64,000 nucleotides of DNA from a virus. The stretch lies in the IMG/VR virus record IMGVR_UViG_3300028654_000012, positions 52,674 to 116,673 of that record, one strand, 5' to 3'. A model generated the notes under the pieces. It was not told the DNA's origin. It saw only the letters and a program-made list of their open reading frames with translations, and made no database searches. Position 1 is the first letter of the stretch. The number at the start of each line of letters is the position of its first letter. The position numbers were made by a program, and so were the translations under genes. Of the stretch, positions 1-64,000 are shown piece after piece.

Positions 1-115
1 TAGCGTTCGCCGGTCTAAGCTCAAAAAGCTTCCGACCTCCCCGACTGCCTAAGATCACCTAAGAAGTCGCGTCGCCCTCCGCGCGAGTAAGAAATACGGA
101 GGGCACCTATTTTAT
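1..115. other. Left-edge non-coding or gene-end stretch
   Basis: This stretch looks richer in G+C than the genes that follow. Two + strand frames are open from the edge and stop within the first 62 bases, so the end of an upstream gene is possible but the frame cannot be chosen. The rest holds one clear hairpin (annotated separately) just before the first gene. Confidence 0.3.
74..104 (+). promoter_or_regulatory. Hairpin carrying the GGAGGG of the first gene
   Basis: GCCCTCCG (74-81) pairs perfectly with CGGAGGGC (97-104) around a 15-base loop. The 3' arm contains GGAGGG, the only Shine-Dalgarno-like run ahead of the ATG at 116, about 12 bases upstream of it. Folding would hide the ribosome site. 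There is no T-run directly after the stem, so a terminator is less likely than a translational control element. The role is inferred. Confidence 0.45.
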
Positions 116-523
116 ATGTTAAAAATTAAGCGTGATAAGTCTTTAGATCAGACAACACCCACCGAATTCGTCAAGTACTTCGTAGGAAAATACCGCCAAG
201 AACTCAAAGCAGATTACCCTGTGAACTACGCACGAGACTGTGTTATTATGTCTCAGGTTTTAGATAAGTTTTATAAAGAGGGTAAGGCGCGTAAAGATGT
301 ATTTCCCTTCATTGACGAAATGTTTGCATCCTATAACGATCGCCCGAGAACGCTACCAATTGATATTAGATTTCTATTAGCTGCAGCTCCTTCTTATTTT
401 AAAAATGGTGGAGATCTTGCCTCTAAAAAGGTAAAGAATAGTAAGATCGAAATAACTCCCGAGCTTAAGGACTGGCTTGTGAAAGAAAAAGAGAAGTGGT
501 TAAAAAAATCTAATGCTAAGTGA
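116..523 (+). CDS. Hypothetical protein, first gene of replication block
   Basis: A 135-residue soluble protein with many Lys and Glu residues and a basic C-terminus. No family is recognised. Its stop overlaps the start of the helicase-loader-like gene by 11 bases, so the two are probably translated together, and the neighbours suggest a replication role. The start is the ATG just after a hairpin that holds the likely ribosome site. Confidence 0.7.
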   Translation: MLKIKRDKSLDQTTPTEFVKYFVGKYRQELKADYPVNYARDCVIMSQVLDKFYKEGKARKDVFPFIDEMFASYNDRPRTLPIDIRFLLAAAPSYFKNGGDLASKKVKNSKIEITPELKDWLVKEKEKWLKKSNAK

Positions 524-1205
524 ACGCGATAAAAAGAAGCTGGCGCTTCTTAAAGAACAACTAATTTCAGTCTGTCCTAAGTGTAATGGGACAGCTATAG
601 GTTGTTCATGCCTAGACGCTTTTCGGGTAGAGTTCAGAAAGGTTAAATCTAATTTACCTGCCAAGTACAGATCAGCAAAGGTAGAAGATATTACACACCC
701 TCAAATTCTAAAAGCTAGACAAGCTTTACAGGACTACGTAAATAAAGTAACGGAACATCGAGCATCAGGCATGGGATTAGTATTATATGGGTCTACAGGA
801 CTAGGAAAGACCTATCTGGCTAGTGCAGTTTTAAACGAAGCATTTAAGTTCGGGTACACAGGATATTTTACTACTTTAGACAGGTGTGTTAACGAGTACG
901 CGAGTGGATGGAAAGATATAGATTTAAAAATGGAATTCACATCATCAGTTCTAGAAAAAGACTTTCTAGTACTAGATGAGGTAGGTAATGAATCTAGAAC
1001 CAATGTAGCCCTAGTAAGAGGGTGTCTTAATGATATTCTAAGACATAGATCAAATAGTTTACTACCTACGATTATAACGTCTAATTTAGCTTTTGAAAAG
1101 TTCGCAACTGCATACGGCGAGGAAGTATACTCACTACTGCACGAGTCAAGCATTCCTGTCCCTTTCGAAGGAATAGATTTTAGGAAGGGGATGACCCAAG
1201 TATGA
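513..1205 (+). CDS. DnaC/IstB-like helicase-loader ATPase
   Basis: A 230-residue AAA+ ATPase of the DnaC/IstB type. The N-terminus has a compact cysteine cluster (C21, C24, C31, C33), probably a zinc site as in several DnaC-like loaders. Walker A is GSTGLGKT (about 93-100) and Walker B is FLVLDE (about 150-155); an ITSN segment fits sensor 1. Loaders of this family place a replicative helicase on DNA, and a DnaB-like helicase lies two genes downstream. The gene overlaps both neighbours (11 bases before, ATGA after). The family call is firm; the loader role is inferred from context. Confidence 0.8.
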   Translation: MLSERDKKKLALLKEQLISVCPKCNGTAIGCSCLDAFRVEFRKVKSNLPAKYRSAKVEDITHPQILKARQALQDYVNKVTEHRASGMGLVLYGSTGLGKTYLASAVLNEAFKFGYTGYFTTLDRCVNEYASGWKDIDLKMEFTSSVLEKDFLVLDEVGNESRTNVALVRGCLNDILRHRSNSLLPTIITSNLAFEKFATAYGEEVYSLLHESSIPVPFEGIDFRKGMTQV

Positions 1206-2134
1206 GCGCGAAATCTAGGCCGGGAAACGCAATAGCCGAAAGAACTAGAAGATTTGATTTTGGGGAGGAAGAACCTACCTCCAGAGAATACTGTCAGTAT
1301 AGTATTCTGGAGAACGGCCAATATACGTTAGGGCTATCTACAGTGCCTAAGCTTCCCTCAGGTGCTTATAATATAGAGTGGACACCTCAAAATGGTATCG
1401 TCTTTAAAAAGAGAGTAATCAAGGGAGACGAATTCCTTAACCTGGAAGAATCTCTGTCAGGTAATTTATTTAAGGAGATCACCCAATTCTGGCAGAAGGG
1501 GCCTATCTTTAAGAAGTATGGATTACTCCATCGCAGAGGCTACCTTCTTTATGGTCCTCAAGGATCGGGAAAATCTAGTATCATCTCTCAGACAGTACAT
1601 GAGCTAGCCACTAGAGAAAATGGGGTCTCTTTTATCTGTGATCAGGTAGGTGTAATGGCCGACGCTCTTTCTTCTTTTAGAAAGGTAGAACCTGATAGAC
1701 CTGCCATCTGCGTCTTCGAAGACATTGATGACATCATTGAGCACCAAAATGAGGCGGTTCTATTATCAATGCTAGACGGAGAAACTCAGATAGATAAGGT
1801 GATTAACATCGCTACTACTAATTATCCCGAGAAGCTCGAAGATAGAATTATTGCTCGGCCGCGTAGATTTGATAGGGTGATTAAAGTAGATATGCCTAAT
1901 TCCAACCTGAGACGTGCATACTTTAAAGAGAAGTTAAACTTAGGTGTTGAAGATCTAAATAAGTGGACGTCTGACACAGAAGGTTTGTCTTTCGCGTGCT
2001 TAACTGAATTAGTGATTAGCGTAAAATGCCTTGACCATGATTACGATGAAACTTTAAAGACGCTGAGAGGCATCTTAAAGTCCAAAGTATCCAGCAAGGA
2101 CGATGTAAGTAAACCAGGATTTGCACTCAGCTAA
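1202..2134 (+). CDS. AAA+ ATPase, BCS1/FtsH-type core
   Basis: A 310-residue ATPase. After an unassigned 110-residue N-terminal domain come Walker A GPQGSGKS (about 117-124), Walker B CVFEDIDD (about 170-177) and RPRRFDR (about 219-225), which carries the arginines typical of classic AAA proteins such as BCS1, FtsH and p97. It lies between the DnaC-like loader and the DnaB-like helicase with ATGA and TAATG overlaps, so a replisome role such as clamp or helicase remodelling is plausible. T4 gp44-type clamp loading is an alternative, but the core looks more like classic AAA. Confidence 0.75.
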   Translation: MSAKSRPGNAIAERTRRFDFGEEEPTSREYCQYSILENGQYTLGLSTVPKLPSGAYNIEWTPQNGIVFKKRVIKGDEFLNLEESLSGNLFKEITQFWQKGPIFKKYGLLHRRGYLLYGPQGSGKSSIISQTVHELATRENGVSFICDQVGVMADALSSFRKVEPDRPAICVFEDIDDIIEHQNEAVLLSMLDGETQIDKVINIATTNYPEKLEDRIIARPRRFDRVIKVDMPNSNLRRAYFKEKLNLGVEDLNKWTSDTEGLSFACLTELVISVKCLDHDYDETLKTLRGILKSKVSSKDDVSKPGFALS

Positions 2135-3486
2135 TGAATATTACTTTAGAAAAAACATTCCTTAAGAAATCCCTTTCGTCACTGACAGGGTTTCAGGAAC
2201 TGCCTCAGCTTCAGTTTACGGATGAACTTCTTCAGGACCAGACGTGTCGCAAGTTATATGAAGTAGCCAACTGGTATTATACTAAATACCAGAACCTAGT
2301 CTCTGCCGATACTCTTAAACTTCTACTAGATAAGTCTACAAAGATCGACGGACCTTCTAAGGAAAGAGTCTTCTTACTATATACTGAACTTCAAAATACA
2401 TCTGATCCTGCGGATCAGAATATTAAGTTTGTAGTTGATCAGTTAAAGGATGAGAGGCGTAAAGATTTACTGAAAGAAACGCTACTAGTATCTGCTAATA
2501 ACTTTGAATCAGGTAAAGTAGATCAAGCTTTGTTAGATTTAAAGAAGGGTATTAACAAGATTGAATTAAACATCAAGGAAGACATTAGAGAGGGATATCT
2601 CCATGAATCTTCTGACTCCCGCTGGGATAGATATCAGGATATCAAGAATAACCCTGACAAGTTTAAAGGTATTCCTATTGGATTTCCTTCATTAGATATA
2701 ACTACTAACGGAATCAGACCTGGACAGTTAATGGTTGTTATTGCAGGAGTAAAAGAAGGTAAGTCAACGTTTCTTTTAAACGCCGCATACCACGCCTCAA
2801 TAATGGGCTACAAGGTTTTGTATGTTTCAGTTGAAATGCCTAAGGAGCAGATAGAGAGACGCTATGACGCTAGAGATAGCGGTCTTTCTTATAGCCGGAT
2901 TAGAGATGGTAGATTAACTCCTGCCGAAGAGAAGATATATCAGGAGTGTATTACACGACAGAAGGGTAGACCTGGTAAATTCTATACCCTCGACGCCCAT
3001 GACTGCTCTACGTCGTACCTAAAATCTAAGCTGTTAAGCTTCCCGTATAAGTTTGATCTAGTAGTCGTTGATTACTTAACTTTGATTAAGTCTTCTAAAG
3101 CAGGCCAATCAAGTAGAGAGATGTGGCAAACCGTAGGAGATATCACGTACGAGATACGCGACATTGCGCGAGAACTGAATGTTCCGATCATCACTGCGGC
3201 ACAGGCAAATCGCGATGGAATGAAAGAATCTAAGTACAAGTATGGCGTCGAAAATATCGGGCTATCTCACTTAATCTCCGCCCATGCAGATACTCTAATC
3301 TCACTACGCCTGGTAGATAGAGATGAGCTCGAGATTAACGATGTAGTAGAAATGACTGCCGCTACTATTGCTGTACGCGATGATAAAGCTTGCCGATTCA
3401 CATTGGACGCTTGCTTCGATAAAATGCTGTTAGTTGAAAGACAGTTGCGCTTAACTGGAGATACTACTCCTAGTAGATCTTACTAA
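2134..3486 (+). CDS. dnaB: Replicative DNA helicase, DnaB-like
   Basis: A 450-residue helicase of the DnaB/RecA-fold superfamily 4 type. The N-terminal about 170 residues resemble the helical DnaB N-domain. The C-terminal ATPase has the walker A variant GVKEGKST (about 205-212), EMPKEQ after the second strand (motif H1a region) and Walker B LVVVDY (about 309-314), then AAQANR, close to the usual sensor AQLNR. The canonical GxxxxGKT is altered by Ser instead of Thr only in a tolerated position. It would unwind DNA at the fork. It starts in a TAATG overlap with the AAA gene. Confidence 0.88.
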   Translation: MNITLEKTFLKKSLSSLTGFQELPQLQFTDELLQDQTCRKLYEVANWYYTKYQNLVSADTLKLLLDKSTKIDGPSKERVFLLYTELQNTSDPADQNIKFVVDQLKDERRKDLLKETLLVSANNFESGKVDQALLDLKKGINKIELNIKEDIREGYLHESSDSRWDRYQDIKNNPDKFKGIPIGFPSLDITTNGIRPGQLMVVIAGVKEGKSTFLLNAAYHASIMGYKVLYVSVEMPKEQIERRYDARDSGLSYSRIRDGRLTPAEEKIYQECITRQKGRPGKFYTLDAHDCSTSYLKSKLLSFPYKFDLVVVDYLTLIKSSKAGQSSREMWQTVGDITYEIRDIARELNVPIITAAQANRDGMKESKYKYGVENIGLSHLISAHADTLISLRLVDRDELEINDVVEMTAATIAVRDDKACRFTLDACFDKMLLVERQLRLTGDTTPSRSY

Positions 3487-3489
3487 GTA

Positions 3490-3524
3490 CCCGCAACAAA
3501 CTTCTAAATTGCTCGTATAAGATA
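3490..3524 (+). promoter_or_regulatory. Candidate phage promoter, copy 1
   Basis: CCCGCAACAA, a 12-base spacer, then CTCGTATAAGATA. The same two blocks with exactly the same 12-base spacing occur at 8969-9006 before queE. The TATAAG core lies about 30 bases upstream of the sigma-like gene, which has its own AGGAG. No standard -35 is visible. It is probably read by a phage-modified or phage sigma-directed polymerase; this is inference. Confidence 0.5.
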
Positions 3525-3548
3525 TAAGAAGGATAATTTAGGAGTAAT

Positions 3549-4244
3549 ATGTCAAAAGCAACCGAAGCGCAAAAAGCCCACTTAAATCAAGTTAACGCAG
3601 ATCTGATGCCCATCTTTTTCAAGTATCATGATACTAAAATCAAATTACAAACAGTAACGGATCCAATTATTAAAGACGCTCTTGAGTATGATGCAATTCA
3701 ATATCGTAATCAAGCGGTTGAAAAAGTATTGGCGGAGCTGAGCGATTATCTCGATTCATTAATATATAGTTGGAATAACCATTTTGATTATAGTGAAGCT
3801 AAGTCATATGCGTACGAGAACCTATTAGAAGCGGTACAGAGATATAATCCTCACGTAACGCCTTTTTGCAAGTTCACTTCGTTCTTTTATATGTATAATC
3901 AAAACATTTTTAAGAATCTTTTAATTGGAACTCGGGCAAAGAAGAGGGACGTTTTTAAGACAGATTCACTTGACGCAACATGGGAAAGTTCTAGTGATGA
4001 TATTGACACACCTAAGATATCTGAAACTAATTTAAAAGATACTCCTTCCGAAGATCCTTCCGCTCAGTTAGAGACCAAATTAATAGTCCAAGAACTTTAT
4101 AAGAAAGCTTCTCCTAAGCAAAAGAGAATCTTAAAGAGATTATACTTTGGATATAGCCGTGCTGACATCGCTCGATCCTTAAAGATGTCTCAGACACGAA
4201 TTAATTCTTTAATCAATCAACTACCTGCTCTTCTAGAGAAATAA
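3549..4244 (+). CDS. RNA polymerase sigma-70-like factor
   Basis: A 231-residue protein with a region-2-like helical part at about 60-135 (aromatic-rich FCKFTSFFYMYNQNIFKN segment resembling 2.3-2.4) and a C-terminal region-4-like helix-turn-helix at about 180-228 (KQKRILKRLYFGYSRADIA, then MSQTRINSLI). Region 3 is replaced by an acidic Ser/Thr linker. It would redirect host RNA polymerase to phage promoters. It follows a good AGGAG site and a promoter-like element. An alternative is a sigma-like regulator that lacks full -35 contact. Confidence 0.72.
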   Translation: MSKATEAQKAHLNQVNADLMPIFFKYHDTKIKLQTVTDPIIKDALEYDAIQYRNQAVEKVLAELSDYLDSLIYSWNNHFDYSEAKSYAYENLLEAVQRYNPHVTPFCKFTSFFYMYNQNIFKNLLIGTRAKKRDVFKTDSLDATWESSSDDIDTPKISETNLKDTPSEDPSAQLETKLIVQELYKKASPKQKRILKRLYFGYSRADIARSLKMSQTRINSLINQLPALLEK

Positions 4245-4324
4245 TGCATCTTCTATTTTTAATTACTCTTGAAGTAATAGGGCTCCTTGGCTTATTAGCT
4301 TTAGTTGTCATTCTCACAATGTAA
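4244..4324 (+). CDS. 26-residue hydrophobic micropeptide
   Basis: A 26-residue open frame that begins in a TAATG overlap with the sigma gene stop and ends four bases before the primase zinc-domain start. Almost every residue is hydrophobic (Leu, Ile, Val, Met), which gives one transmembrane helix flanked only by His2 and Glu10. No function is known. Translational coupling on both sides argues for a real gene, but so short an ORF may be chance. Confidence 0.45.
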   Translation: MHLLFLITLEVIGLLGLLALVVILTM

Positions 4325-4328
4325 ATTT

Positions 4329-4811
4329 ATGGACATATTCGACGTTCTAGATAAATATAAAGTAGACTACCAAGCGCAGGGCACGCTATACGTAGCCTAT
4401 TGCCCTTTCCATGATGACGCAGGTAGACCTAACTTCACTATATATCCTACTACGGATAGCTATTTTTGCTACGCATGTAAGAAAGGAGGGGGCCCTGTAG
4501 AATTTGTAATGGCGGCAGAGGGTAAAACTAAAGAAGAAGCTACTCTCATAGTTCATGAAGACTTATCTTTCTTAATTAAGAAGTTAGAAGAAGAGCCTCC
4601 TACGCACCCTGTTAACGATGAGGCTAATCTTCAATTAAGTATCCAAATTAGAGACTTCTTAAAAGATAACCCCAATAAGATATCTAAGGTACTAGGAATT
4701 TGTCGTAGGGTAGATGATACTTTAAATAAAGGACCTCTTACCCGTGAAGAAGCCGCTGATTTAACTCAGAGGGTTACTAAAGTTTTAAGTTCGTTAAATG
4801 ACAAGATGTAA
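4329..4811 (+). CDS. Stand-alone DnaG zinc-binding (CHC2) primase domain
   Basis: A 160-residue protein whose first 60 residues form the CHC2 zinc domain of DnaG: C25 and H28 in YCPFHDD, then C47 and C50 in CYACK, with the usual GGG after it. The rest is helical and charged, with no Toprim or RNA-polymerase core. That core sits in a separate gene at 21301. The zinc domain recognises template and initiation trinucleotides. The ATG at 4329 is preferred to the upstream TTG at 4305, because DnaG proteins begin shortly before the first helix and the TTG would overlap the micropeptide. Confidence 0.8.
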   Translation: MDIFDVLDKYKVDYQAQGTLYVAYCPFHDDAGRPNFTIYPTTDSYFCYACKKGGGPVEFVMAAEGKTKEEATLIVHEDLSFLIKKLEEEPPTHPVNDEANLQLSIQIRDFLKDNPNKISKVLGICRRVDDTLNKGPLTREEAADLTQRVTKVLSSLNDKM

Positions 4812-4843
4812 TATTATAAGGTAGCATATTTAAAGAGGATAAC

Positions 4844-5527
4844 ATGAAAACAATTTTGATTTATAGCGGCGGACTTGACTCAACCACTTTGCTTTACCAG
4901 TTGAAAGCGCAGGGACGTGACGTTAAGGCCCTCTCTATCAACTACGGTCAGCGTCATTCAAAGGAACTAGATTTCGCTAAGAGAAACTGCGATGCGCTGG
5001 GAGTGGAGCACCGAACGGTAGATCTCTCTTCTCTTAAACCCTTACTGGGGGGAAGTTCTCAGACGGATGCTAGTGTAGCTGTTCCCGAAGGTCATTATGC
5101 CGCGGAGAACATGAAACTCACGGTAGTGCCTAATCGTAACATGCTTATGTTATCCGTAGCAGCTGCCTGGGCGATTGCGGAAAAGGCTGATACTATTGCC
5201 TACGCGGCGCACTCCGGAGATCATGCTATCTACCCTGACTGTCGTGAAGAGTTTGTAGATGCTTTGAACAAGGCGTTAGGATTAGCTGATTGGCATACCG
5301 TTCAGATCGAGAGACCTTTTATCAACATCTCTAAATCTGATATTGTTAAGTTGGGCAACGATCTTAAGGTACCTTTTGCAGATACTTGGAGTTGCTACAA
5401 GGGTGGAGATAAAGCCTGCGGAGTATGTGGTACGTGTTACGAGAGGCGCGAAGCTTTCGTAGAGGCCGGCGTTACGGACCCTACTCCTTATCTAGACTCT
5501 ACTACTAAGTTTCAGGTCCCGGCATAA
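4844..5527 (+). CDS. queC: 7-cyano-7-deazaguanine (preQ0) synthase QueC
   Basis: A 227-residue PP-loop ATPase that turns 7-carboxy-7-deazaguanine and ammonia into preQ0 using ATP. SGGLDS at 8-13 is the PP-loop, NYGQRH is the family motif, and C184, C192, C195 and C198 form the zinc site. Length is normal for QueC. Together with FolE2, QueD and QueE here it completes preQ0 synthesis from GTP, and with the DpdA-like protein points to 7-deazaguanine in phage DNA. A strong AAAGAGG lies before the ATG. There is no fused amidotransferase domain of the Gat-QueC kind. Confidence 0.95.
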   Translation: MKTILIYSGGLDSTTLLYQLKAQGRDVKALSINYGQRHSKELDFAKRNCDALGVEHRTVDLSSLKPLLGGSSQTDASVAVPEGHYAAENMKLTVVPNRNMLMLSVAAAWAIAEKADTIAYAAHSGDHAIYPDCREEFVDALNKALGLADWHTVQIERPFINISKSDIVKLGNDLKVPFADTWSCYKGGDKACGVCGTCYERREAFVEAGVTDPTPYLDSTTKFQVPA

Positions 5528-5528
5528 T

Positions 5529-5708
5529 ATGAGTATTAAGAAATCTAAATACTACCTAGTAAAGCATATGGCTGGCCCCGACATCATTAAGACAAATGAT
5601 AAGAGGAAGATTAAGGCTTGGCTTACTAAATTCTATGAGGATTGTTCAAATCCCCCGGATCTAAATAGGCATATCTCCATACGTGAAATCGAAGTAATAT
5701 CTGTATAA
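5529..5708 (+). CDS. Hypothetical small protein after queC
   Basis: A 59-residue basic protein that begins one base after the queC stop (TAATATG) and ends five bases before the next gene. It has one cysteine and no membrane segment. The tight spacing on both sides supports a real coupled gene. No family is recognised. Confidence 0.6.
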   Translation: MSIKKSKYYLVKHMAGPDIIKTNDKRKIKAWLTKFYEDCSNPPDLNRHISIREIEVISV

Positions 5709-5713
5709 ATATC

Positions 5714-5959
5714 ATGAAAGAAAAACTAACTAAGCGGTACTCAAGAAAGCTATCCTATAAATACGCCTCAGAAGAGTTCTCTACGGAACTAACCCGAGAA
5801 GTAGATTATAATACTAAAGACGAATTCTTAGCTGCTAGTGAGAAGCTCGCCGCTCAAGTTAAGGCTCTGACAGCCCGAGATCTAGAGAAGCATTCTGAAC
5901 TTTTGAAAGAAGCTGTCGAAAACGGCGACGCTGTTAAAACACAGGAAACTACAGTTTAA
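5714..5959 (+). CDS. Hypothetical 81-residue charged protein
   Basis: The N-terminus is strongly basic and the rest is an Ala/Glu/Lys helix, probably coiled coil at about 38-70. It lies between queC and the SSB/RecA cluster and is followed three bases later by another helical protein. No family is recognised. Confidence 0.65.
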   Translation: MKEKLTKRYSRKLSYKYASEEFSTELTREVDYNTKDEFLAASEKLAAQVKALTARDLEKHSELLKEAVENGDAVKTQETTV

Positions 5960-5962
5960 TTT

Positions 5963-6505
5963 ATGATGACCGTTGAACAGAGACGAGAACTTTTACAGGA
6001 GATTAACTCCATACGTCTATCTCTCGATAGTGATCCTGCTACTACAGGTCTTAGTCTCGTTAATGGCAAGATTGCTGAGATTCATGCCCATAAAGAGAGA
6101 GTAGGGCATATCTTATCTCAGGCCATTGAAAACGAGAGGGAAGCTAACAGACTACTCAATGAAGCTAAACTTGAGCACGAGATTAAGCTAAATAAGATTC
6201 TCGCTACTGATGAGACTGTAAGAACTCAGAAATCTCAGGATATGCGTATAGTGGCGGGTAATGCCTTAATTCCAGCTGAATACCTTCGCGTAAGACAGCT
6301 AGAAATAGAAGCGGCTGATGCCGACGCTTTCCATAAGATAGTTCAAGCCAAGTACAATCATCTAGAAGGAACTAACTCTAGCGTTTCTAGACAGATCACT
6401 GTAATTCAGTTACAGTTAGAGATTGGTGAAATTGAACGCAGATTTCCCGGTCAATGGCAGGCAGCTCCTGGACAAGGTCGTACAATAACAGTCAAAGGAA
6501 GCTAA
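5963..6505 (+). CDS. Hypothetical coiled-coil protein
   Basis: A 180-residue, almost wholly alpha-helical protein with heptad-like Leu/Ile spacing and many Glu/Lys/Arg residues, consistent with a long coiled coil. The C-terminal 15 residues are Gly/Gln/Arg-rich and probably disordered. There are two tandem ATGs at 5963 and 5966. The stop is joined to the next ATG as TAATG. The location upstream of the SSB-like and recA genes hints at recombination or replication; no direct motif shows it. Confidence 0.65.
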   Translation: MMTVEQRRELLQEINSIRLSLDSDPATTGLSLVNGKIAEIHAHKERVGHILSQAIENEREANRLLNEAKLEHEIKLNKILATDETVRTQKSQDMRIVAGNALIPAEYLRVRQLEIEAADADAFHKIVQAKYNHLEGTNSSVSRQITVIQLQLEIGEIERRFPGQWQAAPGQGRTITVKGS

Positions 6506-6681
6506 TGGCCCGAATTGGTCTTAAGGCTCTAGGCGTTAATCTAGACCCTATTAAACATCTTACGATAGAAGAAGTATTCGGTTCAGGAATTGTTGCAGTA
6601 ACAGAATGTAATAAGAAGTGGTGGAAGATAATTAGAGATAAGGATCTTAAAATTAAATTGGACGTTAAGGGAGTAAAGTAA
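6505..6681 (+). CDS. Hypothetical 58-residue basic protein
   Basis: The start at 6505 (TAATG overlap with the previous stop) is preferred to an upstream ATG at 6454 that would add a tail read from inside the preceding gene. The protein is basic with a tryptophan pair (KKWWKI) near the middle. It ends one base before the SSB-like gene. No family is recognised. Confidence 0.6.
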   Translation: MARIGLKALGVNLDPIKHLTIEEVFGSGIVAVTECNKKWWKIIRDKDLKIKLDVKGVK

Positions 6682-6682
6682 C

Positions 6683-7168
6683 ATGGGTTTTAAAATTAAG
6701 AAAGAAAAGGACATCGAAGAGGGAGATTATCTCGCTCGTTTGTCAGATGCACAGCCTCACACAGGAGCCTTCGGCCCTTGTATTAAGTTTCAGTTTGAGG
6801 TCGTGGAAGGTGAATTTGCTGGACAGGAAGTCTCAATGATTCGTCCTGCACGTCTTGCAATGGGTAATAAGCTTGACAGAACGCTTCAGGAGATGGGTTT
6901 AGATACATCACAAATCACTGACGAAGTGGATGTAGATGTACTGAAGGGTAAGGTGTTCAAGGTTCGCATCGAGAACAAGACTAGTACAAAGGGTAAGGTG
7001 TTTGCTAACGTAATCACTGCGCGCCCGGTCTCCGGTGGATACTCTGCTCCCGTAGCTGCCACTCCTTCAACTCCTGCAGCTCCTCAGCCTCAGGTTCTAC
7101 GGTCAGCGCCGCCAGCTAGACCTCAGGTAAATGCTTCTCAGCCTCCAATCGAAGACGTACCTTTCTAA
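6683..7168 (+). CDS. Single-stranded DNA-binding-like protein
   Basis: A 161-residue protein. The N-terminal about 110 residues look like a beta-rich OB-type domain of the DUF669-like phage group (GDYLARLSD, FQFEVVEGEFAGQEV). A Pro/Ala/Gln-rich linker follows, and the C-terminal tip is IEDVPF. An acidic tip ending in Pro-Phe after a disordered linker is the hallmark of bacterial SSB, where it docks partner proteins. It lies just ahead of recA. The SSB role is inferred from this architecture and position; there is no close match to EcoSSB. Confidence 0.65.
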   Translation: MGFKIKKEKDIEEGDYLARLSDAQPHTGAFGPCIKFQFEVVEGEFAGQEVSMIRPARLAMGNKLDRTLQEMGLDTSQITDEVDVDVLKGKVFKVRIENKTSTKGKVFANVITARPVSGGYSAPVAATPSTPAAPQPQVLRSAPPARPQVNASQPPIEDVPF

Positions 7169-7180
7169 TAGGAGATCAAG

Positions 7181-7291
7181 ATGAGTGAAATGGAACAAGC
7201 TAACGTAGAGCATTTGAGAGCTCAGACAAGACTTATCAATGCTCAAGCCGCAAGTCTCGAAGCAGAACTACGTAATAAATATACGAAGTAA
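7181..7291 (+). CDS. 36-residue helical microprotein
   Basis: A 36-codon ORF with a strong AGGAG seven bases upstream, lying between the SSB-like gene and recA. The product is a single amphipathic helix rich in Ala, Glu, Gln and Leu. Its spacing and ribosome site fit the operon. Function unknown. Confidence 0.55.
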   Translation: MSEMEQANVEHLRAQTRLINAQAASLEAELRNKYTK

Positions 7292-7304
7292 ATAAGGGGA
7301 AATC

Positions 7305-8297
7305 ATGGACACTAAGTCGCTAAAAAGCACTTTAGATCAGATTGAAAAGGATTTGGGCCTAAAGGTACAGAAGCTGTCGGATGCTCCACCTTTAGATATC
7401 GAAACTATTAGATCGGGATCTTTCCTGCTGGACGATGCCTTAGGTGTTCCAGGATATCCTCGTGGTAGAATTATCGAAGTCTTTGGTGCTCCTTCAGGCG
7501 GAAAGACCTCCCTTGCTTTGGCCGCAGTCGCGGAAGCTCAGCGGGGTGGAGGCGTTGCTGCATTTATTGATGTAGAACATGCATTCAGTAAGCAGTACGC
7601 ACGTGATCTGGGAGTGGATGTAGATAATCTATACTTTGTACAACCTGATTACGGCGAGCAAGCTCTAGAGACTCTTGAACGACTCATTGCCTCGAATGCC
7701 TTTGATATCATCGTCTTAGACAGTACTGCAGCTCTAGTGCCTAAGGCGGAGTTGGATGAGGATATGGAAAAACAGTCAATGGGGCTCCAAGCGCGACTCT
7801 TGAGCAAAGCTTGCCGCAAGATTACTCCTATCATTGGTAAGACGAAGACGGTAGTAATCTTTATTAACCAGATTCGTCAGAGCATGTCTATGTACGGATC
7901 CCCTACTACAACTCCTGGAGGAGAAGCTCTCAAGTTCTACAGCTCCGTCCGTCTGAGTGTTAGAAAGGTATCGGGCTCGGAATTGAAAGAAGGGTCTAAT
8001 ATCTTAGGTCATAAGATGGCTATCAACGTAGTCAAGAATAAAGTAGCCCCTCCTATGAAGACGGCTGAACTTACCTTCCTATATGGTAAGGGCATTGATA
8101 GAGTTACCGATCTAATCGAGTACGCTCTAGATAAGGGGTTCTTAGAACATAAAGGGCATACCTATATCTTCGAAGATCAGAAGTGGGTAGGTAGAGAGAA
8201 TGCTGCCGAAGGCATTCGTAATAATCCTGAGATCTATAAAGCTATCGCTCAGAAGGTAATGGATACTCAGGGGACAAAAGCTACAGCGAGTAACTAA
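7305..8297 (+). CDS. recA: RecA/UvsX-type recombinase
   Basis: A 330-residue strand-exchange ATPase. Walker A is GAPSGGKT (61-68), where bacterial RecA has GPESSGKT. Walker B is IIVLDS (about 141-146), and FINQIR followed by the TTTPGGEALKFY stretch matches RecA loop 2 and its flank. The N-terminal polymerisation helix (LDQIEK) is present. The protein would load on ssDNA for repair and recombination-dependent replication, with the SSB-like protein upstream and the SbcCD-like genes downstream. AGGGG precedes the ATG. The C-terminal acidic tail of cellular RecA is missing. Confidence 0.92.
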   Translation: MDTKSLKSTLDQIEKDLGLKVQKLSDAPPLDIETIRSGSFLLDDALGVPGYPRGRIIEVFGAPSGGKTSLALAAVAEAQRGGGVAAFIDVEHAFSKQYARDLGVDVDNLYFVQPDYGEQALETLERLIASNAFDIIVLDSTAALVPKAELDEDMEKQSMGLQARLLSKACRKITPIIGKTKTVVIFINQIRQSMSMYGSPTTTPGGEALKFYSSVRLSVRKVSGSELKEGSNILGHKMAINVVKNKVAPPMKTAELTFLYGKGIDRVTDLIEYALDKGFLEHKGHTYIFEDQKWVGRENAAEGIRNNPEIYKAIAQKVMDTQGTKATASN

Positions 8298-8803
8298 TGA
8301 CTGCTCTCACTTCAACAGACGGAACTACTTTTACTATAAACCTTCCTACTAATAGTTCTACTACTACCTCTGCATCCACTGCATCCACTGCATCCACTGC
8401 AGGAGTTTGTATTAGTAATAGTGGGGGTGGAGGTCAGTTAGGAACTTACGGTCCTTGTATACATGGTAACTATGGTCAATGCTATACCTGTTACCCCTCA
8501 TATACTCAGACATGTACGTGCGCCGTATATGGTTCTGTATGCCCCATACATACTCTTCAAAATAGCGGCTCAATAACTGTTACCCCCTCATGGACTACTT
8601 GGCCTCCTGCTCCTCCGGCCGTAGACCTACACGCTAAAGAAGGTCATGCTGTTACCCACGAAATGGTGACCGACTCTAAAGGATTAAAGATAGTATTTAA
8701 ATGTTCTTTCTGCTCTGAAGTTATCTATAAAAAGTACATAGTTCGAATCCCTCGAAAAGTCAGAGAAGAAAAATGTCTAGTAAGAGTACTCAACCACAGG
8801 TAG
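8297..8803 (+). CDS. Cysteine-rich protein with Ser/Thr repeat
   Basis: A 168-residue protein. Residues 1-36 are a Ser/Thr/Ala-rich low-complexity region that includes three exact 9-base repeats. Residues 38-95 hold many cysteines in CxxC-like and CxC arrangements among Gly and Tyr. The C-terminal third has another CSFC pair and a basic tail. It may bind zinc, or form disulphides if exported; no signal peptide is seen. It starts in a TAATG overlap with recA and overlaps the next gene by 31 bases. No family is recognised. Confidence 0.6.
   Translation: MTALTSTDGTTFTINLPTNSSTTTSASTASTASTAGVCISNSGGGGQLGTYGPCIHGNYGQCYTCYPSYTQTCTCAVYGSVCPIHTLQNSGSITVTPSWTTWPPAPPAVDLHAKEGHAVTHEMVTDSKGLKIVFKCSFCSEVIYKKYIVRIPRKVREEKCLVRVLNHR
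8372..8398 (+). repeat. Three tandem 9-bp repeats
   Basis: The unit GCATCCACT occurs three times head to tail and encodes repeated Ala-Ser-Thr in the N-terminal low-complexity part of the cysteine-rich protein. Such repeats may vary in number by slippage. Confidence 0.85.
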
Positions 8804-8982
8804 AGTCGTGGCTTTGCTGTACTCTTACCCCTGAACTTATCTGCGCTAGATGTGGATTACTTGTTTGTGAAGCACATTCAACCGTAGGCGGATTCAGAGA
8901 AGTTTGGGAGAGAACAGGTCCTTGCCCTAAAGATCCTGAAGAGATGGGTCATTATTGGCACGTATCGCCCCGCAACAATTAA
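8773..8982 (+). CDS. LCC-family small cysteine-rich protein (a)
   Basis: A 69-residue protein with WLCCTL at about 13-18, then CARC, LLVC and EAH. This is the only + strand member of a family of small proteins in this window that share an LCCxL start followed by CxxC, four or five residues, and Cxx[CH]. A zinc-binding treble-clef or ribbon fold is likely but not proven. Its coding end overlaps the first block of the promoter-like element before queE. Confidence 0.65.
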   Translation: MSSKSTQPQVESWLCCTLTPELICARCGLLVCEAHSTVGGFREVWERTGPCPKDPEEMGHYWHVSPRNN

Positions 8983-9006
8983 TACGATTACTCGTATTAT
9001 AAAATA
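8969..9006 (+). promoter_or_regulatory. Candidate phage promoter, copy 2, before queE
   Basis: CCCGCAACAA, 12 bases, then CTCGTATTATAAAATA: the same two blocks and spacing as at 3490-3524. The TATTATAAAATA block runs up to the queE ATG, so a transcript starting at the usual distance would have almost no leader. The first block lies inside the end of the preceding gene. The repeat is seen directly; the promoter function is inferred. Confidence 0.5.
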
Positions 9007-9722
9007 TGAAACTAAAAGTCAATGAAATTTATGGGCCCGTAAAGCAGGGCGAAGGTAAATCATCTGGACTAGATGTTCTCTTCTTGAGACTATCTGGATG
9101 CAACTTAGCTTGTTCTTGGTGTGATACTCCTTACACATGGAACTGGGTAGGTACCAAGTTCGTTCACCCGGAGAAGTTTGATCCTATGAAAGAAATCGTT
9201 TTCATGGATACTAACGAAGTTAAGGTTGAATTAGATAAGCTTAATACTAAGGCCGTAGTAATCTCTGGTGGAGAACCTATGCTCCAACAGAAGCCTCTCC
9301 TCCCCTTGATTCAGGCCCTCAAGGCCGATAACTATTGGGTTGAGATTGAGACAAATGGTACTATAGCTCCCGAGCCCGAATTTCTTAATCTGGTAGACCA
9401 GATTAACTGCAGTCCTAAATTATCCAATTCAGGGCCTGATAATCGTCTCTCTATGAGAGAAAGACCTGAAGCACTTACTGCTTTAGCTGATTCCCCTAAG
9501 GTCTCTTTTAAGTTTGTAGTATCCTCTGATAAGGATATGGTGGAGATTGACTCACTAATTTCTAGGTTCTCTATGAAAGAGGTTTACCTCATGCCGGAAG
9601 GTAAGACTCGGGTAGAACAATTAGCTCGCCAGGATAAGATTAAAAAGCTTTGTGAAGAAAAAGGATTCAAGTTTAGCCCCCGACTACATGTATTAGAGAA
9701 TGACTCTAAACGGCGGATCTAA
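9006..9722 (+). CDS. queE: 7-carboxy-7-deazaguanine synthase QueE
   Basis: A 238-residue radical-SAM enzyme that converts 6-carboxy-tetrahydropterin to 7-carboxy-7-deazaguanine. C32, C36 and C39 in CNLACSWCDT form the Fe-S cluster motif CxxxCxxC, QGEG near residue 14-17 is the QueE substrate motif, and VVISGGEP is the SAM GGE motif. Length is normal. There is no Shine-Dalgarno sequence before the ATG and a TATA-like element abuts it, so translation may be leaderless. It works third in the preQ0 pathway after FolE2 and QueD. Confidence 0.93.
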   Translation: MKLKVNEIYGPVKQGEGKSSGLDVLFLRLSGCNLACSWCDTPYTWNWVGTKFVHPEKFDPMKEIVFMDTNEVKVELDKLNTKAVVISGGEPMLQQKPLLPLIQALKADNYWVEIETNGTIAPEPEFLNLVDQINCSPKLSNSGPDNRLSMRERPEALTALADSPKVSFKFVVSSDKDMVEIDSLISRFSMKEVYLMPEGKTRVEQLARQDKIKKLCEEKGFKFSPRLHVLENDSKRRI

Positions 9723-9725
9723 ACT

Positions 9726-10751
9726 ATGGCTCACCTTTATCATCTTCTTACCTATCTATTTGTACTAGGCGTTGTCGTTACCCTCCATGAAATGGGCCAT
9801 TATCTGGCCTGCAAATCTCAAGGAATAAGAGTAGACACCTTCTCCCTAGGCTTCGGCCCAGTACTAGCTAGCACTACTCTATGGGGAACTCTTTTTACAC
9901 TCAGGCTAATACCCTTAGGGGGATTTATTATTCCTGCTGGAGCCGGCAACCGCCCTGAAACTGCTACTGAAGGAGAGTACTTCAGTAAAGCGTGGTATAA
10001 GCGCCTTATCGTAGTATACGCAGGACCAGCTATGAACTTCGTTCTAGCCTTCCTTATCTTTGTAGGATTACTGTGGGCTAGAGGAATTCCTAGCTACACT
10101 GATGATTCTATTATAGGGCAGATGGAGAAAGGTTCCTTAGCGGACAAGGCTGGGCTACTTCCCGGTGACGAAATAATGTATGTCAACGAGGAACCTGTAG
10201 ACACTTGGCATCGTATGCGGTTGGAGATTTCTGTTTCAGGACCGGACTTAAGCCTTGTTGTTCTCCGAGGACACGCTTTAAAAACTTTTCACATTCCTTT
10301 CGGAATAGAACCTCCCCGCCTCCTAGGAATCCTGCCTCTGCAAACATACACTCCTCTAGGTTTAGTAGCCGCTAGTAAGGAAAGTGCTAGTATATGCACT
10401 TTCCAAGTCACTCAAACTTACCAAATCCTTTCAGCTAATTTAAGGCATGGTAAGAAAGCCGAGCTAGCAGGCCCTATAGGCATCTATCAAGCTGTAGCAC
10501 AAGCCTCCTCAGATTGGGTAGAGACTTTTTCGCTCATGGCTATAATCTCACTATCACTAGGCATCTTTAACCTACTACCTATTCCTCTATTAGACGGAGG
10601 AACAGGAGTTCTATTCTGGTGGGAAGGATTAACCGGAAAGTATCCCTCCACCTTAGTTGTAAATATATTCCAGCTAGTAGGCTTAGTTGTTATAGGCTTT
10701 ATTCTCCTGTTCGCCACAGCAGGAGATATAGGCAGACTTCTAGGTCATTAA
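9726..10751 (+). CDS. Site-2 (M50/RseP-like) intramembrane metalloprotease
   Basis: A 341-residue polytopic membrane protease. HEMGH at 21-25 in the first transmembrane helix is the zinc motif, and NLLPIPLLDGG (from 282) gives the second zinc-site Asp. Between them lies a PDZ-like domain (about 130-200, with GSLADKAGLLPGDEI). This is the full RseP/RasP/SpoIVFB-type layout, slightly shorter than E. coli RseP because it has one PDZ domain. RseP proteases cut membrane-bound anti-sigma factors, signal peptides and toxins. Its position inside a replication and preQ0 operon is odd; the substrate is unknown. Confidence 0.9.
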   Translation: MAHLYHLLTYLFVLGVVVTLHEMGHYLACKSQGIRVDTFSLGFGPVLASTTLWGTLFTLRLIPLGGFIIPAGAGNRPETATEGEYFSKAWYKRLIVVYAGPAMNFVLAFLIFVGLLWARGIPSYTDDSIIGQMEKGSLADKAGLLPGDEIMYVNEEPVDTWHRMRLEISVSGPDLSLVVLRGHALKTFHIPFGIEPPRLLGILPLQTYTPLGLVAASKESASICTFQVTQTYQILSANLRHGKKAELAGPIGIYQAVAQASSDWVETFSLMAIISLSLGIFNLLPIPLLDGGTGVLFWWEGLTGKYPSTLVVNIFQLVGLVVIGFILLFATAGDIGRLLGH

Positions 10752-10771
10752 TCCCCTTCCTAAAGAGAGTT

Positions 10772-10794
10772 ACTACCTGTATTAATTAGGTGGT
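10772..10794 (+). promoter_or_regulatory. Hairpin enclosing the GTG start of the split Rad50
   Basis: ACTACCT pairs with AGGTGGT (one G-U pair) around a 9-base loop. The GTG start codon at 10790 lies inside the 3' arm, together with the only nearby AGG. If formed, the hairpin would limit initiation. The pairing is visible; regulation is inferred. Confidence 0.35.
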
Positions 10795-11761
10795 TACAAT
10801 CAAATCTCTTCGCCTGCAAAACTTCCAGGCACACAAAGACACTACTATAGACTTTGACGATTACTTCAATTGCGTTATTGGGGCAACTCGATCAGGTAAG
10901 TCCGCTATGGTACGAGCTCTTAATTTCCTAATATATAATGTATGGCACTCTGCTTATGTAAGGCATGGTAGTACCGAGGTAGTAATCACCGCGACTTTAT
11001 CAAATGGGTTCACCGTTGTTCGTACCAAAGGGGATAAGATTAACCAGATTGATGTAAGAGACCCTCAGGGAAAGGTTAAGACATATGATAGTTTCGGTAC
11101 GAACTTACCTAAGGAAGTGTGTACTGTGCTAGGTATTAATCCCCTTCAGATAGATGAAGACGAGTTCATTATGTCTAACGTGGTAGACCAAGATGAACCC
11201 ATGTTCCTCTTAAAAGAAAGTGGACCTACTAAAACAAAGATCCTTGCTCGATTAGCCGGGTTACATTGGATAGATTTTGCATTAAAAGACCTTAATAAAG
11301 ATAGGCGGCGACTATCCGGAGAAACAGATAACTTAAAGACGTCTAATTATGAGCTTAATCAGAAATTAGCTAAGCTTCCTGACCTTAGCATAGTCAGAGG
11401 CCAAGTATCCCTAGCCCGCGCAAGGTACGAGAGTCTACGAGAGCTAGATACGCACTATAACACTGCATTAGCTCTCAAACAAGACATTACTTCTTGGAAG
11501 AGTCAATACGCTGAGTTTAAGAAGCTTAAAGATCTTAACTTTAGCAATTTGATTAAACATGCGACAACGGCTCAGGAACTATATCAGAGCTATCATAGAT
11601 TAAAGGATTTGTCATATAGATTGGAGAACATAGCGGACTCTACGAAGAATTTAGCTTCCGTTAGAAAGACTTCTCAAAAGGACCAGAAAGAATTAGAGCA
11701 CCTTCTAGAAGAAGCTATGGTAGCCGCTCCCGTATGTCCTACATGTAAGAGAGAATTATAA
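10790..11761 (+). CDS. Rad50/SbcC-like ATPase, N-terminal half ending in zinc hook
   Basis: A 323-residue protein. The N-terminal strand and Walker A GATRSGKS (31-38) belong to the Rad50/SbcC/RecF group; QDEPMFLL at about 140-147 fits the Q-loop region. From about 150 the protein is coiled coil, and it ends in CPTCKREL, a CxxC zinc hook placed at the very C-terminus. Signature motif, Walker B and H-loop are missing and occur in a separate gene at 14017. The two halves probably form one ATP-binding head. GTG is the start, because the first beta strand begins immediately after it. Confidence 0.82.
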   Translation: MVTIKSLRLQNFQAHKDTTIDFDDYFNCVIGATRSGKSAMVRALNFLIYNVWHSAYVRHGSTEVVITATLSNGFTVVRTKGDKINQIDVRDPQGKVKTYDSFGTNLPKEVCTVLGINPLQIDEDEFIMSNVVDQDEPMFLLKESGPTKTKILARLAGLHWIDFALKDLNKDRRRLSGETDNLKTSNYELNQKLAKLPDLSIVRGQVSLARARYESLRELDTHYNTALALKQDITSWKSQYAEFKKLKDLNFSNLIKHATTAQELYQSYHRLKDLSYRLENIADSTKNLASVRKTSQKDQKELEHLLEEAMVAAPVCPTCKREL

Positions 11762-12693
11762 TGAAAGCATTGGTTCTTGGAGATCCTCATTTCTGTGATA
11801 GAGTACCTCTTCGCAGAGTAGATAATTTTCTACAGGCTCAGTTTAACAAACTTACTAACCTAGAAAATATAATTAGAGAAGACAAAGAGATAGACGCTCT
11901 CTTTCTTTTAGGAGATGTATTCGATATACCTAAGCCCTCTCTAGAATTAGTTAATAGAGTTATGGATCATCTAGATCGTATTAACAAGCTACTACCTTTA
12001 GGCATATACTCTATTGTAGGTAACCACGACGTACATGGCAGAGTAGAAAGTATACAAGAGACCGCTCTAGGAACTCTATATGCTTCCCGCTTAGTAAAAC
12101 AATTAACTGGTACCCAGATAATCAAAGGCATTCCTTTTGTAGGGATAGATTACTTAGTAAATCATACTCCTGAAATATACCGTGGAAACAATCAAATCAT
12201 CTTAACCCATAATATGCTACTTCCCGCACCAGCTATTTTTAAGCATATATTAGCTCGAGACTTAAATGGTACTGTACAAAATACTACCATATTCGCAGGA
12301 CATTATCATTCCCCCTTTAACGTAAACTTGTCCAATAACAGTAGCGTAATTAACCCTGGAGTATTAGTACGTACAGATATCGCTGAAAGAAAGATAGTTC
12401 CTAGTGCAGTTAAATTTGAAGCTACTATGAGCCCTAATTTAAACGTAAGCTGGCAACGATTGCCTTTAGAGAAGGACAATGGCGATCAAGTATTTAACTT
12501 AGAGGACTATAAAGAAGAGAAGACTCAAAAGTTAGATTTAGAAAAGTTTATTAATGGTCTTAAACAAAGTCAGTTTGAAAGTCATGATATTGAAAAATTA
12601 ATTGAAGAAGTGGGTAATTTATCTAATGTTAGTGAGACTATTTTACAAGAGGCTTTAAAAAGAATTAAATCAGCCCGCGCAATTGTACGTTAA
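11761..12693 (+). CDS. sbcD: SbcD/Mre11-like nuclease
   Basis: A 310-residue calcineurin-fold phosphoesterase. Metal motifs appear in order: DPH (8-10), GDVFD (about 59-63), GNHD (about 89-92), THN and AGHYH. This order is that of SbcD/Mre11/T4 gp47. The partner Rad50 halves lie immediately upstream and 2 kb downstream. The complex would process DNA ends for recombination-dependent replication. The start shares an A with the upstream TAA. Confidence 0.88.
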   Translation: MKALVLGDPHFCDRVPLRRVDNFLQAQFNKLTNLENIIREDKEIDALFLLGDVFDIPKPSLELVNRVMDHLDRINKLLPLGIYSIVGNHDVHGRVESIQETALGTLYASRLVKQLTGTQIIKGIPFVGIDYLVNHTPEIYRGNNQIILTHNMLLPAPAIFKHILARDLNGTVQNTTIFAGHYHSPFNVNLSNNSSVINPGVLVRTDIAERKIVPSAVKFEATMSPNLNVSWQRLPLEKDNGDQVFNLEDYKEEKTQKLDLEKFINGLKQSQFESHDIEKLIEEVGNLSNVSETILQEALKRIKSARAIVR

Positions 12694-12721
12694 AGAGATT
12701 TTGCCTTAATGTATTTATATT

Positions 12722-13012
12722 ATGAGTTCGCAAATAACACATCTAGTGATTCAAAAGAAATTTAACGAGACTATTAAAAATATGGCTACCTTATCTAAAT
12801 CCCCCGTCTTTAATCTGAGAGTAGAAGTTTTAAACCTACTGGAACGGTCCCCGATGCGCTTTAGAGATCTAAGATCCCGCCTAAGGGTAACGGACGACAA
12901 CGCCCTAGATTCTACTCTACAGACACTACGTAAGAATAAGCAGATATACTATTCATCCAAAGCAGGATGGACTATCGGTTCAGGAAGTAAGAAAACTACC
13001 CGATCCAAGTAA
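12722..13012 (+). CDS. Winged-helix DNA-binding protein
   Basis: A 96-residue basic protein. Residues 30-85 fit a winged helix: VLNLLERSPMRFRDL, then a recognition-helix region (DNALDSTLQTLRKNK) and a beta wing (QIYYSSKAGWTI). The tail is Lys/Ser/Thr-rich. It is probably a small transcription regulator, or a DNA-binding accessory to the neighbouring SbcCD-like genes. Confidence 0.6.
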   Translation: MSSQITHLVIQKKFNETIKNMATLSKSPVFNLRVEVLNLLERSPMRFRDLRSRLRVTDDNALDSTLQTLRKNKQIYYSSKAGWTIGSGSKKTTRSK

Positions 13013-13013
13013 T

Positions 13014-13193
13014 ATGGACTTCTCCAAGTGGAGATTCTTAGAGTGTGATAAAGGATGTGCACACTTGCCCACGAGTGAAGTATGCGCTAACTATTGTATG
13101 CATAATATACACTTAGATAAGTGGTGTAGAGAGTGTAGAAATCTTTGCGGTGTAGTTAACGCTAGACCAGATGATAACCAGGAGAGACTATGA
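13014..13193 (+). CDS. Small cysteine-rich protein before queD
   Basis: A 59-residue protein that begins one base after the previous stop and ends in an ATGA overlap with queD. Eight cysteines (for example CDKGC, CANYC, CRECRNLC) and several His residues suggest metal binding. It resembles the LCC-family proteins in size and composition but lacks the LCCxL start. Function unknown. Confidence 0.6.
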   Translation: MDFSKWRFLECDKGCAHLPTSEVCANYCMHNIHLDKWCRECRNLCGVVNARPDDNQERL

Positions 13194-13663
13194 TTGTATC
13201 GAAGACATTAAAGTTTGAAGCAGGACATCGCCTAGCATTCGGCTATCCTGGTAATTGCCAGCATGCTCACGGACATAGTTACATTGTCACTGTAGTAATG
13301 GAAGCTACTACAGATGATCTTGATAAATTCGGATTCGTAAAAGACTTCAACGATTTTAAACCCCTTAAGCAGTGGATTGACGATAAGTGGGATCATGCCT
13401 TTTTAGTAGCTCAGAATGATACTCCCATGCTCACCTTCTTGAGAGAGAATAAGCAGAGACATTTCATCTTCGATAGCAACCCTACCGCAGAGAACATTGC
13501 CCGGGAGTTGTTTATTGTAGCTGAGGAACTTCTAAATGATGGAGGAGCTACGGTTACTGAAGTAAGAGTAAACGAGACCGCTACATCTGAAGCCGTTTAT
13601 AGATCTACTTTAGTTCAAGACGCTTTAGATGCACGGAGACTTTTAACTGCAGCTAAGGCTTAA
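13190..13663 (+). CDS. queD: 6-carboxy-5,6,7,8-tetrahydropterin synthase QueD
   Basis: A 157-residue enzyme of the PTPS family that turns dihydroneopterin triphosphate into 6-carboxy-tetrahydropterin. H13, H27 and H29 (in CQHAHGH) are the zinc ligands and C23 is the catalytic cysteine; DHAFL and VNET are the other family motifs. Together with FolE2, QueE and QueC it supplies preQ0. It starts in an ATGA overlap and is preceded by AGGAG. Confidence 0.94.
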   Translation: MIVSKTLKFEAGHRLAFGYPGNCQHAHGHSYIVTVVMEATTDDLDKFGFVKDFNDFKPLKQWIDDKWDHAFLVAQNDTPMLTFLRENKQRHFIFDSNPTAENIARELFIVAEELLNDGGATVTEVRVNETATSEAVYRSTLVQDALDARRLLTAAKA

Positions 13664-13923
13664 TGAAAACGAATATAGAAGATATTCGGAGTCGATTAGA
13701 CGACTTAAAGAAGAAAGAAGCTGTAATAAGCACCCGTGAAGAGTATTTAGTAGAAGAAAAGAATAAGCTTCTTTTAGAAGTTAATAATTTATATGAGGTT
13801 CTTAAAGCTACTGGACGTTTTAGTCCTGAAGAATTAACTCCTCAGAATTTAGACGGCGTAATGTCTAAGCTCTATAAGATTATAGAAGACGAATTAAAGC
13901 TTAGTGAATTACCTACCCTATGA
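13663..13923 (+). CDS. Hypothetical coiled-coil protein
   Basis: An 86-residue protein that begins in a TAATG overlap with queD. Residues 5-50 form a heptad-rich coiled coil; the C-terminal part is short helices. It lies between queD and the C-terminal Rad50 half, and may be part of the SbcCD-like complex. That is inferred from position only. Confidence 0.6.
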   Translation: MKTNIEDIRSRLDDLKKKEAVISTREEYLVEEKNKLLLEVNNLYEVLKATGRFSPEELTPQNLDGVMSKLYKIIEDELKLSELPTL

Positions 13924-14051
13924 TAGACACTATCGTAGCTTGGTTTCAAGTGAACGCGGCCGGCATAGTTGTCGGTCTTCTTCTCTGGGTTATCTTTCTT
14001 GTAGTTATCGCTGATCATGTTGAACGCCAAAATAACCTCCCTAGGCAATAA
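13920..14051 (+). CDS. 43-residue single-pass membrane protein
   Basis: A 43-codon ORF that starts in an ATGA overlap and ends inside the next gene. Residues 14-31 form one hydrophobic helix (Val, Leu, Ile, Trp), followed by a polar, basic tail. It overlaps the start of the Rad50 C-half by 35 bases. Function unknown; a small holin- or spanin-like role is only a guess. Confidence 0.45.
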   Translation: MIDTIVAWFQVNAAGIVVGLLLWVIFLVVIADHVERQNNLPRQ

Positions 14052-14658
14052 AATTGTTTCCGTAGAACAACGGCTACAGCACCTTGAGGGCCAAAAAGAA
14101 ACTCTCACTACTCAGCTCACTGAAAATAATCGTCGGCTAAAAGATATTATCACTGAGGAAGACACTTTTCTTAAAGCCTCATCCCTCCTACAATCGGTAT
14201 CTGAAAAGACTCGCGATCTAAGCGTTACTAAGATAGAGTCTATTATTACCAGCGCTCTCCAAGAAATAATGGATAATGTCCATTTACAGTTCGTAATTGT
14301 TTTCGAAAATAAACGAAATGCGGTTGCAGTAGAATTTAAGATAAGAGATACCCAGTTAGGTACCGACTTAGATATAGTTCATTCAGAAGCCGGAGGTATT
14401 AAGAATGTAGTATCTACTATCCTACGACTAATTATTATTGATTTACACCATCCTAAAATCGAAGGACCAATTGTATTAGATGAGGTAGGGGCTAATATTA
14501 GTGTAGAATACCAAGAACGCTTCGGTAAGTTTCTTAAAGATTATAGTAAGATGATGGGCCGTCAGATTATATTAGTTTCACATCATGACAAAGTTAAAGA
14601 ACATGCTGATAAGCTAATTCGTCTTCGAAAGCTTAATGCGGACACTCAGGTAGAGTAA
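14017..14658 (+). CDS. Rad50/SbcC-like ATPase, C-terminal half
   Basis: A 213-residue protein. Residues 1-65 are coiled coil. The globular part has the ABC-type signature region EAGGIKNVVSTIL (about 126-138), Walker B PIVLDEVGAN (about 150-159) with the catalytic Glu, and the H-loop ILVSHHD. Walker A is missing, which matches the separate N-terminal half at 10790. In T4 gp46 and SbcC these parts are one chain. It has no CxxC hook of its own. Confidence 0.8.
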   Translation: MLNAKITSLGNKIVSVEQRLQHLEGQKETLTTQLTENNRRLKDIITEEDTFLKASSLLQSVSEKTRDLSVTKIESIITSALQEIMDNVHLQFVIVFENKRNAVAVEFKIRDTQLGTDLDIVHSEAGGIKNVVSTILRLIIIDLHHPKIEGPIVLDEVGANISVEYQERFGKFLKDYSKMMGRQIILVSHHDKVKEHADKLIRLRKLNADTQVE

Positions 14659-15065
14659 TGGCTAAAAAGAAACGCAAGAAGATACCTGCTAGAACTATAC
14701 TCCGCCGCTTACATAACAAAGCAGACAAGGCTATTAGTCTTTACGTAAGGGCCATAACCGAGATAGAATATGGCGCTTGTGCCATATGTCTAAAGAATCC
14801 TATTCAATGTTGTTTTCACTTTGTTAGAAGAGGACGTAAGGTACTACGCTGGCATTTACCTAACTTAGTAGGTACATGTCACCGATGTAATTATATAGAG
14901 TATCGTAATCCAGACATCTCTAGAGCTTGGTACATTAGACGTCATGGAGCTGATAGATACCTAGCTTTAGTAGATAGATCTATGACTAATTTTGAGCCAA
15001 CCCCTGAATTTCTTCAGGGGGTTATAGACAACTTTACTGTACAGCTAAAGAATTTGTATAAGTAA
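14658..15065 (+). CDS. NinG-like HNH-type recombination protein
   Basis: A 135-residue basic protein. The layout CAIC, then CFHFVRRG, LRWHLPN and CHRCN is that of lambda NinG (Rap), a Holliday-junction-directed nuclease, and of related HNH proteins with a zinc site. The N-terminal 30 residues are Lys/Arg-rich and probably touch DNA. The usual GHY/H is replaced by FHF, which keeps one His. It sits in the recombination cluster with SbcCD-like and RecA genes. Confidence 0.7.
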   Translation: MAKKKRKKIPARTILRRLHNKADKAISLYVRAITEIEYGACAICLKNPIQCCFHFVRRGRKVLRWHLPNLVGTCHRCNYIEYRNPDISRAWYIRRHGADRYLALVDRSMTNFEPTPEFLQGVIDNFTVQLKNLYK

Positions 15066-15066
15066 G

Positions 15067-15315
15067 ATGAAAGAAACGGAAGCTTTCTGCGTTGAGAATA
15101 TTCAAAGGATACTTGCAGGCAAGAAGCCTACCTTTAAGAATAAAGTACTGGCCGAGCTCTTCAAAAGAGCCGCAGACGAAGTTATAGAGAAAGCAGGTAC
15201 CAATAAAGTTACCGTAAATGGCGTAACAATTTATAAGAAGAAATCTACCAAGCAATATATAATTCATATTCGATGGACACCTAATGACCGAAAAAAAGAA
15301 CGACCTAAGTCCTGA
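15067..15315 (+). CDS. Hypothetical 82-residue protein
   Basis: A basic protein with an N-terminal helical half and a C-terminal beta-like half (KVTVNGVTIYKKK, YIIHIRW). It begins two bases after the NinG-like gene and overlaps the next gene by 32 bases. No family is recognised. Confidence 0.6.
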   Translation: MKETEAFCVENIQRILAGKKPTFKNKVLAELFKRAADEVIEKAGTNKVTVNGVTIYKKKSTKQYIIHIRWTPNDRKKERPKS

Positions 15316-15745
15316 ATTTATTAGGAACCTGCAGGCCTCTATGGAAGATCCCGCTGCCGGAACTGACTCTCCTATAGAGGCTATCCAACGACTTAGAAAA
15401 GCTGAGAATCCTACTAATATGGAAGATCTACGTCGCCGCCTTGATGAGAACGCTGGACGCTTTTCCCCTAAGGTGGTGTTCCCTGGCGAGCAGGTTCAAC
15501 CTTCCGTCCCGAAAGCTCCTCCGCCTCCTCCAGAGGAGAAAGTAACTACTCGCGTTGTTTATAAAGGACATCGGTATAATGGCGATTTCTTTTCATGTAT
15601 GGCTGTAGCTTTAGTAGAACTTAATAATCCTAAGGTAAACGAAGTCATGAGAGCCTGGGCCTTCGTTCTTAAAGACCTAGATGGAAATCAGATTTTCCCT
15701 CCTAAAACTATTTCTAGACCTCGCTCCAAAAAGAAGAAAAAGTAG
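15284..15745 (+). CDS. Hypothetical protein with Pro-rich linker and basic tail
   Basis: A 153-residue protein. It has a charged N-terminal half, a proline-rich linker (KAPPPPPEEK at about 85-94), a compact region from 98 to 140, and a C-terminal Arg/Ser/Lys tail ending in five Lys. It is directly upstream of the polymerase gene, suggesting a replication accessory. No family is recognised. Confidence 0.6.
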   Translation: MTEKKNDLSPEFIRNLQASMEDPAAGTDSPIEAIQRLRKAENPTNMEDLRRRLDENAGRFSPKVVFPGEQVQPSVPKAPPPPPEEKVTTRVVYKGHRYNGDFFSCMAVALVELNNPKVNEVMRAWAFVLKDLDGNQIFPPKTISRPRSKKKKK

Positions 15746-15771
15746 TATAATTAAGTAGCGAGAGGTAAAGC

Positions 15772-18222
15772 ATGTCTTTTGACTTAATCCCCAACCAGAA
15801 TTGTTCTCTATGTGGTCTATGTAAGACCCGTAAGGCTATCGTCAATGGTGTAGGACCTATTACATCAAAGATTATGGTGGTTAGAGAAGGTCCTAACTTT
15901 GAAGAAGATAAGATGGGATCCCCTATGCTCGGTGAAGCCGGGAGACTCTGGCGTAATCTTCTAAAACAGGCGGGCATCGATTACAGAGATATATTCATGA
16001 CTAATCTGACTAGATGTCATGGAGGAGTAGTCGATTTTAAGAAAGGTCCTAAAGATCCTTCAGCTGAAGAGATAGCTGCTTGTGCCCCTTTTCTAGACGA
16101 AGAGATTAAAAGAATCCAGCCTGTAGTTATTGTACCCGTAGGTAATATAGCTCTTAGGTATTTCTTAGGAAGTAAAGTAGCTTCTATTATGACCCATAGA
16201 GGCACAGAATTCTGGTCAGAGAAGTACAACTGCAAAGTTATCCCCGCTATTCACCCCGCTGCCATCCTTAGAAACCCTCAATATACTTCCATCACAATTC
16301 AGGACTTAGTTAGAATCAAACAGTCTTCTACATATACAGGCCTCACACCTAAAGGTGCAGGTACATATACTATCGCAGATACTTTCGATAAGGTAGAATC
16401 TCTATTCGCAGGCCTAGAAGCTGCCAGTGAGTTGGCAATAGATATCGAGACGACCGATTTAAATCCTCTCACCAGTGATATATCTTGTATTGGATTTAGC
16501 TGGAAAGAAAAGGAAGGCTGGTGCTTACCTATCATGAAGGCAGGTGGAAGTACTGATTCCTTTTGGGACAAAGAGTATGCTGTAGCTCTCTGGGAGAGAA
16601 TTAGACGTATACTAGAAGGTCCTGCTAAGAAGATTGGACACAACTTTAAGTTCGATCAAAAATTCTTCATAATGAAGGGTATCAAGTTAAATAACTTTTA
16701 TTTTGATACTATGTTAGCACATCACCTCATTGACGAGAATGCTGAGAATCTACACGGCCTAAAGGACTGTGCCTGGGCATATACTGATATGGGTGGATAT
16801 GATAAGGATCTAGACGACTGGTTTAAAGCTAATAAGCAATTCAAAGGACAGTATATCCAAGTACCTTTTGCTATGCTTAACGAATACTGCGCTAAAGATG
16901 CTGATTGCACCTTTAGACTTTTTAAAGTATTTGAACCGCAGATCACTAGTATGGACCTTACCAGACTGATGAGACAGATAGTATTACCTGCGAGAGATGT
17001 CTTAATGGATGCCGAACTACTAGGTATTCAGGCAGATAAGGACTATATTGAAAAGCTTCGTGTAGAGTATTCTACAAAGAGAAGTTCTCTAGAACAGAGT
17101 ATCTTTGATTCAGTAGGTAAGCCTTTTAACATTAACTCTTCTAAGCAACTGCAAGTCATCTTATTCACCGACTTAGGGTTCGCGCCTGTAGGTAAGACAA
17201 AGGGAGGAGGATTATCTACTGATAATGCAGCCATAGATCTCATTGCTAAAGCCAACCCTAACCATCCCGTACCTAAGTTACTATTAGAATACAAAGATTG
17301 TCAGAAGATCCTTAGTACTTTTATTGAAGGGTTATCTGAACATATAGATGTAGACGGTAGAGTACATAGTAATTACAAGCAGCACGGTACTACAACCGGT
17401 AGATTATCTTCTAGCGAGCCTAACATGCAACAGATTCCTCGCGAATCTATTGTGAGAGGAATATTTGTATCACGCCCTGGATTCAAGTTGATCGAGGCAG
17501 ACTTCTCCTCAGCTGAATTTAGATGGTGGGCAGAGTATAGTAGAGATCCTCAGATGGTAGAAGATCTAAGGAACGGAGTAGATATTCACAGAATGACTTA
17601 TGCTCTATCTCACGGAATAGATATAGCTCTTGTGACAGATTCCCAACGTCAGCAGGCTAAGGCAACAGTATTCGGACTCATGTACGGAAGAGGTACTTGG
17701 TCGCTAGCTGAAGAGCTAGGCATTGCTGAATCTGAAGCAAAGAAAATCGTAAGTATCTTTTTTGGAAGGTATCCCCAAGCCCAAGCTTGGTTAAAGCAGC
17801 AAATCTTTGTAGCTAAAAAGACAGGTCAAGTAGTTAATTACTTTGGAAGAATTCGCAGACTTCCTGGAATTACTAGTAGTCAGGATCAGGCTAGATCTGA
17901 GGCCGAGAGACAGTGCAAGAATGCCCCAATCCAGAGTGCAGCAGCTGACATGACTATGATCGCTTCTATTAGAGTTAAAAAGGCTTTAATTAACGCAGGA
18001 CTTTCAGGTAACTTAGTCATGACTGTACACGACTCACTAGTGTATGAAGTTCCAGAAAATGAGGTAGCTTCTACATTCAGTATAGTTAAGGGTGAGGCGG
18101 AGCGGCCAGTAGCAGGAGCTATAGTTCCTATGCTTGTGGATATCAAGGTAGGCACTCGGTTAGGCTCTCTAAAGAAGGTAAAGAACGTATCAGAATTATC
18201 TTCTGAATTATGTATTAAATAA
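15772..18222 (+). CDS. polA: UDG-DNA polymerase I (family A) fusion
   Basis: An 816-residue replicative polymerase in three parts. Residues 1-195 are a family-4 uracil-DNA-glycosylase-like domain with cysteines at 10, 13, 16 and two near 82 and 103 (Fe-S site), the REGPNFEED active-site variant and HPAAILRNP. From about 215 comes a DnaQ-like 3'-5' exonuclease with intact IDIETTDL, GHNFKFD and YCAKDAD motifs. The C-terminal palm has motif A EADFSSAEF, motif B QQAKATVFGLMYG and motif C VHDSLVYE. SPO1-group phage polymerases have a similar N-terminal UDG domain. AGAGGT precedes the ATG. There is no 5'-nuclease domain. Confidence 0.92.
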   Translation: MSFDLIPNQNCSLCGLCKTRKAIVNGVGPITSKIMVVREGPNFEEDKMGSPMLGEAGRLWRNLLKQAGIDYRDIFMTNLTRCHGGVVDFKKGPKDPSAEEIAACAPFLDEEIKRIQPVVIVPVGNIALRYFLGSKVASIMTHRGTEFWSEKYNCKVIPAIHPAAILRNPQYTSITIQDLVRIKQSSTYTGLTPKGAGTYTIADTFDKVESLFAGLEAASELAIDIETTDLNPLTSDISCIGFSWKEKEGWCLPIMKAGGSTDSFWDKEYAVALWERIRRILEGPAKKIGHNFKFDQKFFIMKGIKLNNFYFDTMLAHHLIDENAENLHGLKDCAWAYTDMGGYDKDLDDWFKANKQFKGQYIQVPFAMLNEYCAKDADCTFRLFKVFEPQITSMDLTRLMRQIVLPARDVLMDAELLGIQADKDYIEKLRVEYSTKRSSLEQSIFDSVGKPFNINSSKQLQVILFTDLGFAPVGKTKGGGLSTDNAAIDLIAKANPNHPVPKLLLEYKDCQKILSTFIEGLSEHIDVDGRVHSNYKQHGTTTGRLSSSEPNMQQIPRESIVRGIFVSRPGFKLIEADFSSAEFRWWAEYSRDPQMVEDLRNGVDIHRMTYALSHGIDIALVTDSQRQQAKATVFGLMYGRGTWSLAEELGIAESEAKKIVSIFFGRYPQAQAWLKQQIFVAKKTGQVVNYFGRIRRLPGITSSQDQARSEAERQCKNAPIQSAAADMTMIASIRVKKALINAGLSGNLVMTVHDSLVYEVPENEVASTFSIVKGEAERPVAGAIVPMLVDIKVGTRLGSLKKVKNVSELSSELCIK

Positions 18223-18223
18223 T

Positions 18224-18655
18224 ATGAGCACAACCACATTACTCGTTAAGTTAAATAGTCCTGACGCTAAAGTACCTTTTAAAGCACATCCAGATGAAGA
18301 TGCTGGATTTGACTTAGTAGGTACTCATGATGCGACAGTTAAAGCTTTTGAATCGGCTATAATCGATATCAAATTAAGTTTAGGCATTCCCAAAGGATTT
18401 TATGGCCAATTAATGACTAGATCTTCTATGGGTAAAGCTGGCCTACGAATTCACCCAGGAGTTATCGATGCGGGGTACAGAGGCAATATCTCTGTAATAG
18501 TAATCAATCTAACTAGTAGAGACTACGAGATTCATACAGGAGATAGAGTAGCCCAGCTACTAATCTTACCTGTACCTAAGGTAAAGATAGAAGTAGTAAC
18601 AGAATTACCTGAGTCAAGTAGAGGCGAAGGCGGCTTTGGAAGTACAGGAAAATAA
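18224..18655 (+). CDS. dut: dUTP diphosphatase
   Basis: A 143-residue trimeric-type dUTPase with the five motifs: DAGFDL, RSSMGKAGL, GVIDAGYRGNI, RVAQLLI and the C-terminal RGEGGFGSTG arm. It hydrolyses dUTP to dUMP, keeping uracil out of DNA and giving dTTP precursor. This is consistent with the UDG-like domain on the polymerase just upstream. Start two bases after the polymerase stop. Confidence 0.94.
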   Translation: MSTTTLLVKLNSPDAKVPFKAHPDEDAGFDLVGTHDATVKAFESAIIDIKLSLGIPKGFYGQLMTRSSMGKAGLRIHPGVIDAGYRGNISVIVINLTSRDYEIHTGDRVAQLLILPVPKVKIEVVTELPESSRGEGGFGSTGK

Positions 18656-19588
18656 ATGGAGACTCTAATGGAAACAGTTAATACAGGGAGCCGGTTGGAA
18701 ACAATTTCACGTAATGGTGGATTTAAGAAGTCAGCTCTCCCGGACGTACATATTACCCCTGACGAAAGAGGGATTGAGATTAATCGCGTCGGAGTAGAAG
18801 GGGTAGCAGTACCTATTGTGTTAAATAGAAAGGGTGGCGGGGAGCCTGTAAAGACTTTAGCTAAGGTAAATATGTTTGGATCCTTAGAGAAGGAATTAAA
18901 GGGAACCAATATGAGCCGATTTGCTCAACTGTTTGTTACAGAGGATAACCATTCGGTTCTATCAGGTAATTCATTTCCCGACCTATTAGAAAGACTATCA
19001 ACTAGCTTAGGAACAAAGGATGTATACATTTCTGCAAGCTTTGATTACTGGATGAATAAGACTACTCCTGTAAGTAAGATTTCCGCTCCTTCAGGGTATG
19101 CCTGTAGATTTATTGGACAGCTCGTATCAGGTAAGTTGAAGTTTGTTACGGAAGTAACAGTTCCCGTAGCTTCTTACTGCCCTTGTAGTAAAGAGATGTG
19201 TCTTACAGATCCTAAGACGGGTGTAGGTCTCGGAGCTCACGCGCAGAGAGGTCTAGTAACTCTACAGGTGATCACTAACCCTCCTACTCCAGGACTATGG
19301 CTAGAGGACATGATTCGCATCGCAGAGACATCAGGTTCAGCTGAACTATACCCTATTCTTAAGAGAGAAGATGAGAAGTACGTCACTATTGCAGGATATG
19401 ATAATCCTAAGTTCGTAGAAGACATCTCTAGAGACGTAGGTAACAAGGTTCAGTTACTACCTGACGCCGTTTGGTATAAGGTTAGAACCCGCAATCTAGA
19501 ATCTATTCATCCGTACGATGTAACTTCGTATGTCGGACAAATTAAGAAAGGCGATGAGTGGGTATCTGACACCCGCAGTTTCTACTAA
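18656..19588 (+). CDS. folE2: GTP cyclohydrolase FolE2 (type IB)
   Basis: A 310-residue enzyme that makes dihydroneopterin triphosphate from GTP. CPCSKEMC (from C175) and GAHAQRG (about 193-199) are the FolE2/MptA active-site motifs; SGSAELYPILKREDEK is the C-terminal signature. Length is typical for FolE2. Phage preQ0 pathways often carry FolE (type IA); FolE2 works with metals other than zinc in cellular homologues. It feeds QueD, QueE and QueC in this window, and IMP dehydrogenase at 54904 could raise its GTP supply. A second in-frame ATG lies 12 bases after the first. Confidence 0.9.
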   Translation: METLMETVNTGSRLETISRNGGFKKSALPDVHITPDERGIEINRVGVEGVAVPIVLNRKGGGEPVKTLAKVNMFGSLEKELKGTNMSRFAQLFVTEDNHSVLSGNSFPDLLERLSTSLGTKDVYISASFDYWMNKTTPVSKISAPSGYACRFIGQLVSGKLKFVTEVTVPVASYCPCSKEMCLTDPKTGVGLGAHAQRGLVTLQVITNPPTPGLWLEDMIRIAETSGSAELYPILKREDEKYVTIAGYDNPKFVEDISRDVGNKVQLLPDAVWYKVRTRNLESIHPYDVTSYVGQIKKGDEWVSDTRSFY

Positions 19589-19598
19589 AGAGGATACC

Positions 19599-19988
19599 AT
19601 GAGAGACGGAGAAATATATAGAGTAGTTGGCGCAAACAACGCACAGATTGAACAAGCGTTTAATCAGTTGCGTATGGAAGTAGTTACCCTTCAGGCAGCC
19701 CTTATTTCTGAGGTACTACGTACTCAAGCTATGGAAGAAGTGTTAGTAGAAGTTACGGCAGCTGCTAACCCTCCTAAAGATGCCCTTAACTTACCTGCTC
19801 CGTTAGTTGTAACAAAAGAAGCTATCGAAGCTAGGTTTAAAGCTAAACTAGAAGCTTATGAAAAGAAAATCGAAGAGCGTAAAGCAGCTCAGGCAGCAGC
19901 GAGAGAAGCAGCGGCAGCGCCAAAGATCGTCGCTCCGACGGCTGAAGAGATGGCTAAGATCAATCAACCAGTAACACCTAATGCATAA
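19599..19988 (+). CDS. Hypothetical helical protein
   Basis: A 129-residue protein. The ATG at 19599 has an AAAGAGG site seven bases upstream and is preferred to an upstream frame inside folE2. Residues 10-60 are helical; 85-112 are an Ala/Lys/Glu-rich coiled coil, and the tail is Pro/Thr-rich. It overlaps the kinase-like gene by eight bases. No family is recognised. Confidence 0.6.
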   Translation: MRDGEIYRVVGANNAQIEQAFNQLRMEVVTLQAALISEVLRTQAMEEVLVEVTAAANPPKDALNLPAPLVVTKEAIEARFKAKLEAYEKKIEERKAAQAAAREAAAAPKIVAPTAEEMAKINQPVTPNA

Positions 19989-20535
19989 GAATCCGTACAT
20001 CGTATTTGCAGGTACTCAGTCTGTAGGAAAGACTACCTTAGTTAAAGCAACTATACCTCTGCTACAGGAATTATATAACAAGCCTGTATATCATATAGCT
20101 GAAGTAGCTAGAAAGCTGAGTGCTCAAGGACATACTATCAATAGCGCCAGCAACGGTACCACCCAGCGATTAATAGAGGATGGGTATGCCGCTGAGGAAG
20201 CTGCTAATGCTGATAAAGTCTTAATAGCAGATAGAAGCGTCATAGATAGATACTCCTATACTTTATTGAGTAAGGCCGTAGAAGATGTAAGCTTAGTGCA
20301 ATGGTATGAACATTTTATTCCTAGCACGTGTGCCAAGTATAGTCATATCTTCTTCATCCCTCTGTCTGATGACGTTAAACTTGAAGTAGATGGGGTTAGA
20401 TCTTCTGATGAGGATTTTAGAAAAGCTGTAGACACTACTCAGCAGATGATAATTAACAAGTTTAATATTAAAGTCACTAGATTACACGGCTCTACTGAAC
20501 AACGACTTGTACAGATAAAAAAGGCTTTACAATAA
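19981..20535 (+). CDS. P-loop NTPase, NadR/nucleotide-kinase-like
   Basis: A 184-residue AAA_28-type P-loop protein. GTQSVGKTT at 11-19 is Walker A; LIADRSVIDRYSY at about 80-92 resembles the DR(S)xxD motif of nucleoside and NMP kinases and of NadR kinase domains; a late DSP-like segment is absent. It lies between folE2 and the DpdA-like gene, so a nucleotide or deazapurine-related kinase role is possible but not shown by any specific residue. Confidence 0.65.
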   Translation: MHKNPYIVFAGTQSVGKTTLVKATIPLLQELYNKPVYHIAEVARKLSAQGHTINSASNGTTQRLIEDGYAAEEAANADKVLIADRSVIDRYSYTLLSKAVEDVSLVQWYEHFIPSTCAKYSHIFFIPLSDDVKLEVDGVRSSDEDFRKAVDTTQQMIINKFNIKVTRLHGSTEQRLVQIKKALQ

Positions 20536-20536
20536 T

Positions 20537-21304
20537 ATGATTATTAGCTACGAGATCCCTACACCTAATCTAAAGGACCTAGGAAAGTATAACGATTATA
20601 GTTTTTGCTTAGCTCATCTTGCTTTGCAAGATAAAGCGTATGTAGCTTACTATAAAAACGCTCCTGGATACAAAATAGTAGATAATTCTATTTTCGAATT
20701 AGACCATGCACTTCCGTACGCGGATGTTATGAAGGCAGCTGGCATCTTGCGAGCTAATGAAGTAGTATCACCAGACAGTTTTCAGAATAGTGCGAAGACT
20801 ATAAAAGCAACGGAAGATTTCTTAAAATACTTCTCTGCAGCAGGATTAGTGGGTAAGTATAAGGTAATGGGCGTTGTTCAAGGATCTAACATACCTTCAT
20901 GGGTTAAGTGCTTTACGTGGATGGATAAGAACCCTTTGATTGATGTTATAGGTATCAGTTATGTGGGATGTGCTTCATTCTCTACAGAGCCTACTGATTC
21001 TAGAGTAAAAGCAGTTAAGTATGCTATAGACCATATCAAACCTACCAAGCCTCTACATCTATTAGGCATTGGCGGAAATCCTATGGAAGTAGCTCTACAG
21101 AAGACATTCTCGCAGGTACGTAGCTGCGACACGTCTATTCCGGTAGTAGACGGCTATTACAACGTTAGATACGATATGGAGAAAGGCTCTAATATCTTAC
21201 CTAAGAACAAACGTCCTTCTGATTATTTCAATTTAACTTTGAATAGCAGCCAGTTGACCGATGCAAACTTTAATATGCAATGTATGAGAAAGTGGATCAC
21301 ATGA
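20537..21304 (+). CDS. dpdA: DpdA/TGT-like DNA deazaguanine transglycosylase
   Basis: A 255-residue TIM-barrel protein of the tRNA-guanine transglycosylase superfamily. Motifs in order: VDNSIFEL (TGT has DSGGFQ), VVQGS (TGT VQGG), IGISYVG (TGT GGxSVGE), LHLLGIGG (TGT LMGVG) and CDTSIP (TGT DCVxP, which holds the nucleophile Asp). It lacks the TGT C-terminal zinc site, as expected for short phage DpdA proteins. DpdA exchanges guanine in DNA for preQ0. With the complete preQ0 pathway here, the predicted result is 7-cyano-7-deazaguanine in the phage DNA. The family is well supported by motif order; the substrate is inferred. Confidence 0.78.
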   Translation: MIISYEIPTPNLKDLGKYNDYSFCLAHLALQDKAYVAYYKNAPGYKIVDNSIFELDHALPYADVMKAAGILRANEVVSPDSFQNSAKTIKATEDFLKYFSAAGLVGKYKVMGVVQGSNIPSWVKCFTWMDKNPLIDVIGISYVGCASFSTEPTDSRVKAVKYAIDHIKPTKPLHLLGIGGNPMEVALQKTFSQVRSCDTSIPVVDGYYNVRYDMEKGSNILPKNKRPSDYFNLTLNSSQLTDANFNMQCMRKWIT

Positions 21305-21936
21305 GTTACTTTAAACAACGGGGATTAACAGACCAGACCGTTAAGACGTTTAATCTAGGATATTGTGATACTTCCGGTTATGTAACAGTACCGGAAGTTT
21401 CTTCTTTTATAGATAGGCGGTTCTATCACAGTGCCCTGTTCCCTATATACAATTTATATAACGTCCCTATATCTGTGTCGGCGAGACCTTTATCCCCGGG
21501 ATCTCCTTTTAAGTATGTCCATACACATTATGATAAGGCCCACCACATGTACGGGCTCAATGTAACCTGGCCGGATATCCTTAAAGCTCGAAAAGCGTAT
21601 ATAGTAGAGGGTAACTTTGACCTCCTGACCTTGTATCAATATGGTATTACAAACACCGTAGCAATGTTAGGGTCTCAATTTTCTCCTACGCAACTTTGTC
21701 TATTAACAAGATTTTGTGATGAAATTGTTATAGCCACGGACGGAGATGAGCCCGGGATTAAGTGCGCAAGTAAAATTATGAAGTTATGTCAATCAAGAGG
21801 CATTAAAAGTTCATTATTAAAACTACCTCCTAACATGGACCCGGATAATTTTGTTAAGACCTATGGGGCATCCGCTTTCTTAAAATTAGCCCCGAAGACA
21901 TTATCAGAGATGTTACAAGGAGGTTCAAGTGCGTAA
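21301..21936 (+). CDS. Stand-alone DnaG-type primase core (Toprim)
   Basis: A 211-residue protein. The first 90 residues match the N-terminal part of the DnaG RNA polymerase domain (GLTDQTVKTFNLGYC; LFPIYN; VSARPL, with KYVHT), then comes Toprim: YIVEGNFDLLTLYQYG (metal Glu) and VIATDGDEPG (DxD motif). The zinc domain is in a different gene at 4329, and the helicase-binding C-domain is missing. It would synthesise RNA primers together with that protein. The start at 21301 (ATGA overlap) is preferred to an ATG at 21280 inside the DpdA-like gene. Confidence 0.85.
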   Translation: MSYFKQRGLTDQTVKTFNLGYCDTSGYVTVPEVSSFIDRRFYHSALFPIYNLYNVPISVSARPLSPGSPFKYVHTHYDKAHHMYGLNVTWPDILKARKAYIVEGNFDLLTLYQYGITNTVAMLGSQFSPTQLCLLTRFCDEIVIATDGDEPGIKCASKIMKLCQSRGIKSSLLKLPPNMDPDNFVKTYGASAFLKLAPKTLSEMLQGGSSA

Positions 21937-21954
21937 TTTATTCCAAGAATAACA

Positions 21955-22560
21955 ATGAACGATATCGCAGTCACGGACAGCTTAGGATTACCGAGAGTAA
22001 AAAGATGGTATACGTTAAAGACAAATGGCATAGCTAATATTCGATCAATTAATGCGTGCCTCAAAGTAGCGCCTGAAGTACCTAATTTTTGGATGGCGGG
22101 ATATATGGTTCCCCGCAAGATTAGAAAAACCACTACCCTTAAGAAAGATTTTTTCTACTACGATTACGCATTCCTCGAATTAGAAGATGCAATGACATTC
22201 GAGAAGTTCTTATCAGATCGCCACATCCCCGCCTACTTCCTTCACCACGTTGGAACTAAAATCCCTCAAGCTTTAACTGAACAAGAGATTTCAGATATTA
22301 AGCAATTAGAGATTTTAAAGCAACTTGAAGTCGAAGCATTTAAGACCCCTCTATTAAGATCCGGAGCTTACATTGAAGTAACTCACGGACCCTTTATTGG
22401 GTGTAAAGGGATAGTCAAAGAGATTACAGGATCGTATGCAGTGCTTGAAATGAATGTTTTTGAGAGACCCACATCGGTTAGAGTAGAGCTAGAGTTCCTA
22501 AAAGACCTACTTCAGTCATGTGAGCCCGTAGCAGAATGTGTAGATGAAGACACCGAATAA
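21955..22560 (+). CDS. NusG/RfaH-like transcription elongation factor
   Basis: A 201-residue protein with NusG layout. The N-terminal domain (RWYTLKTN, then FYYDYAFLELED and FFLHHVGTKIPQALTEQE) fits NGN, which binds the polymerase clamp. The C-terminal KOW domain starts at about 137 (SGAYIEVTHGPFIGCKG) and ends VRVELEFL. The match to NusG C-domains is close (pattern G.F.G..G.V). A phage copy probably makes host RNA polymerase processive on phage operons or resistant to termination, like RfaH or LoaP. It overlaps the next sigma-like gene. Confidence 0.82.
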   Translation: MNDIAVTDSLGLPRVKRWYTLKTNGIANIRSINACLKVAPEVPNFWMAGYMVPRKIRKTTTLKKDFFYYDYAFLELEDAMTFEKFLSDRHIPAYFLHHVGTKIPQALTEQEISDIKQLEILKQLEVEAFKTPLLRSGAYIEVTHGPFIGCKGIVKEITGSYAVLEMNVFERPTSVRVELEFLKDLLQSCEPVAECVDEDTE

Positions 22561-22939
22561 TAAATCTTTCCGTGGACAGACCGATGTCAACACCGATAGG
22601 TTCATTTTTCGCATACAGCGAGAAATACCTATTGAAGACGTCGAATTAGAGAAGTTAGTAAATGATAATCAGACAGCGATCGCGCAGACTCAGACGGACG
22701 AAGAACGACTAACTGAGCGACAAGAGTTTCAAGAAAAGCGTAAAGAGTTAGTCGAAAAGTTGTTTGCCGCGGCGACTAAGGTACTCACAGACATACAGTT
22801 TCAAATATTTACTTCCTATTTTGTAATGGGAATGAGCGAGCCCCAGATAGCGTCTTCTATGAACGTAACGCAGCCTTACATAAGTATTGTGTTAACGGCG
22901 TCGATCAAAAAGATCAAAAAAGAACTCAAGATCGACTAA
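22544..22939 (+). CDS. Sigma-70 region-4-like HTH protein
   Basis: A 131-residue protein. The N-terminal half is charged and probably helical. The C-terminal 60 residues match sigma region 4: VLTDIQFQIFTSYFVMGMS, then EPQIASSMNVTQPYIS and a basic end. No region 2 is seen, so it cannot melt promoters by itself. It may be a sigma-appropriation factor or an anti-/co-sigma like T4 AsiA or gp33 in role (not homology). It overlaps the NusG-like gene by 17 bases. Confidence 0.65.
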   Translation: MKTPNNKSFRGQTDVNTDRFIFRIQREIPIEDVELEKLVNDNQTAIAQTQTDEERLTERQEFQEKRKELVEKLFAAATKVLTDIQFQIFTSYFVMGMSEPQIASSMNVTQPYISIVLTASIKKIKKELKID

Positions 22940-22970
22940 CGACCAATTGTCGTACCCGTTATCCCTCTGT

Positions 22971-22986
22971 TATATATAATATAATA
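22971..22986 (+). promoter_or_regulatory. AT-rich -10-like element
   Basis: TATATATAATATAATA lies 30 bases before the third sigma-like gene, in a 77-base intergenic gap. It resembles the TATAA cores seen at 3516 and 8999 but lacks the upstream CCCGCAACAA block. A promoter is plausible. Confidence 0.35.
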
Positions 22987-23016
22987 GCAATTTAACTTAG
23001 TAACCGGGGCCTAATA

Positions 23017-24198
23017 ATGTCTGCGACAATATATGTAAAAGACGATGGGGATTATTTTTTAACAGCTGCCCAATACTCCCTATTTAAAACCTATTCAGAT
23101 TTGGCAGTTAATTGGGTTAAGGTAGCCGAAGATAACGTTGATCTAACTCCTGAACAGCAAAAGGAGTACAACGATAATATAGCTAAAGCCGTTGGATGGG
23201 CTAAGAGCTTAAAGTTTAAACCCGAAATGGGTATAGACCCCTCCTCATTCGCACACACAATTCTTCTTCACGCAGTAAAGACTTACGATGGAGCTAAAGG
23301 TACAGCATTCTCAACATGGCTCTACAGAATTATGCAGCAGCAAGCTGCCACACTTTGGAACAAGTATACTAAGTATTTAGAAGACACCTCAGGCGGAGAA
23401 AGATCGTTAGCCGAACCAGTATCAATGCCTGGAGGAGAAGAAGTAGAACTAGAGCAGTTACTTGAAGGTGTAGAGCAGTTAAGAGTACAAGACGATCCCG
23501 CCTATAATATCCTCCGCAGTCAACTTAAAGACCTCCTCGGCCAAGCCGATCCCTCAGGCAGACTTTTCCGCATCTACCGTATGTTAGTAGAGGAAGGTCT
23601 CTCAAACCCCCAAGTAGCCTCCGCTGAAAATCTTTCACCCTCTCGAGTTACGGGACTGGTTAAGAAAATTCAAGAAGTTCTAAAGAACCACGGAGACATT
23701 AAAGAGCTATTGGAGAATGGAGGATCTACAGAAGAAAATAAAACTTCTGCAATTCGCCGGTTTATCTTTAGAGAAGGAGACCACGTCAACGTAATGTCTC
23801 TGGATAAACCTGGAGTAATTATTAAAGCTTATAAGGGAAATGTATTTGAAGTAAGATTAGATTACAATAACAATATTACTCGTACAGCCCGGCACGATCT
23901 AGAAAAGTATTCCACGGTAACTGATTCTGTAATTAAAGCCTCAAAGCATTTCTTCGGGTTGAGTATCCGAACTCCCCGTTGCTACGCTGCTCGCGTTAAT
24001 AATAACGATAAATCTGTAATAGCTGTTCTTGAATTTAGACCCACATCTGAAATTACTACCCTAGCCAGTCTATACATGGGAAATACTATTGCGGGCAGTG
24101 TTGAGATTTCTGAAGGATCACTAACAAACTTAGTTGATCTCGTTAAGATAAAAATGGGTACAGATGCTAAATTAGACCCCGAGTTTCTATCACTTTAA
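23017..24198 (+). CDS. Sigma-70-like factor with C-terminal SH3/KOW-like domain
   Basis: A 393-residue protein. Residues 75-120 fit region 2 (ILLHAVKTYDGAKGTAFSTWLYRIMQQQ), and 160-230 fit region 4 (FRIYRMLVEEGLSNPQVAS, then LSPSRVTGLVKKIQ). About 160 extra residues follow. The first part (FREGDHVNVMSL to ARHDLEKYS, about 250-305) looks like a small beta-barrel of the SH3/KOW type; the rest is unassigned. A sigma factor with such an extension is unusual. It probably directs polymerase to late genes, being next to the virion block, but this is inferred from position. Confidence 0.68.
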   Translation: MSATIYVKDDGDYFLTAAQYSLFKTYSDLAVNWVKVAEDNVDLTPEQQKEYNDNIAKAVGWAKSLKFKPEMGIDPSSFAHTILLHAVKTYDGAKGTAFSTWLYRIMQQQAATLWNKYTKYLEDTSGGERSLAEPVSMPGGEEVELEQLLEGVEQLRVQDDPAYNILRSQLKDLLGQADPSGRLFRIYRMLVEEGLSNPQVASAENLSPSRVTGLVKKIQEVLKNHGDIKELLENGGSTEENKTSAIRRFIFREGDHVNVMSLDKPGVIIKAYKGNVFEVRLDYNNNITRTARHDLEKYSTVTDSVIKASKHFFGLSIRTPRCYAARVNNNDKSVIAVLEFRPTSEITTLASLYMGNTIAGSVEISEGSLTNLVDLVKIKMGTDAKLDPEFLSL

Positions 24199-24914
24199 TG
24201 GCTCTACGCGAATTTAATACTGAATCGGATATTAAGAACTTTAAAAGCAAGCTTTTCTTGCTGCCTAAAAAGCTCCAACTCCAGATCAATCAGATGATCG
24301 AGGAGGGCCACAAAGAGTGGGCTATTGAGGGTATGATTAAGAGGGAATACAAGGGTACTCTTGGATGTCCAACAGCTCCTACTATCGGTGTATATATAGA
24401 TTGGTATGAAGCTCGTAAAAAGATGAATGCCGAGAAGGGTATTGTAGAAGTAATGTCTCCCAATTCGTTAGCTGTTTTAGAAAAGAATGATATAGATGAG
24501 ATTGCTGATGAACGTAAAGCCATTTTAGATAAGGCTACGTCCACAGACAATAAGAAGGACCTATTAGAAAATTTGATTCGTAAGTGTATTGAACGTATCA
24601 GAAAGCTGGAAGAAGTACAAGAGTTAGAAGGATCTACCAGCTCGTTAGAAGCGGTACTAGGTAGTTACGTAAGAGAGATTCATTCTATTGTCGCTACGCA
24701 GTTAAAACTATCTGGCGAACTTGAGAAAGAGACTAACGCTGCCATTGCAGAGATGGTTAATCAAAATTTATATACTCTTATTCAGATTGTTTTCGAAGAA
24801 ATAAGAGCTGAAGCCCCTGAAAAGGCTGATGAGATTCGCAATAGAATCATGACAAGGTTGTCCGAAGTAGAAGCACTATCAAGTGTATCTACAGAAATGG
24901 TACAGGAGAAATAA
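24198..24914 (+). CDS. Hypothetical helical protein, small-terminase-like N-terminus
   Basis: A 238-residue, mainly helical protein. The first 75 residues follow an HTH-like pattern (LPKKLQLQINQMI, AIEGMIKREY, TIGVYIDWYE) seen in small terminase and DUF3486-type proteins; the middle (about 95-150) is coiled coil. Terminase small subunit is one reading, but no large subunit is in the window, so this remains weak. It begins in a TAATG overlap with the sigma gene. Confidence 0.5.
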   Translation: MALREFNTESDIKNFKSKLFLLPKKLQLQINQMIEEGHKEWAIEGMIKREYKGTLGCPTAPTIGVYIDWYEARKKMNAEKGIVEVMSPNSLAVLEKNDIDEIADERKAILDKATSTDNKKDLLENLIRKCIERIRKLEEVQELEGSTSSLEAVLGSYVREIHSIVATQLKLSGELEKETNAAIAEMVNQNLYTLIQIVFEEIRAEAPEKADEIRNRIMTRLSEVEALSSVSTEMVQEK

Positions 24915-25348
24915 TGTTTAAGCCCGAAGTTTATAAAATGTTATCTTTTTTTGCCGATAATCAAGAGCATCGTTTTGCAGAGATTATGAATCTCTCCGCA
25001 TTTACGTTTAAGTATAAACGTTGGCAGACTTCAGAAGAGCTTATGAGGAAATCTCTACTAGCTAACGGGCTAGTCTATAGATGCTGGAACGAAGCATTTC
25101 CTCAGCTAGACTCTTACAAACTGACTCCTAAAGGAGATGAATGCTTTAGAGACTATCAGATTTGGAGAATTAAGTGCGAGAACGATAACTCCGACGCTAA
25201 GAGATATTTCAAGTACTTTAATAGAGAGACTGAGGGCAAGTGGGGCGCTGACGGCATGGGCGGTAAGATTTCAGAGCTAGACGCTATGAATCATACTCCT
25301 GAATACTCGGCGGAGTATTACAGGCGGATGCTCACCCAGCCGGAGTAA
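24914..25348 (+). CDS. Hypothetical winged-helix-like protein
   Basis: A 144-residue protein. Residues 1-75 look like a winged helix (VYKMLSFFADNQEHRFAEI, then YKLTPKGDE, a common wing motif). The C-terminal half is Gly- and aromatic-rich and unassigned. It begins in a TAATG overlap. Confidence 0.55.
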   Translation: MFKPEVYKMLSFFADNQEHRFAEIMNLSAFTFKYKRWQTSEELMRKSLLANGLVYRCWNEAFPQLDSYKLTPKGDECFRDYQIWRIKCENDNSDAKRYFKYFNRETEGKWGADGMGGKISELDAMNHTPEYSAEYYRRMLTQPE

Positions 25349-25349
25349 C

Positions 25350-25562
25350 GTGGATAATCCGGTCTGCGCTAGCTGTGAATGTCCTTCATTCACTCATGCG
25401 TATTTTCATAAGTGCGAACTTTTTGATAAGAAAGATGTTTGTATTGATTGTGCTCGGGATACGCCAATCCCTGAATTTATAGTTTACGTGAAGAATCGTA
25501 CCAATAAAGACGTAACTGAAGAAGACATTAAGAATATCTGTAAGGACCCATCACACTTATAA
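25350..25562 (+). CDS. Small cysteine-rich protein
   Basis: A 70-residue protein with CASC, then single Cys residues, then CIDC: four or more metal-binding cysteines in a probable zinc ribbon. The GTG start follows the previous stop by one base, and the stop is joined to the next gene by TAATG. Confidence 0.55.
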   Translation: MDNPVCASCECPSFTHAYFHKCELFDKKDVCIDCARDTPIPEFIVYVKNRTNKDVTEEDIKNICKDPSHL

Positions 25563-25771
25563 TGATTACTAAGCAATGCGATAGATGCAAGTTATCTATA
25601 GAATTAAACGAAGAGCCTACGCAGAAGGGGTTTCTTTGTCGCGAATGTGTCGTTCTTTGGAAAGTTGAAGAAAGGAAGTGGTTGTATAAGATTACCTTTC
25701 CTGAATTACGTGAAAAATTTATTGCGTTCATCGAAAGCGGTGAACCTGTTCAAAATACTACTTTAAAATAA
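25562..25771 (+). CDS. Small zinc-ribbon protein
   Basis: A 69-residue protein with CDRC at 6-9 and CREC at about 29-32, a two-knuckle zinc ribbon, followed by a basic helix. It is the last small gene before the virion block. Function unknown. Confidence 0.6.
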   Translation: MITKQCDRCKLSIELNEEPTQKGFLCRECVVLWKVEERKWLYKITFPELREKFIAFIESGEPVQNTTLK

Positions 25772-25786
25772 GCGGGGAATAATATA

Positions 25787-28700
25787 ATGAGTAATTGGAT
25801 TACAGATTTGTTTTCAGGAAAGAAAGAAGAGCCAAAAGAGGTCTTCGCAGATAGAAACTCTATCATTCCGAAGTATCTCAGAAAGGCTGCCTTAACTGAG
25901 ATGGAAACGGCTGAAGAGGACGTATCTAACGATTGGCATTCACGTGTTCATAATGTATCAGACTTCGTACTGGCTGAACAGATCACCGAACTAGAGCTAA
26001 CCGGTAAGGGCGCCCCTGAGAAGTATAATGCCCACTGGCAGACGGTGATGGATGACATTCGTAAGAATAGAACGAAAGCCGAAGAGCGTCTATTAAAGCT
26101 GGTTCCCCGCCATAGCTTGTTAGACATCAAGGAATTCTTCAATCGCATTAAGAAGCAGAATGACAAGTTTGAAGTAGCTAAGGATAGAGCTTTAAATAAG
26201 AGAGCTGATCTTACTTTCACTTCTGCTGATAAGCTGGTAGCTAAAGGTACCTCTCACACCGCTTCGGTACTAGCTTCAGATGTAGATTATAATATCTACG
26301 CAGTTAAAACGGATTTTGCCGTAAATTATTATGGAGGAGGAGATGCTCATGAAACGTTTGAAAAAGTTGGCGATGGACTGGAAAAAGAAGCTGCAAAAAC
26401 AAGCGAGCCGCTTAGCCGCAATGTGCTCGAAGAAAAAGATGCCTCGGGCTCGTGGCAAGAGGTAATTTCTAGTCCTTTAGTTAAGGATGTTCAAATTCGT
26501 GCAGAATATGTCGCTGCAAAGAACCCTAAAGCGGAACTACGCATTCAGGCTCTTGAGGAACCTATGTTCCAAGAGGGTGAGACCGTAGCTGACGCTTCAG
26601 GTAAGGAAAATGCTGAAATTCTTCAGGTAGATAAAGAGAATGGTATGTACGTAATGAAAATACCTGGCTTTTCTACCCCTGTTAGAAAGACGTTTGAGAA
26701 GGCTCATGCAGGATTCCATAAAGGAAAGAAGCCCTATCTACCAGGTAATCCCGCTCCAGAACCTAAAGAGATGGGAAAACCTGATTCCTTGCCTAAGTCC
26801 AATACCGAATATATTACGGAGGATGAAAGGGCAAAGTTAGTAAAGAATGAGAAGGAGACAGCTGAGACTGAAAAAGAACTAGCTGGAGCGCAGGAGTTCT
26901 CTCGACATTGGCAGGATCTAACTAGAAAGCTAGAAGATCTGAAGATGAGACATACTGAGATGACTAAGAATAGGATTGTTCAACCGGGTATGCCTGATAG
27001 CAGACCGCCTACACCTGAAGAGAGTGCTAGCTACGATAGATCTAAAGCTTTGGAGAAGGCCCAGCCTGATCCAGAAGCTTCTAAAACGCAGTATGCTCCT
27101 CAGCCCTCTAAGAAGTTAGAACCAGAAGGATGGTGGGGCTGGCCTAACACCGAGAGAAATCTCAAGGCTCCTAAGAAGCACAAGAAGACTAACCAGGGTT
27201 TCGAATTATCTCTAGTAGCTAATTCATTAACTCTTGAGTTACCTAATGGTAGCTTCCTGACATCCGTTCATGCAAATGAACAAGAGGCTGAAGCCGAGTT
27301 CGACAAAGCTGGCGATCTAGATTCACTAGCTTCGCTATTTCCCCTAGCTGCTCTTGAGACCTTTGAAAAGAAGGCTGAAGACGTAGGTACGGGAGGACCT
27401 AACATGGACGGATCTAATGTTATGGTAGATCCTCAGCGTGGCGGAGTTAATCAGATGGGTGAAGGAGTACAAGAAAATCCCGAACCTTTTAAAAAGAAAT
27501 CTGATGACGAAGCTGTTGAAGAGCAGCTAGTTATGGACTTAAATGAATTGATCAAAGAAGCGGGTGGGGACGAAGCAGTTATTCAGAAAGCGATGGCTGC
27601 TGGCGCTAAAACGCGTGAAGAGATTGCTCGCCATGCCGTAATGGAACTAATCGGGGATACTCACGAGGTTGACTTTGACGCGCAGTTGACCGCTACGGGT
27701 CCTAATAGTTCTGCCCAGGGAGAACCTGACTTTCAACACTACAATCAGAAGTTTTCTGCAGCCGAGGTAGTTCCTTTTATGGAGAAGGCCCTTGATGAGT
27801 TCCTTCCTGAGAAGTCAGCTGAAGCCAAGTCGGAGAAGGCTCCAGTAGTAGTTCCCTCTGCCGATCTTTCTGCTCCTCGTCAGGCAGAGCAGGCCTTTGA
27901 TCCTAATGCAGGCCTGCCAGGAGTATTACCTCATGCATCTCTCGAAGATGATACTTTTGTTGTAGGAGAGAATGTTGTTCTCAATTCTAAAGTAGGTTCT
28001 CTAGGGGAAGGTACTGAGGTAAGGATTACCGGAGTGGTGGGAGCTAGCCTAGCTTTCGAAGCAATCCATGACCCTAGAATTATAGGTATCACTAAGTTCG
28101 CTAAGGTAGATAAACAGAAGCCTTTAGAAAAGTATCTATGGGATAACGATGGAGTTAAAGTAGCTTTTGAGTTAGGAGACCACGTTAAGGTTTCTGCCTC
28201 TACTTTCCTCAATGGTAAAGCTCTTAAAGGAATGGAAGGTACTATCCGTGAGAAGGTACTTGTCAGTAATCCAGATGCTTCTGTAGATATGTTCTACTTA
28301 GTAGAATTTGATGGCGCGGGAAATACTACGCTGCCGGGAGAGTGTCTAAAGAGAGGTTCAACTAAAAAGGCATCTTTTTTAGGCCATAAGGAGGCTACGC
28401 TCGAGGTAGTCTCCGTCATTGTTAAGCGCCCTAATGGTTGGTATGTTAAATCACACAAGGGTAAAAGCTTAGGCGGACCTTACCATAGTCGTGAGCGTGC
28501 GGAGAAGCGTCTTCAGCAGGTAGAGATGTTTAAGCACATGAAGGGAGCGTCGGTTGATGGCAAGCCCTGGCTAACTACTCCTGGAGAACCTGAGAGAGAA
28601 GTGAGTGTTGAAGATGCAGCAACTTTAGCTCGGTTTCGCCGTGATAAAGAAATTGCTGACCTTAAGAAACAGAAAGAAGCGTTAGAAGGAGCTACTAAGA

Positions 28701-30187
28701 CTGCGGTGATGAAACCTAACTTAGATACAGCTCAGGACTTCTTAGATTCATTTAAGATCCCTCCTACGGTAGTATCTGATGTAATGATCCAGGAGTTTTT
28801 ACAGGACAGTAACCTACACGCTTCTAAAACTGACCTAAACGAAATCTATAGAATCCTTCAGTCTAGCGGAGTAGAAGTTCGTATCAGTATGCCTAAGGAA
28901 GAGGTCACGGCTCCTACAGCTGAGCCTGCCCCTGAAGCTGAGCCTAAAGCTACTCCAGCTCCTAAGAAGAAAAGCTCTATCGATGAGGTACTTCTAGATA
29001 TAAGAGTAGCCTTAGATACTTTTCACGCAAGTAAAGAGTATAAGGCTATGATTGAAGGGACTCTTTCTCAAGTAATGGCTGATGCTAAGGAAGATCCCAC
29101 GGATACCGAGGAAGCTGCTAACGGACTTAAAGTAGGTTCTAAGGTACAATATACTGTCAAGAGCGAAGATGAACTTCCTGGCATTAAACCAGGTACTGCT
29201 ATTACGGGCAAGGTAATCTTAATGCCTATCCAGCATCCTGAGAAGGACATGAGCTCAGGCCAGCCTAAAGAACAGGGAGGAGCTCCTATTGTTACCGCTA
29301 CTGTAATGTGGGACAAAGAAGAGCTAGGAACCTCTAGAGGGTTGCTGCCTGAAGAACTCGTTAAGGTTGCAGGTACTAAATATAAAACTGACGTTATGAA
29401 CCCTGATGGAACTATGACTACTCTTGAAAAAGATATGGTCAACGATATGGGTCCTGAAGTTACTGAAGATAATCCTGATGGCTCAGCTACTACTTATAAG
29501 AAAGCCGAGTCAGACTTTACATGGGAAGATACGGGGCTAACTGAAGAGGAACATGAGAAAGCATCTGCCGATTCAATGGCAGAAGCTTTGCGTGATTATC
29601 GTCCACGTAAACCCAATGTGGATCTCGCCGAAAATCAAAACCATTGCGACAAGTGTAGTAACGGAGAGTATCTCGACCAACATATGGTTTGTAGATGCCC
29701 TGAACATTATGGAGTTAAAGCTAATCTTGCTGTAGAGGCAAAGGGTGAGAACGCCAAGATTCGTGAACTCAAGAAGCGTCTTGAAAAAGAAAACAAGCCT
29801 TCAGAGATTAGTGCCCTCATCAATGCTATTGACGCTCTAAGTGGGTATGTTTCTAAAGGTAAGGAAGCCCGTGAGAAACGTCGTAAGGATAAAGCCGATA
29901 AAGCTACAGCAGCAACTGCTGAAACGGCAAAGGCTGATAAAGCCGAAGTACTCGCGGAAGTAGATGATGAAAGTGCTGAAGGTATGGAAAATGGTAGAGG
30001 TACGATGGAGACTGTACCAGAGCCTATGGGAGATAAAGTTGCTCCTCTTGGGCCAAAGCCTAGCGACGAAGTTAAAGCTTCTGAAGAAAAGGAGTGCTGC
30101 ATTCCTAGAGAACCGGGATTTCATAATGATGAATGTCCGGAGCACGTAGAATGGTTAAGACAGCAGAAAGCTAATCCCACTAAGTAA
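25787..30187 (+). CDS. 1466-residue multidomain protein, possibly virion-associated
   Basis: A very large, charged protein built of islands joined by Pro/Glu/Lys linkers. Three segments look like SH3-type barrels: FVVGENVVLNSKVGSL (about 722), FELGDHVKVSAS (about 787) and GLKVGSKVQY (about 1113). Residues about 875-920 hold WYVKSHKGKSLGGPYHS plus a QRV-type helix, a small motif common in phage proteins. C-terminal CDKC and CRCPEH and a final CC...HNDEC cluster may bind zinc. K-x-A motifs (for example FEKKAED) recur between islands. It stands at the start of the structural block. No single family is recognised. Confidence 0.65.
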   Translation: MSNWITDLFSGKKEEPKEVFADRNSIIPKYLRKAALTEMETAEEDVSNDWHSRVHNVSDFVLAEQITELELTGKGAPEKYNAHWQTVMDDIRKNRTKAEERLLKLVPRHSLLDIKEFFNRIKKQNDKFEVAKDRALNKRADLTFTSADKLVAKGTSHTASVLASDVDYNIYAVKTDFAVNYYGGGDAHETFEKVGDGLEKEAAKTSEPLSRNVLEEKDASGSWQEVISSPLVKDVQIRAEYVAAKNPKAELRIQALEEPMFQEGETVADASGKENAEILQVDKENGMYVMKIPGFSTPVRKTFEKAHAGFHKGKKPYLPGNPAPEPKEMGKPDSLPKSNTEYITEDERAKLVKNEKETAETEKELAGAQEFSRHWQDLTRKLEDLKMRHTEMTKNRIVQPGMPDSRPPTPEESASYDRSKALEKAQPDPEASKTQYAPQPSKKLEPEGWWGWPNTERNLKAPKKHKKTNQGFELSLVANSLTLELPNGSFLTSVHANEQEAEAEFDKAGDLDSLASLFPLAALETFEKKAEDVGTGGPNMDGSNVMVDPQRGGVNQMGEGVQENPEPFKKKSDDEAVEEQLVMDLNELIKEAGGDEAVIQKAMAAGAKTREEIARHAVMELIGDTHEVDFDAQLTATGPNSSAQGEPDFQHYNQKFSAAEVVPFMEKALDEFLPEKSAEAKSEKAPVVVPSADLSAPRQAEQAFDPNAGLPGVLPHASLEDDTFVVGENVVLNSKVGSLGEGTEVRITGVVGASLAFEAIHDPRIIGITKFAKVDKQKPLEKYLWDNDGVKVAFELGDHVKVSASTFLNGKALKGMEGTIREKVLVSNPDASVDMFYLVEFDGAGNTTLPGECLKRGSTKKASFLGHKEATLEVVSVIVKRPNGWYVKSHKGKSLGGPYHSRERAEKRLQQVEMFKHMKGASVDGKPWLTTPGEPEREVSVEDAATLARFRRDKEIADLKKQKEALEGATKTAVMKPNLDTAQDFLDSFKIPPTVVSDVMIQEFLQDSNLHASKTDLNEIYRILQSSGVEVRISMPKEEVTAPTAEPAPEAEPKATPAPKKKSSIDEVLLDIRVALDTFHASKEYKAMIEGTLSQVMADAKEDPTDTEEAANGLKVGSKVQYTVKSEDELPGIKPGTAITGKVILMPIQHPEKDMSSGQPKEQGGAPIVTATVMWDKEELGTSRGLLPEELVKVAGTKYKTDVMNPDGTMTTLEKDMVNDMGPEVTEDNPDGSATTYKKAESDFTWEDTGLTEEEHEKASADSMAEALRDYRPRKPNVDLAENQNHCDKCSNGEYLDQHMVCRCPEHYGVKANLAVEAKGENAKIRELKKRLEKENKPSEISALINAIDALSGYVSKGKEAREKRRKDKADKATAATAETAKADKAEVLAEVDDESAEGMENGRGTMETVPEPMGDKVAPLGPKPSDEVKASEEKECCIPREPGFHNDECPEHVEWLRQQKANPTK

Positions 30188-30205
30188 TCAACGGAGAAAC
30201 TTCTA

Positions 30206-33200
30206 ATGCCTCTAATACCTAAGGTAGTAACTAATTTACTTAACGAAGACATTTACATTGATGATATCGTTGGCTTTGGCAGCCAGCCCATCCTCATCCC
30301 TGCCCTGGCTACTAATGTAGACCTGACGCAATACGCGTTAGAAGCTACTCTAGCTACATCTGCTAACCTAATTCATTTATATAGATCAGGAGTGATAGAT
30401 GTAGTATCTACTTTTGACACAGATCAATTAAATGCTACGGGAGTTCTAGTTACTGGTACTCCTACTGTCGGCCAAGTCTTAACCGCGACTGATGCCACAG
30501 ATGCTACCTGGCAAGCTGGAGGTGGAGGCGGAGCCCCTTCAGGACCTGCTGGCGGAGATTTATCAGGAACCTATCCTAATCCTACTGTAGTAAGTGCCGC
30601 CGGGGATCTTACTGTTAATGGTAGATTACTATTAACCGCAAGTAGTTCTCAACAGATTTCAGACCAGTCTTCGGGGATGTTTAACTACGATAGTACTACA
30701 GGTACTTTAACTGTAGTTAATACCCATGTAGGAAATTTAGAAATAGGAGACGGCTTCGGTCACGCAGTTACTTATTTCGACGGCGCAAGCTTAATAAATC
30801 TGACTTTTGATGCTCCTTCCGCGGGACAAGTATTTACTGCTACAGACGGTACACATGCTTCTTGGCAAACTCCTTCAGGAGGAACTCCTGGCGGAGCTAC
30901 CGGAGCGGTTCAGTTTAATAACGGAGGAGCGTTCGACGGTGATGCAGCCAACTTCTCTTGGGATACGTCGGGCGTTCCGAACACCTTGAATGTTAGCCAG
31001 ATTAGCGGTCCCGGAAATACTCCGTTGATTGTAAAGAATGGGCTACACATTTTTACTGGGCAAGGATCTATTGGTGTTGTTACTGGCGGAGCAAGTAGTT
31101 TCGATGCAGGCTCTTTCACTACAGATGGTTCAGGTAATGTAATTGTTAATACTTTAACCTCGAACGGCAGTATGGGTAGTGTAGGGCCTTTAAATACAAA
31201 CTCGGATTTTCTTGTGAGCGGCCATTCAACTTTGGACAACGGAGCTATCACTACGGATGGCGCAGGCAATATATTAGTTACCTCAATAGGAGTAGGTAGA
31301 ACCTTAGGTGCCTCATTTGGACCTTATTCTTTAGAAGCTAAGAGTCAGATAGCTATAGTAGACGCTGATGGATCTAACGGCGGTGGAGTCGTTCAAGCGC
31401 AAGGATTTAACGGTACAGGAGGTATAATTAATGGATCTTCAGCCCAAGGTCCTGAATCTGCTCCTACAGCTTCTTTAACAGACGATCTTCTTGCTTCATT
31501 TGGTGCGCGAGGATACGACGGTACATCTCCTACAAATGCTAAAGCTTTTGTGAGAATGTTTGCAGAAGAAGATTGGGGTCCTACAAATACAGGAGCTAGA
31601 TTAGAACTATGGGTAACTCCCAATGGTACAGTAACTCGGCAGCGAGCCGTAAGAGTTAACAACGATACTAGTTTAGATGTTCTAAGCGGCAATCTTAATC
31701 TATTAGGTCCCGTCAATAATGATGTACATCTTAATCTTGGAGTTAGCGGTAACGCTCAGTCGGTAGTTTACTTTAACGGCGGATCAGTAAACTATACTAT
31801 CTCCAAATCTGATTCAGGCCCTACTCCTCTTTGGAAGTTCGGTATCAACAATACTGGTACCCCCGCTATTACAGTTAACTCTTCTATACAGGTAGGTATC
31901 GATAATCCTACACCTGTGTATCCTCTAGATGTAGTAGGAGATGTTAATATAACAGGCTCCTATCTCGTTAATGGAACTCCTCTCTCTGCGGGATCTCCAG
32001 GCGGTTCAAATACTCAACTCCAATATAATAATGCGGGTACCTTTGATGGAATGCCTTCTACATGGGATGGAACCAACCTATTACTAACAGGTAATACAGA
32101 GGGCGTAGTAACGATCTCTGGCGGACCAATCCCTAACAATGTTTCGAACGCGCCTACAACAGGTGCAGTAAACATTAATGGCGCTGACACCTTAGGAGCT
32201 ACCTGGGGAGGAACAGTTACTATCCGGGGAGGTAACGATACATTTGGACAAGCAGGCCACTTAATTCTATCAGGAGGCAATGCAACTCCCGGAGGATTTG
32301 GGGGATCTGTAACAATAAGTGGGGGAATAGGAGATACGCCTCAGTATAATGGTGTGGTAACTATTCAGTCAGGGGGAACTTCCATCGCTACATTCGGGGC
32401 ACCTGGAGAAGTACTAGGACCTCCTAACATTTCTTTTACTGCTCCCGTTACGATTGCAGATGGTACGCAAGCAGCAGGAAAGGTTCTAACCTCTGATGCT
32501 TCTGGTAATGCCTCTTGGCAGACAGCTGGAGGCCCTCCTTCAGGAGCGGCAGGAGGAGCTTTAAGTGGTACATATCCAAATCCTACACTAGTACCTGGGT
32601 TCATATTACATTTCATAGCCCAAAATTTTGGCCTAGGAGATGGAACAGGTGGTATCACGTCAGACGGCACCTACTTCTATGTAGGCCTAGAACCTGACCA
32701 ACTTTATAGGGCGCATGTTTCTAATGGTAGTGGAGGGCAAGGTGTAGTAATAGGCGGAAGTAATATAACCGGAGTATTTTATGACTCAGGTAGTTCTAGT
32801 GTCTGGGTAGCTAATGGTAATGGTAATTATGTAACCAAAGTTACTACTTCCCCCTTCGCTGTAGTAGCTAATTATCCCGTGGGCGCTAACCCTCAAGGCA
32901 TCACCTCCGACGGGACTAATATCTGGATTGCTAACAAAGATGATAATACTGTAACTAAGCTCTTAGCAGCTGACGGATCTTTAGTAGGTACTTACCCTGT
33001 AGGATCCGCTCCTATAGGTATCACCTTCGACGGAACTAATATCTGGACTGCTAATAGTGGCGGAGGGAATGTTACAAAACTTCTTGCCTTGGACGGATCC
33101 AGTATAGGGAGCTATCCTGTTACTTTCCCCGGAGGCTCAATACCTACAGGCGTTGCTACGGACGGAACTAATCTTTGGGTTACCAATAGTGGGCAAGGCA

Positions 33201-34942
33201 CACTCTCAGGGTTACTCACTTCAGACGGATCCAACCCCTATTTAATTACGGTAGGTAATACTCCTACAGGCATCACCTTTGACGGTACCAATATGTGGGT
33301 TATTAACTACGGAGATAATACCGTTACTCAATTCTTATCTTCAAACGGAACTATAATTGGTACATATGCCGTAGGTACAGCTTCTACGGGTATTATGTTT
33401 GATGGAGCTAATACTTGGACGGCTAACGCCGGAAGTGCTAACTTATCTAAATTAGTAGCTTACGAACAGTTTGTAGGACCTGTCGTTGGAGGTACAGTAG
33501 CTGGTGGCGATCTATCTGGTACTTACCCTAATCCAACAGTTAATACCCTTACTGCTGTTACAGGACCTACCTCATTAGATTCCGGAGCTATCCATTCTGA
33601 CGGGTCTGGAAATCTTGGAGTGACCTCTCTTACAGCTGCAGGAGGCAATGTTAATGCCGCTAATTATTATGTAGATAATGTACTCTCATTCAGTTCTGCC
33701 GGCCTTATCACTTCAGCGCTTCAAGTAACTACAAGTCCAACCTCAGGCTATGTCCTAACCTCTGATGCCTCGGGTAATGCTTCTTGGCAGGCATCTGCAG
33801 GATCTCCTCCCGGAGTAGGCTCTGACTACATCTTAAGAGATAGTTCTAATCAGCTTTCTATTGATTGGGGTAATCACATACTGTTCTACCCTTCTGGCAG
33901 CCCTATTCAGTCTATCAACTGGGGCTTTAGTCAGCTGTTAGATACAAGCGGTAACCAATCCGCTCAGTGGGACTTTAGAATACTTTACGATTCTACAAGT
34001 CACATGTCTGTGAATTGGCAGAGCCGGTGGCTAGCAGGCACTACCGGACAGACTGTACTAGATTGGCAGTTCGCTACTCTAAATGATCTCAGTTCCACTA
34101 ATTCTCTCAAATGGGATATTCGACAACTATGGAATAATACAGGACAACCTGTCTTAGACTGGTCGACTAGTACGGGAAGCCATGTTGACTTCTACGTACC
34201 TATAAAAATTACTGATGGAACTGAAGGGGCCGGATATGTCTTAACTTCCGATGCTAATGGACTAGGTTCATGGGCAGCTCCTGTGGCAGCAGGTGCAGAT
34301 ACTCAGGTTCAGTTTAATAGTTCAGGAAGTCTTGCAGCGTCCAGTAATTTGACGTTTGACGGGTACAGCTTATCCATATCTAGAGCTGGTTCCGCAGCTA
34401 ATACCTTGTACTTGAGTGATACTGGAGCAGGTCAACCTGGAATTCAATTTATTAGTGCAGGGAATCCAAATCCTTGGGCCATATACACTTATGATAATGA
34501 TAGATTAGCAATAGGAGTTTCAGGCGGTATCGAGAATTTTGTTCTAGCTCGTAATGGTAATATGGGCGTAGGCCCGGGAATTTCTAATCCCGCTTATACC
34601 TTAGATGTTGCAGGTGATACGCATACTTCAGGTCAATTAATTGTAGGCGGAACTTCTAGCTTAGATGGAGGGTCTATCACTACTGATGGTAGTGGAGACA
34701 TAACTGTACAGGCTATCAATATCCAAGGAGTAGCAGTATTCAATCCTAATGCATTGCCTCCAGCTCCTATGCAGGGCAGAGTCTATTTCGATGCCCCTTC
34801 TAGTCAGCTAGAAGTTAGTTTGGATGGCAGCTCATACGTCCAAGTAGTTACTACCAGTACACCGGGAGCGTCAGGTACCTTTACAACGGCGGATTCAAAG
34901 ACAGTTACTGTTACGAACGGAATTATCACTTCAATAGTATAA
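30206..34942 (+). CDS. Tail fibre/adhesin with inserted beta-propeller
   Basis: A 1578-residue protein. Three GGxLSGTYPNPT motifs (about 115, 785, 1103) and five VLTSDASGNASWQ-type motifs are those of phage tail fibres. Between the second and third GTYPNPT lie about seven repeats of the form GITFDGTNIWTAN...VTKL (about 809-1090), a YVTN/NHL-like propeller. Next come Trp repeats (QWDFRIL, NWQSRWL, KWDIRQL; about 1210-1320). The C-terminus GTFTTADSKTVTVTNG is a common fibre end. It would bind the host surface. AACGGAGAA precedes the start. There is no chaperone-cleaved end or visible enzyme domain. Confidence 0.85.
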   Translation: MPLIPKVVTNLLNEDIYIDDIVGFGSQPILIPALATNVDLTQYALEATLATSANLIHLYRSGVIDVVSTFDTDQLNATGVLVTGTPTVGQVLTATDATDATWQAGGGGGAPSGPAGGDLSGTYPNPTVVSAAGDLTVNGRLLLTASSSQQISDQSSGMFNYDSTTGTLTVVNTHVGNLEIGDGFGHAVTYFDGASLINLTFDAPSAGQVFTATDGTHASWQTPSGGTPGGATGAVQFNNGGAFDGDAANFSWDTSGVPNTLNVSQISGPGNTPLIVKNGLHIFTGQGSIGVVTGGASSFDAGSFTTDGSGNVIVNTLTSNGSMGSVGPLNTNSDFLVSGHSTLDNGAITTDGAGNILVTSIGVGRTLGASFGPYSLEAKSQIAIVDADGSNGGGVVQAQGFNGTGGIINGSSAQGPESAPTASLTDDLLASFGARGYDGTSPTNAKAFVRMFAEEDWGPTNTGARLELWVTPNGTVTRQRAVRVNNDTSLDVLSGNLNLLGPVNNDVHLNLGVSGNAQSVVYFNGGSVNYTISKSDSGPTPLWKFGINNTGTPAITVNSSIQVGIDNPTPVYPLDVVGDVNITGSYLVNGTPLSAGSPGGSNTQLQYNNAGTFDGMPSTWDGTNLLLTGNTEGVVTISGGPIPNNVSNAPTTGAVNINGADTLGATWGGTVTIRGGNDTFGQAGHLILSGGNATPGGFGGSVTISGGIGDTPQYNGVVTIQSGGTSIATFGAPGEVLGPPNISFTAPVTIADGTQAAGKVLTSDASGNASWQTAGGPPSGAAGGALSGTYPNPTLVPGFILHFIAQNFGLGDGTGGITSDGTYFYVGLEPDQLYRAHVSNGSGGQGVVIGGSNITGVFYDSGSSSVWVANGNGNYVTKVTTSPFAVVANYPVGANPQGITSDGTNIWIANKDDNTVTKLLAADGSLVGTYPVGSAPIGITFDGTNIWTANSGGGNVTKLLALDGSSIGSYPVTFPGGSIPTGVATDGTNLWVTNSGQGTLSGLLTSDGSNPYLITVGNTPTGITFDGTNMWVINYGDNTVTQFLSSNGTIIGTYAVGTASTGIMFDGANTWTANAGSANLSKLVAYEQFVGPVVGGTVAGGDLSGTYPNPTVNTLTAVTGPTSLDSGAIHSDGSGNLGVTSLTAAGGNVNAANYYVDNVLSFSSAGLITSALQVTTSPTSGYVLTSDASGNASWQASAGSPPGVGSDYILRDSSNQLSIDWGNHILFYPSGSPIQSINWGFSQLLDTSGNQSAQWDFRILYDSTSHMSVNWQSRWLAGTTGQTVLDWQFATLNDLSSTNSLKWDIRQLWNNTGQPVLDWSTSTGSHVDFYVPIKITDGTEGAGYVLTSDANGLGSWAAPVAAGADTQVQFNSSGSLAASSNLTFDGYSLSISRAGSAANTLYLSDTGAGQPGIQFISAGNPNPWAIYTYDNDRLAIGVSGGIENFVLARNGNMGVGPGISNPAYTLDVAGDTHTSGQLIVGGTSSLDGGSITTDGSGDITVQAINIQGVAVFNPNALPPAPMQGRVYFDAPSSQLEVSLDGSSYVQVVTTSTPGASGTFTTADSKTVTVTNGIITSIV

Positions 34943-35805
34943 TGAATAAAACTTCTCAACAAGTTTCAGTTCTTAATAGAACATACGAAGCTATCCCTAG
35001 ATACAACGAAGACTTGTCATCTCTATTAGGTTATCAAATAAGAGATGATGTCGGAGTAGATGTATTCTTTTTAGAGACGAATAAGTGGCTTACCCAACAT
35101 AATCTAGAGAATGCTATCTACGAAAGGATACTTAAATCTCATGCATCAGTTAATCCTAATACTGTTCCAGGGGGAATGATCAATCTGTTTAAAGATATCA
35201 CAGAAAGATTGGAGACCTACACATCAACTGTTCCCTTTGAAGAGTATTCTAGAATGTGTAGCTTCGTAGCCCAAGGATTTGGACTAAGTGTAGAAGAAGC
35301 GCAGACAGCTGTGTCAAACGTTATGGCAGAGTTAGGGCTAGCAGCGGGGCCTACTTCTCAAGAAGAGGAGTGGCTTGGTCAGAAGAGGACCGCTCCTTTC
35401 GGCATGCAAGATCCTGGCTTCTTAGCTCAACCTCTCTCTTATAAGGAGGTTAAACAACTCAAAACAGCTCGTACATTCGCTGAAGGTGATAAAGTTGAAT
35501 TGAGATATGAAGACACTCGTGATTTAGCTACGCAAGGCCATGTATTAAAGATGAATAAGGATTCTACTTACGATGTCATGGCTAGTAACGGGGAAGTCTA
35601 TCAGAATATAGATCCCAGTAAGCTTCATGAGCCTTCTGATGAAGGGGGACGGATTGGTGGAGAGAATTACGGTTACTTCGATAGTCCCCGTAATATGGCA
35701 GTGCAACCGTTCCCTATTGTAGACAATCCGAGTGAGTATGCTGACGCTAGAGGACAAGAAGGTAAAACAGTATCAGATGCCCCTAACCCTTCTCTGAACG
35801 AATAA
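34942..35805 (+). CDS. Hypothetical protein with SH3-like barrel
   Basis: A 287-residue protein that starts in a TAATG overlap with the tail fibre. Residues 1-150 are helical; FAEGDKVELRYEDTRD to IDPSKLHEP (about 175-230) looks like an SH3/Tudor-type barrel similar in pattern to those in the 1466-residue protein. The C-terminus is disordered. KTA precedes the barrel, as at other linkers. It is probably a virion or assembly protein, given its neighbours. Confidence 0.6.
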   Translation: MNKTSQQVSVLNRTYEAIPRYNEDLSSLLGYQIRDDVGVDVFFLETNKWLTQHNLENAIYERILKSHASVNPNTVPGGMINLFKDITERLETYTSTVPFEEYSRMCSFVAQGFGLSVEEAQTAVSNVMAELGLAAGPTSQEEEWLGQKRTAPFGMQDPGFLAQPLSYKEVKQLKTARTFAEGDKVELRYEDTRDLATQGHVLKMNKDSTYDVMASNGEVYQNIDPSKLHEPSDEGGRIGGENYGYFDSPRNMAVQPFPIVDNPSEYADARGQEGKTVSDAPNPSLNE

Positions 35806-35810
35806 TACGT

Positions 35811-35824
35811 CTCGTTATAAAGAT
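35811..35824 (+). promoter_or_regulatory. AT-rich -10-like element with CTCG
   Basis: CTCGTTATAAAGAT recalls CTCGTATAAGATA at 3512 and CTCGTATTATAAAA at 8991, and an AATACG lies just upstream as at 8980. The CCCGCAACAA block is absent. It sits in the 114-base gap before the phosphoesterase gene. Confidence 0.35.
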
Positions 35825-35919
35825 TTGTCGGAAATGTATAATTAGTTAGAATCAAGAGCAACTTAGCGAAGAACCGATTAGTAGAGTGAGGACGCTAAAG
35901 ACTCTCAAAAGAGGAAGTA

Positions 35920-36774
35920 ATGAGCACACCTAAAAGTTCTAACACGCCGAGTAAAGAGTTAAAAGTAGCTCGTAGACATATGGCTTTATTCGACGTGCAT
36001 GTACCTCACAACATTAAGCTAGATGGTGTGATAAAGTTTATAGAAGCTTACAAACCCACGGATTTTATTATCGGAGGGGACTTTCTTAATTTAGAATGGG
36101 CTTCGCATTGGAATGAAAAAGAGTTCAAATCAATTGGGCTCGAGAAGCTTTCGGGTATGTTGAAGCAGGAATTGAATGCCGGTAAAGAAGTATTAAGACA
36201 ACTAGTCTCGGCTCTACCTGAGGATTGTGATAAATATTACATCCCCGGTAACCATGAGGATTGGCTTTACTGGGCGTGTTTAACATATCCACAACTCGCG
36301 GGTGGAATTAGTTTAGGCGTAGAGCAGATGACCTTTAAGTCGGACTTAGCAGATATTCGTAAGCATGTGCTAGCCGACCTATTAAGACAGCATCTACAGA
36401 CGGACGAACTTGGAATGAAAGTTCTTCCCTTTGGTAAAGAGCTTACGTTAGGTAAGCTGACCTATATTCATGGTCACCAAGTAGGAACACTTTCCGCAAT
36501 GCAGAAAAAGTTTCCTGCCCGCAATATGGTATGCGGTCATCACCACACACATCAAGTAACAACGACACACAACTCAGGTGATGATAGAAAGGCAAATCAA
36601 TATGTAATGGTACCTTGTATGTGTAAGTTATCTCCAGGGTATCTAACTGATGGTAGTACAAGATGGCTCAATGGATTCTGGGTCGCTGACGTCCTACCTT
36701 CGGGTCTTTTTGACGGTAAAGTTGTAAAAGTATTAGACAGTGCAGTAGTGCATGACGGAAAGGTGTACAAGTAA
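35920..36774 (+). CDS. Calcineurin-like metallophosphoesterase
   Basis: A 284-residue phosphoesterase: DVHVPH (about 25-30), GGDFLN (about 53-58), GNHEDW (about 109-114), IHGHQVG and CGHHHTH near 205 give the full metal-ligand set. It is distinct from the SbcD-like gene: shorter, with no capping domain. Such stand-alone phage enzymes may act on nucleotides or phosphoproteins. A strong AGAGGAAG precedes the ATG, and it begins a new transcription unit. Confidence 0.82.
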   Translation: MSTPKSSNTPSKELKVARRHMALFDVHVPHNIKLDGVIKFIEAYKPTDFIIGGDFLNLEWASHWNEKEFKSIGLEKLSGMLKQELNAGKEVLRQLVSALPEDCDKYYIPGNHEDWLYWACLTYPQLAGGISLGVEQMTFKSDLADIRKHVLADLLRQHLQTDELGMKVLPFGKELTLGKLTYIHGHQVGTLSAMQKKFPARNMVCGHHHTHQVTTTHNSGDDRKANQYVMVPCMCKLSPGYLTDGSTRWLNGFWVADVLPSGLFDGKVVKVLDSAVVHDGKVYK

Positions 36775-36798
36775 TAACGATTTAGTCAGGAGAAAAGT

Positions 36799-36969
36799 AT
36801 GTCTGAAGAGACCAAGAAGAAGTATCATTGTGCAAATTGCCGCGAGGATAAGAAAGAAGACCTTGGGCAGATTAAGCGCACAGCCGTTGGCGAAGGCAGA
36901 ACTCTAATTTTCTGTGAAGCTTGTCAGTGCTTCCTGAAGCTAGAGGAAAGCAAGCCAGCTGCGAAGTAA
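36799..36969 (+). CDS. 56-residue zinc-ribbon protein
   Basis: A 56-codon ORF with a strong AGGAG site. CANC at 11-14 and CEAC at about 39-42 form a two-knuckle zinc ribbon between basic and acidic ends. It is followed by an intrinsic terminator. Function unknown. Confidence 0.65.
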   Translation: MSEETKKKYHCANCREDKKEDLGQIKRTAVGEGRTLIFCEACQCFLKLEESKPAAK

Positions 36970-37006
36970 GTCGAAATTAAATAATCAGTTTTAAATCATC
37001 AAGTCG

Positions 37007-37038
37007 AGATCTATCGGTAAGCATCGATAGGTCTTTTT
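37007..37038 (+). terminator. Rho-independent terminator
   Basis: AGATCTATCG pairs with CGATAGGTCT (one G-U pair) around an 8-base loop, and the 3' arm runs into TTTTT. It closes the phosphoesterase and zinc-ribbon unit. It is the clearest intrinsic terminator in the window. Confidence 0.8.
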
Positions 37039-37079
37039 GACTTGCATGAAGACGTTAAATTCACTTACAAGGCGGTAGC

Positions 37080-37289
37080 ATGTTATCTGCCAAGAAGCAG
37101 AAGTGTCCTTATTGCGCGAAGTCATCCTATTTCTATGTATATATGGATGAAGTCGAAGATAAGACCGCCATATTCACACAATGTTACAATCCTAAATGTT
37201 CACAGTATATAGACATTTGGGTTGTACCGCACAGTAAAGTCCAGAGCACCTTAGACTCGCTAATAGGCGAAGTCTGGAAGGAAACTTAA
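37080..37289 (+). CDS. 69-residue zinc-ribbon protein
   Basis: CPYC at 9-12 and CYNPKC at about 35-40 suggest a zinc ribbon of the kind seen in small phage DNA-binding proteins. It ends 16 bases before the protease gene. Function unknown. Confidence 0.6.
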   Translation: MLSAKKQKCPYCAKSSYFYVYMDEVEDKTAIFTQCYNPKCSQYIDIWVVPHSKVQSTLDSLIGEVWKET

Positions 37290-37305
37290 CCCATGCGGGG
37301 ATAAC

Positions 37306-38070
37306 ATGAAGTGGGCTTCTAATAAATTCTTTAGGTTGTTCGTAATAGGCGTATTACTATTCGCCTTATATACAAAGCTGTCCAGCCCTGTCTTCATGGT
37401 TAACAGAGCAGAAGATGCTGTGGTTGTTTTACAGATCGTTAAGAATGAACAAGTAGATCCCGGACCTCTCCTGCCTACTCCTTCACATAAACACAAACAT
37501 AAAAAGCATAAAGTAATCGATGTTCAACTTGCTAAAGAGAAAAGAACATATCTTTGTGCAGGGTATGTTGCAGATGATTACGGACATATAGTAACAGCTG
37601 CTCATTGTGTGGAAGGCGGAAAGGATTTAGTATCAGTAACGGTACTATTACACGGCGAGCGTATAGGTTACCCTGCTACTCTTATCTTAAAGAGAACTCG
37701 ATTAGATATAGCTCTAATTCAAGCAAACCTTCCAGAAGGAACTCCCTACCTACACACTAAGCCAGATTACGAATGGCCCGGGACTCACCTGTGGGCTATT
37801 GGACACCCTCTAGGATTATTCTATAGTGTTAGCGACGGAGTTGTATCTGGTTACGCAGCAGGAATGTACGGATCTACCTTTATGCAGTTAACAGCACCAG
37901 TTAACCCTGGAAATTCTGGCGGACCTATTATTAACGATAAAGGCGAAGTCATCGGAGTATGTTCCTTTATGGCTATAGCTCCGTGGGGAACTCCTGCAGC
38001 CGGCCTAAACTTCGCAGTCCCTTCACCTACTATCGATACTGTAATGTCAGGATATCTAAACCACAACTAA
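37306..38070 (+). CDS. Membrane-anchored trypsin-like serine protease
   Basis: A 254-residue S1-family (HtrA-like core) protease. Residues 8-30 form one hydrophobic N-terminal segment, so it is membrane-anchored or secreted; a His/Lys-rich linker (about 62-70) follows. The triad is complete: His in TAAHC, Asp in LDIALI and Ser in GNSGGP. No PDZ domain is present. AGGGG-like CGGGGA precedes the ATG. It lies among the large virion-type genes, so it might process virion proteins or act at the cell envelope; neither is shown. Confidence 0.85.
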   Translation: MKWASNKFFRLFVIGVLLFALYTKLSSPVFMVNRAEDAVVVLQIVKNEQVDPGPLLPTPSHKHKHKKHKVIDVQLAKEKRTYLCAGYVADDYGHIVTAAHCVEGGKDLVSVTVLLHGERIGYPATLILKRTRLDIALIQANLPEGTPYLHTKPDYEWPGTHLWAIGHPLGLFYSVSDGVVSGYAAGMYGSTFMQLTAPVNPGNSGGPIINDKGEVIGVCSFMAIAPWGTPAAGLNFAVPSPTIDTVMSGYLNHN

Positions 38071-38071
38071 C

Positions 38072-40936
38072 ATGTCCGTAGCCTTTTACCTTAAAGAAAA
38101 GACGTTACTATTCGCTATCCGGGATTTTGAGCCGGGTACGCAACGTCTGCTTATGAGTACTTTAGATGTAAATGGTCTTATCGCAGACCTTCAAGCATTT
38201 AAAATGGTAGTAGCTCGGCATATGGATGAACTCATTAAAGATCCTAATGAATTAGAAGCTGCTCGCCATGTGGCTTATAAGGGTCAAGTTCTCCCCCTCC
38301 TAAGAGATGAGACCAACGCTCTTAACTTCCAATACAACACCTACAAGATATACCTATCTGATTTAGGAAAAGAGGCAGCCCCTTCTAGGAAGCTCTGTAT
38401 CGACTTCGATCACACCTTATCTAAAGGACATCAGGGAGATCAGATGGATGGCCCCTTCGATGGAGCAATTGAAGCTTTACAGAAGTTAAAAGTAGAAGGT
38501 TACGAAATAGTTATTTACTCCTGTAGAGCTAATTCCGATCATGGGCGTAAGCAAATAGAGGAGTGGTTAAAGAAGTACAACTGCCCCTATGATGAAATTT
38601 TTATAGGTAAGCCTGAGGCTATGGCTTACGTAGATGATCGCGCTATCCCTTTTAAAGGTAATTGGGCTGAAGTACTTAAAGACATAGGAGCTTCTCATGA
38701 TGCCGAACTTAACAAATCTACTAGTGTTAGCATATTCTTATCTATCCCCTCTAGCACCGATAACCAACTGTCTTGCCGTGAAGGCGAGACTAGCCGCCCT
38801 CTATCTGCTAGGGAAGTAAGCTCTGCCTTCTTACCCTCTCTTCCCGGAGTAGTTTGGGAAGTACATGATGGTCCGGATATGCAGCACAGTCCTAGCACTC
38901 CTCTTGAAATGCTACACCCTGTTAATGAGTGGAATACCTACGACTCCTATACGGCTATCCACGACAAGAAGGATCCTACCGACCTACTACACTTCCTATC
39001 GCTTGAAGACATAGAGAAAAAGCCTGATCAATCTTCTGATGCGAAAGAAGAAGATGAAGCGAATGAAGCGCAAGATAACATTGAATCTTCGCTAGGTAAA
39101 CGCGATATAGCTAAGAGAGCAGCTACTAACGAAGAACATCTAGCCCATATCAAAGAGCTAGTCAATCAGCGACAATTTGAAAAGGCGGTCGCTTATCTTA
39201 ATGACAATAAGCTAAACGCCCCTAAGCTTTTAAAAGACCTGGAAGATAGATCTTCTAAGGCGACTATTTTAAATAAAGAGCAAGCCCTTCTCTTGATTGA
39301 GAAAGGAAGTCAGGGAGCCCAGAGTAACGCAGTAAAATGGCTTGCTAAAAATAATAATGTTAATGAGCTTGCTGCCGCGGTTCCTTTAGTAGCTTTCAAC
39401 CCATCTGTAGCAAAAGAGATTATAGATGTCTTTAAAGCTAACAAAAACGTAATAGTTCTTAATAGGCTATATGCTAATACCTCTATCCCGGAAGCTATAC
39501 GAAGAGACATAGTTGAAATTCTAGTAGGAATAAACTACATACCTATTATAGATGAAGCTATTAAAGATGACTCTGAACAAATTAGATCTGCTGGGTATAG
39601 AGCTGCTGCCCGTCTCAAAGCAAAAGACCATCTACTTGAAGAAGGTACAAAAGATCCTTCTGCTAAAGTTCGTAAAGAAGTATATGGTTATTTGTGGGAA
39701 GCTCAAACTCCCGCAGCAATGGATTTGTTTTATAAAGGACAAAAGGATTCAGATCCTTCTATTCAGAACTTTGTTAAAGAGAAAGTAGGTCTTTCCAAGG
39801 GACAGACAGTCGCACCTACCCCGAAGGGAGATGAATTAACTAAGAAGATGATTGAAGATGGTATAACAGATGCTGAAGAGTACTTTAAGAAACATCCTGA
39901 ACTGGGTGAGAAGTTAAAAAAAGAATTAGAAGAAAGAGAGAAGACAATGCAGTACAACAGAAGTTTAGTTCCTTCTGCTCCAAAGAAGTCCTCTCTAGAC
40001 AAGGAAGCTATCCAGCCTCCCGCAGGTATGACCATGGCGATAGAGCCCGCTTTCGAATGGGGCGAGCGCGATGACGGACTATTAGCCAAGGATGTTAAGC
40101 AGTACTATGGCCGACCTAAAACGGAATGGCGCAACAATCTAGGATTGTTACCTGAGTTCCTTAAAAAGATGGAGGACGATAAAATGGAGAAAGAAGCTGA
40201 CTTCTTTCCTTCCGGAAGTTTCTTTCAACTTAAGGATGATTTAAGAACAGCGGAAGGTAAGTTTGTTCTTCCTAAAGGTCACAAGGGCTTAGTACTCTGG
40301 AGAGACCCAACTGTTCCGAGTATCTACGTTGTTAGATTTGAAGGCATTGAAACTAATGATGGAGATATAGGTATCCCCGAAAACATAATGGAACCTTTCG
40401 CAACTCCTAAGACTGCAGCTTCTAACGTCTATGATGACTTCGAGCAGACAGCTGTAGATGATGAACGCAGAATGGAACGCACTGAGGACGACGAAGGCGT
40501 TCTAATAATGGATCGGGATTGGATTAGCGACACCCAGACATTCCCTAGAGGAGTACCTTCGCCGCCTGCTAGATGGGTTATCAACGATGATGAGAGGGAA
40601 GGAGAAGCAGGTAAGCCGGGTGTAGGAGGTACCAAACTACGTAATGGACCTACCTACTGGGAACCTTCTCCAGGTAACTTAGATGGTATGCCTGCAGGGC
40701 AATCTTTCTCTTCTCTTACAGCTGAAGTTGATAATGACGGAGCTAGAGTAACTTGTTCATGGGATAACGAGAATTCTGAGCAAGAGATAACCGCTGCCTT
40801 AGTTAGTTTTATTAAAGTTCATCTGCCTCATGTTTTTGATAAATTTAAAAGCATTTCTTCTGAACACGTAGACTTGCCCAACCGAACTCTTGTATTAAAA
40901 TTCCAGGGCGATAAGGAGCATAATGAAAAAAAGTAA
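38072..40936 (+). CDS. 954-residue protein with HAD phosphatase and HEAT-like repeats
   Basis: A modular protein. Residues about 107-205 form a HAD-family domain: CIDFDHTL (D111, D113), VIYSCRAN and YVDDRAIP. Residues about 345-600 are helical repeats of HEAT type (for example EAIRRDIVEILVG, SEQIRSAGYRAAARLKA). The C-terminal third has an SH3-like part (KGHKGLVLWRD) and an acidic tail domain. K-x-A motifs (LGKEAAP, LDKEAIQ, MEKEADF) lie between modules. It is possibly a virion protein with an internal enzyme. It starts one base after the protease stop and overlaps phoH by 14 bases. Confidence 0.65.
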   Translation: MSVAFYLKEKTLLFAIRDFEPGTQRLLMSTLDVNGLIADLQAFKMVVARHMDELIKDPNELEAARHVAYKGQVLPLLRDETNALNFQYNTYKIYLSDLGKEAAPSRKLCIDFDHTLSKGHQGDQMDGPFDGAIEALQKLKVEGYEIVIYSCRANSDHGRKQIEEWLKKYNCPYDEIFIGKPEAMAYVDDRAIPFKGNWAEVLKDIGASHDAELNKSTSVSIFLSIPSSTDNQLSCREGETSRPLSAREVSSAFLPSLPGVVWEVHDGPDMQHSPSTPLEMLHPVNEWNTYDSYTAIHDKKDPTDLLHFLSLEDIEKKPDQSSDAKEEDEANEAQDNIESSLGKRDIAKRAATNEEHLAHIKELVNQRQFEKAVAYLNDNKLNAPKLLKDLEDRSSKATILNKEQALLLIEKGSQGAQSNAVKWLAKNNNVNELAAAVPLVAFNPSVAKEIIDVFKANKNVIVLNRLYANTSIPEAIRRDIVEILVGINYIPIIDEAIKDDSEQIRSAGYRAAARLKAKDHLLEEGTKDPSAKVRKEVYGYLWEAQTPAAMDLFYKGQKDSDPSIQNFVKEKVGLSKGQTVAPTPKGDELTKKMIEDGITDAEEYFKKHPELGEKLKKELEEREKTMQYNRSLVPSAPKKSSLDKEAIQPPAGMTMAIEPAFEWGERDDGLLAKDVKQYYGRPKTEWRNNLGLLPEFLKKMEDDKMEKEADFFPSGSFFQLKDDLRTAEGKFVLPKGHKGLVLWRDPTVPSIYVVRFEGIETNDGDIGIPENIMEPFATPKTAASNVYDDFEQTAVDDERRMERTEDDEGVLIMDRDWISDTQTFPRGVPSPPARWVINDDEREGEAGKPGVGGTKLRNGPTYWEPSPGNLDGMPAGQSFSSLTAEVDNDGARVTCSWDNENSEQEITAALVSFIKVHLPHVFDKFKSISSEHVDLPNRTLVLKFQGDKEHNEKK

Positions 40937-41597
40937 GTCGAAGCGATCAAGTGGTGCGTACCAGATTGTTCCTAAGAGTGCAGCACAAGAAGAGTACATG
41001 AGAGCGATTGATGAGTTCGACGTAGTTTTTGGAAGAGGTTCAGCCGGATCTGGAAAGACATTTTTAGCAGTGGCCGGAGCTATTAGAGCTCTGCAAGCCG
41101 GCGACGTAGACCGAATCATTATAACCAGACCTATCGTAGAGGCAGGAGAGAAGCTAGGATTCTTGCCGGGTACCTTTCAAGAAAAGGTAGACCCTTATCT
41201 TAGACCTATCTATGATGCGTTCTTTGAATTAATGGAACCTGAAGAGTTCAAGACATGGCAAGCCCAAGGTATAATTGAGATTGCCCCTCTCGCTTACATC
41301 AGAGGTCGCACCTTTACTAGATGCTTTATGATTTTAGATGAGGCTCAGAATACGACTCCTATGCAGATTAGAACGTTTCTAACTCGTATGGGCCAGGAAT
41401 CTCAGATGGTTATTAACGGAGATCCTACACAGATTGACTTACCTGATCATGTAGATTCAGGTTTAGAAGATGCCTTACACGTTTTAAAAGGTGTAGAAGG
41501 TATCGCTTGTATTGAGTTTAGTCCAGTAGATATCGTTAGACATGAAGTAGTTAGACGCATTGTAACTGCTTACGAGAATGATGATGCACAACCCTAA
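40923..41597 (+). CDS. phoH: PhoH-like ATPase
   Basis: A 224-residue P-loop ATPase of the PhoH family. GSAGSGKT (about 40-47) is Walker A, MILDEAQNTT (about 139-148) is Walker B, and the NGDPTQIDLP motif is the PhoH hallmark; RPIVEAGEKLGFLPG is also typical. PhoH occurs in very many marine and other large phages; its job is unclear, perhaps RNA-related (PIN-PhoH helicase relatives). Length is normal for the compact form. Confidence 0.93.
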   Translation: MKKSKSKRSSGAYQIVPKSAAQEEYMRAIDEFDVVFGRGSAGSGKTFLAVAGAIRALQAGDVDRIIITRPIVEAGEKLGFLPGTFQEKVDPYLRPIYDAFFELMEPEEFKTWQAQGIIEIAPLAYIRGRTFTRCFMILDEAQNTTPMQIRTFLTRMGQESQMVINGDPTQIDLPDHVDSGLEDALHVLKGVEGIACIEFSPVDIVRHEVVRRIVTAYENDDAQP

Positions 41598-42708
41598 CCC
41601 ATTATCAAAGAAAGAGTTCTACAAGACAGCTGACGTAGGAGATAGCGATTTCTCCTATGAGGAGCTAGGTCAACCGCCCGCTACCCCTCCAAAAGAGCAG
41701 ACTCCTCCCACGGCAAAGGAAGAACCAAAAAAAGAAGCTCCTAAAGAAGAGGAGCCAAAACCAGAGCCCAAGAAAGAGGAAGCGCCTAAGAAAGAAGAGA
41801 AGGGTAATCACCCTCACGTCGATAAGGTCAATGGAAATCCGGGGGCCTACTGGATCCCTAACATGCAGGGATTCGAGGCATCTGCTCTGGATGCTATTAA
41901 GACAGGTGGGACCGTCTTCAAAGGAAGCGTTGCTTTCCAGGGAGACGATTGGGCGGATAACGGGGAGATGGAGATCTATCTAAACCGTGGTCCTCATAAT
42001 AAACTACACGTATTACTCAATCCTCAAGGCTTCATAGATGAAGTCTCTCGAGTTGCCGAGAAGTACGACGCTGTTGCTAAGACTGAATCAGAAGGTCACG
42101 TATTCCATCCTCGTAGATGCATCCCTTTCGTACTAGAGAATATAGGTAAGAGAATTGTTGACATCTTAGGTAGTAAGCTTCGTGACGTAGGAGTGAAGTC
42201 AGGCTTAGACTTTAAGATGAAAGATTCTGCTCCCTACGCAACAGCTGTTGCAGAAGGTAGAGCTTTACTTTCTCAGGTATCCAGAGAGCTGTCAGATAAG
42301 AACAAAGAAGAAGCCAAAGCTCCTAAGACTCGTGTAAAGAAACTTGATACAGATGGTATTCTCGAGAAGTTCTTTAACGAACTACCCGACGCTGACTGGG
42401 AAGTACATGAATCTAAGACCTTAGGTATTAAAACCAAGACAACCTCTTTACCTCCTGAGAAGTACGCTCCTATCAAAGAAGTACTAGATGGACTTCAGGT
42501 ACCTATGGGAAAAGTAGGACCTTACCAGTTTGAAAAGAGACAGGACGGGAACCTTCTAGTTATAGACACTAATGCCTATAGGTATTCGGGATGGGTAGGA
42601 CCGGAGTTAACACGGCTATCCGAATTGGTGGGAGACGATCTAAGTAAGAACGCTAGCGCTGCTATAGCGGGTTTGACAAGTCGCTTCCTTTCCCCAAAAG
42701 TAAAATAA
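41578..42708 (+). CDS. Hypothetical protein with Pro/Glu/Lys-rich N-terminus
   Basis: A 376-residue protein with three tandem ATGs at the start (41578, 41581, 41584). Residues 30-85 are a PKKEE-rich disordered stretch; the rest is a mixed alpha/beta region of unknown family. FYKTADVG near the N-terminus matches the K-x-A motif of neighbouring large proteins. Its last 47 bases overlap the end of the first - strand gene, tail to tail. Confidence 0.62.
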   Translation: MMMHNPNPLSKKEFYKTADVGDSDFSYEELGQPPATPPKEQTPPTAKEEPKKEAPKEEEPKPEPKKEEAPKKEEKGNHPHVDKVNGNPGAYWIPNMQGFEASALDAIKTGGTVFKGSVAFQGDDWADNGEMEIYLNRGPHNKLHVLLNPQGFIDEVSRVAEKYDAVAKTESEGHVFHPRRCIPFVLENIGKRIVDILGSKLRDVGVKSGLDFKMKDSAPYATAVAEGRALLSQVSRELSDKNKEEAKAPKTRVKKLDTDGILEKFFNELPDADWEVHESKTLGIKTKTTSLPPEKYAPIKEVLDGLQVPMGKVGPYQFEKRQDGNLLVIDTNAYRYSGWVGPELTRLSELVGDDLSKNASAAIAGLTSRFLSPKVK

Positions 42709-43156
42709 GATCAAGAGCATTCATATCTTGATCGCAGTTCTCTGCTACTCTATAAAAATCTCTAGCGGTCCTCGCTAGCTCGACTTCCAATCGAAGTGTT
42801 GCCTGAGGAGTACTAATAACATTGACGTTCCCTAATGTTCCGTAGGGCGACTCCTGGGAGGTATTCATTTCTAGATAGACTACTTCCATTGTAGAATCTA
42901 CTTTATTTATTTCAGGACTGAGATATTCAGATCTATATAGGTGTATAGATCCGGTGTAGGTAGGGATGCCACTCCAGCCTTTGTAATTAGGAAGGCCGTT
43001 CCACGCTCTCGGGTACGCTCTCCTCACTACGTTGAGAGCTATCTTGAACAGCAGAGGGTTGTGCGGTCCCACTATCTGTACTAGATAATGATTCGCTTCC
43101 TTGAACATTCTTAGCTTTAGAGGTGTTTCTTGGACGTCTACTTCCTTCAATTTCAT
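42662..43156 (-). CDS. Hypothetical protein at convergent junction
   Basis: A 164-residue protein of mixed composition (Tyr-rich middle, helical C-terminus). Its first 57 codons overlap the gene before it in another frame by 170 bases, and its end overlaps the + strand gene. Either the long overlap is real, or the two - strand ORFs are one gene joined by a frameshift. No family is recognised. Confidence 0.5.
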   Translation of the reverse strand: MKLKEVDVQETPLKLRMFKEANHYLVQIVGPHNPLLFKIALNVVRRAYPRAWNGLPNYKGWSGIPTYTGSIHLYRSEYLSPEINKVDSTMEVVYLEMNTSQESPYGTLGNVNVISTPQATLRLEVELARTARDFYRVAENCDQDMNALDLILLLGKGSDLSNPL

Positions 43157-43409
43157 CGGGCGCTCTCACAAAGTAATCCAGATTCTCTTCCCAAACGTAT
43201 TCTTTAGAAAGGGATACCTCTAAGGTATCTTTATAAACTTTACTTACCTTTCTAGGTGAAGTTAGAAGTTTAGCATCCTCTACGGGTGCTCCTGCAGAAA
43301 GAAAGCTTCTAAGTAGACGCAATGTCTCAGCGTCCGCCTTAGCCAGGAAGTCTACGACTTCCTTTAGAGTTCCAATCGGAACTACTACATCTCCCTTCTT
43401 AAGCGCCAT
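42987..43409 (-). CDS. Hypothetical protein with Ser-rich overlap tail
   Basis: A 140-residue ORF. Residues 1-90 look like a normal folded domain (KKGDVVVPIGTLKEVV, a possible small barrel). The last 50 or so residues are Ser/Glu/Gln-rich and are read from DNA that the next ORF uses in another frame, so the tail may be an artefact or the genes may be joined by frameshifting. It overlaps the preceding gene by 11 bases. Confidence 0.5.
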   Translation of the reverse strand: MALKKGDVVVPIGTLKEVVDFLAKADAETLRLLRSFLSAGAPVEDAKLLTSPRKVSKVYKDTLEVSLSKEYVWEENLDYFVRAPDEIEGSRRPRNTSKAKNVQGSESLSSTDSGTAQPSAVQDSSQRSEESVPESVERPS

Positions 43410-43716
43410 TCTTAGGCTCCCCTTCTGCTTCCTTCTTAGACAAAGGCTGAGCTACTACCTTCTGTCCGGGCTGTAACGTACCCTTCGCTAAGGCAAGATC
43501 CTGTAGCTTCTTAACGAAGGCGTTGAAAGCCCCTTCAGAGATCCTGTTGTTCTCTTTTAGCTCTCGTACCCGCCGCATTACAGTCTCTAATCCGAACGTA
43601 GAGTCAGCTACCATCGCTAGCATCTTAGCGACGTCAGGAGCGTTCATATTCATGATAGCATACATCAAATCTTTGTCCGCACCAGCTGTTACAGTCTTTT
43701 CAGTATCTTCTTCCAT
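43399..43716 (-). CDS. Hypothetical helical protein
   Basis: A 105-residue protein, helical in the middle (about 20-75), with a Lys/Glu/Gly-rich disordered tail. Overlaps both neighbours (28 bases upstream, 11 downstream), as is usual in this arm. No family is recognised. Confidence 0.6.
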   Translation of the reverse strand: MEEDTEKTVTAGADKDLMYAIMNMNAPDVAKMLAMVADSTFGLETVMRRVRELKENNRISEGAFNAFVKKLQDLALAKGTLQPGQKVVAQPLSKKEAEGEPKNGA

Positions 43717-43976
43717 GGGTTTATTCCTACGTGCGAGATATCAAAATCATTTCCTAGGACGACTTCGATTATACTACCATCTTTAAGTATGCTATAGTTT
43801 CTCTTAGGGAGAATATCTACCTTACATAATACAATAGAGTTTGCCCAATCTAATCTATATAAATCCTGGAGGGAAGTCCTTAAGACCTCACCTCCAGGAG
43901 TTATCAGATAATTATAACGACTATAGTCAGGAGGATCTATCGCTCCTACTATATTAAGCCACTTTGTTTGGTTCAT
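43689..43976 (-). CDS. Hypothetical 95-residue protein
   Basis: A mixed protein with a probable beta-rich core (NYLITPGGEVLRT, YSILKDGSIIEVVLG). Its start overlaps the end of the RuvB-like gene by 23 bases. No family is recognised. Confidence 0.6.
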   Translation of the reverse strand: MNQTKWLNIVGAIDPPDYSRYNYLITPGGEVLRTSLQDLYRLDWANSIVLCKVDILPKRNYSILKDGSIIEVVLGNDFDISHVGINPWKKILKRL

Positions 43977-44871
43977 GAGATTCTACAAACTTAATCCCTT
44001 GTTCAGTTAAGTATCTTCCTTTCGGACCGCGCATTAGCAAGCCTATATTAATAAGATGAGGCTCTCTCAGGGATTCAATTGTTTCTGAATCTTCACCTAA
44101 GACGTTCGAAAGAGAATCAATACCTACAGGTCTATTCTTAAATATCTTTAGAATAGTTGACATCACTTTACGATCTTGCCTGTCCAATCCGTTTTCGTCT
44201 ACGCCAATATTCTTAAAACAAGCTAAGACATTTGTCAACGTAATAAAGTTTTCCGTTGCATAATCTCTTGTTCTAAGTAGATACTGGTTCGCTAATCTAG
44301 GAGTCCCTCTACTTCTCTTAGCAATTTCGTTAATTGCTTCAGCTTGAATCTGAAAGTTTAGCTTTCCTGCCGACCGAGCTATGATAGTATTAAGCTCAGC
44401 TAGAGAATACGTAGTTAGATACTCTATGATTGTAAAGCGATCTCTGAAGGGTCTTGATAGACTTCCTTCTTTAGTTGTCGCACCAATCAAAGTAAAGATA
44501 CATAGCTTATTACCCTTCCAAGTAAAATCCTCCATCGCAGCATACAAGGATTCCTCAATAGAAGACTTAAGCGAATGTACTTCGTCTATAAAGACGATAT
44601 CTCCTGACTTTACGTTAGCAAACACACTATCTAGTTCATCTATACTCTCAATGTTAGGGCCAATTAGTTCGTATATATTAACGTTTAACTCCTTAGCTAT
44701 TACCCTTGCTAAAGAAGTTTTACCCGTTCCTGGCGGTCCCGAAAAGAGAATATGGCCCAGAGACATATCCGACCGTCTCAAGGTTCCTTCGATGCATACC
44801 TTAATGTTTTGTTTTACAACGTCTTGGCCAATATAAGAATCTATACTTTCTGGCCGTAATGAATTGCTCAA
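43954..44871 (-). CDS. ruvB: RuvB-like Holliday-junction helicase
   Basis: A 305-residue AAA+ ATPase close to bacterial RuvB: LRPESIDSYIGQ at the N-terminus, Walker A GPPGTGKT (45-52), Walker B IVFIDEVH (92-99), sensor IGATT (129-133), RPFRDRF with the arginine finger (139-145), RGTPRLAN sensor 2 and a winged-helix end. It would drive branch migration; no RuvA or RuvC is seen here, though the NinG-like protein may cut junctions. TTG start with GGAG five bases upstream. RuvB in phage is uncommon. Confidence 0.9.
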   Translation of the reverse strand: MSNSLRPESIDSYIGQDVVKQNIKVCIEGTLRRSDMSLGHILFSGPPGTGKTSLARVIAKELNVNIYELIGPNIESIDELDSVFANVKSGDIVFIDEVHSLKSSIEESLYAAMEDFTWKGNKLCIFTLIGATTKEGSLSRPFRDRFTIIEYLTTYSLAELNTIIARSAGKLNFQIQAEAINEIAKRSRGTPRLANQYLLRTRDYATENFITLTNVLACFKNIGVDENGLDRQDRKVMSTILKIFKNRPVGIDSLSNVLGEDSETIESLREPHLINIGLLMRGPKGRYLTEQGIKFVESHEPNKVA

Positions 44872-44881
44872 TAGTACTCCC

Positions 44882-45076
44882 TTACTGTTTTGGTATTAAT
44901 AACCCTGGCTCGTTGTTAGGCGACACAACTTTACCGGAGAAGTCAGTAGTACCTCCCTTTGAGGCTTTACCAAGAACTTTACCCTTGGTATCCGAGATGG
45001 TCTCTTCATCACCATCAGTATCTTTACGAGCAATACGTCTACCGTAAAAGTCAACAATCCATTTTTCTTTTTTCAT
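44882..45076 (-). CDS. Hypothetical 64-residue protein
   Basis: A charged, Gly/Lys/Asp-rich protein, probably small beta-rich (KWIVDFYGRRIARKD start). It is joined by TAATG to the gene before it. No family is recognised. Confidence 0.55.
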   Translation of the reverse strand: MKKEKWIVDFYGRRIARKDTDGDEETISDTKGKVLGKASKGGTTDFSGKVVSPNNEPGLLIPKQ

Positions 45077-45333
45077 TAGATTGAAAGAATAGTAGCAATA
45101 GCTTCCTTTACCTGGCTTACTGCTAGATCTAAAGACCCTGCAGTATGATCTACATAAAGTCTTTTAACAGCCGGATGGTTAGGCGTAAAGCCATTATCTT
45201 CTAGACCAGCAATTCTTAGAAGCTTCCAAACAACTGAACCGTCATTATTACGAGAGACTGAAACAGTCCATAGAATATTATCAGTTCCCTTGAGATTACT
45301 AACTTCTATATTAGTCCATGTAGGCGCGCTCAT
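45076..45333 (-). CDS. Hypothetical 85-residue protein
   Basis: A small alpha/beta protein with a beta-rich first half (WTNIEVSNLKG, WTVSVSRNNDGS) and a helical end. CGGAGA precedes the ATG, and a TATA-like element lies just upstream, so it may head a transcription unit. No family is recognised. Confidence 0.6.
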   Translation of the reverse strand: MSAPTWTNIEVSNLKGTDNILWTVSVSRNNDGSVVWKLLRIAGLEDNGFTPNHPAVKRLYVDHTAGSLDLAVSQVKEAIATILSI

Positions 45334-45345
45334 TTATATCTCCGC

Positions 45346-45361
45346 TATATTTATTATACGT
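45346..45361 (-). promoter_or_regulatory. AT-rich -10-like element, minus strand
   Basis: Read on the minus strand, ACGTATAATAAATATA lies 13-28 bases upstream of the 85-residue gene, in a 33-base gap after the nucleotidyltransferase stop. It resembles the TATAA cores found before + strand units. A promoter is plausible but unproven. Confidence 0.35.
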
Positions 45362-45366
45362 TTTAT

Positions 45367-46155
45367 TTAAGCTTTTGTTGCTAGACCGAACTTATCTTTA
45401 AGGATATCTACACATAGCTTTTCTACTTTATCGGCAGGAGCTTTTTCTGGAAGAGGAGACTTTTCATAGGCTTGATGTGTCTCTTCAAACAGTTGCTCTG
45501 CCATCTCTTTAACTTGGTCTAGGGTATACTTGCCATCCTTAATATCTAAATACAACTGAAAGTCTGGCCGATATACTTGTAGCTTACCATCTGCTAACGT
45601 TTCTTTAGCAGTGTTAAGAAGCCTGATCATATGAGATGCGTTCTTAGTATCGTACCCATGGGCAGTAACTAACTGCTTACGCTTAGCACCCATATACCCA
45701 TTTGTAGCTGCCGTAGTCATCTTCTTCATCTGATCATGGGCATAACCCGTAAACGTGTTATGGATCTGCTTTGACATAAACATGTCACGGTTGTCGATTA
45801 GAAGCTGGCCAAGTTTACTTACATGAAGATAATCTTCCGGTCTCAACCAGAGAAGGTTAAGTACGTTAGGGTTATTTCCCCCAAGCAGAAAGATGGCCTT
45901 ACGCATTTCATACATCACTACATCCCACTCGTCTTCAAAGAAGTCATGAGTCTCAGTCTGCTTATGACCAAGATAATGCTCTAAGGGAGCTACGAATAGT
46001 CCCATGATATCGATATCATCGATAGAATTAGGATGAGAGTTAGGTCGATAAGTACCATGAACTACGGAACCCCTAAAGGCAACAAGCTCAGAGTCCTGGT
46101 ACTTCTTCCACCAGTTTGTAGCGGTATGATCTTTAACAGTTAGGGTAGTTGTCAT
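45367..46155 (-). CDS. Pol-beta-superfamily nucleotidyltransferase (YcgL/COG3541-like)
   Basis: A 262-residue protein. FRGSVVHGT (27-35) and DDIDIMG (46-52) form the GS...DxD motif of the nucleotidyltransferase fold; the later helical part matches the COG3541 group (LWLRPEDY, GYAHDQMKKM). These proteins probably transfer nucleotides to RNA, protein or small molecules; no substrate is evident. Phages with this gene are known, and some relatives repair or modify RNA. It overlaps the small LCC-family gene upstream by 23 bases. Confidence 0.75.
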   Translation of the reverse strand: MTTTLTVKDHTATNWWKKYQDSELVAFRGSVVHGTYRPNSHPNSIDDIDIMGLFVAPLEHYLGHKQTETHDFFEDEWDVVMYEMRKAIFLLGGNNPNVLNLLWLRPEDYLHVSKLGQLLIDNRDMFMSKQIHNTFTGYAHDQMKKMTTAATNGYMGAKRKQLVTAHGYDTKNASHMIRLLNTAKETLADGKLQVYRPDFQLYLDIKDGKYTLDQVKEMAEQLFEETHQAYEKSPLPEKAPADKVEKLCVDILKDKFGLATKA

Positions 46156-46315
46156 AAAAGAATCTTATAGATCCATCACATTTAGGTCTGTCAGTACGAT
46201 GAACTGATCTAGAGAAAGGATTGGCAAGCTGGCAAGACTCACATAGCTGCCAGTCACATCGGTCGCACTTAGCTCGGGGAGTGTTAAGAACACAACAAAG
46301 TTTATTAATACTCAC
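46133..46315 (-). CDS. LCC-family small cysteine-rich protein (b)
   Basis: A 60-residue protein starting at a GTG (46315), which gives MSINKLCCVL like its relatives; an ATG at 46336 would add seven residues. CDRC, four residues, CESC follow. The tail has several basic and aromatic residues and ends in Cys. It is third of three family members lying in a row. Function unknown; zinc binding is likely. Confidence 0.65.
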   Translation of the reverse strand: MSINKLCCVLNTPRAKCDRCDWQLCESCQLANPFSRSVHRTDRPKCDGSIRFFYDNYPNC

Positions 46316-46466
46316 GAGGTTGACATCTCCATCCACTATGCTTAGTGGCAGTATGGTGATCGTTTATTTTAAAAGCTATACGCCAGCATTCCAAACATAG
46401 GGAGTAGTTATCACAATCCATACACCAATATGAAGGGTTAATTAGACAGGCTAGGCAGACTTCCAT
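46305..46466 (-). CDS. LCC-family small cysteine-rich protein (c)
   Basis: A 53-residue protein joined to protein (d) by TAATG. It keeps the pattern CLAC-LINP, then CMDC, five residues, CLEC W, and shares a C-terminal HSGWR with the HCGWR of (d). The first Cys pair is shifted (CLAC instead of LCC). Clear tandem paralogue of (d). Confidence 0.65.
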   Translation of the reverse strand: MEVCLACLINPSYWCMDCDNYSLCLECWRIAFKINDHHTATKHSGWRCQPREY

Positions 46467-46624
46467 TATTTATAAACTCTCCAACCGCAGTGCCGGGTCT
46501 TCATGTAATGAGGAGTATATAAGTTGCTGTGGTTTGATCGCCAGCAGGGGTTACATTTTATATTCTCATCACAGTCAAAACAGACGTATGCTGGGTTGAG
46601 AAGACAGCAGAGTTTAGGTTCCAT
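46466..46624 (-). CDS. LCC-family small cysteine-rich protein (d)
   Basis: A 52-residue protein: KLCCLLNPAY, CFDC, five residues, CNPCW, then a basic His-rich tail ending HCGWRVYK. It begins in a TAATG overlap with the methyltransferase stop. The line-up with (c) is residue for residue in the core, which supports a true duplication. Confidence 0.68.
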   Translation of the reverse strand: MEPKLCCLLNPAYVCFDCDENIKCNPCWRSNHSNLYTPHYMKTRHCGWRVYK

Positions 46625-47163
46625 TACTTTAATGCAGTGAATACAAAGTGAGGAGGAAGATTACGTACTTCCCACTGGACATCTACCTGACTAAATCTAT
46701 CTTTCATTAAAGGAATCAGATGAGGAGTTACCTGATAGGCAACAAAACGTCCATCTTTATTAAGACTTCGCCAAGTCTTATTTAATAGCTCTTCTCTTTC
46801 GGGCTTATCAAAAAACGCGAAAGGGACGCCTGAGACGATGGAATCTACTCCAGAGATTTGATGATACGCCAGAATCTTATCAATCTCCCTCACATCTCCA
46901 TTGAATACCTTTAATCGGGGATCGGTTAAGGACTTCAACTCGCTAAACAGGTCTGTATTAAATTCAATGGCCAGAAGAGTAGCATCGGGACTCATTTGTT
47001 TTAGAATCTCTCGGGTCATCACACCACGAGCTGCACCATACTCCACAATCGTTTTTGCTTGGGAGAGGTTCATGGAGTCGACAGATCTCTGGACGAGATA
47101 CTTGCTAGAAGGGATTACAGATGCGACTTTCAGATCGTTCCAAAAGGCCTTTACATAACTCAT
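46624..47163 (-). CDS. Phospholipid N-methyltransferase-like SAM methyltransferase
   Basis: A 179-residue class I methyltransferase. VEYGAARG (40-47) is motif I, with E67 in IEFN as motif II; VIPSSKYLVQRSV (16-28) and SGVPF (111-115) are those of the COG3963 (PmtA-like) and rRNA dimethylase-like group. Motif I normally reads ELGPGTG; here GAARG keeps two glycines. PmtA methylates phosphatidylethanolamine. Membrane lipid modification by a phage would be unusual; a nucleic-acid substrate is the alternative because KsgA/Erm enzymes share the fold. Confidence 0.7.
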   Translation of the reverse strand: MSYVKAFWNDLKVASVIPSSKYLVQRSVDSMNLSQAKTIVEYGAARGVMTREILKQMSPDATLLAIEFNTDLFSELKSLTDPRLKVFNGDVREIDKILAYHQISGVDSIVSGVPFAFFDKPEREELLNKTWRSLNKDGRFVAYQVTPHLIPLMKDRFSQVDVQWEVRNLPPHFVFTALK

Positions 47164-47165
47164 AG

Positions 47166-47456
47166 TTAATTTCCAAAGCTATTCTTATCTTGAGCACAAT
47201 CTAAATCACATCCACAAGTAGGAGGATGTGATTGTCCTTCACGCCAACCACTTTTCTCGTTCTCTTCTTTGACCCAACAGGGGTAACAAAGCTTTAGCCG
47301 GTTGATAGGTACATTCTTATCACAACGAATGCACTTACCTCCTTCTGGAGGCTTACGAGATCTCTTTTTAAGATCCTCGAGGTCTTCTTCCTTTTCGTCT
47401 TCAGGAACGACCTCTTCTTTAACTTCCTCAGCGGGAAGTACTTCTTGTTCACTCAT
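47166..47456 (-). CDS. Acidic protein with C-terminal zinc fingers
   Basis: A 96-residue protein. The N-terminal 35 residues are very acidic (Glu/Asp/Val). From about 40 come CIRC and CYPCW, then CGCDLDC: probably two zinc sites. The acid tail plus zinc finger layout suggests a protein-DNA or protein-protein adaptor. It starts inside the end of the preceding gene (AATGAGTGA). No family is recognised. Confidence 0.58.
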   Translation of the reverse strand: MSEQEVLPAEEVKEEVVPEDEKEEDLEDLKKRSRKPPEGGKCIRCDKNVPINRLKLCYPCWVKEENEKSGWREGQSHPPTCGCDLDCAQDKNSFGN

Positions 47457-47703
47457 TTGGTAGTACCGTTAATAGATGTCGCCTGTTACCTTGATAGGCA
47501 GGTGTACTCATTACAGCTTCTATAAAGTGACCTTTCCATTCAACAAGACATCTTTGAACATGATCCTTGTGCCCGTAGAAGTAATTCCACTCTAAAGTAT
47601 TCAGAGCCTCTTCTAGATCGATAAGCTCTTCTTCAGTACAAGTTATCTGATAACGTTCAAGTAGTCTCTGATGTACATGCTGAGCATGCCTAATTCGGGT
47701 CAT
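47449..47703 (-). CDS. Small protein with HAxxxxxRLxxRY motif
   Basis: An 84-residue protein; the ATG at 47703 is chosen over upstream ones because it leaves a 14-base overlap and starts at the conserved HAQHVHQRLLERY. A later beta segment ends in LLTVLP. The protein at 57459 has a similar layout (LKRAQQRY, then YDKQRHSIATFLP), so these two may be distant paralogues. Function unknown. Confidence 0.6.
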   Translation of the reverse strand: MTRIRHAQHVHQRLLERYQITCTEEELIDLEEALNTLEWNYFYGHKDHVQRCLVEWKGHFIEAVMSTPAYQGNRRHLLTVLPNE

Positions 47704-48355
47704 CTTTCTTATCGTGTTCTTTTGCATACTGTTCAGCGGCCTTCTCTCTATCATTAGGAGAACCATGCCAGGTTAGTTCACAGACTAAATTATTATAGAC
47801 TTCAAGCAATGAAGGGTTATACGACTCAAGCTCTTCAGATTCGATAGTAATAATCTTACCATCGAGTAGCATATTAGTCTCTACCTTGTGCTTGATAGCA
47901 ACTGGATAGCCCTTGATAAGGTTAAGAGGAAGCATTGTTAGGTCGTACGTAATCTTATTACCCTTCTTGTCAAATCCAGTACCGTGAAAGAAGTCAACGA
48001 TCTCTACGGAAGGCTTAACGACCTTCTTAGACTTCTTTCTACCCTTACGAGGTGTAGAACCGTCTTTAACAATAATCAGCTTCTCTAGTTCAAGAACTTT
48101 AAAGGGAGGCATCTTCTTTACAACCAAAGGAGGTAATGCTACCTCTTCGAGGTGTTCATCAAAGCGCCAAAGGATTAAATCGTAGATAGGAGGATAGGCC
48201 TTTAAAACTTCTTCTAATGTAATACCGTCCTCTAAACGCAAAGGCACGCTGGAGAAGTTATTTAGCTCGCTTTTGGTAATGACAGATAAATAGTTATGGT
48301 TCTCATCCCGAGCTTCAAAGGTACCGTTCTTATTTAACTTGATATACTCAATCAT
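47690..48355 (-). CDS. Hypothetical protein with basic linker
   Basis: A 221-residue protein; the ATG at 48355 lies in an ATGA overlap with the small gene before it and is preferred to an upstream ATG at 48388. Residues about 1-95 and 130-200 look folded; between them lies RKGRKKSKK, a basic linker. No family is recognised. Confidence 0.6.
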   Translation of the reverse strand: MIEYIKLNKNGTFEARDENHNYLSVITKSELNNFSSVPLRLEDGITLEEVLKAYPPIYDLILWRFDEHLEEVALPPLVVKKMPPFKVLELEKLIIVKDGSTPRKGRKKSKKVVKPSVEIVDFFHGTGFDKKGNKITYDLTMLPLNLIKGYPVAIKHKVETNMLLDGKIITIESEELESYNPSLLEVYNNLVCELTWHGSPNDREKAAEQYAKEHDKKDDPN

Positions 48356-48480
48356 GGCCAGATCCTTGGTACTGTACGTACAGTCCACTTCGGATGGTCT
48401 TTCATTAGCTTATCAGCTTCCTCTTTAGAAGAAACGATAGCTATGACCTCTCCCTTCTCATCACTTACAGAGAGTACCAT
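48352..48480 (-). CDS. 42-residue microprotein
   Basis: A 42-codon ORF between two genes, one base after the preceding stop and joined by ATGA to the next. It has a short beta hairpin-like start (MVLSVSDEKGEVIAIV), a charged helix and a basic end. The fit in the gene chain supports it. Function unknown. Confidence 0.5.
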   Translation of the reverse strand: MVLSVSDEKGEVIAIVSSKEEADKLMKDHPKWTVRTVPRIWP

Positions 48481-48481
48481 A

Positions 48482-48706
48482 TTATTTCTTTAACCTTACT
48501 ACCCTACCACCTTTGTTTCTAGAACCCGCTTTAAGGGCATCCTCAAGTTCCATATCTAATGGATTATGCTGAATAGCATTATTAGCTAATAATCTAATAC
48601 TACCATACCATTTCTTAAGGTCTTCAATAGAATCTGTTTCAGGGCATGACTCGGCTATAATCTTAAGCGCGAGTTCGTAATGGTCTAAAATATCTTCTTC
48701 TTTCAT
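48482..48706 (-). CDS. Hypothetical 74-residue helical protein
   Basis: The ATG at 48706 is in an ATGA overlap with the LCC-family gene before it, and replaces a longer reading from 48730. The protein is helical with Lys/Arg-rich end (GGRVVRLKK). No family is recognised. Confidence 0.58.
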   Translation of the reverse strand: MKEEDILDHYELALKIIAESCPETDSIEDLKKWYGSIRLLANNAIQHNPLDMELEDALKAGSRNKGGRVVRLKK

Positions 48707-48837
48707 ATTCGCTTCATGTACTGCCCGCAAACTTCACACGTAGGTTGTGGGGAGCCGTGCATAGGACAATTATCGTTAGGTAAATCTGCTAGATGACAAA
48801 TACAACAAAGCCACTCTTTGTGTTCATGGAGAATCAT
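48703..48837 (-). CDS. LCC-family small cysteine-rich protein (e)
   Basis: A 44-residue protein with WLCCIC at 9-14 and CEVCG near the end. It is joined by ATGA on both sides. The spacing between cysteine pairs differs from the core family, so membership is looser. Zinc binding is likely. Confidence 0.55.
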   Translation of the reverse strand: MILHEHKEWLCCICHLADLPNDNCPMHGSPQPTCEVCGQYMKRI

Positions 48838-49451
48838 TCGATTATCTTTACACTCGGCCATAGACAGTCGAGGTCAGCTCCTATACGTCCACCTGTTGCC
48901 CACTTACCGAGTCTATGGCATCGTACACAGAACTTAGTAGGATCATCCTCAGGAAATTCACATTGCTGGATAGGAATACCGTGCATAGCGTTATACTTTC
49001 GAACTAAGTCTTCCCGCCTATCGCTAATGCTACCTCCCTCATTTGACTGAGGTCCACCTGGCAACATAGCTCTGTTATCCTTCCAGATGATCTCTTGACC
49101 ATTAAATAAAGAGCGTTCGATTTCTTTCTCTTGGAGACCGTACCATCTTTCAAACAGGATCTTACCTGAATCGGCAAGAGGCTGAAGCATGGCCTTGGCC
49201 CTATAAAAATCGGCTCCCTTATCTTTCCATCGGGAAATCAGAGATGGTTCAGGATCATGGCCTCTTATAATAGCTTCATAGGCGACTAAAGTATCCGGAC
49301 CACACTGTTGGTAGATGGGGAGGATCTTAGGAATGTCGTCGCCATTTACTTCTCCAGCGTCGGCAGATGCCCAGTAGAAAGTATCATTAAGGTTAGTTAC
49401 TATCTTAAAAGCATCGCCAAGTATACGTTTATACGCTTCTAACTCAGTCAT
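48834..49451 (-). CDS. Hypothetical protein with C-terminal CxxC
   Basis: A 205-residue protein. The ATG at 49451 has AAGGAA upstream and is preferred to a start 30 bases earlier. Residues 1-150 are helical with several Trp and Tyr; CVRCH near 183 may bind metal. It is first after an 86-base gap with a TATA-like element, so it may head a unit. No family is recognised. Confidence 0.6.
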   Translation of the reverse strand: MTELEAYKRILGDAFKIVTNLNDTFYWASADAGEVNGDDIPKILPIYQQCGPDTLVAYEAIIRGHDPEPSLISRWKDKGADFYRAKAMLQPLADSGKILFERWYGLQEKEIERSLFNGQEIIWKDNRAMLPGGPQSNEGGSISDRREDLVRKYNAMHGIPIQQCEFPEDDPTKFCVRCHRLGKWATGGRIGADLDCLWPSVKIIE

Positions 49452-49490
49452 AAATGCGCATTCCTTTGCTTTGAATCCCAAACTAGCGTC

Positions 49491-49503
49491 TTAGTATAAT
49501 ACA
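49491..49503 (-). promoter_or_regulatory. AT-rich -10-like element, minus strand
   Basis: Read on the minus strand, TGTATTATACTAA lies about 40 bases before the ATG at 49451, in the gap after the thioredoxin gene. A TATAAT-type core is present, and no matching -35 is seen at the usual distance. Tentative promoter. Confidence 0.35.
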
Positions 49504-49536
49504 CTTCTCAACGCTTGATGAATCGCATTGTCGCTT

Positions 49537-49848
49537 CTAAAGGTTGTCCAGAATCTTCTTAAGGTCCTCTTTAGTTTTCAAACCAATAGACTGAGCGACT
49601 ACCTTACCATCTTTAAAGATGAGGACCGTAGGAATGCTCATAATCTTATGATCAGTCACTACCCTAAACTGTTCATCAGTATTAATCTTAGTGAACTTAA
49701 CTTTACCAGCATAGCTTGTCTCTAGATCCTCTAAGATAGGAGACAGAGCTCTGCAGGGTCCACACCAGGGCGCCCAAAAATCTACTAGAGTAGGAAGGGG
49801 CTCTTGGAGTACTTCTTTTTCAAAAGAGTCATCAGTTAGTTCTACCAT
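49537..49848 (-). CDS. trxA: Thioredoxin
   Basis: A 103-residue thioredoxin with canonical active site WCGPC (28-32), cis-Pro P73 in SIPT and the FKDGK end. It is one base after the papain-like protease gene. It could keep that protease's Cys reduced, support ribonucleotide reduction in the host, or act in the replisome, as host thioredoxin does for T7. The fold is certain; the role is open. Confidence 0.94.
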   Translation of the reverse strand: MVELTDDSFEKEVLQEPLPTLVDFWAPWCGPCRALSPILEDLETSYAGKVKFTKINTDEQFRVVTDHKIMSIPTVLIFKDGKVVAQSIGLKTKEDLKKILDNL

Positions 49849-49849
49849 T

Positions 49850-50716
49850 TTACTTCCTCAGAGTCCAGAAGTCATTTGCTAAGCCTGGATTAGTCATGTA
49901 CGCATAAGGCATATAGAAGTATCCTTTATCGCCCCAGTCAGTGCCCCAGCTATTACGAACGATAAACACTTGCCGCTTATCATCATAGCCTACGCACATA
50001 ACAGCGTGACCACCTTGTTCAACATCTCGTACCTGGGGTAAAGGCATCAGCCCAGTTGCAGCTACCTTAGCACTTTCAAATGAAGCATAGACAGTAAATC
50101 CAAACACAAAGGGAAACCCTTGGGCCAAACAGCTCTTGAGTGCTTGAACATCTCTTCCATTTAAGGACTGGTAACTACTAATCTTATGATTCAGTGCTTC
50201 AGTATAGCTTGCTTGAGGAGGGACATGAAAAGCAAAAGCTACATTGTAAGGCCAAGTAGTTTCAGAGCAAGCTCCTACGGTAGCTAAAGATTTAATACCA
50301 TCACGTAACTGGGCACCATTATCTTCAGAAGTATCTCCTTCAATTACTCTCTCATTCCAATAGATAAACAATCTACTAAACGGAGTAAAGCCGGGTAGGC
50401 TGAATTCTTCAGGGTCACTCTTATCACCCTCAGCCTGCTCTAGTAACTCTAAAAATCCTAGAGCCCCTGCCAGGGAGTTAGCTGTACACGAACCTAAGTC
50501 ACCTTGATTTACAATCGGAGGGCACTTAGATCTTAGGTCAACTGAAGCAGGTAGTTGTCCTGGAGTATAGGTAAACTTTAAGTCTCTCGCATCAGGTACA
50601 TCTCGTTTCCAATTGTATTTGCGCTTAATTAATACTATAGCATCTTCAGTTAGATTTTTTACTAACCAAATAGCAAGAACTGCGACAGTCGTATAAGCTA
50701 ATATTGTTAGATCCAT
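49850..50716 (-). CDS. Papain-like (C1A) cysteine protease with N-terminal membrane anchor
   Basis: A 288-residue protein. Residues 5-20 are a hydrophobic anchor. The catalytic core is complete: oxyanion Gln71 and Cys77 in NQGDLGSCTANS, His237 in GGHAVMCVGYDD and Asn255 in RNSWGTDWGDKGYF. There is a short pro-like segment (RDVPDARDLKF) but no long pro-domain, as in viral and bacterial C1A members. Phage-encoded C1A enzymes are rare; they may cut envelope or peptidoglycan-linked proteins. It sits between thioredoxin and ligase. Confidence 0.9.
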   Translation of the reverse strand: MDLTILAYTTVAVLAIWLVKNLTEDAIVLIKRKYNWKRDVPDARDLKFTYTPGQLPASVDLRSKCPPIVNQGDLGSCTANSLAGALGFLELLEQAEGDKSDPEEFSLPGFTPFSRLFIYWNERVIEGDTSEDNGAQLRDGIKSLATVGACSETTWPYNVAFAFHVPPQASYTEALNHKISSYQSLNGRDVQALKSCLAQGFPFVFGFTVYASFESAKVAATGLMPLPQVRDVEQGGHAVMCVGYDDKRQVFIVRNSWGTDWGDKGYFYMPYAYMTNPGLANDFWTLRK

Positions 50717-51829
50717 TTATTCATCCCTCAGTGCCTTCCAGATAGGGAATCTTAACGATCCATCTGGAGTGTAATTTTGAAATTGTACAGTAGCCATCTT
50801 ACCAATAAAGTTCTTACGATTCTGCCACATCTCCGCCTTCTCCTCTAAAGTTACAGCAGGAGAAGCTTTAAACTGACGCTTAGTGCCATCGTTTAGTTCA
50901 CAGAAGAAGGCCCCTACACATCCCATTAGCTTACCGCTACCCTCTTCTACGTCTACGATCTTAAATTCAGCATCTTGGAAGGTCTTAACTTTTAGTAAGC
51001 CAGAGCTCCGCTTATTCTCATAGAGGCCCTTCTCATTACGGTACATACAGCCCTCATAGCCCCTATCAATACAATCCATCTGGTAGGCTTCTAAAGCTTC
51101 CCGAGATTCCACTCTAATAGTTTCTACAGGTACGCAGTACGAAGCTTTCCGTAGGAGACTCAGAGGAGTTGTACGATCGAAATAGGTGCCTTCGGCTACC
51201 ACATCGTAGACATGGTACTCTACTAAGATATGATCAGGATGTACATCATCTCTCTTGATAAGAGATGTAATTCTATTAAAGTCCTTTTTAAACTTATGGT
51301 TATAAAGTTCACCATCAAGAACAATGTTCTTCTTAGAGGCGAACACCTTTTCAATCTCGGCTACGATATGAGGAAGGGCAGTATACTCTTTTTGAGTACG
51401 AGAGTATAATCTTACTTTACCATCTTTCATTATGGCGATACATCTAAGTCCATCTAACTTGGGCTGTGCTGATGCGGGGAAGACGACATACTTCTCCTTA
51501 TCTTCAATTCTGTGAGCGAGCATAGGTTCTACAGCATCTAAGGTGTTCTTAGTAGAAGCAGCGAGCTTAATATCTTCTACATACCCTTCTTTCAGCTTAC
51601 CATCAAAAGACTGCTGAGCTTCTGCCTGAGCCTGGGTTTCCGGAGTCGTTGCATTAGAGCGACCCAGATTCTTTCCAGCCTTGACTACATCCGTAGTAGT
51701 CTGAAGCTTACCGTCCTTCAGACCATAGACGGTAGTGACAGCATTACCTGAGACTGAGATAGTCCACTGTTGGATTTTTCCCTTAGAAGTCTGCTTATAC
51801 AACGTAGGAAACTTATTCATAGTAATCAT
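50717..51829 (-). CDS. lig: ATP-dependent DNA ligase with WGR domain
   Basis: A 370-residue ligase. Residues 10-75 look like a WGR domain (WTISVSGNAVTTVYG, then GKNLGRSNATTPETQAQ). The nucleotidyltransferase core has adenylation Lys124 in PKLDGLR, LDGELY (171-176), YEGCMYR (258-264) and LLKVK (278-282). The OB domain follows. It seals nicks during replication and repair. WGR fusions recur in some phage ligases and in PARP proteins, where they bind DNA. A second ATG lies nine bases in. Confidence 0.92.
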   Translation of the reverse strand: MITMNKFPTLYKQTSKGKIQQWTISVSGNAVTTVYGLKDGKLQTTTDVVKAGKNLGRSNATTPETQAQAEAQQSFDGKLKEGYVEDIKLAASTKNTLDAVEPMLAHRIEDKEKYVVFPASAQPKLDGLRCIAIMKDGKVRLYSRTQKEYTALPHIVAEIEKVFASKKNIVLDGELYNHKFKKDFNRITSLIKRDDVHPDHILVEYHVYDVVAEGTYFDRTTPLSLLRKASYCVPVETIRVESREALEAYQMDCIDRGYEGCMYRNEKGLYENKRSSGLLKVKTFQDAEFKIVDVEEGSGKLMGCVGAFFCELNDGTKRQFKASPAVTLEEKAEMWQNRKNFIGKMATVQFQNYTPDGSLRFPIWKALRDE

Positions 51830-52065
51830 TTAGTTTTTATATTCCACACAGTATATATAGATAAAGGCAAACCGTTTTTCTTTTCGGGCCAAAGTTCTAT
51901 CTTTGTTTCAGAACACATCGCCGAATCATCTAGCCCTAATATATGGAAGTTTCTAGTTTCAGAAGGGGAAGCGAGACGGACTTGAAAACAATGTTCACAT
52001 TCCTGGAAGCCACACGCTCTGCAGTCGTAACAAGGCTGTAAAGTACAGCAGAGTTTATTAGTCAT
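51826..52065 (-). CDS. LCC-family small cysteine-rich protein (f)
   Basis: A 79-residue protein: NKLCCTLQP, CRAC, four residues, CEHC, then a longer tail without further zinc pairs. Core spacing equals that of (b) and (i). It overlaps the ligase start by four bases. Function unknown. Confidence 0.66.
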   Translation of the reverse strand: MTNKLCCTLQPCYDCRACGFQECEHCFQVRLASPSETRNFHILGLDDSAMCSETKIELWPEKKNGLPLSIYTVWNIKTK

Positions 52066-52073
52066 TACGCCTC

Positions 52074-52817
52074 TTAGGTTAAGATTACAGGTCCTGTAGC
52101 TGTGATAGCTACGGTATGTTCGAAATGGGCTGACAGACTATTGTCTGTCGATACAACTGTCCACCCGTCTTTAAGAATTCTAAAACCACCTAGCCCGAGA
52201 AGAGCCATAGGTTCGATAGCTAGAACCATTCCTTCTTCAATTAGTTCTCCCGTATGAGGAAGACCTACATTACTTATATAAGGACGTTCATGTAATTCTT
52301 TACCAATTCCATGACCTCCAAATTCAGGTATGAGTGCTAGGCCATGAAACTCTGCTTCTATTTGAATAGCGTTTGAAATATCTCCAATATGGTTACCTGG
52401 TTTAGCTTCCGCTATCCCTGCCATAAGAGCACTCTCTGTACCTTTAAGTAGTCGATCTACTGCGGGGTCCACCCGTTGACCCACGACAAAGGTAATAGCT
52501 GAGTCTGCGTTATACCCTTCTACAGTAGCTGCTAGATCTAAACTTACAAGATCTCCATTGTTAATCTTTCGATTACCTGGAACGCCATGGATAATTTCTT
52601 CATTGACAGAAATGCAAATAGATCCAGGAAATCCTTTGTAGCCTAGAAGAACAGGAGTTGCGTTAAATAGTTTTAGTAGTTCACGAGTTCTAAAGTCTAG
52701 ATCTCGAGTAGTCATCCCAACTTTGGTATCCTGATGTAGAAGATCTAAAGTAGTGTGGACTACTACCCCCGCCCTTACAATCTTTTCAATTTCATCAGGC
52801 GATTTAATTAGTCCCAT
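52074..52817 (-). CDS. map: Methionine aminopeptidase, type I
   Basis: A 247-residue metalloprotease with all metal ligands of E. coli MAP: D94, D105, H169, E202, E233, plus H77 in the active site. Length matches the bacterial type Ia form without N-terminal extension. It removes the initiator Met after deformylation. A phage copy could favour phage proteins or alter host ones. With the ClpS-like gene in the same arm it may touch N-terminal signals. It overlaps the next gene by 14 bases. Confidence 0.93.
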   Translation of the reverse strand: MGLIKSPDEIEKIVRAGVVVHTTLDLLHQDTKVGMTTRDLDFRTRELLKLFNATPVLLGYKGFPGSICISVNEEIIHGVPGNRKINNGDLVSLDLAATVEGYNADSAITFVVGQRVDPAVDRLLKGTESALMAGIAEAKPGNHIGDISNAIQIEAEFHGLALIPEFGGHGIGKELHERPYISNVGLPHTGELIEEGMVLAIEPMALLGLGGFRILKDGWTVVSTDNSLSAHFEHTVAITATGPVILT

Positions 52818-53295
52818 TCATAGACTCCATTAGTTTTAAATAGAAGGCCAACTCAGGTCTATGGACTGATTCGTCACTCTTATCATAACGATTCTGTAGA
52901 CTCTTATATACCCGATCAAACTCTTCTTTAGGAGCACCATGAAGATCATCTACCATAGTAGATCTACTATCGGGAGATACTTTAGATTTGTCCATAGTAG
53001 CAAACTTCTTAGACAATCTTTCCCGAAAAGCTTTAATAATCTCATCCCTACTTTCTAAGTCAGCTAGCCTAGCTTTATCTTTTAAAATTGTTCGCTGCCC
53101 ACTAAATCCCATTCGAGTGGCCGAAAGAAGATTTAGAACTCTCCAAACTTTATTAACATCTTCCTGGTCCTCAAGATAATCACTGAGTCTAGTAATACTC
53201 TTCTCAGTCGTATCTAAGGTGGAGAAGTCCATAGATGTCCTAAGAGACTGCCATTTAAAATTATATAAGACCAGCTTAAAGGGGTCTAAGCTCAC
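52804..53295 (-). CDS. Hypothetical charged helical protein
   Basis: A 163-residue protein rich in Lys, Asp, Arg and Ser, almost wholly helical. GTG start in a GTGA overlap with the preceding stop. No family is recognised. Confidence 0.58.
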   Translation of the reverse strand: MSLDPFKLVLYNFKWQSLRTSMDFSTLDTTEKSITRLSDYLEDQEDVNKVWRVLNLLSATRMGFSGQRTILKDKARLADLESRDEIIKAFRERLSKKFATMDKSKVSPDSRSTMVDDLHGAPKEEFDRVYKSLQNRYDKSDESVHRPELAFYLKLMESMNGTN

Positions 53296-53576
53296 AGCAT
53301 CATCTCTCTTCCTATAGAGACAGGAATTTTAAATGACTTGGTGAATTCGTCATAACAAGGTTCACAAAGATGAAATTCATGGACCTCTGTATCTTTTGGA
53401 GACCCGTATCCCCAAGAATGATTAGCTTCAAAATAGGAAACTCCCCAAGCTACAGGTAGTCCATGATTATCTCTTTCAGCGGTTTCTGCGTTCCAAATTG
53501 TAGTGCTACACTTGTTACAAGTTAATTTAGAAGGATAATCTATTTCTAGTCGCTGCATTACTTTAGTCTCTTTCAT
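53292..53576 (-). CDS. Small zinc-ribbon protein with His-rich loop
   Basis: A 94-residue protein: CNKC at about 19-22 and CEPC at about 71-74 frame an aromatic/His loop (SYFEANHSWGYG). A zinc ribbon is likely. ATG with AGGAAG upstream; it overlaps the small membrane protein before it. Confidence 0.6.
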   Translation of the reverse strand: MKETKVMQRLEIDYPSKLTCNKCSTTIWNAETAERDNHGLPVAWGVSYFEANHSWGYGSPKDTEVHEFHLCEPCYDEFTKSFKIPVSIGREMML

Positions 53577-53736
53577 TCAAATACTTCCTATAGATCAAAT
53601 ATGAAAATCGTAGGGTAATCCCTGCTTGAATTAATACAAGTATTACGAATGTGTTGGAGGGCTCAATTGCATATACAGTAATGTATATCGCTAAAAGCAG
53701 CCAGAGAGGTAGGATAGGAGGTAGGATTTTACGCAC
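53563..53736 (-). CDS. 57-residue membrane protein, two helices
   Basis: A 57-codon ORF with a GTG start directly after the preceding stop. Two hydrophobic helices (about 9-24 and 30-40) are separated by a short polar loop and followed by a basic end. A small holin-like or membrane-adaptor role is possible but unsupported by any motif. Its end overlaps the zinc-ribbon gene by 14 bases. Confidence 0.5.
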   Translation of the reverse strand: MRKILPPILPLWLLLAIYITVYAIEPSNTFVILVLIQAGITLRFSYLIYRKYLNERD

Positions 53737-53737
53737 T

Positions 53738-53881
53738 TTAGTTTCGGAGGGGTTGTACTATTGCTTGAAAACAATGATACAGTCCGGCGGCTAATAGAGC
53801 TACGACGGCCATGCCCACGATCACTACGGCTATTAGCTGCGGAGGAACTGCATTCAACATTTTTGAGAAGAATGATTTCAT
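53738..53881 (-). CDS. 47-residue single-pass membrane protein
   Basis: A 47-codon ORF with a single hydrophobic helix (about 16-33) between short polar ends. It precedes the two-helix protein by one base and follows the SLOG gene. Tandem small membrane proteins are common in lysis and membrane-modifying cassettes of phages; no lysis enzyme is nearby. Confidence 0.5.
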   Translation of the reverse strand: MKSFFSKMLNAVPPQLIAVVIVGMAVVALLAAGLYHCFQAIVQPLRN

Positions 53882-53911
53882 GAAGAGCCTGCCTATGTAT
53901 AAGAAACATCC

Positions 53912-54256
53912 CTATAATATAATCTTCAAAGGCTTACCTGCCTTGCGTGTTAAGTCAATAGTACTGGCCGTTCCTTTCGATTCTTTGTCCCAAAAAGCCA
54001 CTACCTCATCAGCTGTTTCTACGATTAAGGCATTACGTATTGGGCCGGCGGCTAGACCAAACGTTTTCCAGTCGGGAAGAAAAATTTCTGTAGGCATACC
54101 TCTCTCTAAGGCAGCTGCTTCCGCAATCTGGTCGACACCTAATGCCCGCCCACTCACTATGACAGTATCTATAGGGAGAGAGTAGACATATTCTTTAACC
54201 AGAGATAGCTCTCTAAACTTACGACTACCTACGATAGCAACCTTCTTAGGTACCAT
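53912..54256 (-). CDS. SLOG/DUF2493-type Rossmann protein
   Basis: A 114-residue protein with the SLOG-fold layout: VAIVGSRKF at the start, TVIVSGRALGVDQIAEAAA with the nucleotide-binding Gly pattern, then the strand EIFLPDWK, and ADEVVAFWD. Related to DprA/YspA-type proteins that may bind nucleotide-derived ligands. In phages this family is common and uncharacterised. It follows the gene at 54259 by two bases. Confidence 0.78.
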   Translation of the reverse strand: MVPKKVAIVGSRKFRELSLVKEYVYSLPIDTVIVSGRALGVDQIAEAAALERGMPTEIFLPDWKTFGLAAGPIRNALIVETADEVVAFWDKESKGTASTIDLTRKAGKPLKIIL

Positions 54257-54258
54257 AC

Positions 54259-54588
54259 TTAGCTCTTAGACTCCGCAGTTCTCCGACGCCGACGAGTTCT
54301 TGGAGTAGACTCTTCTTGTTTTTGCTCAGCCACCTTCTCGGTGTGTTCAAATACTTCGCCGTCGGCAAACACAGTTCTAGTCTTGTTGTCGGGATGAGGT
54401 GCAATATGGATACTCATAAACAGACCGAATGAATCAAAGACAGCAGTACTATGTCCTGGAGACGTCTGAGATAGCCACCGTATAATACATTCTCCGTCGC
54501 TAAATACACAGCCTTCTAATACTTTGCCAGAGCCGCTGATACCTGTTTCATCATCGAGTCTAAACAATTCGAACGTTCGTATAGGCAT
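54259..54588 (-). CDS. Conserved phage protein of a small beta-fold type
   Basis: A 109-residue protein. DDETGISGSGKVLEGCVF followed by IRWLSQT and TAVFDSFGLF is a pattern recalled from many phage and plasmid proteins of unknown function. The last 25 residues are Arg/Thr/Ser-rich and probably bind nucleic acid. Function unknown. Confidence 0.62.
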   Translation of the reverse strand: MPIRTFELFRLDDETGISGSGKVLEGCVFSDGECIIRWLSQTSPGHSTAVFDSFGLFMSIHIAPHPDNKTRTVFADGEVFEHTEKVAEQKQEESTPRTRRRRRTAESKS

Positions 54589-54598
54589 AACAACTCCA

Positions 54599-54907
54599 TT
54601 ATTTAATAAACTTCAAAGCACGTTTAACTAAACCATCTCGATCAAAATCTAACATATCATCCCAGTACTTGTGAGGGATCATATTTTGAATCTCAGCAAG
54701 TAGGAAATCCTGTTCAGATCGGGACTTATCACTTAGATCCCACTTCTCCCTACCTCTTAGCAAGCACCTAGTCAGCTTATCCTTATCTTCCTTTTGAGTA
54801 CGAGTCTTCTTCCAAGTGTCATAAGAATCTTTAATTAAAAGACCTATGACAATAGTTAACCCGCTGCCAACAGTATTAGCAATCCACTTTAATGCGCTAG
54901 CAATCAT
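54599..54907 (-). CDS. Hypothetical protein with N-terminal membrane segment
   Basis: A 102-residue protein with a hydrophobic helix at about 5-25 (VGSGLTIVIGLLI), then a charged helical region. It could be a membrane-anchored adaptor or minor holin-like protein; no motif decides. It overlaps the IMPDH gene by four bases. Confidence 0.58.
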   Translation of the reverse strand: MIASALKWIANTVGSGLTIVIGLLIKDSYDTWKKTRTQKEDKDKLTRCLLRGREKWDLSDKSRSEQDFLLAEIQNMIPHKYWDDMLDFDRDGLVKRALKFIK

Positions 54908-55965
54908 CTTAATCCATGAGGGATGGACTCATTCCATCCTGCAGTAGTAATTTTTACAAATTCGGCACGCTCTTGTAGCTGCTTAATATCAAAAGCCCCG
55001 CAATAGCTCATACCTGAGCGTAGACCACCCATGAGTTGATTGAGTACCTCATCCACAGGACCTTTATAAGGCACCGCAGTCTCTACTCCCTCAGGGATGA
55101 TGTCTTCGACCGCTAAAGCCTTACCTTCCTTCTGTGTACGAGTAACATTAGCCTCGAAAGAAGCCATACCTCTATAAATTTTATACTTAATCCCATTTCT
55201 ATTAGAAATAAGACCTGGACTCTCATATGTCCCTGCCAGCAGGCTTCCTAGCATCACAGTAGAAGCTCCCGCAGCTAAGGCTTTGGTAATGTCGCCCGAA
55301 CTCTTAATACCCCCGTCAGCAATGATAGGGATTCTAATTCTAGGTTCAAGATCGCCGCTACCTTTTAGAATAGCAATATCCATCAAGGCAGACAGTTGCG
55401 GAACTCCGCAACCAGTTACTATACGAGTAGAGCACGTTGCCCCTGGGCCAATGCCTACCTTTACTCCGTCAGCACCTGCATTAGCAAAGTCTTCGGCACC
55501 TTGCTGTGTCGCAACGTTTCCTCCGACTACATCCATCTTAGGCCAGCGCTTCTTCAGATCGGTTACAATTTTAAGAACATGAGCGGCATGCCCATGAGCT
55601 ACGTCTACCACTAGTACGTCTACACCTGCAGCGATAAGCTTTTCACTTCTCTTGAGATAGTCCTTAACCCCAATAGCTGCCCCTACCTGTAAATCTTTAC
55701 CATACTTCTTTACAAACTTCACTTCATCTACTTGTTCTTGAATGGTTAGGAACCGATGAATAATACCTAGACCTCCTACTCTAGCGAGAGCAAGAGCCAT
55801 AGGTCCCGTAGTAACAGTATCCATGTTTGCGGACACTACAGGTATCTTTAGTACTACGTTAGTAGAAAATAAAGTCCCTAGACGTATATCTCTACGGGAT
55901 CTTACTTCCGAAAACTTAGGTACAAGTAATACGTCGTCGTAGGATAGTGCTTCGTGGATTAGCAT
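54904..55965 (-). CDS. guaB: IMP dehydrogenase lacking the CBS (Bateman) domain
   Basis: A 353-residue TIM-barrel enzyme that makes XMP from IMP, the committed step to GTP. Catalytic Cys178 is in GPGATCSTR, and [10 protein letters not shown] and [11 protein letters not shown] with [10 protein letters not shown] are IMPDH rather than GMP-reductase features. The CBS pair normally inserted after about residue 90 is absent: [11 protein letters not shown] is followed almost at once by VGAAIG. That would remove the usual allosteric control by ATP/GTP. Rising GTP would feed FolE2 of the preQ0 pathway in this phage; that link is inferred. Confidence 0.87.
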
Positions 55966-56303
55966 TAGAGCTCCGCATCCTGGACAAATTTACTAAGGTT
56001 CTTAATCATTCGGCCGTACTCCTTAGGGAAGGAACTGTGAGTTTCCTTTTCTTTCTGTAGACGAACTAAACAGTTCTTTGCTACCTTCACTAGGTCTTCA
56101 TTAAATTTAAAACAATACTCTTTAGAAGGGATGATTACTTCTTCAAAGAAGAGAGCTACATTCACTGCCCCACTCGTGTTCCATTCCCCATTATGGTGAG
56201 GTAGATCTTTAGCTAGAACTTTGCTTACCGCTTCAGCTACTGAATGAGCTAAGTCAGCTGCCATATCTGACTCACCCACATGATTCATTCCCATAAATCC
56301 CAT
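55965..56303 (-). CDS. Hypothetical 112-residue helical protein
   Basis: A mostly helical protein with a Met/Gly-rich start (GFMGMNHVGE). It is joined to the IMPDH gene by TAATG; a separate function is unclear. No family is recognised. Confidence 0.58.
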   Translation of the reverse strand: MGFMGMNHVGESDMAADLAHSVAEAVSKVLAKDLPHHNGEWNTSGAVNVALFFEEVIIPSKEYCFKFNEDLVKVAKNCLVRLQKEKETHSSFPKEYGRMIKNLSKFVQDAEL

Positions 56304-56312
56304 AATAGTTCC

Positions 56313-56726
56313 TCAGACCTTAACTATCCTCACCGACTCATATTCATATCCTTCATCACTTCTCAGATGAATGAGACTCTTCATAGAAGAAAGATTACCC
56401 TCTTTAGCTTCCTTATAAAGTTTCACTTGACGCTCAACTTTATGAAGTTCATTAGAACCGTAAAGGGATAACTTGTTCTCCACAAAGTTATTGAATTCCC
56501 TTTTAAGGAATTCGTCTTTAAATTCAAAGGATGCTAAATGCGTTTTGAGAGCCTGTAGATCTGTTCTTACAGCGTTTACTTCTAAAAGATTGGTTTCCAA
56601 CTCACAATAATACCCATCGCTATCCATAATCTTAAAGAGTTCTTTATAAGCCTTTTCTTCTAAAGGTAAAGCTGAAACGTCCCAAAATTGCTCGTCATGT
56701 TTACTATCCCACTTTAATAGTTTCAT
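56313..56726 (-). CDS. Hypothetical 137-residue protein
   Basis: A helical, charged protein with an acidic middle and a basic end. It overlaps the preceding gene by four bases. No family is recognised. Confidence 0.58.
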   Translation of the reverse strand: MKLLKWDSKHDEQFWDVSALPLEEKAYKELFKIMDSDGYYCELETNLLEVNAVRTDLQALKTHLASFEFKDEFLKREFNNFVENKLSLYGSNELHKVERQVKLYKEAKEGNLSSMKSLIHLRSDEGYEYESVRIVKV

Positions 56727-57082
56727 ACAGGACTCGTTATTTTTAATTTCTTACAGAGACGCTTGAGTTCCGCTAATTCATTCTCTTTACGCTTAGTCGC
56801 GATAAGCTGTCTAGCTACCTTAGCTCGTTTGGACTGCTCTAGACGATGAGCTCTTTCTTCAGCGGTCTCATCTCGATAACCCCAAACCGTTAGAACGCAA
56901 TTATAATCATCGCGATCTATATCGATTACAAAGTCACTCATTGACCGATCGTGCTGGGTAGCTTTCCGAGCAGCTTCTCCAAGCTTAGACGCGAGGCTAT
57001 CCAAAGATATACCATGCCAGCTATCAACGTCTTCTTTGAAAATTTCTACCTGACGCCTTGTAGGCTTATTCTTTTTTGTCAT
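56723..57082 (-). CDS. Hypothetical protein with basic coiled coil
   Basis: A 119-residue protein; the ATG at 57082 is preferred to one 12 bases earlier because it shortens the overlap. The first half is a small alpha/beta domain (DFVIDIDRDDYNCVLTVWG); the second is an Arg/Lys/Glu-rich coiled coil. No family is recognised. Confidence 0.55.
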   Translation of the reverse strand: MTKKNKPTRRQVEIFKEDVDSWHGISLDSLASKLGEAARKATQHDRSMSDFVIDIDRDDYNCVLTVWGYRDETAEERAHRLEQSKRAKVARQLIATKRKENELAELKRLCKKLKITSPV

Positions 57083-57284
57083 TGAGAGTACCATCTATCA
57101 TAGATTGAATTACACCGGCCGTATCTTTACGTAACTGGTCTAGTCCGCAAGAGCAGACCCCTTTTAGTTTAAGGAAGTCACATTCGGGTTTATGTGTAAA
57201 GCCTACCAAGACCTTCTGCATAAGTGATACGAGATCACCTACTTTTAAAGTCTTAAGGTCAGGAGTTTTCGCCTTCTCTTCCAT
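57066..57284 (-). CDS. Hypothetical 72-residue protein with Cys pair
   Basis: Start taken at the ATG at 57284; an ATG at 57293 is possible. A small protein with LKVGDLVSLMQ near the start and CDFLKLKGVCSCG in the middle, a possible metal site. Overlaps its neighbours. Confidence 0.52.
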   Translation of the reverse strand: MEEKAKTPDLKTLKVGDLVSLMQKVLVGFTHKPECDFLKLKGVCSCGLDQLRKDTAGVIQSMIDGTLNDKKE

Positions 57285-57459
57285 AGTCCTCATTATCTAC
57301 ACAACTCTTACATTCAGGTTCACTTAATCCGGGTAGACCCTCTTCTACCATCGATCTCAGAAGTTTAATAGTACCTATTAACAAAGGCACATTATCTACC
57401 GTAGGATTAGCTTCTATAGTAGGTAGAACCTCATCTAATTCTGCAAGGGGAATAAACAT
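57259..57459 (-). CDS. Hypothetical 66-residue acidic protein
   Basis: The ATG at 57459 is in a TAATG overlap with the preceding stop and replaces a longer reading from 57498. The protein is helical and ends in CKSCVDNED, a likely metal-binding pair with an acidic tail. Confidence 0.55.
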   Translation of the reverse strand: MFIPLAELDEVLPTIEANPTVDNVPLLIGTIKLLRSMVEEGLPGLSEPECKSCVDNEDYGREGENS

Positions 57460-57896
57460 TATCGTATCCTCGTAAACTCTGACCACTTCGTTTGGCACTT
57501 AATACATTCAAACGTAATTGTATCTTTTCCCGAATACCACAACACCTTCTCACCGAAGGACGAACATTCTGGACATTTAGGACTACCTAGTCTGGCATCT
57601 AATTCCCTACTCGTAGTCGCTTCTGTCCACTTAGGATGTTTAAGAAAGTCCGGAGCCTCCGGTAAGAAGGTAGCAATACTATGTCTCTGCTTGTCATAAG
57701 CTAATACAAATGTCTTCTCTTTATATGAGAGAGAACATATGTTAACCCGATTACTTTGTTTCTGAAGTATAGAAGCTTTTCCCTTTTTAATAAGAGAACA
57801 AAGCTCTCGGTAATCAGACTTGCTTAGAGGTACTGAATACCTCTGTTGAGCTCTCTTGAGGGCGTGGAGTTGCTGGCACTGTTCCTTTGTCTTCAT
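57459..57896 (-). CDS. Zinc-ribbon protein with HALKRAQQRY start
   Basis: A 145-residue protein with the ATG at 57896 (GAGG nine bases upstream). It starts with LHALKRAQQRYSV, has YDKQRHSIATFLP in the middle and ends in a zinc ribbon: CPEC and CIKC. The first half resembles the HAQHVHQRLLERY protein at 47449. It overlaps the preceding gene by 83 bases, unusually long here. Confidence 0.58.
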   Translation of the reverse strand: MKTKEQCQQLHALKRAQQRYSVPLSKSDYRELCSLIKKGKASILQKQSNRVNICSLSYKEKTFVLAYDKQRHSIATFLPEAPDFLKHPKWTEATTSRELDARLGSPKCPECSSFGEKVLWYSGKDTITFECIKCQTKWSEFTRIR

Positions 57897-58641
57897 TGGA
57901 CTTTGCCTCATACCATATCTCGCCTGACATCACAGACTTCATAATTATATCACTAACACTGTAGTTAGAATCCTTAATCTGTTCGAGATGTTTAGGTGAT
58001 TTATATAGCCAGGACATAAACGTTTTACGATCTTCTGGATTCATCCTACTTAACCCGTCCAAGATATCTACTTGAGAGAATCTGTAGTTTGTTTCCACCT
58101 TCTTCTGAAGCATACTAAAAGTTCTATGAGCGATCTCTTTATTAGGATGTGTCTCCAAGTTAGAGGAGATCATAGAGTAGAACTCAGGTGAGTGACCTTC
58201 AATAGGCTCTTTCTCCAGACAGTCTACTATGTATTTGATTATCTGAGGAGGAATACTCCCCGGATTATTAGCCAGGGGACGTATGATACCTCCGGCCAAA
58301 AGATCTTTACATCTACGGATATAGGTGGCTAGTCGGGCTGTCTCAACTCCCGTACCATAGGTGAGTAGCTCATCTTCTATCCAAATGGGAGCTCTCCACT
58401 TGACGACGAAGTTGGTATAGTCTACATGCCACTGTCGTTCACCCCTGACCCATCCTTCCTTTAAAGCCTTAGCAAAGGCTTCATAATGGCCCTGAGGTAA
58501 CTCTGCCCATCCACCCCGCTGGATGTATTCTAAGGCGACGTTGCGAAAGTATACGGGCCTTTTGAGGGCCGTAAAAAGTTGTAGCTGTCCTGGAAAATCT
58601 GAAGCTTCAAGTCTAAGTCGGGTAATATAAAAACCACTCAT
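57814..58641 (-). CDS. Hypothetical 275-residue protein
   Basis: A protein of mixed helical composition with no clear motif. The last 28 residues are Ser/Thr/Pro-rich and overlap the next gene in another frame, so the true end may be a linker-like tail. It starts in an ATGA overlap with a small membrane peptide. Confidence 0.58.
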   Translation of the reverse strand: MSGFYITRLRLEASDFPGQLQLFTALKRPVYFRNVALEYIQRGGWAELPQGHYEAFAKALKEGWVRGERQWHVDYTNFVVKWRAPIWIEDELLTYGTGVETARLATYIRRCKDLLAGGIIRPLANNPGSIPPQIIKYIVDCLEKEPIEGHSPEFYSMISSNLETHPNKEIAHRTFSMLQKKVETNYRFSQVDILDGLSRMNPEDRKTFMSWLYKSPKHLEQIKDSNYSVSDIIMKSVMSGEIWYEAKSNEDKGTVPATPRPQESSTEVFSTSKQV

Positions 58642-58724
58642 CGCTTGCTCCTAATAGCATCAGCTATAGAAATTAATCCAAAGTAAATCGCGCATGCAAT
58701 AAACCAACATCCAAGTGAGCTCAT
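58638..58724 (-). CDS. 28-residue membrane micropeptide
   Basis: A 28-codon ORF with ATGA overlaps at both ends. Residues 5-21 form a hydrophobic helix (Trp, Phe, Ile, Ala, Cys), then a basic end RSKR. It fills what would otherwise be an 80-base gap. Function unknown. Confidence 0.45.
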   Translation of the reverse strand: MSSLGCWFIACAIYFGLISIADAIRSKR

Positions 58725-59014
58725 GCTTCCTCCGGATGAAACTTTGCCATCCAATCTCTAATTCGTTTTGACTCTTGAGGAGTAAATTTAAAGTCTTCGG
58801 AACCTAAACAGTTCTCATAGATATACTTTAAAATTTCATCCGCCTGTACGCCGACGTCTTCTAAATCTTCGTTACAGTACTCACAGGGATAACTTTGTTT
58901 TTTCTCACCGGTCGCTACAGAGCACTTACGCTCATCTAGACCAATGTCGTAGCCATACTTGCATCCATGCTTCGAGCAACAGTGCTCGGTATGGACATCC
59001 GTTTCATTACTCAT
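58721..59014 (-). CDS. Conserved phage cysteine-cluster protein (SKHGCKYG type)
   Basis: A 97-residue protein. CCSKHGCKYGYD near residue 12, then CSVATG and a YPCEYC pair give a compact cysteine/histidine cluster that recurs in phage proteins of unknown function; the C-terminal half is helical. Zinc binding is probable. Confidence 0.65.
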   Translation of the reverse strand: MSNETDVHTEHCCSKHGCKYGYDIGLDERKCSVATGEKKQSYPCEYCNEDLEDVGVQADEILKYIYENCLGSEDFKFTPQESKRIRDWMAKFHPEEA

Positions 59015-59364
59015 AGAATTTCATAGGGGGCGTAACGCTCATTAAAAAATATGAAGCCCTGAATAAAGAGTAACGACATTGGATCTAATGGTTGGGATAT
59101 GAGTTCTATCTTACCATCTATTACTTCTTTCCGCTGGACGATAACGTTACTAGATGCGAGTCGAGGCATTAACTCTTGTAGCTTGGCCGCAATATTCTTT
59201 CCTACCTTCTCGCCAATCAAGGCTTTATTATTACCTACGAACTTGAGAATGATAGGTCTATCTATCTTAGCGTGCATCATTAGAGTCTTAAGTAAGCACA
59301 TGTCCTGGGTAGATATAGTGACCATTCTCTCAGGGTTTGTTTTAGGCAAAAGCTCAAAGGCCAT
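59011..59364 (-). CDS. Hypothetical 117-residue protein
   Basis: An alpha/beta protein with hydrophobic, evenly spaced segments (RPIILKFVGNNKALIG), joined by a four-base overlap to the next gene. No family is recognised. Confidence 0.58.
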   Translation of the reverse strand: MAFELLPKTNPERMVTISTQDMCLLKTLMMHAKIDRPIILKFVGNNKALIGEKVGKNIAAKLQELMPRLASSNVIVQRKEVIDGKIELISQPLDPMSLLFIQGFIFFNERYAPYEIL

Positions 59365-59366
59365 AA

Positions 59367-59573
59367 TTATTCCTCTAACGTCTTCTCTAATAGATCCGCT
59401 ATCTTACCCTTATCAGCCCGCTCAACACAAGCGTAGCAGTCCGAAGCCCACGAATGACTATGTCTATAATCTTTTATTCCAGTAGCACAAGACCCATAAT
59501 TAACCTTGCTTTCCGTTTTAAGACGGGTAATAAGGTCTCTTATCTTAGCCATCTGCCGTTCAGCTTTGATCAT
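59367..59573 (-). CDS. Hypothetical 68-residue protein
   Basis: A helical protein with a central Cys/His/Trp part (SHSWASDCYACVERAD) that may bind metal. A second ATG lies 21 bases in. No family is recognised. Confidence 0.55.
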   Translation of the reverse strand: MIKAERQMAKIRDLITRLKTESKVNYGSCATGIKDYRHSHSWASDCYACVERADKGKIADLLEKTLEE

Positions 59574-59575
59574 AG

Positions 59576-60016
59576 TTATACCTTCTTAGTCTTGAGTCCC
59601 GACATTCGAATACGAACTAATTGAGGAATCTTGTCTGCTGGGTATAGAGGCAGTCTCTTCTTGATCTCTTCTACGACCTGATCAAAAGTTAGGCCTTGAT
59701 TAAGGAGTTCATCTGCTAATTTAGTTTGACCAAAGCGCTGATGAGATACTTTAGGTTCAGAGACTACCACAGTTGTCGTTTCAGAAACTTCTTTACGAAC
59801 CGTTTCTTGTCGAGCAGCTTTCTCCTGCCTTCTCATTTCCGCCTCAATGACTTTGTCGTCAGTAGGGTCTATTACAGGGTACTTCTCTAAAGCTTCAGGT
59901 AACATGAAAGCTCTACCTGTAAGAACACACTTCCAGCAAGACCCTGGATATTCTCCAGACATCTTACCGGGACAAGTATTACACTTTGCCCTTACAACAT
60001 CATGGTCTCTTTTCAT
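59576..60016 (-). CDS. Cysteine-motif protein with helical C-terminus
   Basis: A 146-residue protein. CNTCPGK and CWKCV at 12-30 form a likely zinc site; a long Glu/Arg/Lys helix follows, and residues 95-146 form a separate helical part. It begins in a four-base overlap with the gene before it. No family is recognised. Confidence 0.58.
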   Translation of the reverse strand: MKRDHDVVRAKCNTCPGKMSGEYPGSCWKCVLTGRAFMLPEALEKYPVIDPTDDKVIEAEMRRQEKAARQETVRKEVSETTTVVVSEPKVSHQRFGQTKLADELLNQGLTFDQVVEEIKKRLPLYPADKIPQLVRIRMSGLKTKKV

Positions 60017-60489
60017 TGATCCTTCTTAAACGCTTTGAGTAGTCGAGGCACTGTTAAACGAGTTCTATTAATTTTATGGAAGAAGTCTAACAATTCCATT
60101 TGGTCTTTTGTTAACTTTCCTAGGAGCTTCATTTTACTATCTAACGGAAACTCTTTTAGAAGTAAGTCTAAATCTTCTGCAGTCATATTTACATCTTCTA
60201 CAAAAGAAGTAAGGCTAGTCATATAACTATTAAAAGTTACAGTGAGACTCTGTATCTGCCTCTCTTTGGCCATCATGGCGCCTTTAGCCTCATGCATTTC
60301 CCAAAGAGCATGATCATTCTTATCTACGTTAATAGATTGTCCTTTAGGCATGAAGAAACCGAGATGGTGTTCAGAAGAATCTTTCACGGTGTAAAGTTTA
60401 TTCCGCAGCAAGCCCCCTGACGATGGACCTATATATTTAAGAACATCATGAGGAAGTACTGCCTTCATTTCTCTAAGCGTCATCTTCAT
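60013..60489 (-). CDS. Hypothetical 158-residue protein
   Basis: A protein with a small N-terminal beta-rich part (KYIGPSSGGLLRNKLYTVK) and a helical rest. Overlaps neighbours at both ends (17 bases and 4 bases). No family is recognised. Confidence 0.58.
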   Translation of the reverse strand: MKMTLREMKAVLPHDVLKYIGPSSGGLLRNKLYTVKDSSEHHLGFFMPKGQSINVDKNDHALWEMHEAKGAMMAKERQIQSLTVTFNSYMTSLTSFVEDVNMTAEDLDLLLKEFPLDSKMKLLGKLTKDQMELLDFFHKINRTRLTVPRLLKAFKKDQ

Positions 60490-60907
60490 CTTTCTGGTCC
60501 TTGAGGGTATGAATCATTTCACTAGTCTTGACGTCTTCAAGATTAGCGAGGCGAACACTGGTGGGAGGATATACAAACCCTTCTAACTCTTTAACTTCTG
60601 GAGAAAACTTTACCGTGAACCCTTTACGAGGGCCTCCTGTACGGATCCAGCCTACTCTACCGATGGCTTTATCCATTTCAGGATTCCACTTAACTTTACC
60701 CCCGAAAGCGGAATCGACTTTCTTTTCTACGACAACATAGTCTCCGATCCCTAGATGTCTATCTAGCTTTCGGGGAGCGCAGTTAGGACATCCAGGGCAT
60801 TTGAGGGTGCAGACGTCGCATCCATTACACTCGCCACTTGAATAGCACTTAGCATTAAAGTCGTAACCTAAAGTCTTATCACCATTACACTCAGTAGCTG
60901 TTTCCAT
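60473..60907 (-). CDS. Cysteine-rich protein with SH3-like barrel
   Basis: A 144-residue protein. The first 45 residues carry nine cysteines in CNGCDVCTLKCPGCPNC form. The rest resembles an SH3/KOW-like barrel (GIGDYVVVEKK, then GRVGWIRTGGP), like those in the large virion proteins. It is likely zinc-binding; function unknown. Confidence 0.6.
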   Translation of the reverse strand: METATECNGDKTLGYDFNAKCYSSGECNGCDVCTLKCPGCPNCAPRKLDRHLGIGDYVVVEKKVDSAFGGKVKWNPEMDKAIGRVGWIRTGGPRKGFTVKFSPEVKELEGFVYPPTSVRLANLEDVKTSEMIHTLKDQKDEDDA

Positions 60908-60909
60908 AA

Positions 60910-61293
60910 TTACTCCACTACTATCTTAACACGTTGATGTGCTTTGGACATTAAATCGTCCCTAACTTCCCAAGCCTCAGTAATAATATCATCGAATCCA
61001 TGCTCACTATAATCTTTACCAATTACAGTTTCCAGAGTCTCCTCAAAAGGATTCTCAAGGTCATCTTCGTGACATCGGCCCATATACTCCATAACATCAT
61101 CGCAGCCATGGCGGTCGTCTATAAATTCCGCCATAGCCTCAGCTATCCAATAAGGTACTTTATCCCAATCTACTCTCTTCAATAGATCTTTTTCTACCGC
61201 CCCTCTAAAGCAGGGCTTGCAGTACGATTTGGATTTGTTTCTATGGAAAGTATTTAAAGTACAGCAGAGTTTATTCTTAGTTAGTCCAGCCAT
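60910..61293 (-). CDS. LCC-family cysteine-rich protein (g)
   Basis: A 127-residue protein; the ATG at 61293 puts the NKLCCTLN motif at residues 7-14 as in its relatives, while an upstream ATG at 61344 would add an unrelated segment. After LCC comes only one CKPC pair. The following 85 residues are acidic and helical. It is the longest member and a divergent one. Confidence 0.6.
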   Translation of the reverse strand: MAGLTKNKLCCTLNTFHRNKSKSYCKPCFRGAVEKDLLKRVDWDKVPYWIAEAMAEFIDDRHGCDDVMEYMGRCHEDDLENPFEETLETVIGKDYSEHGFDDIITEAWEVRDDLMSKAHQRVKIVVE

Positions 61294-61843
61294 CGCCTTC
61301 CACCCACGTAACAAGAATGGTATGCTTACCGACCGTATGTTCACGGATATTCAATTGAGTCGTACCAAAGGGACCAATATCAACACGTCCCTGATAAAGG
61401 TTAGGATGATCCGTTAGCTCCTGAACTGCAATGTCTTGGAATTGTTTACGAACAGTTCTAGAGCCGCCGTCGATCTGGACGATATGGCGAGTACCTTTCT
61501 TTAAAAGAAGTCTAAAGAGGTTAACTAAAGTTCGCCTGACATAGCTATTAGGAGCCTTGCCCGACTTAACCGCACCTGTCTTAAAGATTCTTCGGATCTT
61601 AAAAGCATCCATATCTAACTTTACTAGTTCAGACAGTCTACTAAGGCCACTATACTGGCCGCTGACAATCAAAGAATTAGGAGTTAGGATCTGATAATTA
61701 TCCCCTACGACTCCGTACTGAGCTAAGATATATTGGATTACCGGATCGTCTTTCCGAACCTTATAGTTCTTGGAAGAGATGTAGAGCTTAGTAGTCCTAT
61801 CGAATACACCAAAATGAGACAGCCCTTTCGGATACTTATTCAT
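61277..61843 (-). CDS. Hypothetical 188-residue protein
   Basis: A basic alpha/beta protein with no clear motif (SLIVSGQYSGLSRLSEL, then KSGKAPNSYVRR). It may bind nucleic acid given its charge. Its end overlaps protein (g) by 17 bases. No family is recognised. Confidence 0.58.
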   Translation of the reverse strand: MNKYPKGLSHFGVFDRTTKLYISSKNYKVRKDDPVIQYILAQYGVVGDNYQILTPNSLIVSGQYSGLSRLSELVKLDMDAFKIRRIFKTGAVKSGKAPNSYVRRTLVNLFRLLLKKGTRHIVQIDGGSRTVRKQFQDIAVQELTDHPNLYQGRVDIGPFGTTQLNIREHTVGKHTILVTWVEGDGWTN

Positions 61844-61851
61844 ACACTCTC

Positions 61852-62178
61852 CTAAAATTTACATTCCTTACATCTACGATGTAGCTCAATCTCATTAGCC
61901 ACCACATCTACCTTACCTAAAACGGTTGTTAGTCTTAACAACTCTTTTAGATCTATAAGGGGAAGCTCTTTATTATGGTTATATTTCCTACGCTTCATCT
62001 CGTCGACCAACTGGGTATGGCGCCAAGAAATATCGCACGCATCTACTAATCCGGTACGAATATACCCATCTACTTTGATTCCCTTATTAATACTTCCCAC
62101 AAACATATGCATCTCAACATGTTCACCAAGAAGATGTTTGCGGCACATTTTAGAGGGATCTACCTTCCACATTCTCAT
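61852..62178 (-). CDS. Endonuclease V-like pyrimidine-dimer DNA glycosylase (DenV type)
   Basis: A 108-residue protein. RMWKVDPSKMCRKHLLGEHVEMH is the N-terminal signature of the T4 DenV-related Pyr_excise family (T4 has SELADQHLMAEYRELPRV); the Glu in GEHVE fits catalytic Glu23 of T4. KYNHN follows the pattern of this family. It would cut at UV-induced dimers. It starts in a TAATG overlap. Confidence 0.8.
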   Translation of the reverse strand: MRMWKVDPSKMCRKHLLGEHVEMHMFVGSINKGIKVDGYIRTGLVDACDISWRHTQLVDEMKRRKYNHNKELPLIDLKELLRLTTVLGKVDVVANEIELHRRCKECKF

Positions 62179-62321
62179 TAGGAATCTCTATTACAATCGA
62201 CACAGATAGGCTTAGGAGGAAAATGTTCCCCATAGTTTAGTATAATCATATGATCTTTTATTACTCCATGGATCATATAAATGAGACAGCTTTGAAGCCA
62301 TCTCCATTTCATGGCGTACAT
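62178..62321 (-). CDS. 47-residue protein with strong ribosome site
   Basis: A 47-codon ORF with a near-perfect AGGAGG upstream, and joined to the DenV-like gene by TAATG. It ends in CVDCNRDS, a single CxxC. It is missing from long-ORF searches but its ribosome site and coupling are good evidence. Confidence 0.6.
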   Translation of the reverse strand: MYAMKWRWLQSCLIYMIHGVIKDHMIILNYGEHFPPKPICVDCNRDS

Positions 62322-62330
62322 AATAACCTC

Positions 62331-62828
62331 CTAGGTAGCTTTCAGCTGCCCGCGAATATTCTTTACGAACTCAAGCTTGTCATTCAGAGTGTCTATTACG
62401 GTGTCTACGTCAGGACATATGACAGGTATCCCGTACTTTTTAATGAAGGCAGTCATACGCTCATTGTTATCCGCGGATAACTCCATGTCGTCATCTCTAT
62501 AGGTTAGAGAGATGCCTGGAGCAAGAGGTACTTGGTAACAGTATTCCTTCATGTACTCAATTACATTACCCCACCTTCGAACAACACTTTTCCCCGTTGA
62601 AGCATGTAACGATAGGGCAAAGTTGCCTCTCTGACTATGATCTACCCAGTTACTAGGTAGAGTCCATACTTCCTGAGAGAGAAATGACCCTTTAAGAATA
62701 GCCCGCGCTATAGTCTTCTTAATATCATTATGGGCCTTCTGCCGTTTCTCAGAAGCTTTATAAGCAGCTCTATTTACCTCGTTCTGCTTTCTGAGAAGAA
62801 TCTTCATTCTACTATCTAAATAATTCAT
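62331..62828 (-). CDS. Hypothetical 165-residue protein
   Basis: The ATG at 62828 has AGGA upstream and is preferred to a TTG at 62855. The first half is a basic helix, the second an alpha/beta part with VPLAPGISLTYRDDD. No family is recognised. Confidence 0.58.
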   Translation of the reverse strand: MNYLDSRMKILLRKQNEVNRAAYKASEKRQKAHNDIKKTIARAILKGSFLSQEVWTLPSNWVDHSQRGNFALSLHASTGKSVVRRWGNVIEYMKEYCYQVPLAPGISLTYRDDDMELSADNNERMTAFIKKYGIPVICPDVDTVIDTLNDKLEFVKNIRGQLKAT

Positions 62829-63051
62829 CTTGGCATCCTGGACAATCCTCTCCAATACAAGTGGTAGTAGGATATAGTTTATTATATGCTGGCCAAATCA
62901 ACGGCGATAACACCGCTTCAACAAGAATTAATACAGAATGTGTTGATTCATATCTAAGACGTAATACTCCTCCGCGTCTGAGTAACTTATTAAAGTATCT
63001 CAAGTATTGGATCAAATACACTGCAGCTGCGAAGGCTAGGAGCGATTTCAT
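62812..63051 (-). CDS. Hypothetical membrane protein with C-terminal CxxC
   Basis: A 79-residue protein with a hydrophobic start (about 4-17), another hydrophobic part (about 40-54) and CIGEDCPGCQ near the end. The N-terminus could be a signal or anchor. It precedes the next gene's start by overlap. Confidence 0.55.
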   Translation of the reverse strand: MKSLLAFAAAVYLIQYLRYFNKLLRRGGVLRLRYESTHSVLILVEAVLSPLIWPAYNKLYPTTTCIGEDCPGCQDELFR

Positions 63052-63053
63052 AG

Positions 63054-63173
63054 TTAGTGGTAGGCGTCTATATGACGCTTAGTACATTGATGGCACATTG
63101 AGGTATCGGGATCACACTGCATACAACATAGCAAGTCTCTAACCTTACGATCACAGACCTGGCACCTTCTCAT
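63054..63173 (-). CDS. LCC-family small cysteine-rich protein (h)
   Basis: A 39-residue protein with CQVC, then LLCCMQC and CHQC, joined to the ClpS-like gene by ATGA. The LCC pair is internal rather than N-terminal, so membership is looser. A double-CxxC zinc site is likely. Confidence 0.55.
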   Translation of the reverse strand: MRRCQVCDRKVRDLLCCMQCDPDTSMCHQCTKRHIDAYH

Positions 63174-63454
63174 TGCTGGACCTTAACCTTTAGACCATCT
63201 GCTTCCAATATCATAGCTACCTCTTCACATCTAGTAGCAGAACCTTCTATGACAACCGCACTACCCTTATTGTGAATTGTAGTAGCAATAGATCTTGCCT
63301 TACCTAAAGCACATCCAGTCGCTTTGATTAAGGACTTTTCTACTTGGTCAAAGGAATGGCAACTGCAGTTAAACAAAATGGTACGCCAACCAGACCCTAG
63401 ATCTGTACCATCGGTTATCTCAGTTTCCTGATCGTGCTTTCCTTCTGTAGACAT
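63170..63454 (-). CDS. clpS: ClpS-like adaptor protein
   Basis: A 94-residue protein. After a charged 22-residue tail, the core WRTILFNCSCHSFDQVEKSL, then ARSIATTIHNKGSAVV and EGSATRCEEVAMIL, fits the ClpS fold in strand-helix order and in hydrophobic spacing. Cellular ClpS has ND near the first loop for N-degron binding; here NCSCHSF replaces it, so specificity may differ. ClpS brings N-end-rule substrates to ClpAP/ClpCP. Phage ClpS is uncommon. Confidence 0.72.
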   Translation of the reverse strand: MSTEGKHDQETEITDGTDLGSGWRTILFNCSCHSFDQVEKSLIKATGCALGKARSIATTIHNKGSAVVIEGSATRCEEVAMILEADGLKVKVQQ

Positions 63455-63456
63455 AC

Positions 63457-63537
63457 CTACTCCGTAAAGTTAAAAATGTACAACAAGAATACAAATTCTA
63501 CTAATAAAATTCCCTGAAGTAACGCTCTATCACTCAT
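63457..63537 (-). CDS. 26-residue membrane micropeptide
   Basis: A 26-codon ORF of one hydrophobic helix (about 8-22: Leu, Val, Phe, Ile) with a polar start. Overlaps the previous gene by eight bases and ends two bases before the ClpS-like gene. Resembles the 26-residue peptide at 4244 in size and type. Confidence 0.42.
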   Translation of the reverse strand: MSDRALLQGILLVEFVFLLYIFNFTE

Positions 63538-63721
63538 TAGGATCCTCTGCAGCTACCCAAGGTTCCTTTACAGGTACTTGTCGTTTGAATACCCACCTCT
63601 CGTCGTAAATACCTCCGAAAGCCGCTTTACCGCTAGGTATAACTTGCACGAGCTCCCAACCATCTTCACCTAACTTTTTTAGATTAGCCGCCGAACTTGT
63701 TTGGAGATATTCCCATTTCAT
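63530..63721 (-). CDS. DUF4177-like small protein
   Basis: A 63-residue protein of the pattern MKWEY...LGEDGWELVQV...WVFKR, which is that of DUF4177-type domains found widely in bacteria and phages. No role is known. It starts in an ATGA overlap with the LCC-family gene. Confidence 0.72.
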   Translation of the reverse strand: MKWEYLQTSSAANLKKLGEDGWELVQVIPSGKAAFGGIYDERWVFKRQVPVKEPWVAAEDPNE

Positions 63722-63894
63722 ATAATAGCCCGCTGACGTTCATAATTGTAGAATAGATGTTGCCCATGCTTTTTAGATTTAGAGCAAGGGTGACGTGTAA
63801 TCCGTTTATTATTTCCACATCCTTTACAGATTAGTCTAAAACATAAGACGCACTTCCAGTAAGGACTTAAGGTGCAGCAGAGTTTCTTTTTCAC
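63718..63894 (-). CDS. LCC-family small cysteine-rich protein (i)
   Basis: A 58-residue protein with a GTG start: KKKLCCTLSP, CVLC, four residues, CKGC, then a basic His-rich tail. It has the cleanest core of the family together with (f). It is the first gene of the right arm as read leftward from the hairpin. Function unknown. Confidence 0.65.
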   Translation of the reverse strand: MKKKLCCTLSPYWKCVLCFRLICKGCGNNKRITRHPCSKSKKHGQHLFYNYERQRAII

Positions 63895-63902
63895 AAATTT
63901 TG

Positions 63903-63930
63903 CACGGCCACTAGTTATAAGCTGGCCGTG
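63903..63930. other. Perfect 8-bp inverted repeat
   Basis: CACGGCCA and TGGCCGTG pair around a 12-base loop. No T-run follows on either strand, so it is not a textbook terminator. It lies between the (i) gene and a possible gene end at the edge. It might end - strand transcription by a rho-type route or serve as a protein site. Confidence 0.5.
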
Positions 63931-63942
63931 ACTAACTTGATC

Positions 63943-64000
63943 TTAGGCGCTGACGTTCGCGCGCTGCAGGTAATTACCGATGCGGCTTACCGTAGACTGC
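63943..64000 (-). CDS. Possible C-terminal end of a gene entering from the right
   Basis: Only one - strand frame is open to the edge; it encodes about 18 residues ending in RANVSA and then stops at 63943-63945. The preceding DNA is richer in G+C than the right arm. Too short to assign. Confidence 0.3.
   Translation of the reverse strand, partial: QSTVSRIGNYLQRANVSA

What the first reader, a model, noticed from the sequence alone, without database searches (positions are those of the whole stretch)
46133..46624. Dispersed family of LCCxL small cysteine-rich proteins
Nine small proteins (8773, 46133, 46305, 46466, 48703, 51826, 60910, 63054, 63718) share a short core: [KW]LCCxL, then usually Pro, CxxC, four or five residues, Cxx[CH]. 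Most start directly at the LCC and lie between unrelated genes; one is on the + strand. Sharing of core spacing among (a), (b), (d), (f) and (i) is seen directly. I do not recognise a family for them. They look like an expanded phage zinc-finger set, perhaps modular adaptors to host proteins or regulators.
Basis: partly seen in the sequence, partly recalled or inferred. Interest (0 to 1): 0.75.

Follow-up and report, generated by a model that had tools for sequence, protein, structure and literature searches.

The report
Phage family of B-box-like zinc fingers
A little-known group of large phages carries dozens of different copies of one tiny, probably zinc-binding protein (up to about 60 in one genome), which makes up a quarter to nearly half of the small genes in one region and looks like a toolkit of protein-binding adaptors, probably for taking over the host cell.

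Summary
Six of the nine listed ORFs (a, b, c, d, f, i) are clear members of one family. A seventh (g) is a divergent member. Two (48703, 63054) do not score and are rejected. The core is L-C-C-x-[LIV]-[NS]-P-x3-C-x2-C-x4/5-C-x2-[CH], then a variable tail that usually carries more His/Cys.

The window is the right part of a 116.7-kb phage contig that ends inside an accessory block. In related IMG/VR phage contigs the family is hugely expanded: about 58-63 copies in a 210-kb contig, 46-51 in 54 kb, 19-20 in 27.6 kb, 20-22 in 39 kb. It makes up 25-44% of ORFs in those blocks.

Shuffled and reversed controls give no hit below E 0.05. Orthologue pairs show dN/dS 0.14-0.35. Position-4 and position-6 cysteines replace each other. 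No member was found in PHROGs, NCBIfam, PADLOC, 50,697 phage records, plasmids or 84,980 prokaryote genomes. Sub-threshold Pfam, PDB and Foldseek matches point to B-box/ZZ/RING cross-brace fingers.

Best reading: a new, hyper-expanded B-box-like zinc-finger family acting as diversified protein-protein adaptors, probably in host takeover. Fold is inferred; zinc binding and targets are untested.

The parts
8773..8982 (+). member a, 69 aa, WLCCTLTP...CxxC...CxxH; between a 168-aa ORF and queE
   Evidence: profile E 1.6e-12; orthologue with the same neighbours in G005 (56% identity, dN/dS about 0.35)
46133..46315 (-). member b, about 60 aa, GTG start, MSINKLCCVLNTP...
   Evidence: profile E 9.7e-12; start read from sequence
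46305..46466 (-). member c, 53 aa, the C-L-x-C ligand variant (MEVCLACLINP...)
   Evidence: profile E 1.4e-12; sub-threshold Pfam ZZ_ADA2, ZZ and ANCHR-like B-box; AF2 model whose top Foldseek matches are B-boxes
46466..46624 (-). member d, 52 aa, MEPKLCCLLNP...; tandem neighbour of c (45% identical)
   Evidence: profile E 7.1e-14; mutual best hit with c
51826..52065 (-). member f, 79 aa, MTNKLCCTLQP..., just upstream of a DNA ligase gene
   Evidence: profile E 2.7e-14; AF2 model, mean pLDDT 73
60910..61293 (-). member g, divergent: keeps pairs 1 and 3 (LCC...CxxC), lacks pair 2, long C-terminal part
   Evidence: profile E 0.0077, 6e-5; class of members without pair 2
63718..63894 (-). member i, 58 aa, MKKKLCCTLSP...; 106 bases from the contig end
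   Evidence: profile E 4.1e-11
42700..64000 (-). left part of the minus-strand accessory block that carries the family; the contig stops inside it
   Evidence: tblastn synteny with G002, where the homologous block spans about 20-116 kb; block statistics

Best explanation
The ORFs are members of a phage-specific family of 50-100-residue proteins built on a B-box-like (RING/ZZ-class, cross-brace) finger, probably binding two zinc ions. Probable ligand pairs are C6/C7 (or C4/C7), C15/C18, C23/C26(H) and a His/Cys pair in the tail. A few members keep only pairs 1 and 3 and would bind one zinc. The fixed scaffold (L5, [LIV]9, N10-P11 and the ligands) holds a hypervariable surface and tail. Tandem duplication and rapid divergence in a co-directional accessory block, next to tRNA, RNA-repair and metabolic genes, have given each phage 20-60 different fingers. 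Most likely each binds a different protein (host enzymes, host defence proteins or phage proteins), so that the set works as a host-takeover and counter-defence toolkit. Shown: family, expansion, purifying selection, scaffold/surface pattern. Inferred: zinc binding, fold, protein binding, early expression. Not known: any target.
For: Family and scale. Controls. Selection on protein: orthologue dN/dS 0.19/1.29, 0.27/1.34, 0.42/1.18, 0.35/2.45; mixed TGT/TGC at the invariant cysteines and all six Leu codons. Metal site: 142 members xLCC, 9 CLxC, only 1 CLCC, i.e. one cysteine or the other; position 26 is C in 68 and H in 39 of 107; 97% of members with pair 2 have at least two C/H in the tail. 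Cross-brace: two orthologous members (G002 20910, G004 11508) lost pair 2 and have no C/H in the tail, keeping pairs 1 and 3. Fold class: weak Pfam hits to ANCHR-like B-box, ZZ, IBR, AN1, FYVE, RING, PDB sequence hits to TRIM28 B-box, FYVE, HERC2 ZZ, Foldseek ranks 1-4 PML B1-box x2, TRIM28 B1, ZFYVE19 B-box. Diverse surfaces: information content at most about 1.1 bits at nearly all non-scaffold columns, net charge -4 to +9. Duplication: 58 of 113 best hits in the same genome (31 expected), 16 within 2 kb (7 expected). Domain fusion to an FGE-sulfatase domain.
Against: No single fold or family match is significant: best Foldseek E 0.77, Pfam hits below gathering cut-offs, AF2 mean pLDDT only 68-73. 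The model of member f gave no meaningful fold match. No host is known, so no target can be named. More than half of the members are mildly basic (median net charge +2), which leaves nucleic-acid binding open for a subset.
Confidence: 0.55

Rival explanations
1. The fingers are nucleic-acid-binding regulators (transcription or translation factors), each copy tuned to a different site.
For: Median net charge +2, 24% of members at +5 or more; many copies lie among tRNA genes in G001, G002 and G010.
Against: 19% of members are acidic at -2 or below and charge ranges widely. No conserved upstream DNA element that could be a shared operator was seen. The nearest fold class, B-box/ZZ, mainly binds proteins (established knowledge).
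Confidence: 0.2
2. All members bind one common partner through the invariant LCCx[LIV]NP segment (for example host RNA polymerase, the ribosome or a phage hub protein) and bring different clients to it through their tails: a subunit-like adaptor set.
For: L5, [LIV]9, N10 and P11 are conserved beyond the metal ligands, while everything else varies. One copy is the N-terminal domain of an FGE-sulfatase-like protein and others carry long tails.
Against: In a domain this small the conserved non-ligand residues may simply be the fold core. No common partner is known.
Confidence: 0.2
3. Metallothionein-like or cysteine-storage proteins with no specific partners; copy number itself is the function.
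For: High cysteine content and high copy number.
Against: Fixed spacing, conserved non-cysteine residues and near-exclusive swap of C4 and C6 indicate a folded finger. Divergence among copies is far greater than a dosage effect needs (closest paralogue pairs mostly below 50% identity).
Confidence: 0.03
4. Chance grouping of unrelated Cys-rich ORFs, or a repeated DNA element that happens to be open.
For: Two of the nine ORFs in the finding are such chance inclusions (e, h).
Against: Controls are empty; codons vary at invariant residues and dN/dS is low; orthologue with conserved neighbours.
Confidence: 0.01

Closest known systems
B-box zinc fingers (TRIM/PML B-box 1, ZFYVE19/ANCHR-like B-box PF22586, CONSTANS B-box)
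   Same: Order and spacing of the first ligand pairs (C-x2-C, C-x2-C, C-x2-C/H, tail H/C); hairpin then helix in the AF2 models; top Foldseek matches.
   Different: First pair usually C6-C7 adjacent instead of C-x2-C; a fixed [LIV]NP after it; stand-alone, phage-encoded and hyper-expanded; below Pfam cut-offs.
ZZ-type zinc fingers (PF00569, PF25299 ZZ_ADA2)
   Same: C-x2-C...C-x2-C-x4/5-C-x2-C...H order, seen best in member c (E 0.0015).
   Different: Score below the gathering cut-off; no larger host protein around the finger.
RING, IBR and FYVE fingers (cross-brace class)
   Same: Weak profile hits from several members.
   Different: No ubiquitin pathway is expected in a phage-infected bacterium; E2-binding features were not examined.
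Small host-takeover genes of T4- and SPO1-like phages (general knowledge)
   Same: Many small early proteins packed in a co-directional block.
   Different: Those are mostly unrelated to each other; here one fold supplies 25-44% of the ORFs in the block.
Bacillus phage G (as a relative of the phage, not of the family)
   Same: Best terminase match among 50,697 phages, 30.6% over 89%.
   Different: No family member found in it or in any other record of that collection with two query members.

Membership tests
B-box zinc finger (zf-B_box PF00643 / ANCHR-like PF22586) | score above the Pfam gathering cut-off | tested here: not met
   best sub-threshold E 0.00046 (ANCHR-like) in 87 members; window d 17 bits against a cut-off of 27
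B-box zinc finger (zf-B_box PF00643 / ANCHR-like PF22586) | C-x2-[CH] first pair, then C-x2-C, C-x2-C, H/C pair | tested here: inconclusive
   pairs 2 and 3 met in 135 of 147; first pair is C-x2-C only in about 10, otherwise C-C; tail pair present but not at fixed spacing
B-box zinc finger (zf-B_box PF00643 / ANCHR-like PF22586) | fold | tested here: inconclusive
   AF2 model of c ranks PML, TRIM28 and ZFYVE19 B-boxes first, but E at least 0.77
B-box zinc finger (zf-B_box PF00643 / ANCHR-like PF22586) | binds two Zn2+ in a cross-brace | not testable with these tools
   only indirect: co-loss of pair 2 and tail ligands in orthologous members
ZZ zinc finger (PF00569) | score above the Pfam gathering cut-off | tested here: not met
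   member c 16.3 bits against 21.4
Any PHROG, NCBIfam or PADLOC family | a family matched by many members | tested here: not met
   single scattered weak hits only
The LCC family defined here | profile score below E 0.01 and LCC (or CLxC) core | tested here: met
   a, b, c, d, f, i clearly; g marginally; e and h fail
Anti-CRISPR / anti-defence proteins | inhibition of a host defence system | not tested
   no assay; no similarity to PADLOC proteins

The most novel reading that the evidence does not exclude
A clade of large phages runs host takeover and counter-defence with a single hyper-expanded B-box-like finger scaffold, 20-60 diversified copies per genome: a prokaryotic counterpart to the multigene effector families of eukaryotic parasites, in which one fold is diversified into dozens of binding specificities.
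Probability: 0.4. Interest if true: 0.9.

Novelty: new variant of a known kind. Interest (0 to 1): 0.78.

Why it matters
Large paralogous families of small proteins are typical of eukaryotic parasites, not of phages, whose early regions are usually made of unrelated small genes. One scaffold diversified into about 60 copies in a phage would be a natural library of small zinc-finger binders to bacterial proteins. It would also make the question 'what are the dozens of small early genes of large phages for?' directly testable by one family-wide screen. It further gives profile and motif handles to annotate about a quarter to nearly half of the otherwise nameless ORFs in these blocks.

Tried and rejected
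Members e (48703) and h (63054): rejected by profile score. Literature: searches for phage or jumbo-phage zinc-finger families, paralogous small genes and B-box in phages found nothing relevant; the library lacks most subscription papers. Genome scan of 84,980 species: nine pattern hits, none with an LCC-family ORF (low-complexity or out-of-frame matches). Wider W-C pattern in IMG/VR: only the known G003 contig added real members. L008/L022 (27-codon ORF, same stretch in two contigs) and L014, L029, L059: judged chance hits. Shared promoter or cassette element upstream of the genes: none found, only weak Shine-Dalgarno-like signal. Foldseek with the model of f: no useful match.

Full report
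WHAT IS IN THE WINDOW. The window is positions 52,674-116,673 of a 116,673-base IMG/VR virus record. Its genes mark it as a tailed-phage-type DNA virus: DNA polymerase A, RecA, PhoH- and helicase-like genes, and a RuvB-like ATPase. Of the nine ORFs named in the finding, a, b, c, d, f and i share the core L-C-C-x-[LIV]-x-P-x3-C-x2-C-x4/5-C-x2-[CH]. Member c has C-L-A-C in place of L-C-C, and member b has one extra residue before the proline. A profile built from them and their relatives accepts g marginally (E 0.0077) and rejects e and h.

IT IS NOT CHANCE. The strict core pattern occurs only in those six ORFs in the window and nowhere in the remaining 52.7 kb of the contig. Reversed or shuffled translations of the same frames give no profile hit below E = 0.05, against 124 real ones below 0.01. 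In orthologous pairs from different phages dN/dS is about 0.14-0.35. The invariant cysteines use both TGT and TGC, and the invariant leucine uses all six codons. Selection is therefore on the protein, not on a DNA repeat.

THE WINDOW SHOWS ONLY THE EDGE. A codon-level scan of IMG/VR and whole-record profile searches found the same family in related contigs: G002 (3300027807_000001, 210 kb) 58-63 copies, G003 (3300038416_000116, 54 kb) 46-51, G010 (3300033155_001115, 39 kb) 20-22, G001 (3300028654_000213, 27.6 kb) 19-20, and one or two in at least eight smaller or core-gene fragments. G003 has runs of 9 and 7 consecutive members. In a mechanical ORF count the family makes up 26%, 44%, 35% and 25% of ORFs in the blocks of G002, G003, G001 and G010, and 10% in the part of the block seen in our contig. 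Core genes of our phage are collinear with G002 in inverse order, and our left end matches G002 3-6 kb and G003 1-6 kb. Our contig therefore ends inside the homologue of G002's block (about 20-116 kb), and most of this phage's own copies are probably missing from the record. That last step is inference.

WHAT THE FAMILY LOOKS LIKE. In 107 members with exact spacing, only L5, C6, C7, [LIV]9, N/S10, P/T11, C15, C18, C23 and C/H26 are conserved. Nearly every other position carries about one bit or less. The first metal pair takes two forms: x-L-C-C in 142 members, C-L-x-C in 9, and both in only 1, as expected if one cysteine must be supplied from position 4 or position 6 but not both. Of the members, 135 have the second CxxC, and 97% of these have at least two further C/H in the tail. 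Members without it have fewer (mean 1.9 against 3.2), and the orthologous pair G002 20910 / G004 11508 has none while keeping pairs 1 and 3. This is the co-loss expected of a cross-brace in which pairs 1+3 and 2+4 each hold a zinc. Net charge runs from -4 to +9. Best hits lie in the same genome nearly twice as often as expected (58 against 31), and within 2 kb about twice as often (16 against 7), so tandem duplication continues. c and d in the window are such a pair.

FOLD. No library has the family: Pfam hits are all below curated cut-offs, and PHROGs, NCBIfam and PADLOC give only scattered weak hits. The weak hits agree with one another, however. In Pfam the most frequent are ANCHR-like B-box, IBR, AN1, ZZ_ADA2, FYVE and B-box. 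In PDB sequences they are TRIM28 B-box, FYVE and HERC2 ZZ. AF2 models of f (pLDDT 73) and c (pLDDT 68) agree on helix 5-9, a hairpin around C15-C18, and a helix after C23. For c, Foldseek ranks PML B-box 1 (two entries, TM up to 0.55), TRIM28 B-box 1 and ZFYVE19 B-box first, followed mostly by RING, UBR-box and B-box entries. The best E-value is only 0.77, so this is agreement of class, not proof. The f model gave no useful match.

WHERE IT OCCURS. No match in 50,697 phage records with two query members, none in plasmids with one, and no genuine member in the pattern scan of 84,980 prokaryote species. The family appears restricted to one poorly sampled phage lineage, whose terminase is most similar, distantly, to that of Bacillus phage G. 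The host is unknown. The literature library held nothing on such a family.

HOW IT PROBABLY WORKS. The block is co-directional. It also holds most tRNA genes of G002, tRNA nucleotidyltransferase, an RlaP-type RNA-repair enzyme, RuvB-like ATPase, DNA ligase, IMP dehydrogenase, a papain-like protease, methionine aminopeptidase and thioredoxin, a mix typical of host-takeover regions. B-box-like domains generally bind proteins (established knowledge). A fixed zinc scaffold, a hypervariable surface and tail, mixed charge and continuing duplication fit a set of adaptors or inhibitors, each with its own protein partner. A shared partner at the LCCx[LIV]NP segment is a serious variant of this idea. 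Nucleic-acid binding cannot be excluded for the basic members. Family, expansion and selection are shown. Zinc, fold and especially function are inferred.

LIMITS. ORF and start calls are mechanical. Copy numbers depend on the threshold. Records are fragments. No coordinates of the predicted models could be inspected for ligand geometry.

Noticed in passing
window 46133-46624 and 45367-46155; G002 95393-95635 and 95904-96677: In both phages a family member lies directly upstream of an RlaP-type (RNA-repair nucleotidyltransferase) gene; given the density of the family this may be chance.
   Followed up: partly
G003 41981-42703 (L039:1987-2703): The finger is fused to a complete FGE-sulfatase (SUMF1-like) domain (Pfam E 1.9e-43).
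   Followed up: partly
G002 103383-116053 (L047): 32 tRNA genes within 13 kb, 36 in the bases read, covering most amino acids, interleaved with family genes; our contig has none in the bases held.
   Followed up: partly
L041 7028-7098 (G001): A tRNA with a CTA anticodon (called tRNA-Pyl by ARAGORN), a possible amber suppressor; recoding was not examined.
   Followed up: no
window 48703-48861 and 63054-63173: Two other small Cys-rich ORFs that are not family members; the first has a sub-threshold Vps36 NZF-like match (E 0.0011).
   Followed up: partly
G010 21352-21804 and G001 14805-15269: Multi-finger proteins: an AN1/B-box-like finger followed by an LCC-type finger in one chain.
   Followed up: no
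G002 79410-79826 and G010 19529-19969: The two share a C-terminal segment (PQGY...V...D.RPG...YH...) behind the finger, seen by eye, with no library match.
   Followed up: no
window 60473-60907: 144-aa Cys-rich protein conserved in G002 and G010 (37-38%) with no Pfam or PHROG match.
   Followed up: no
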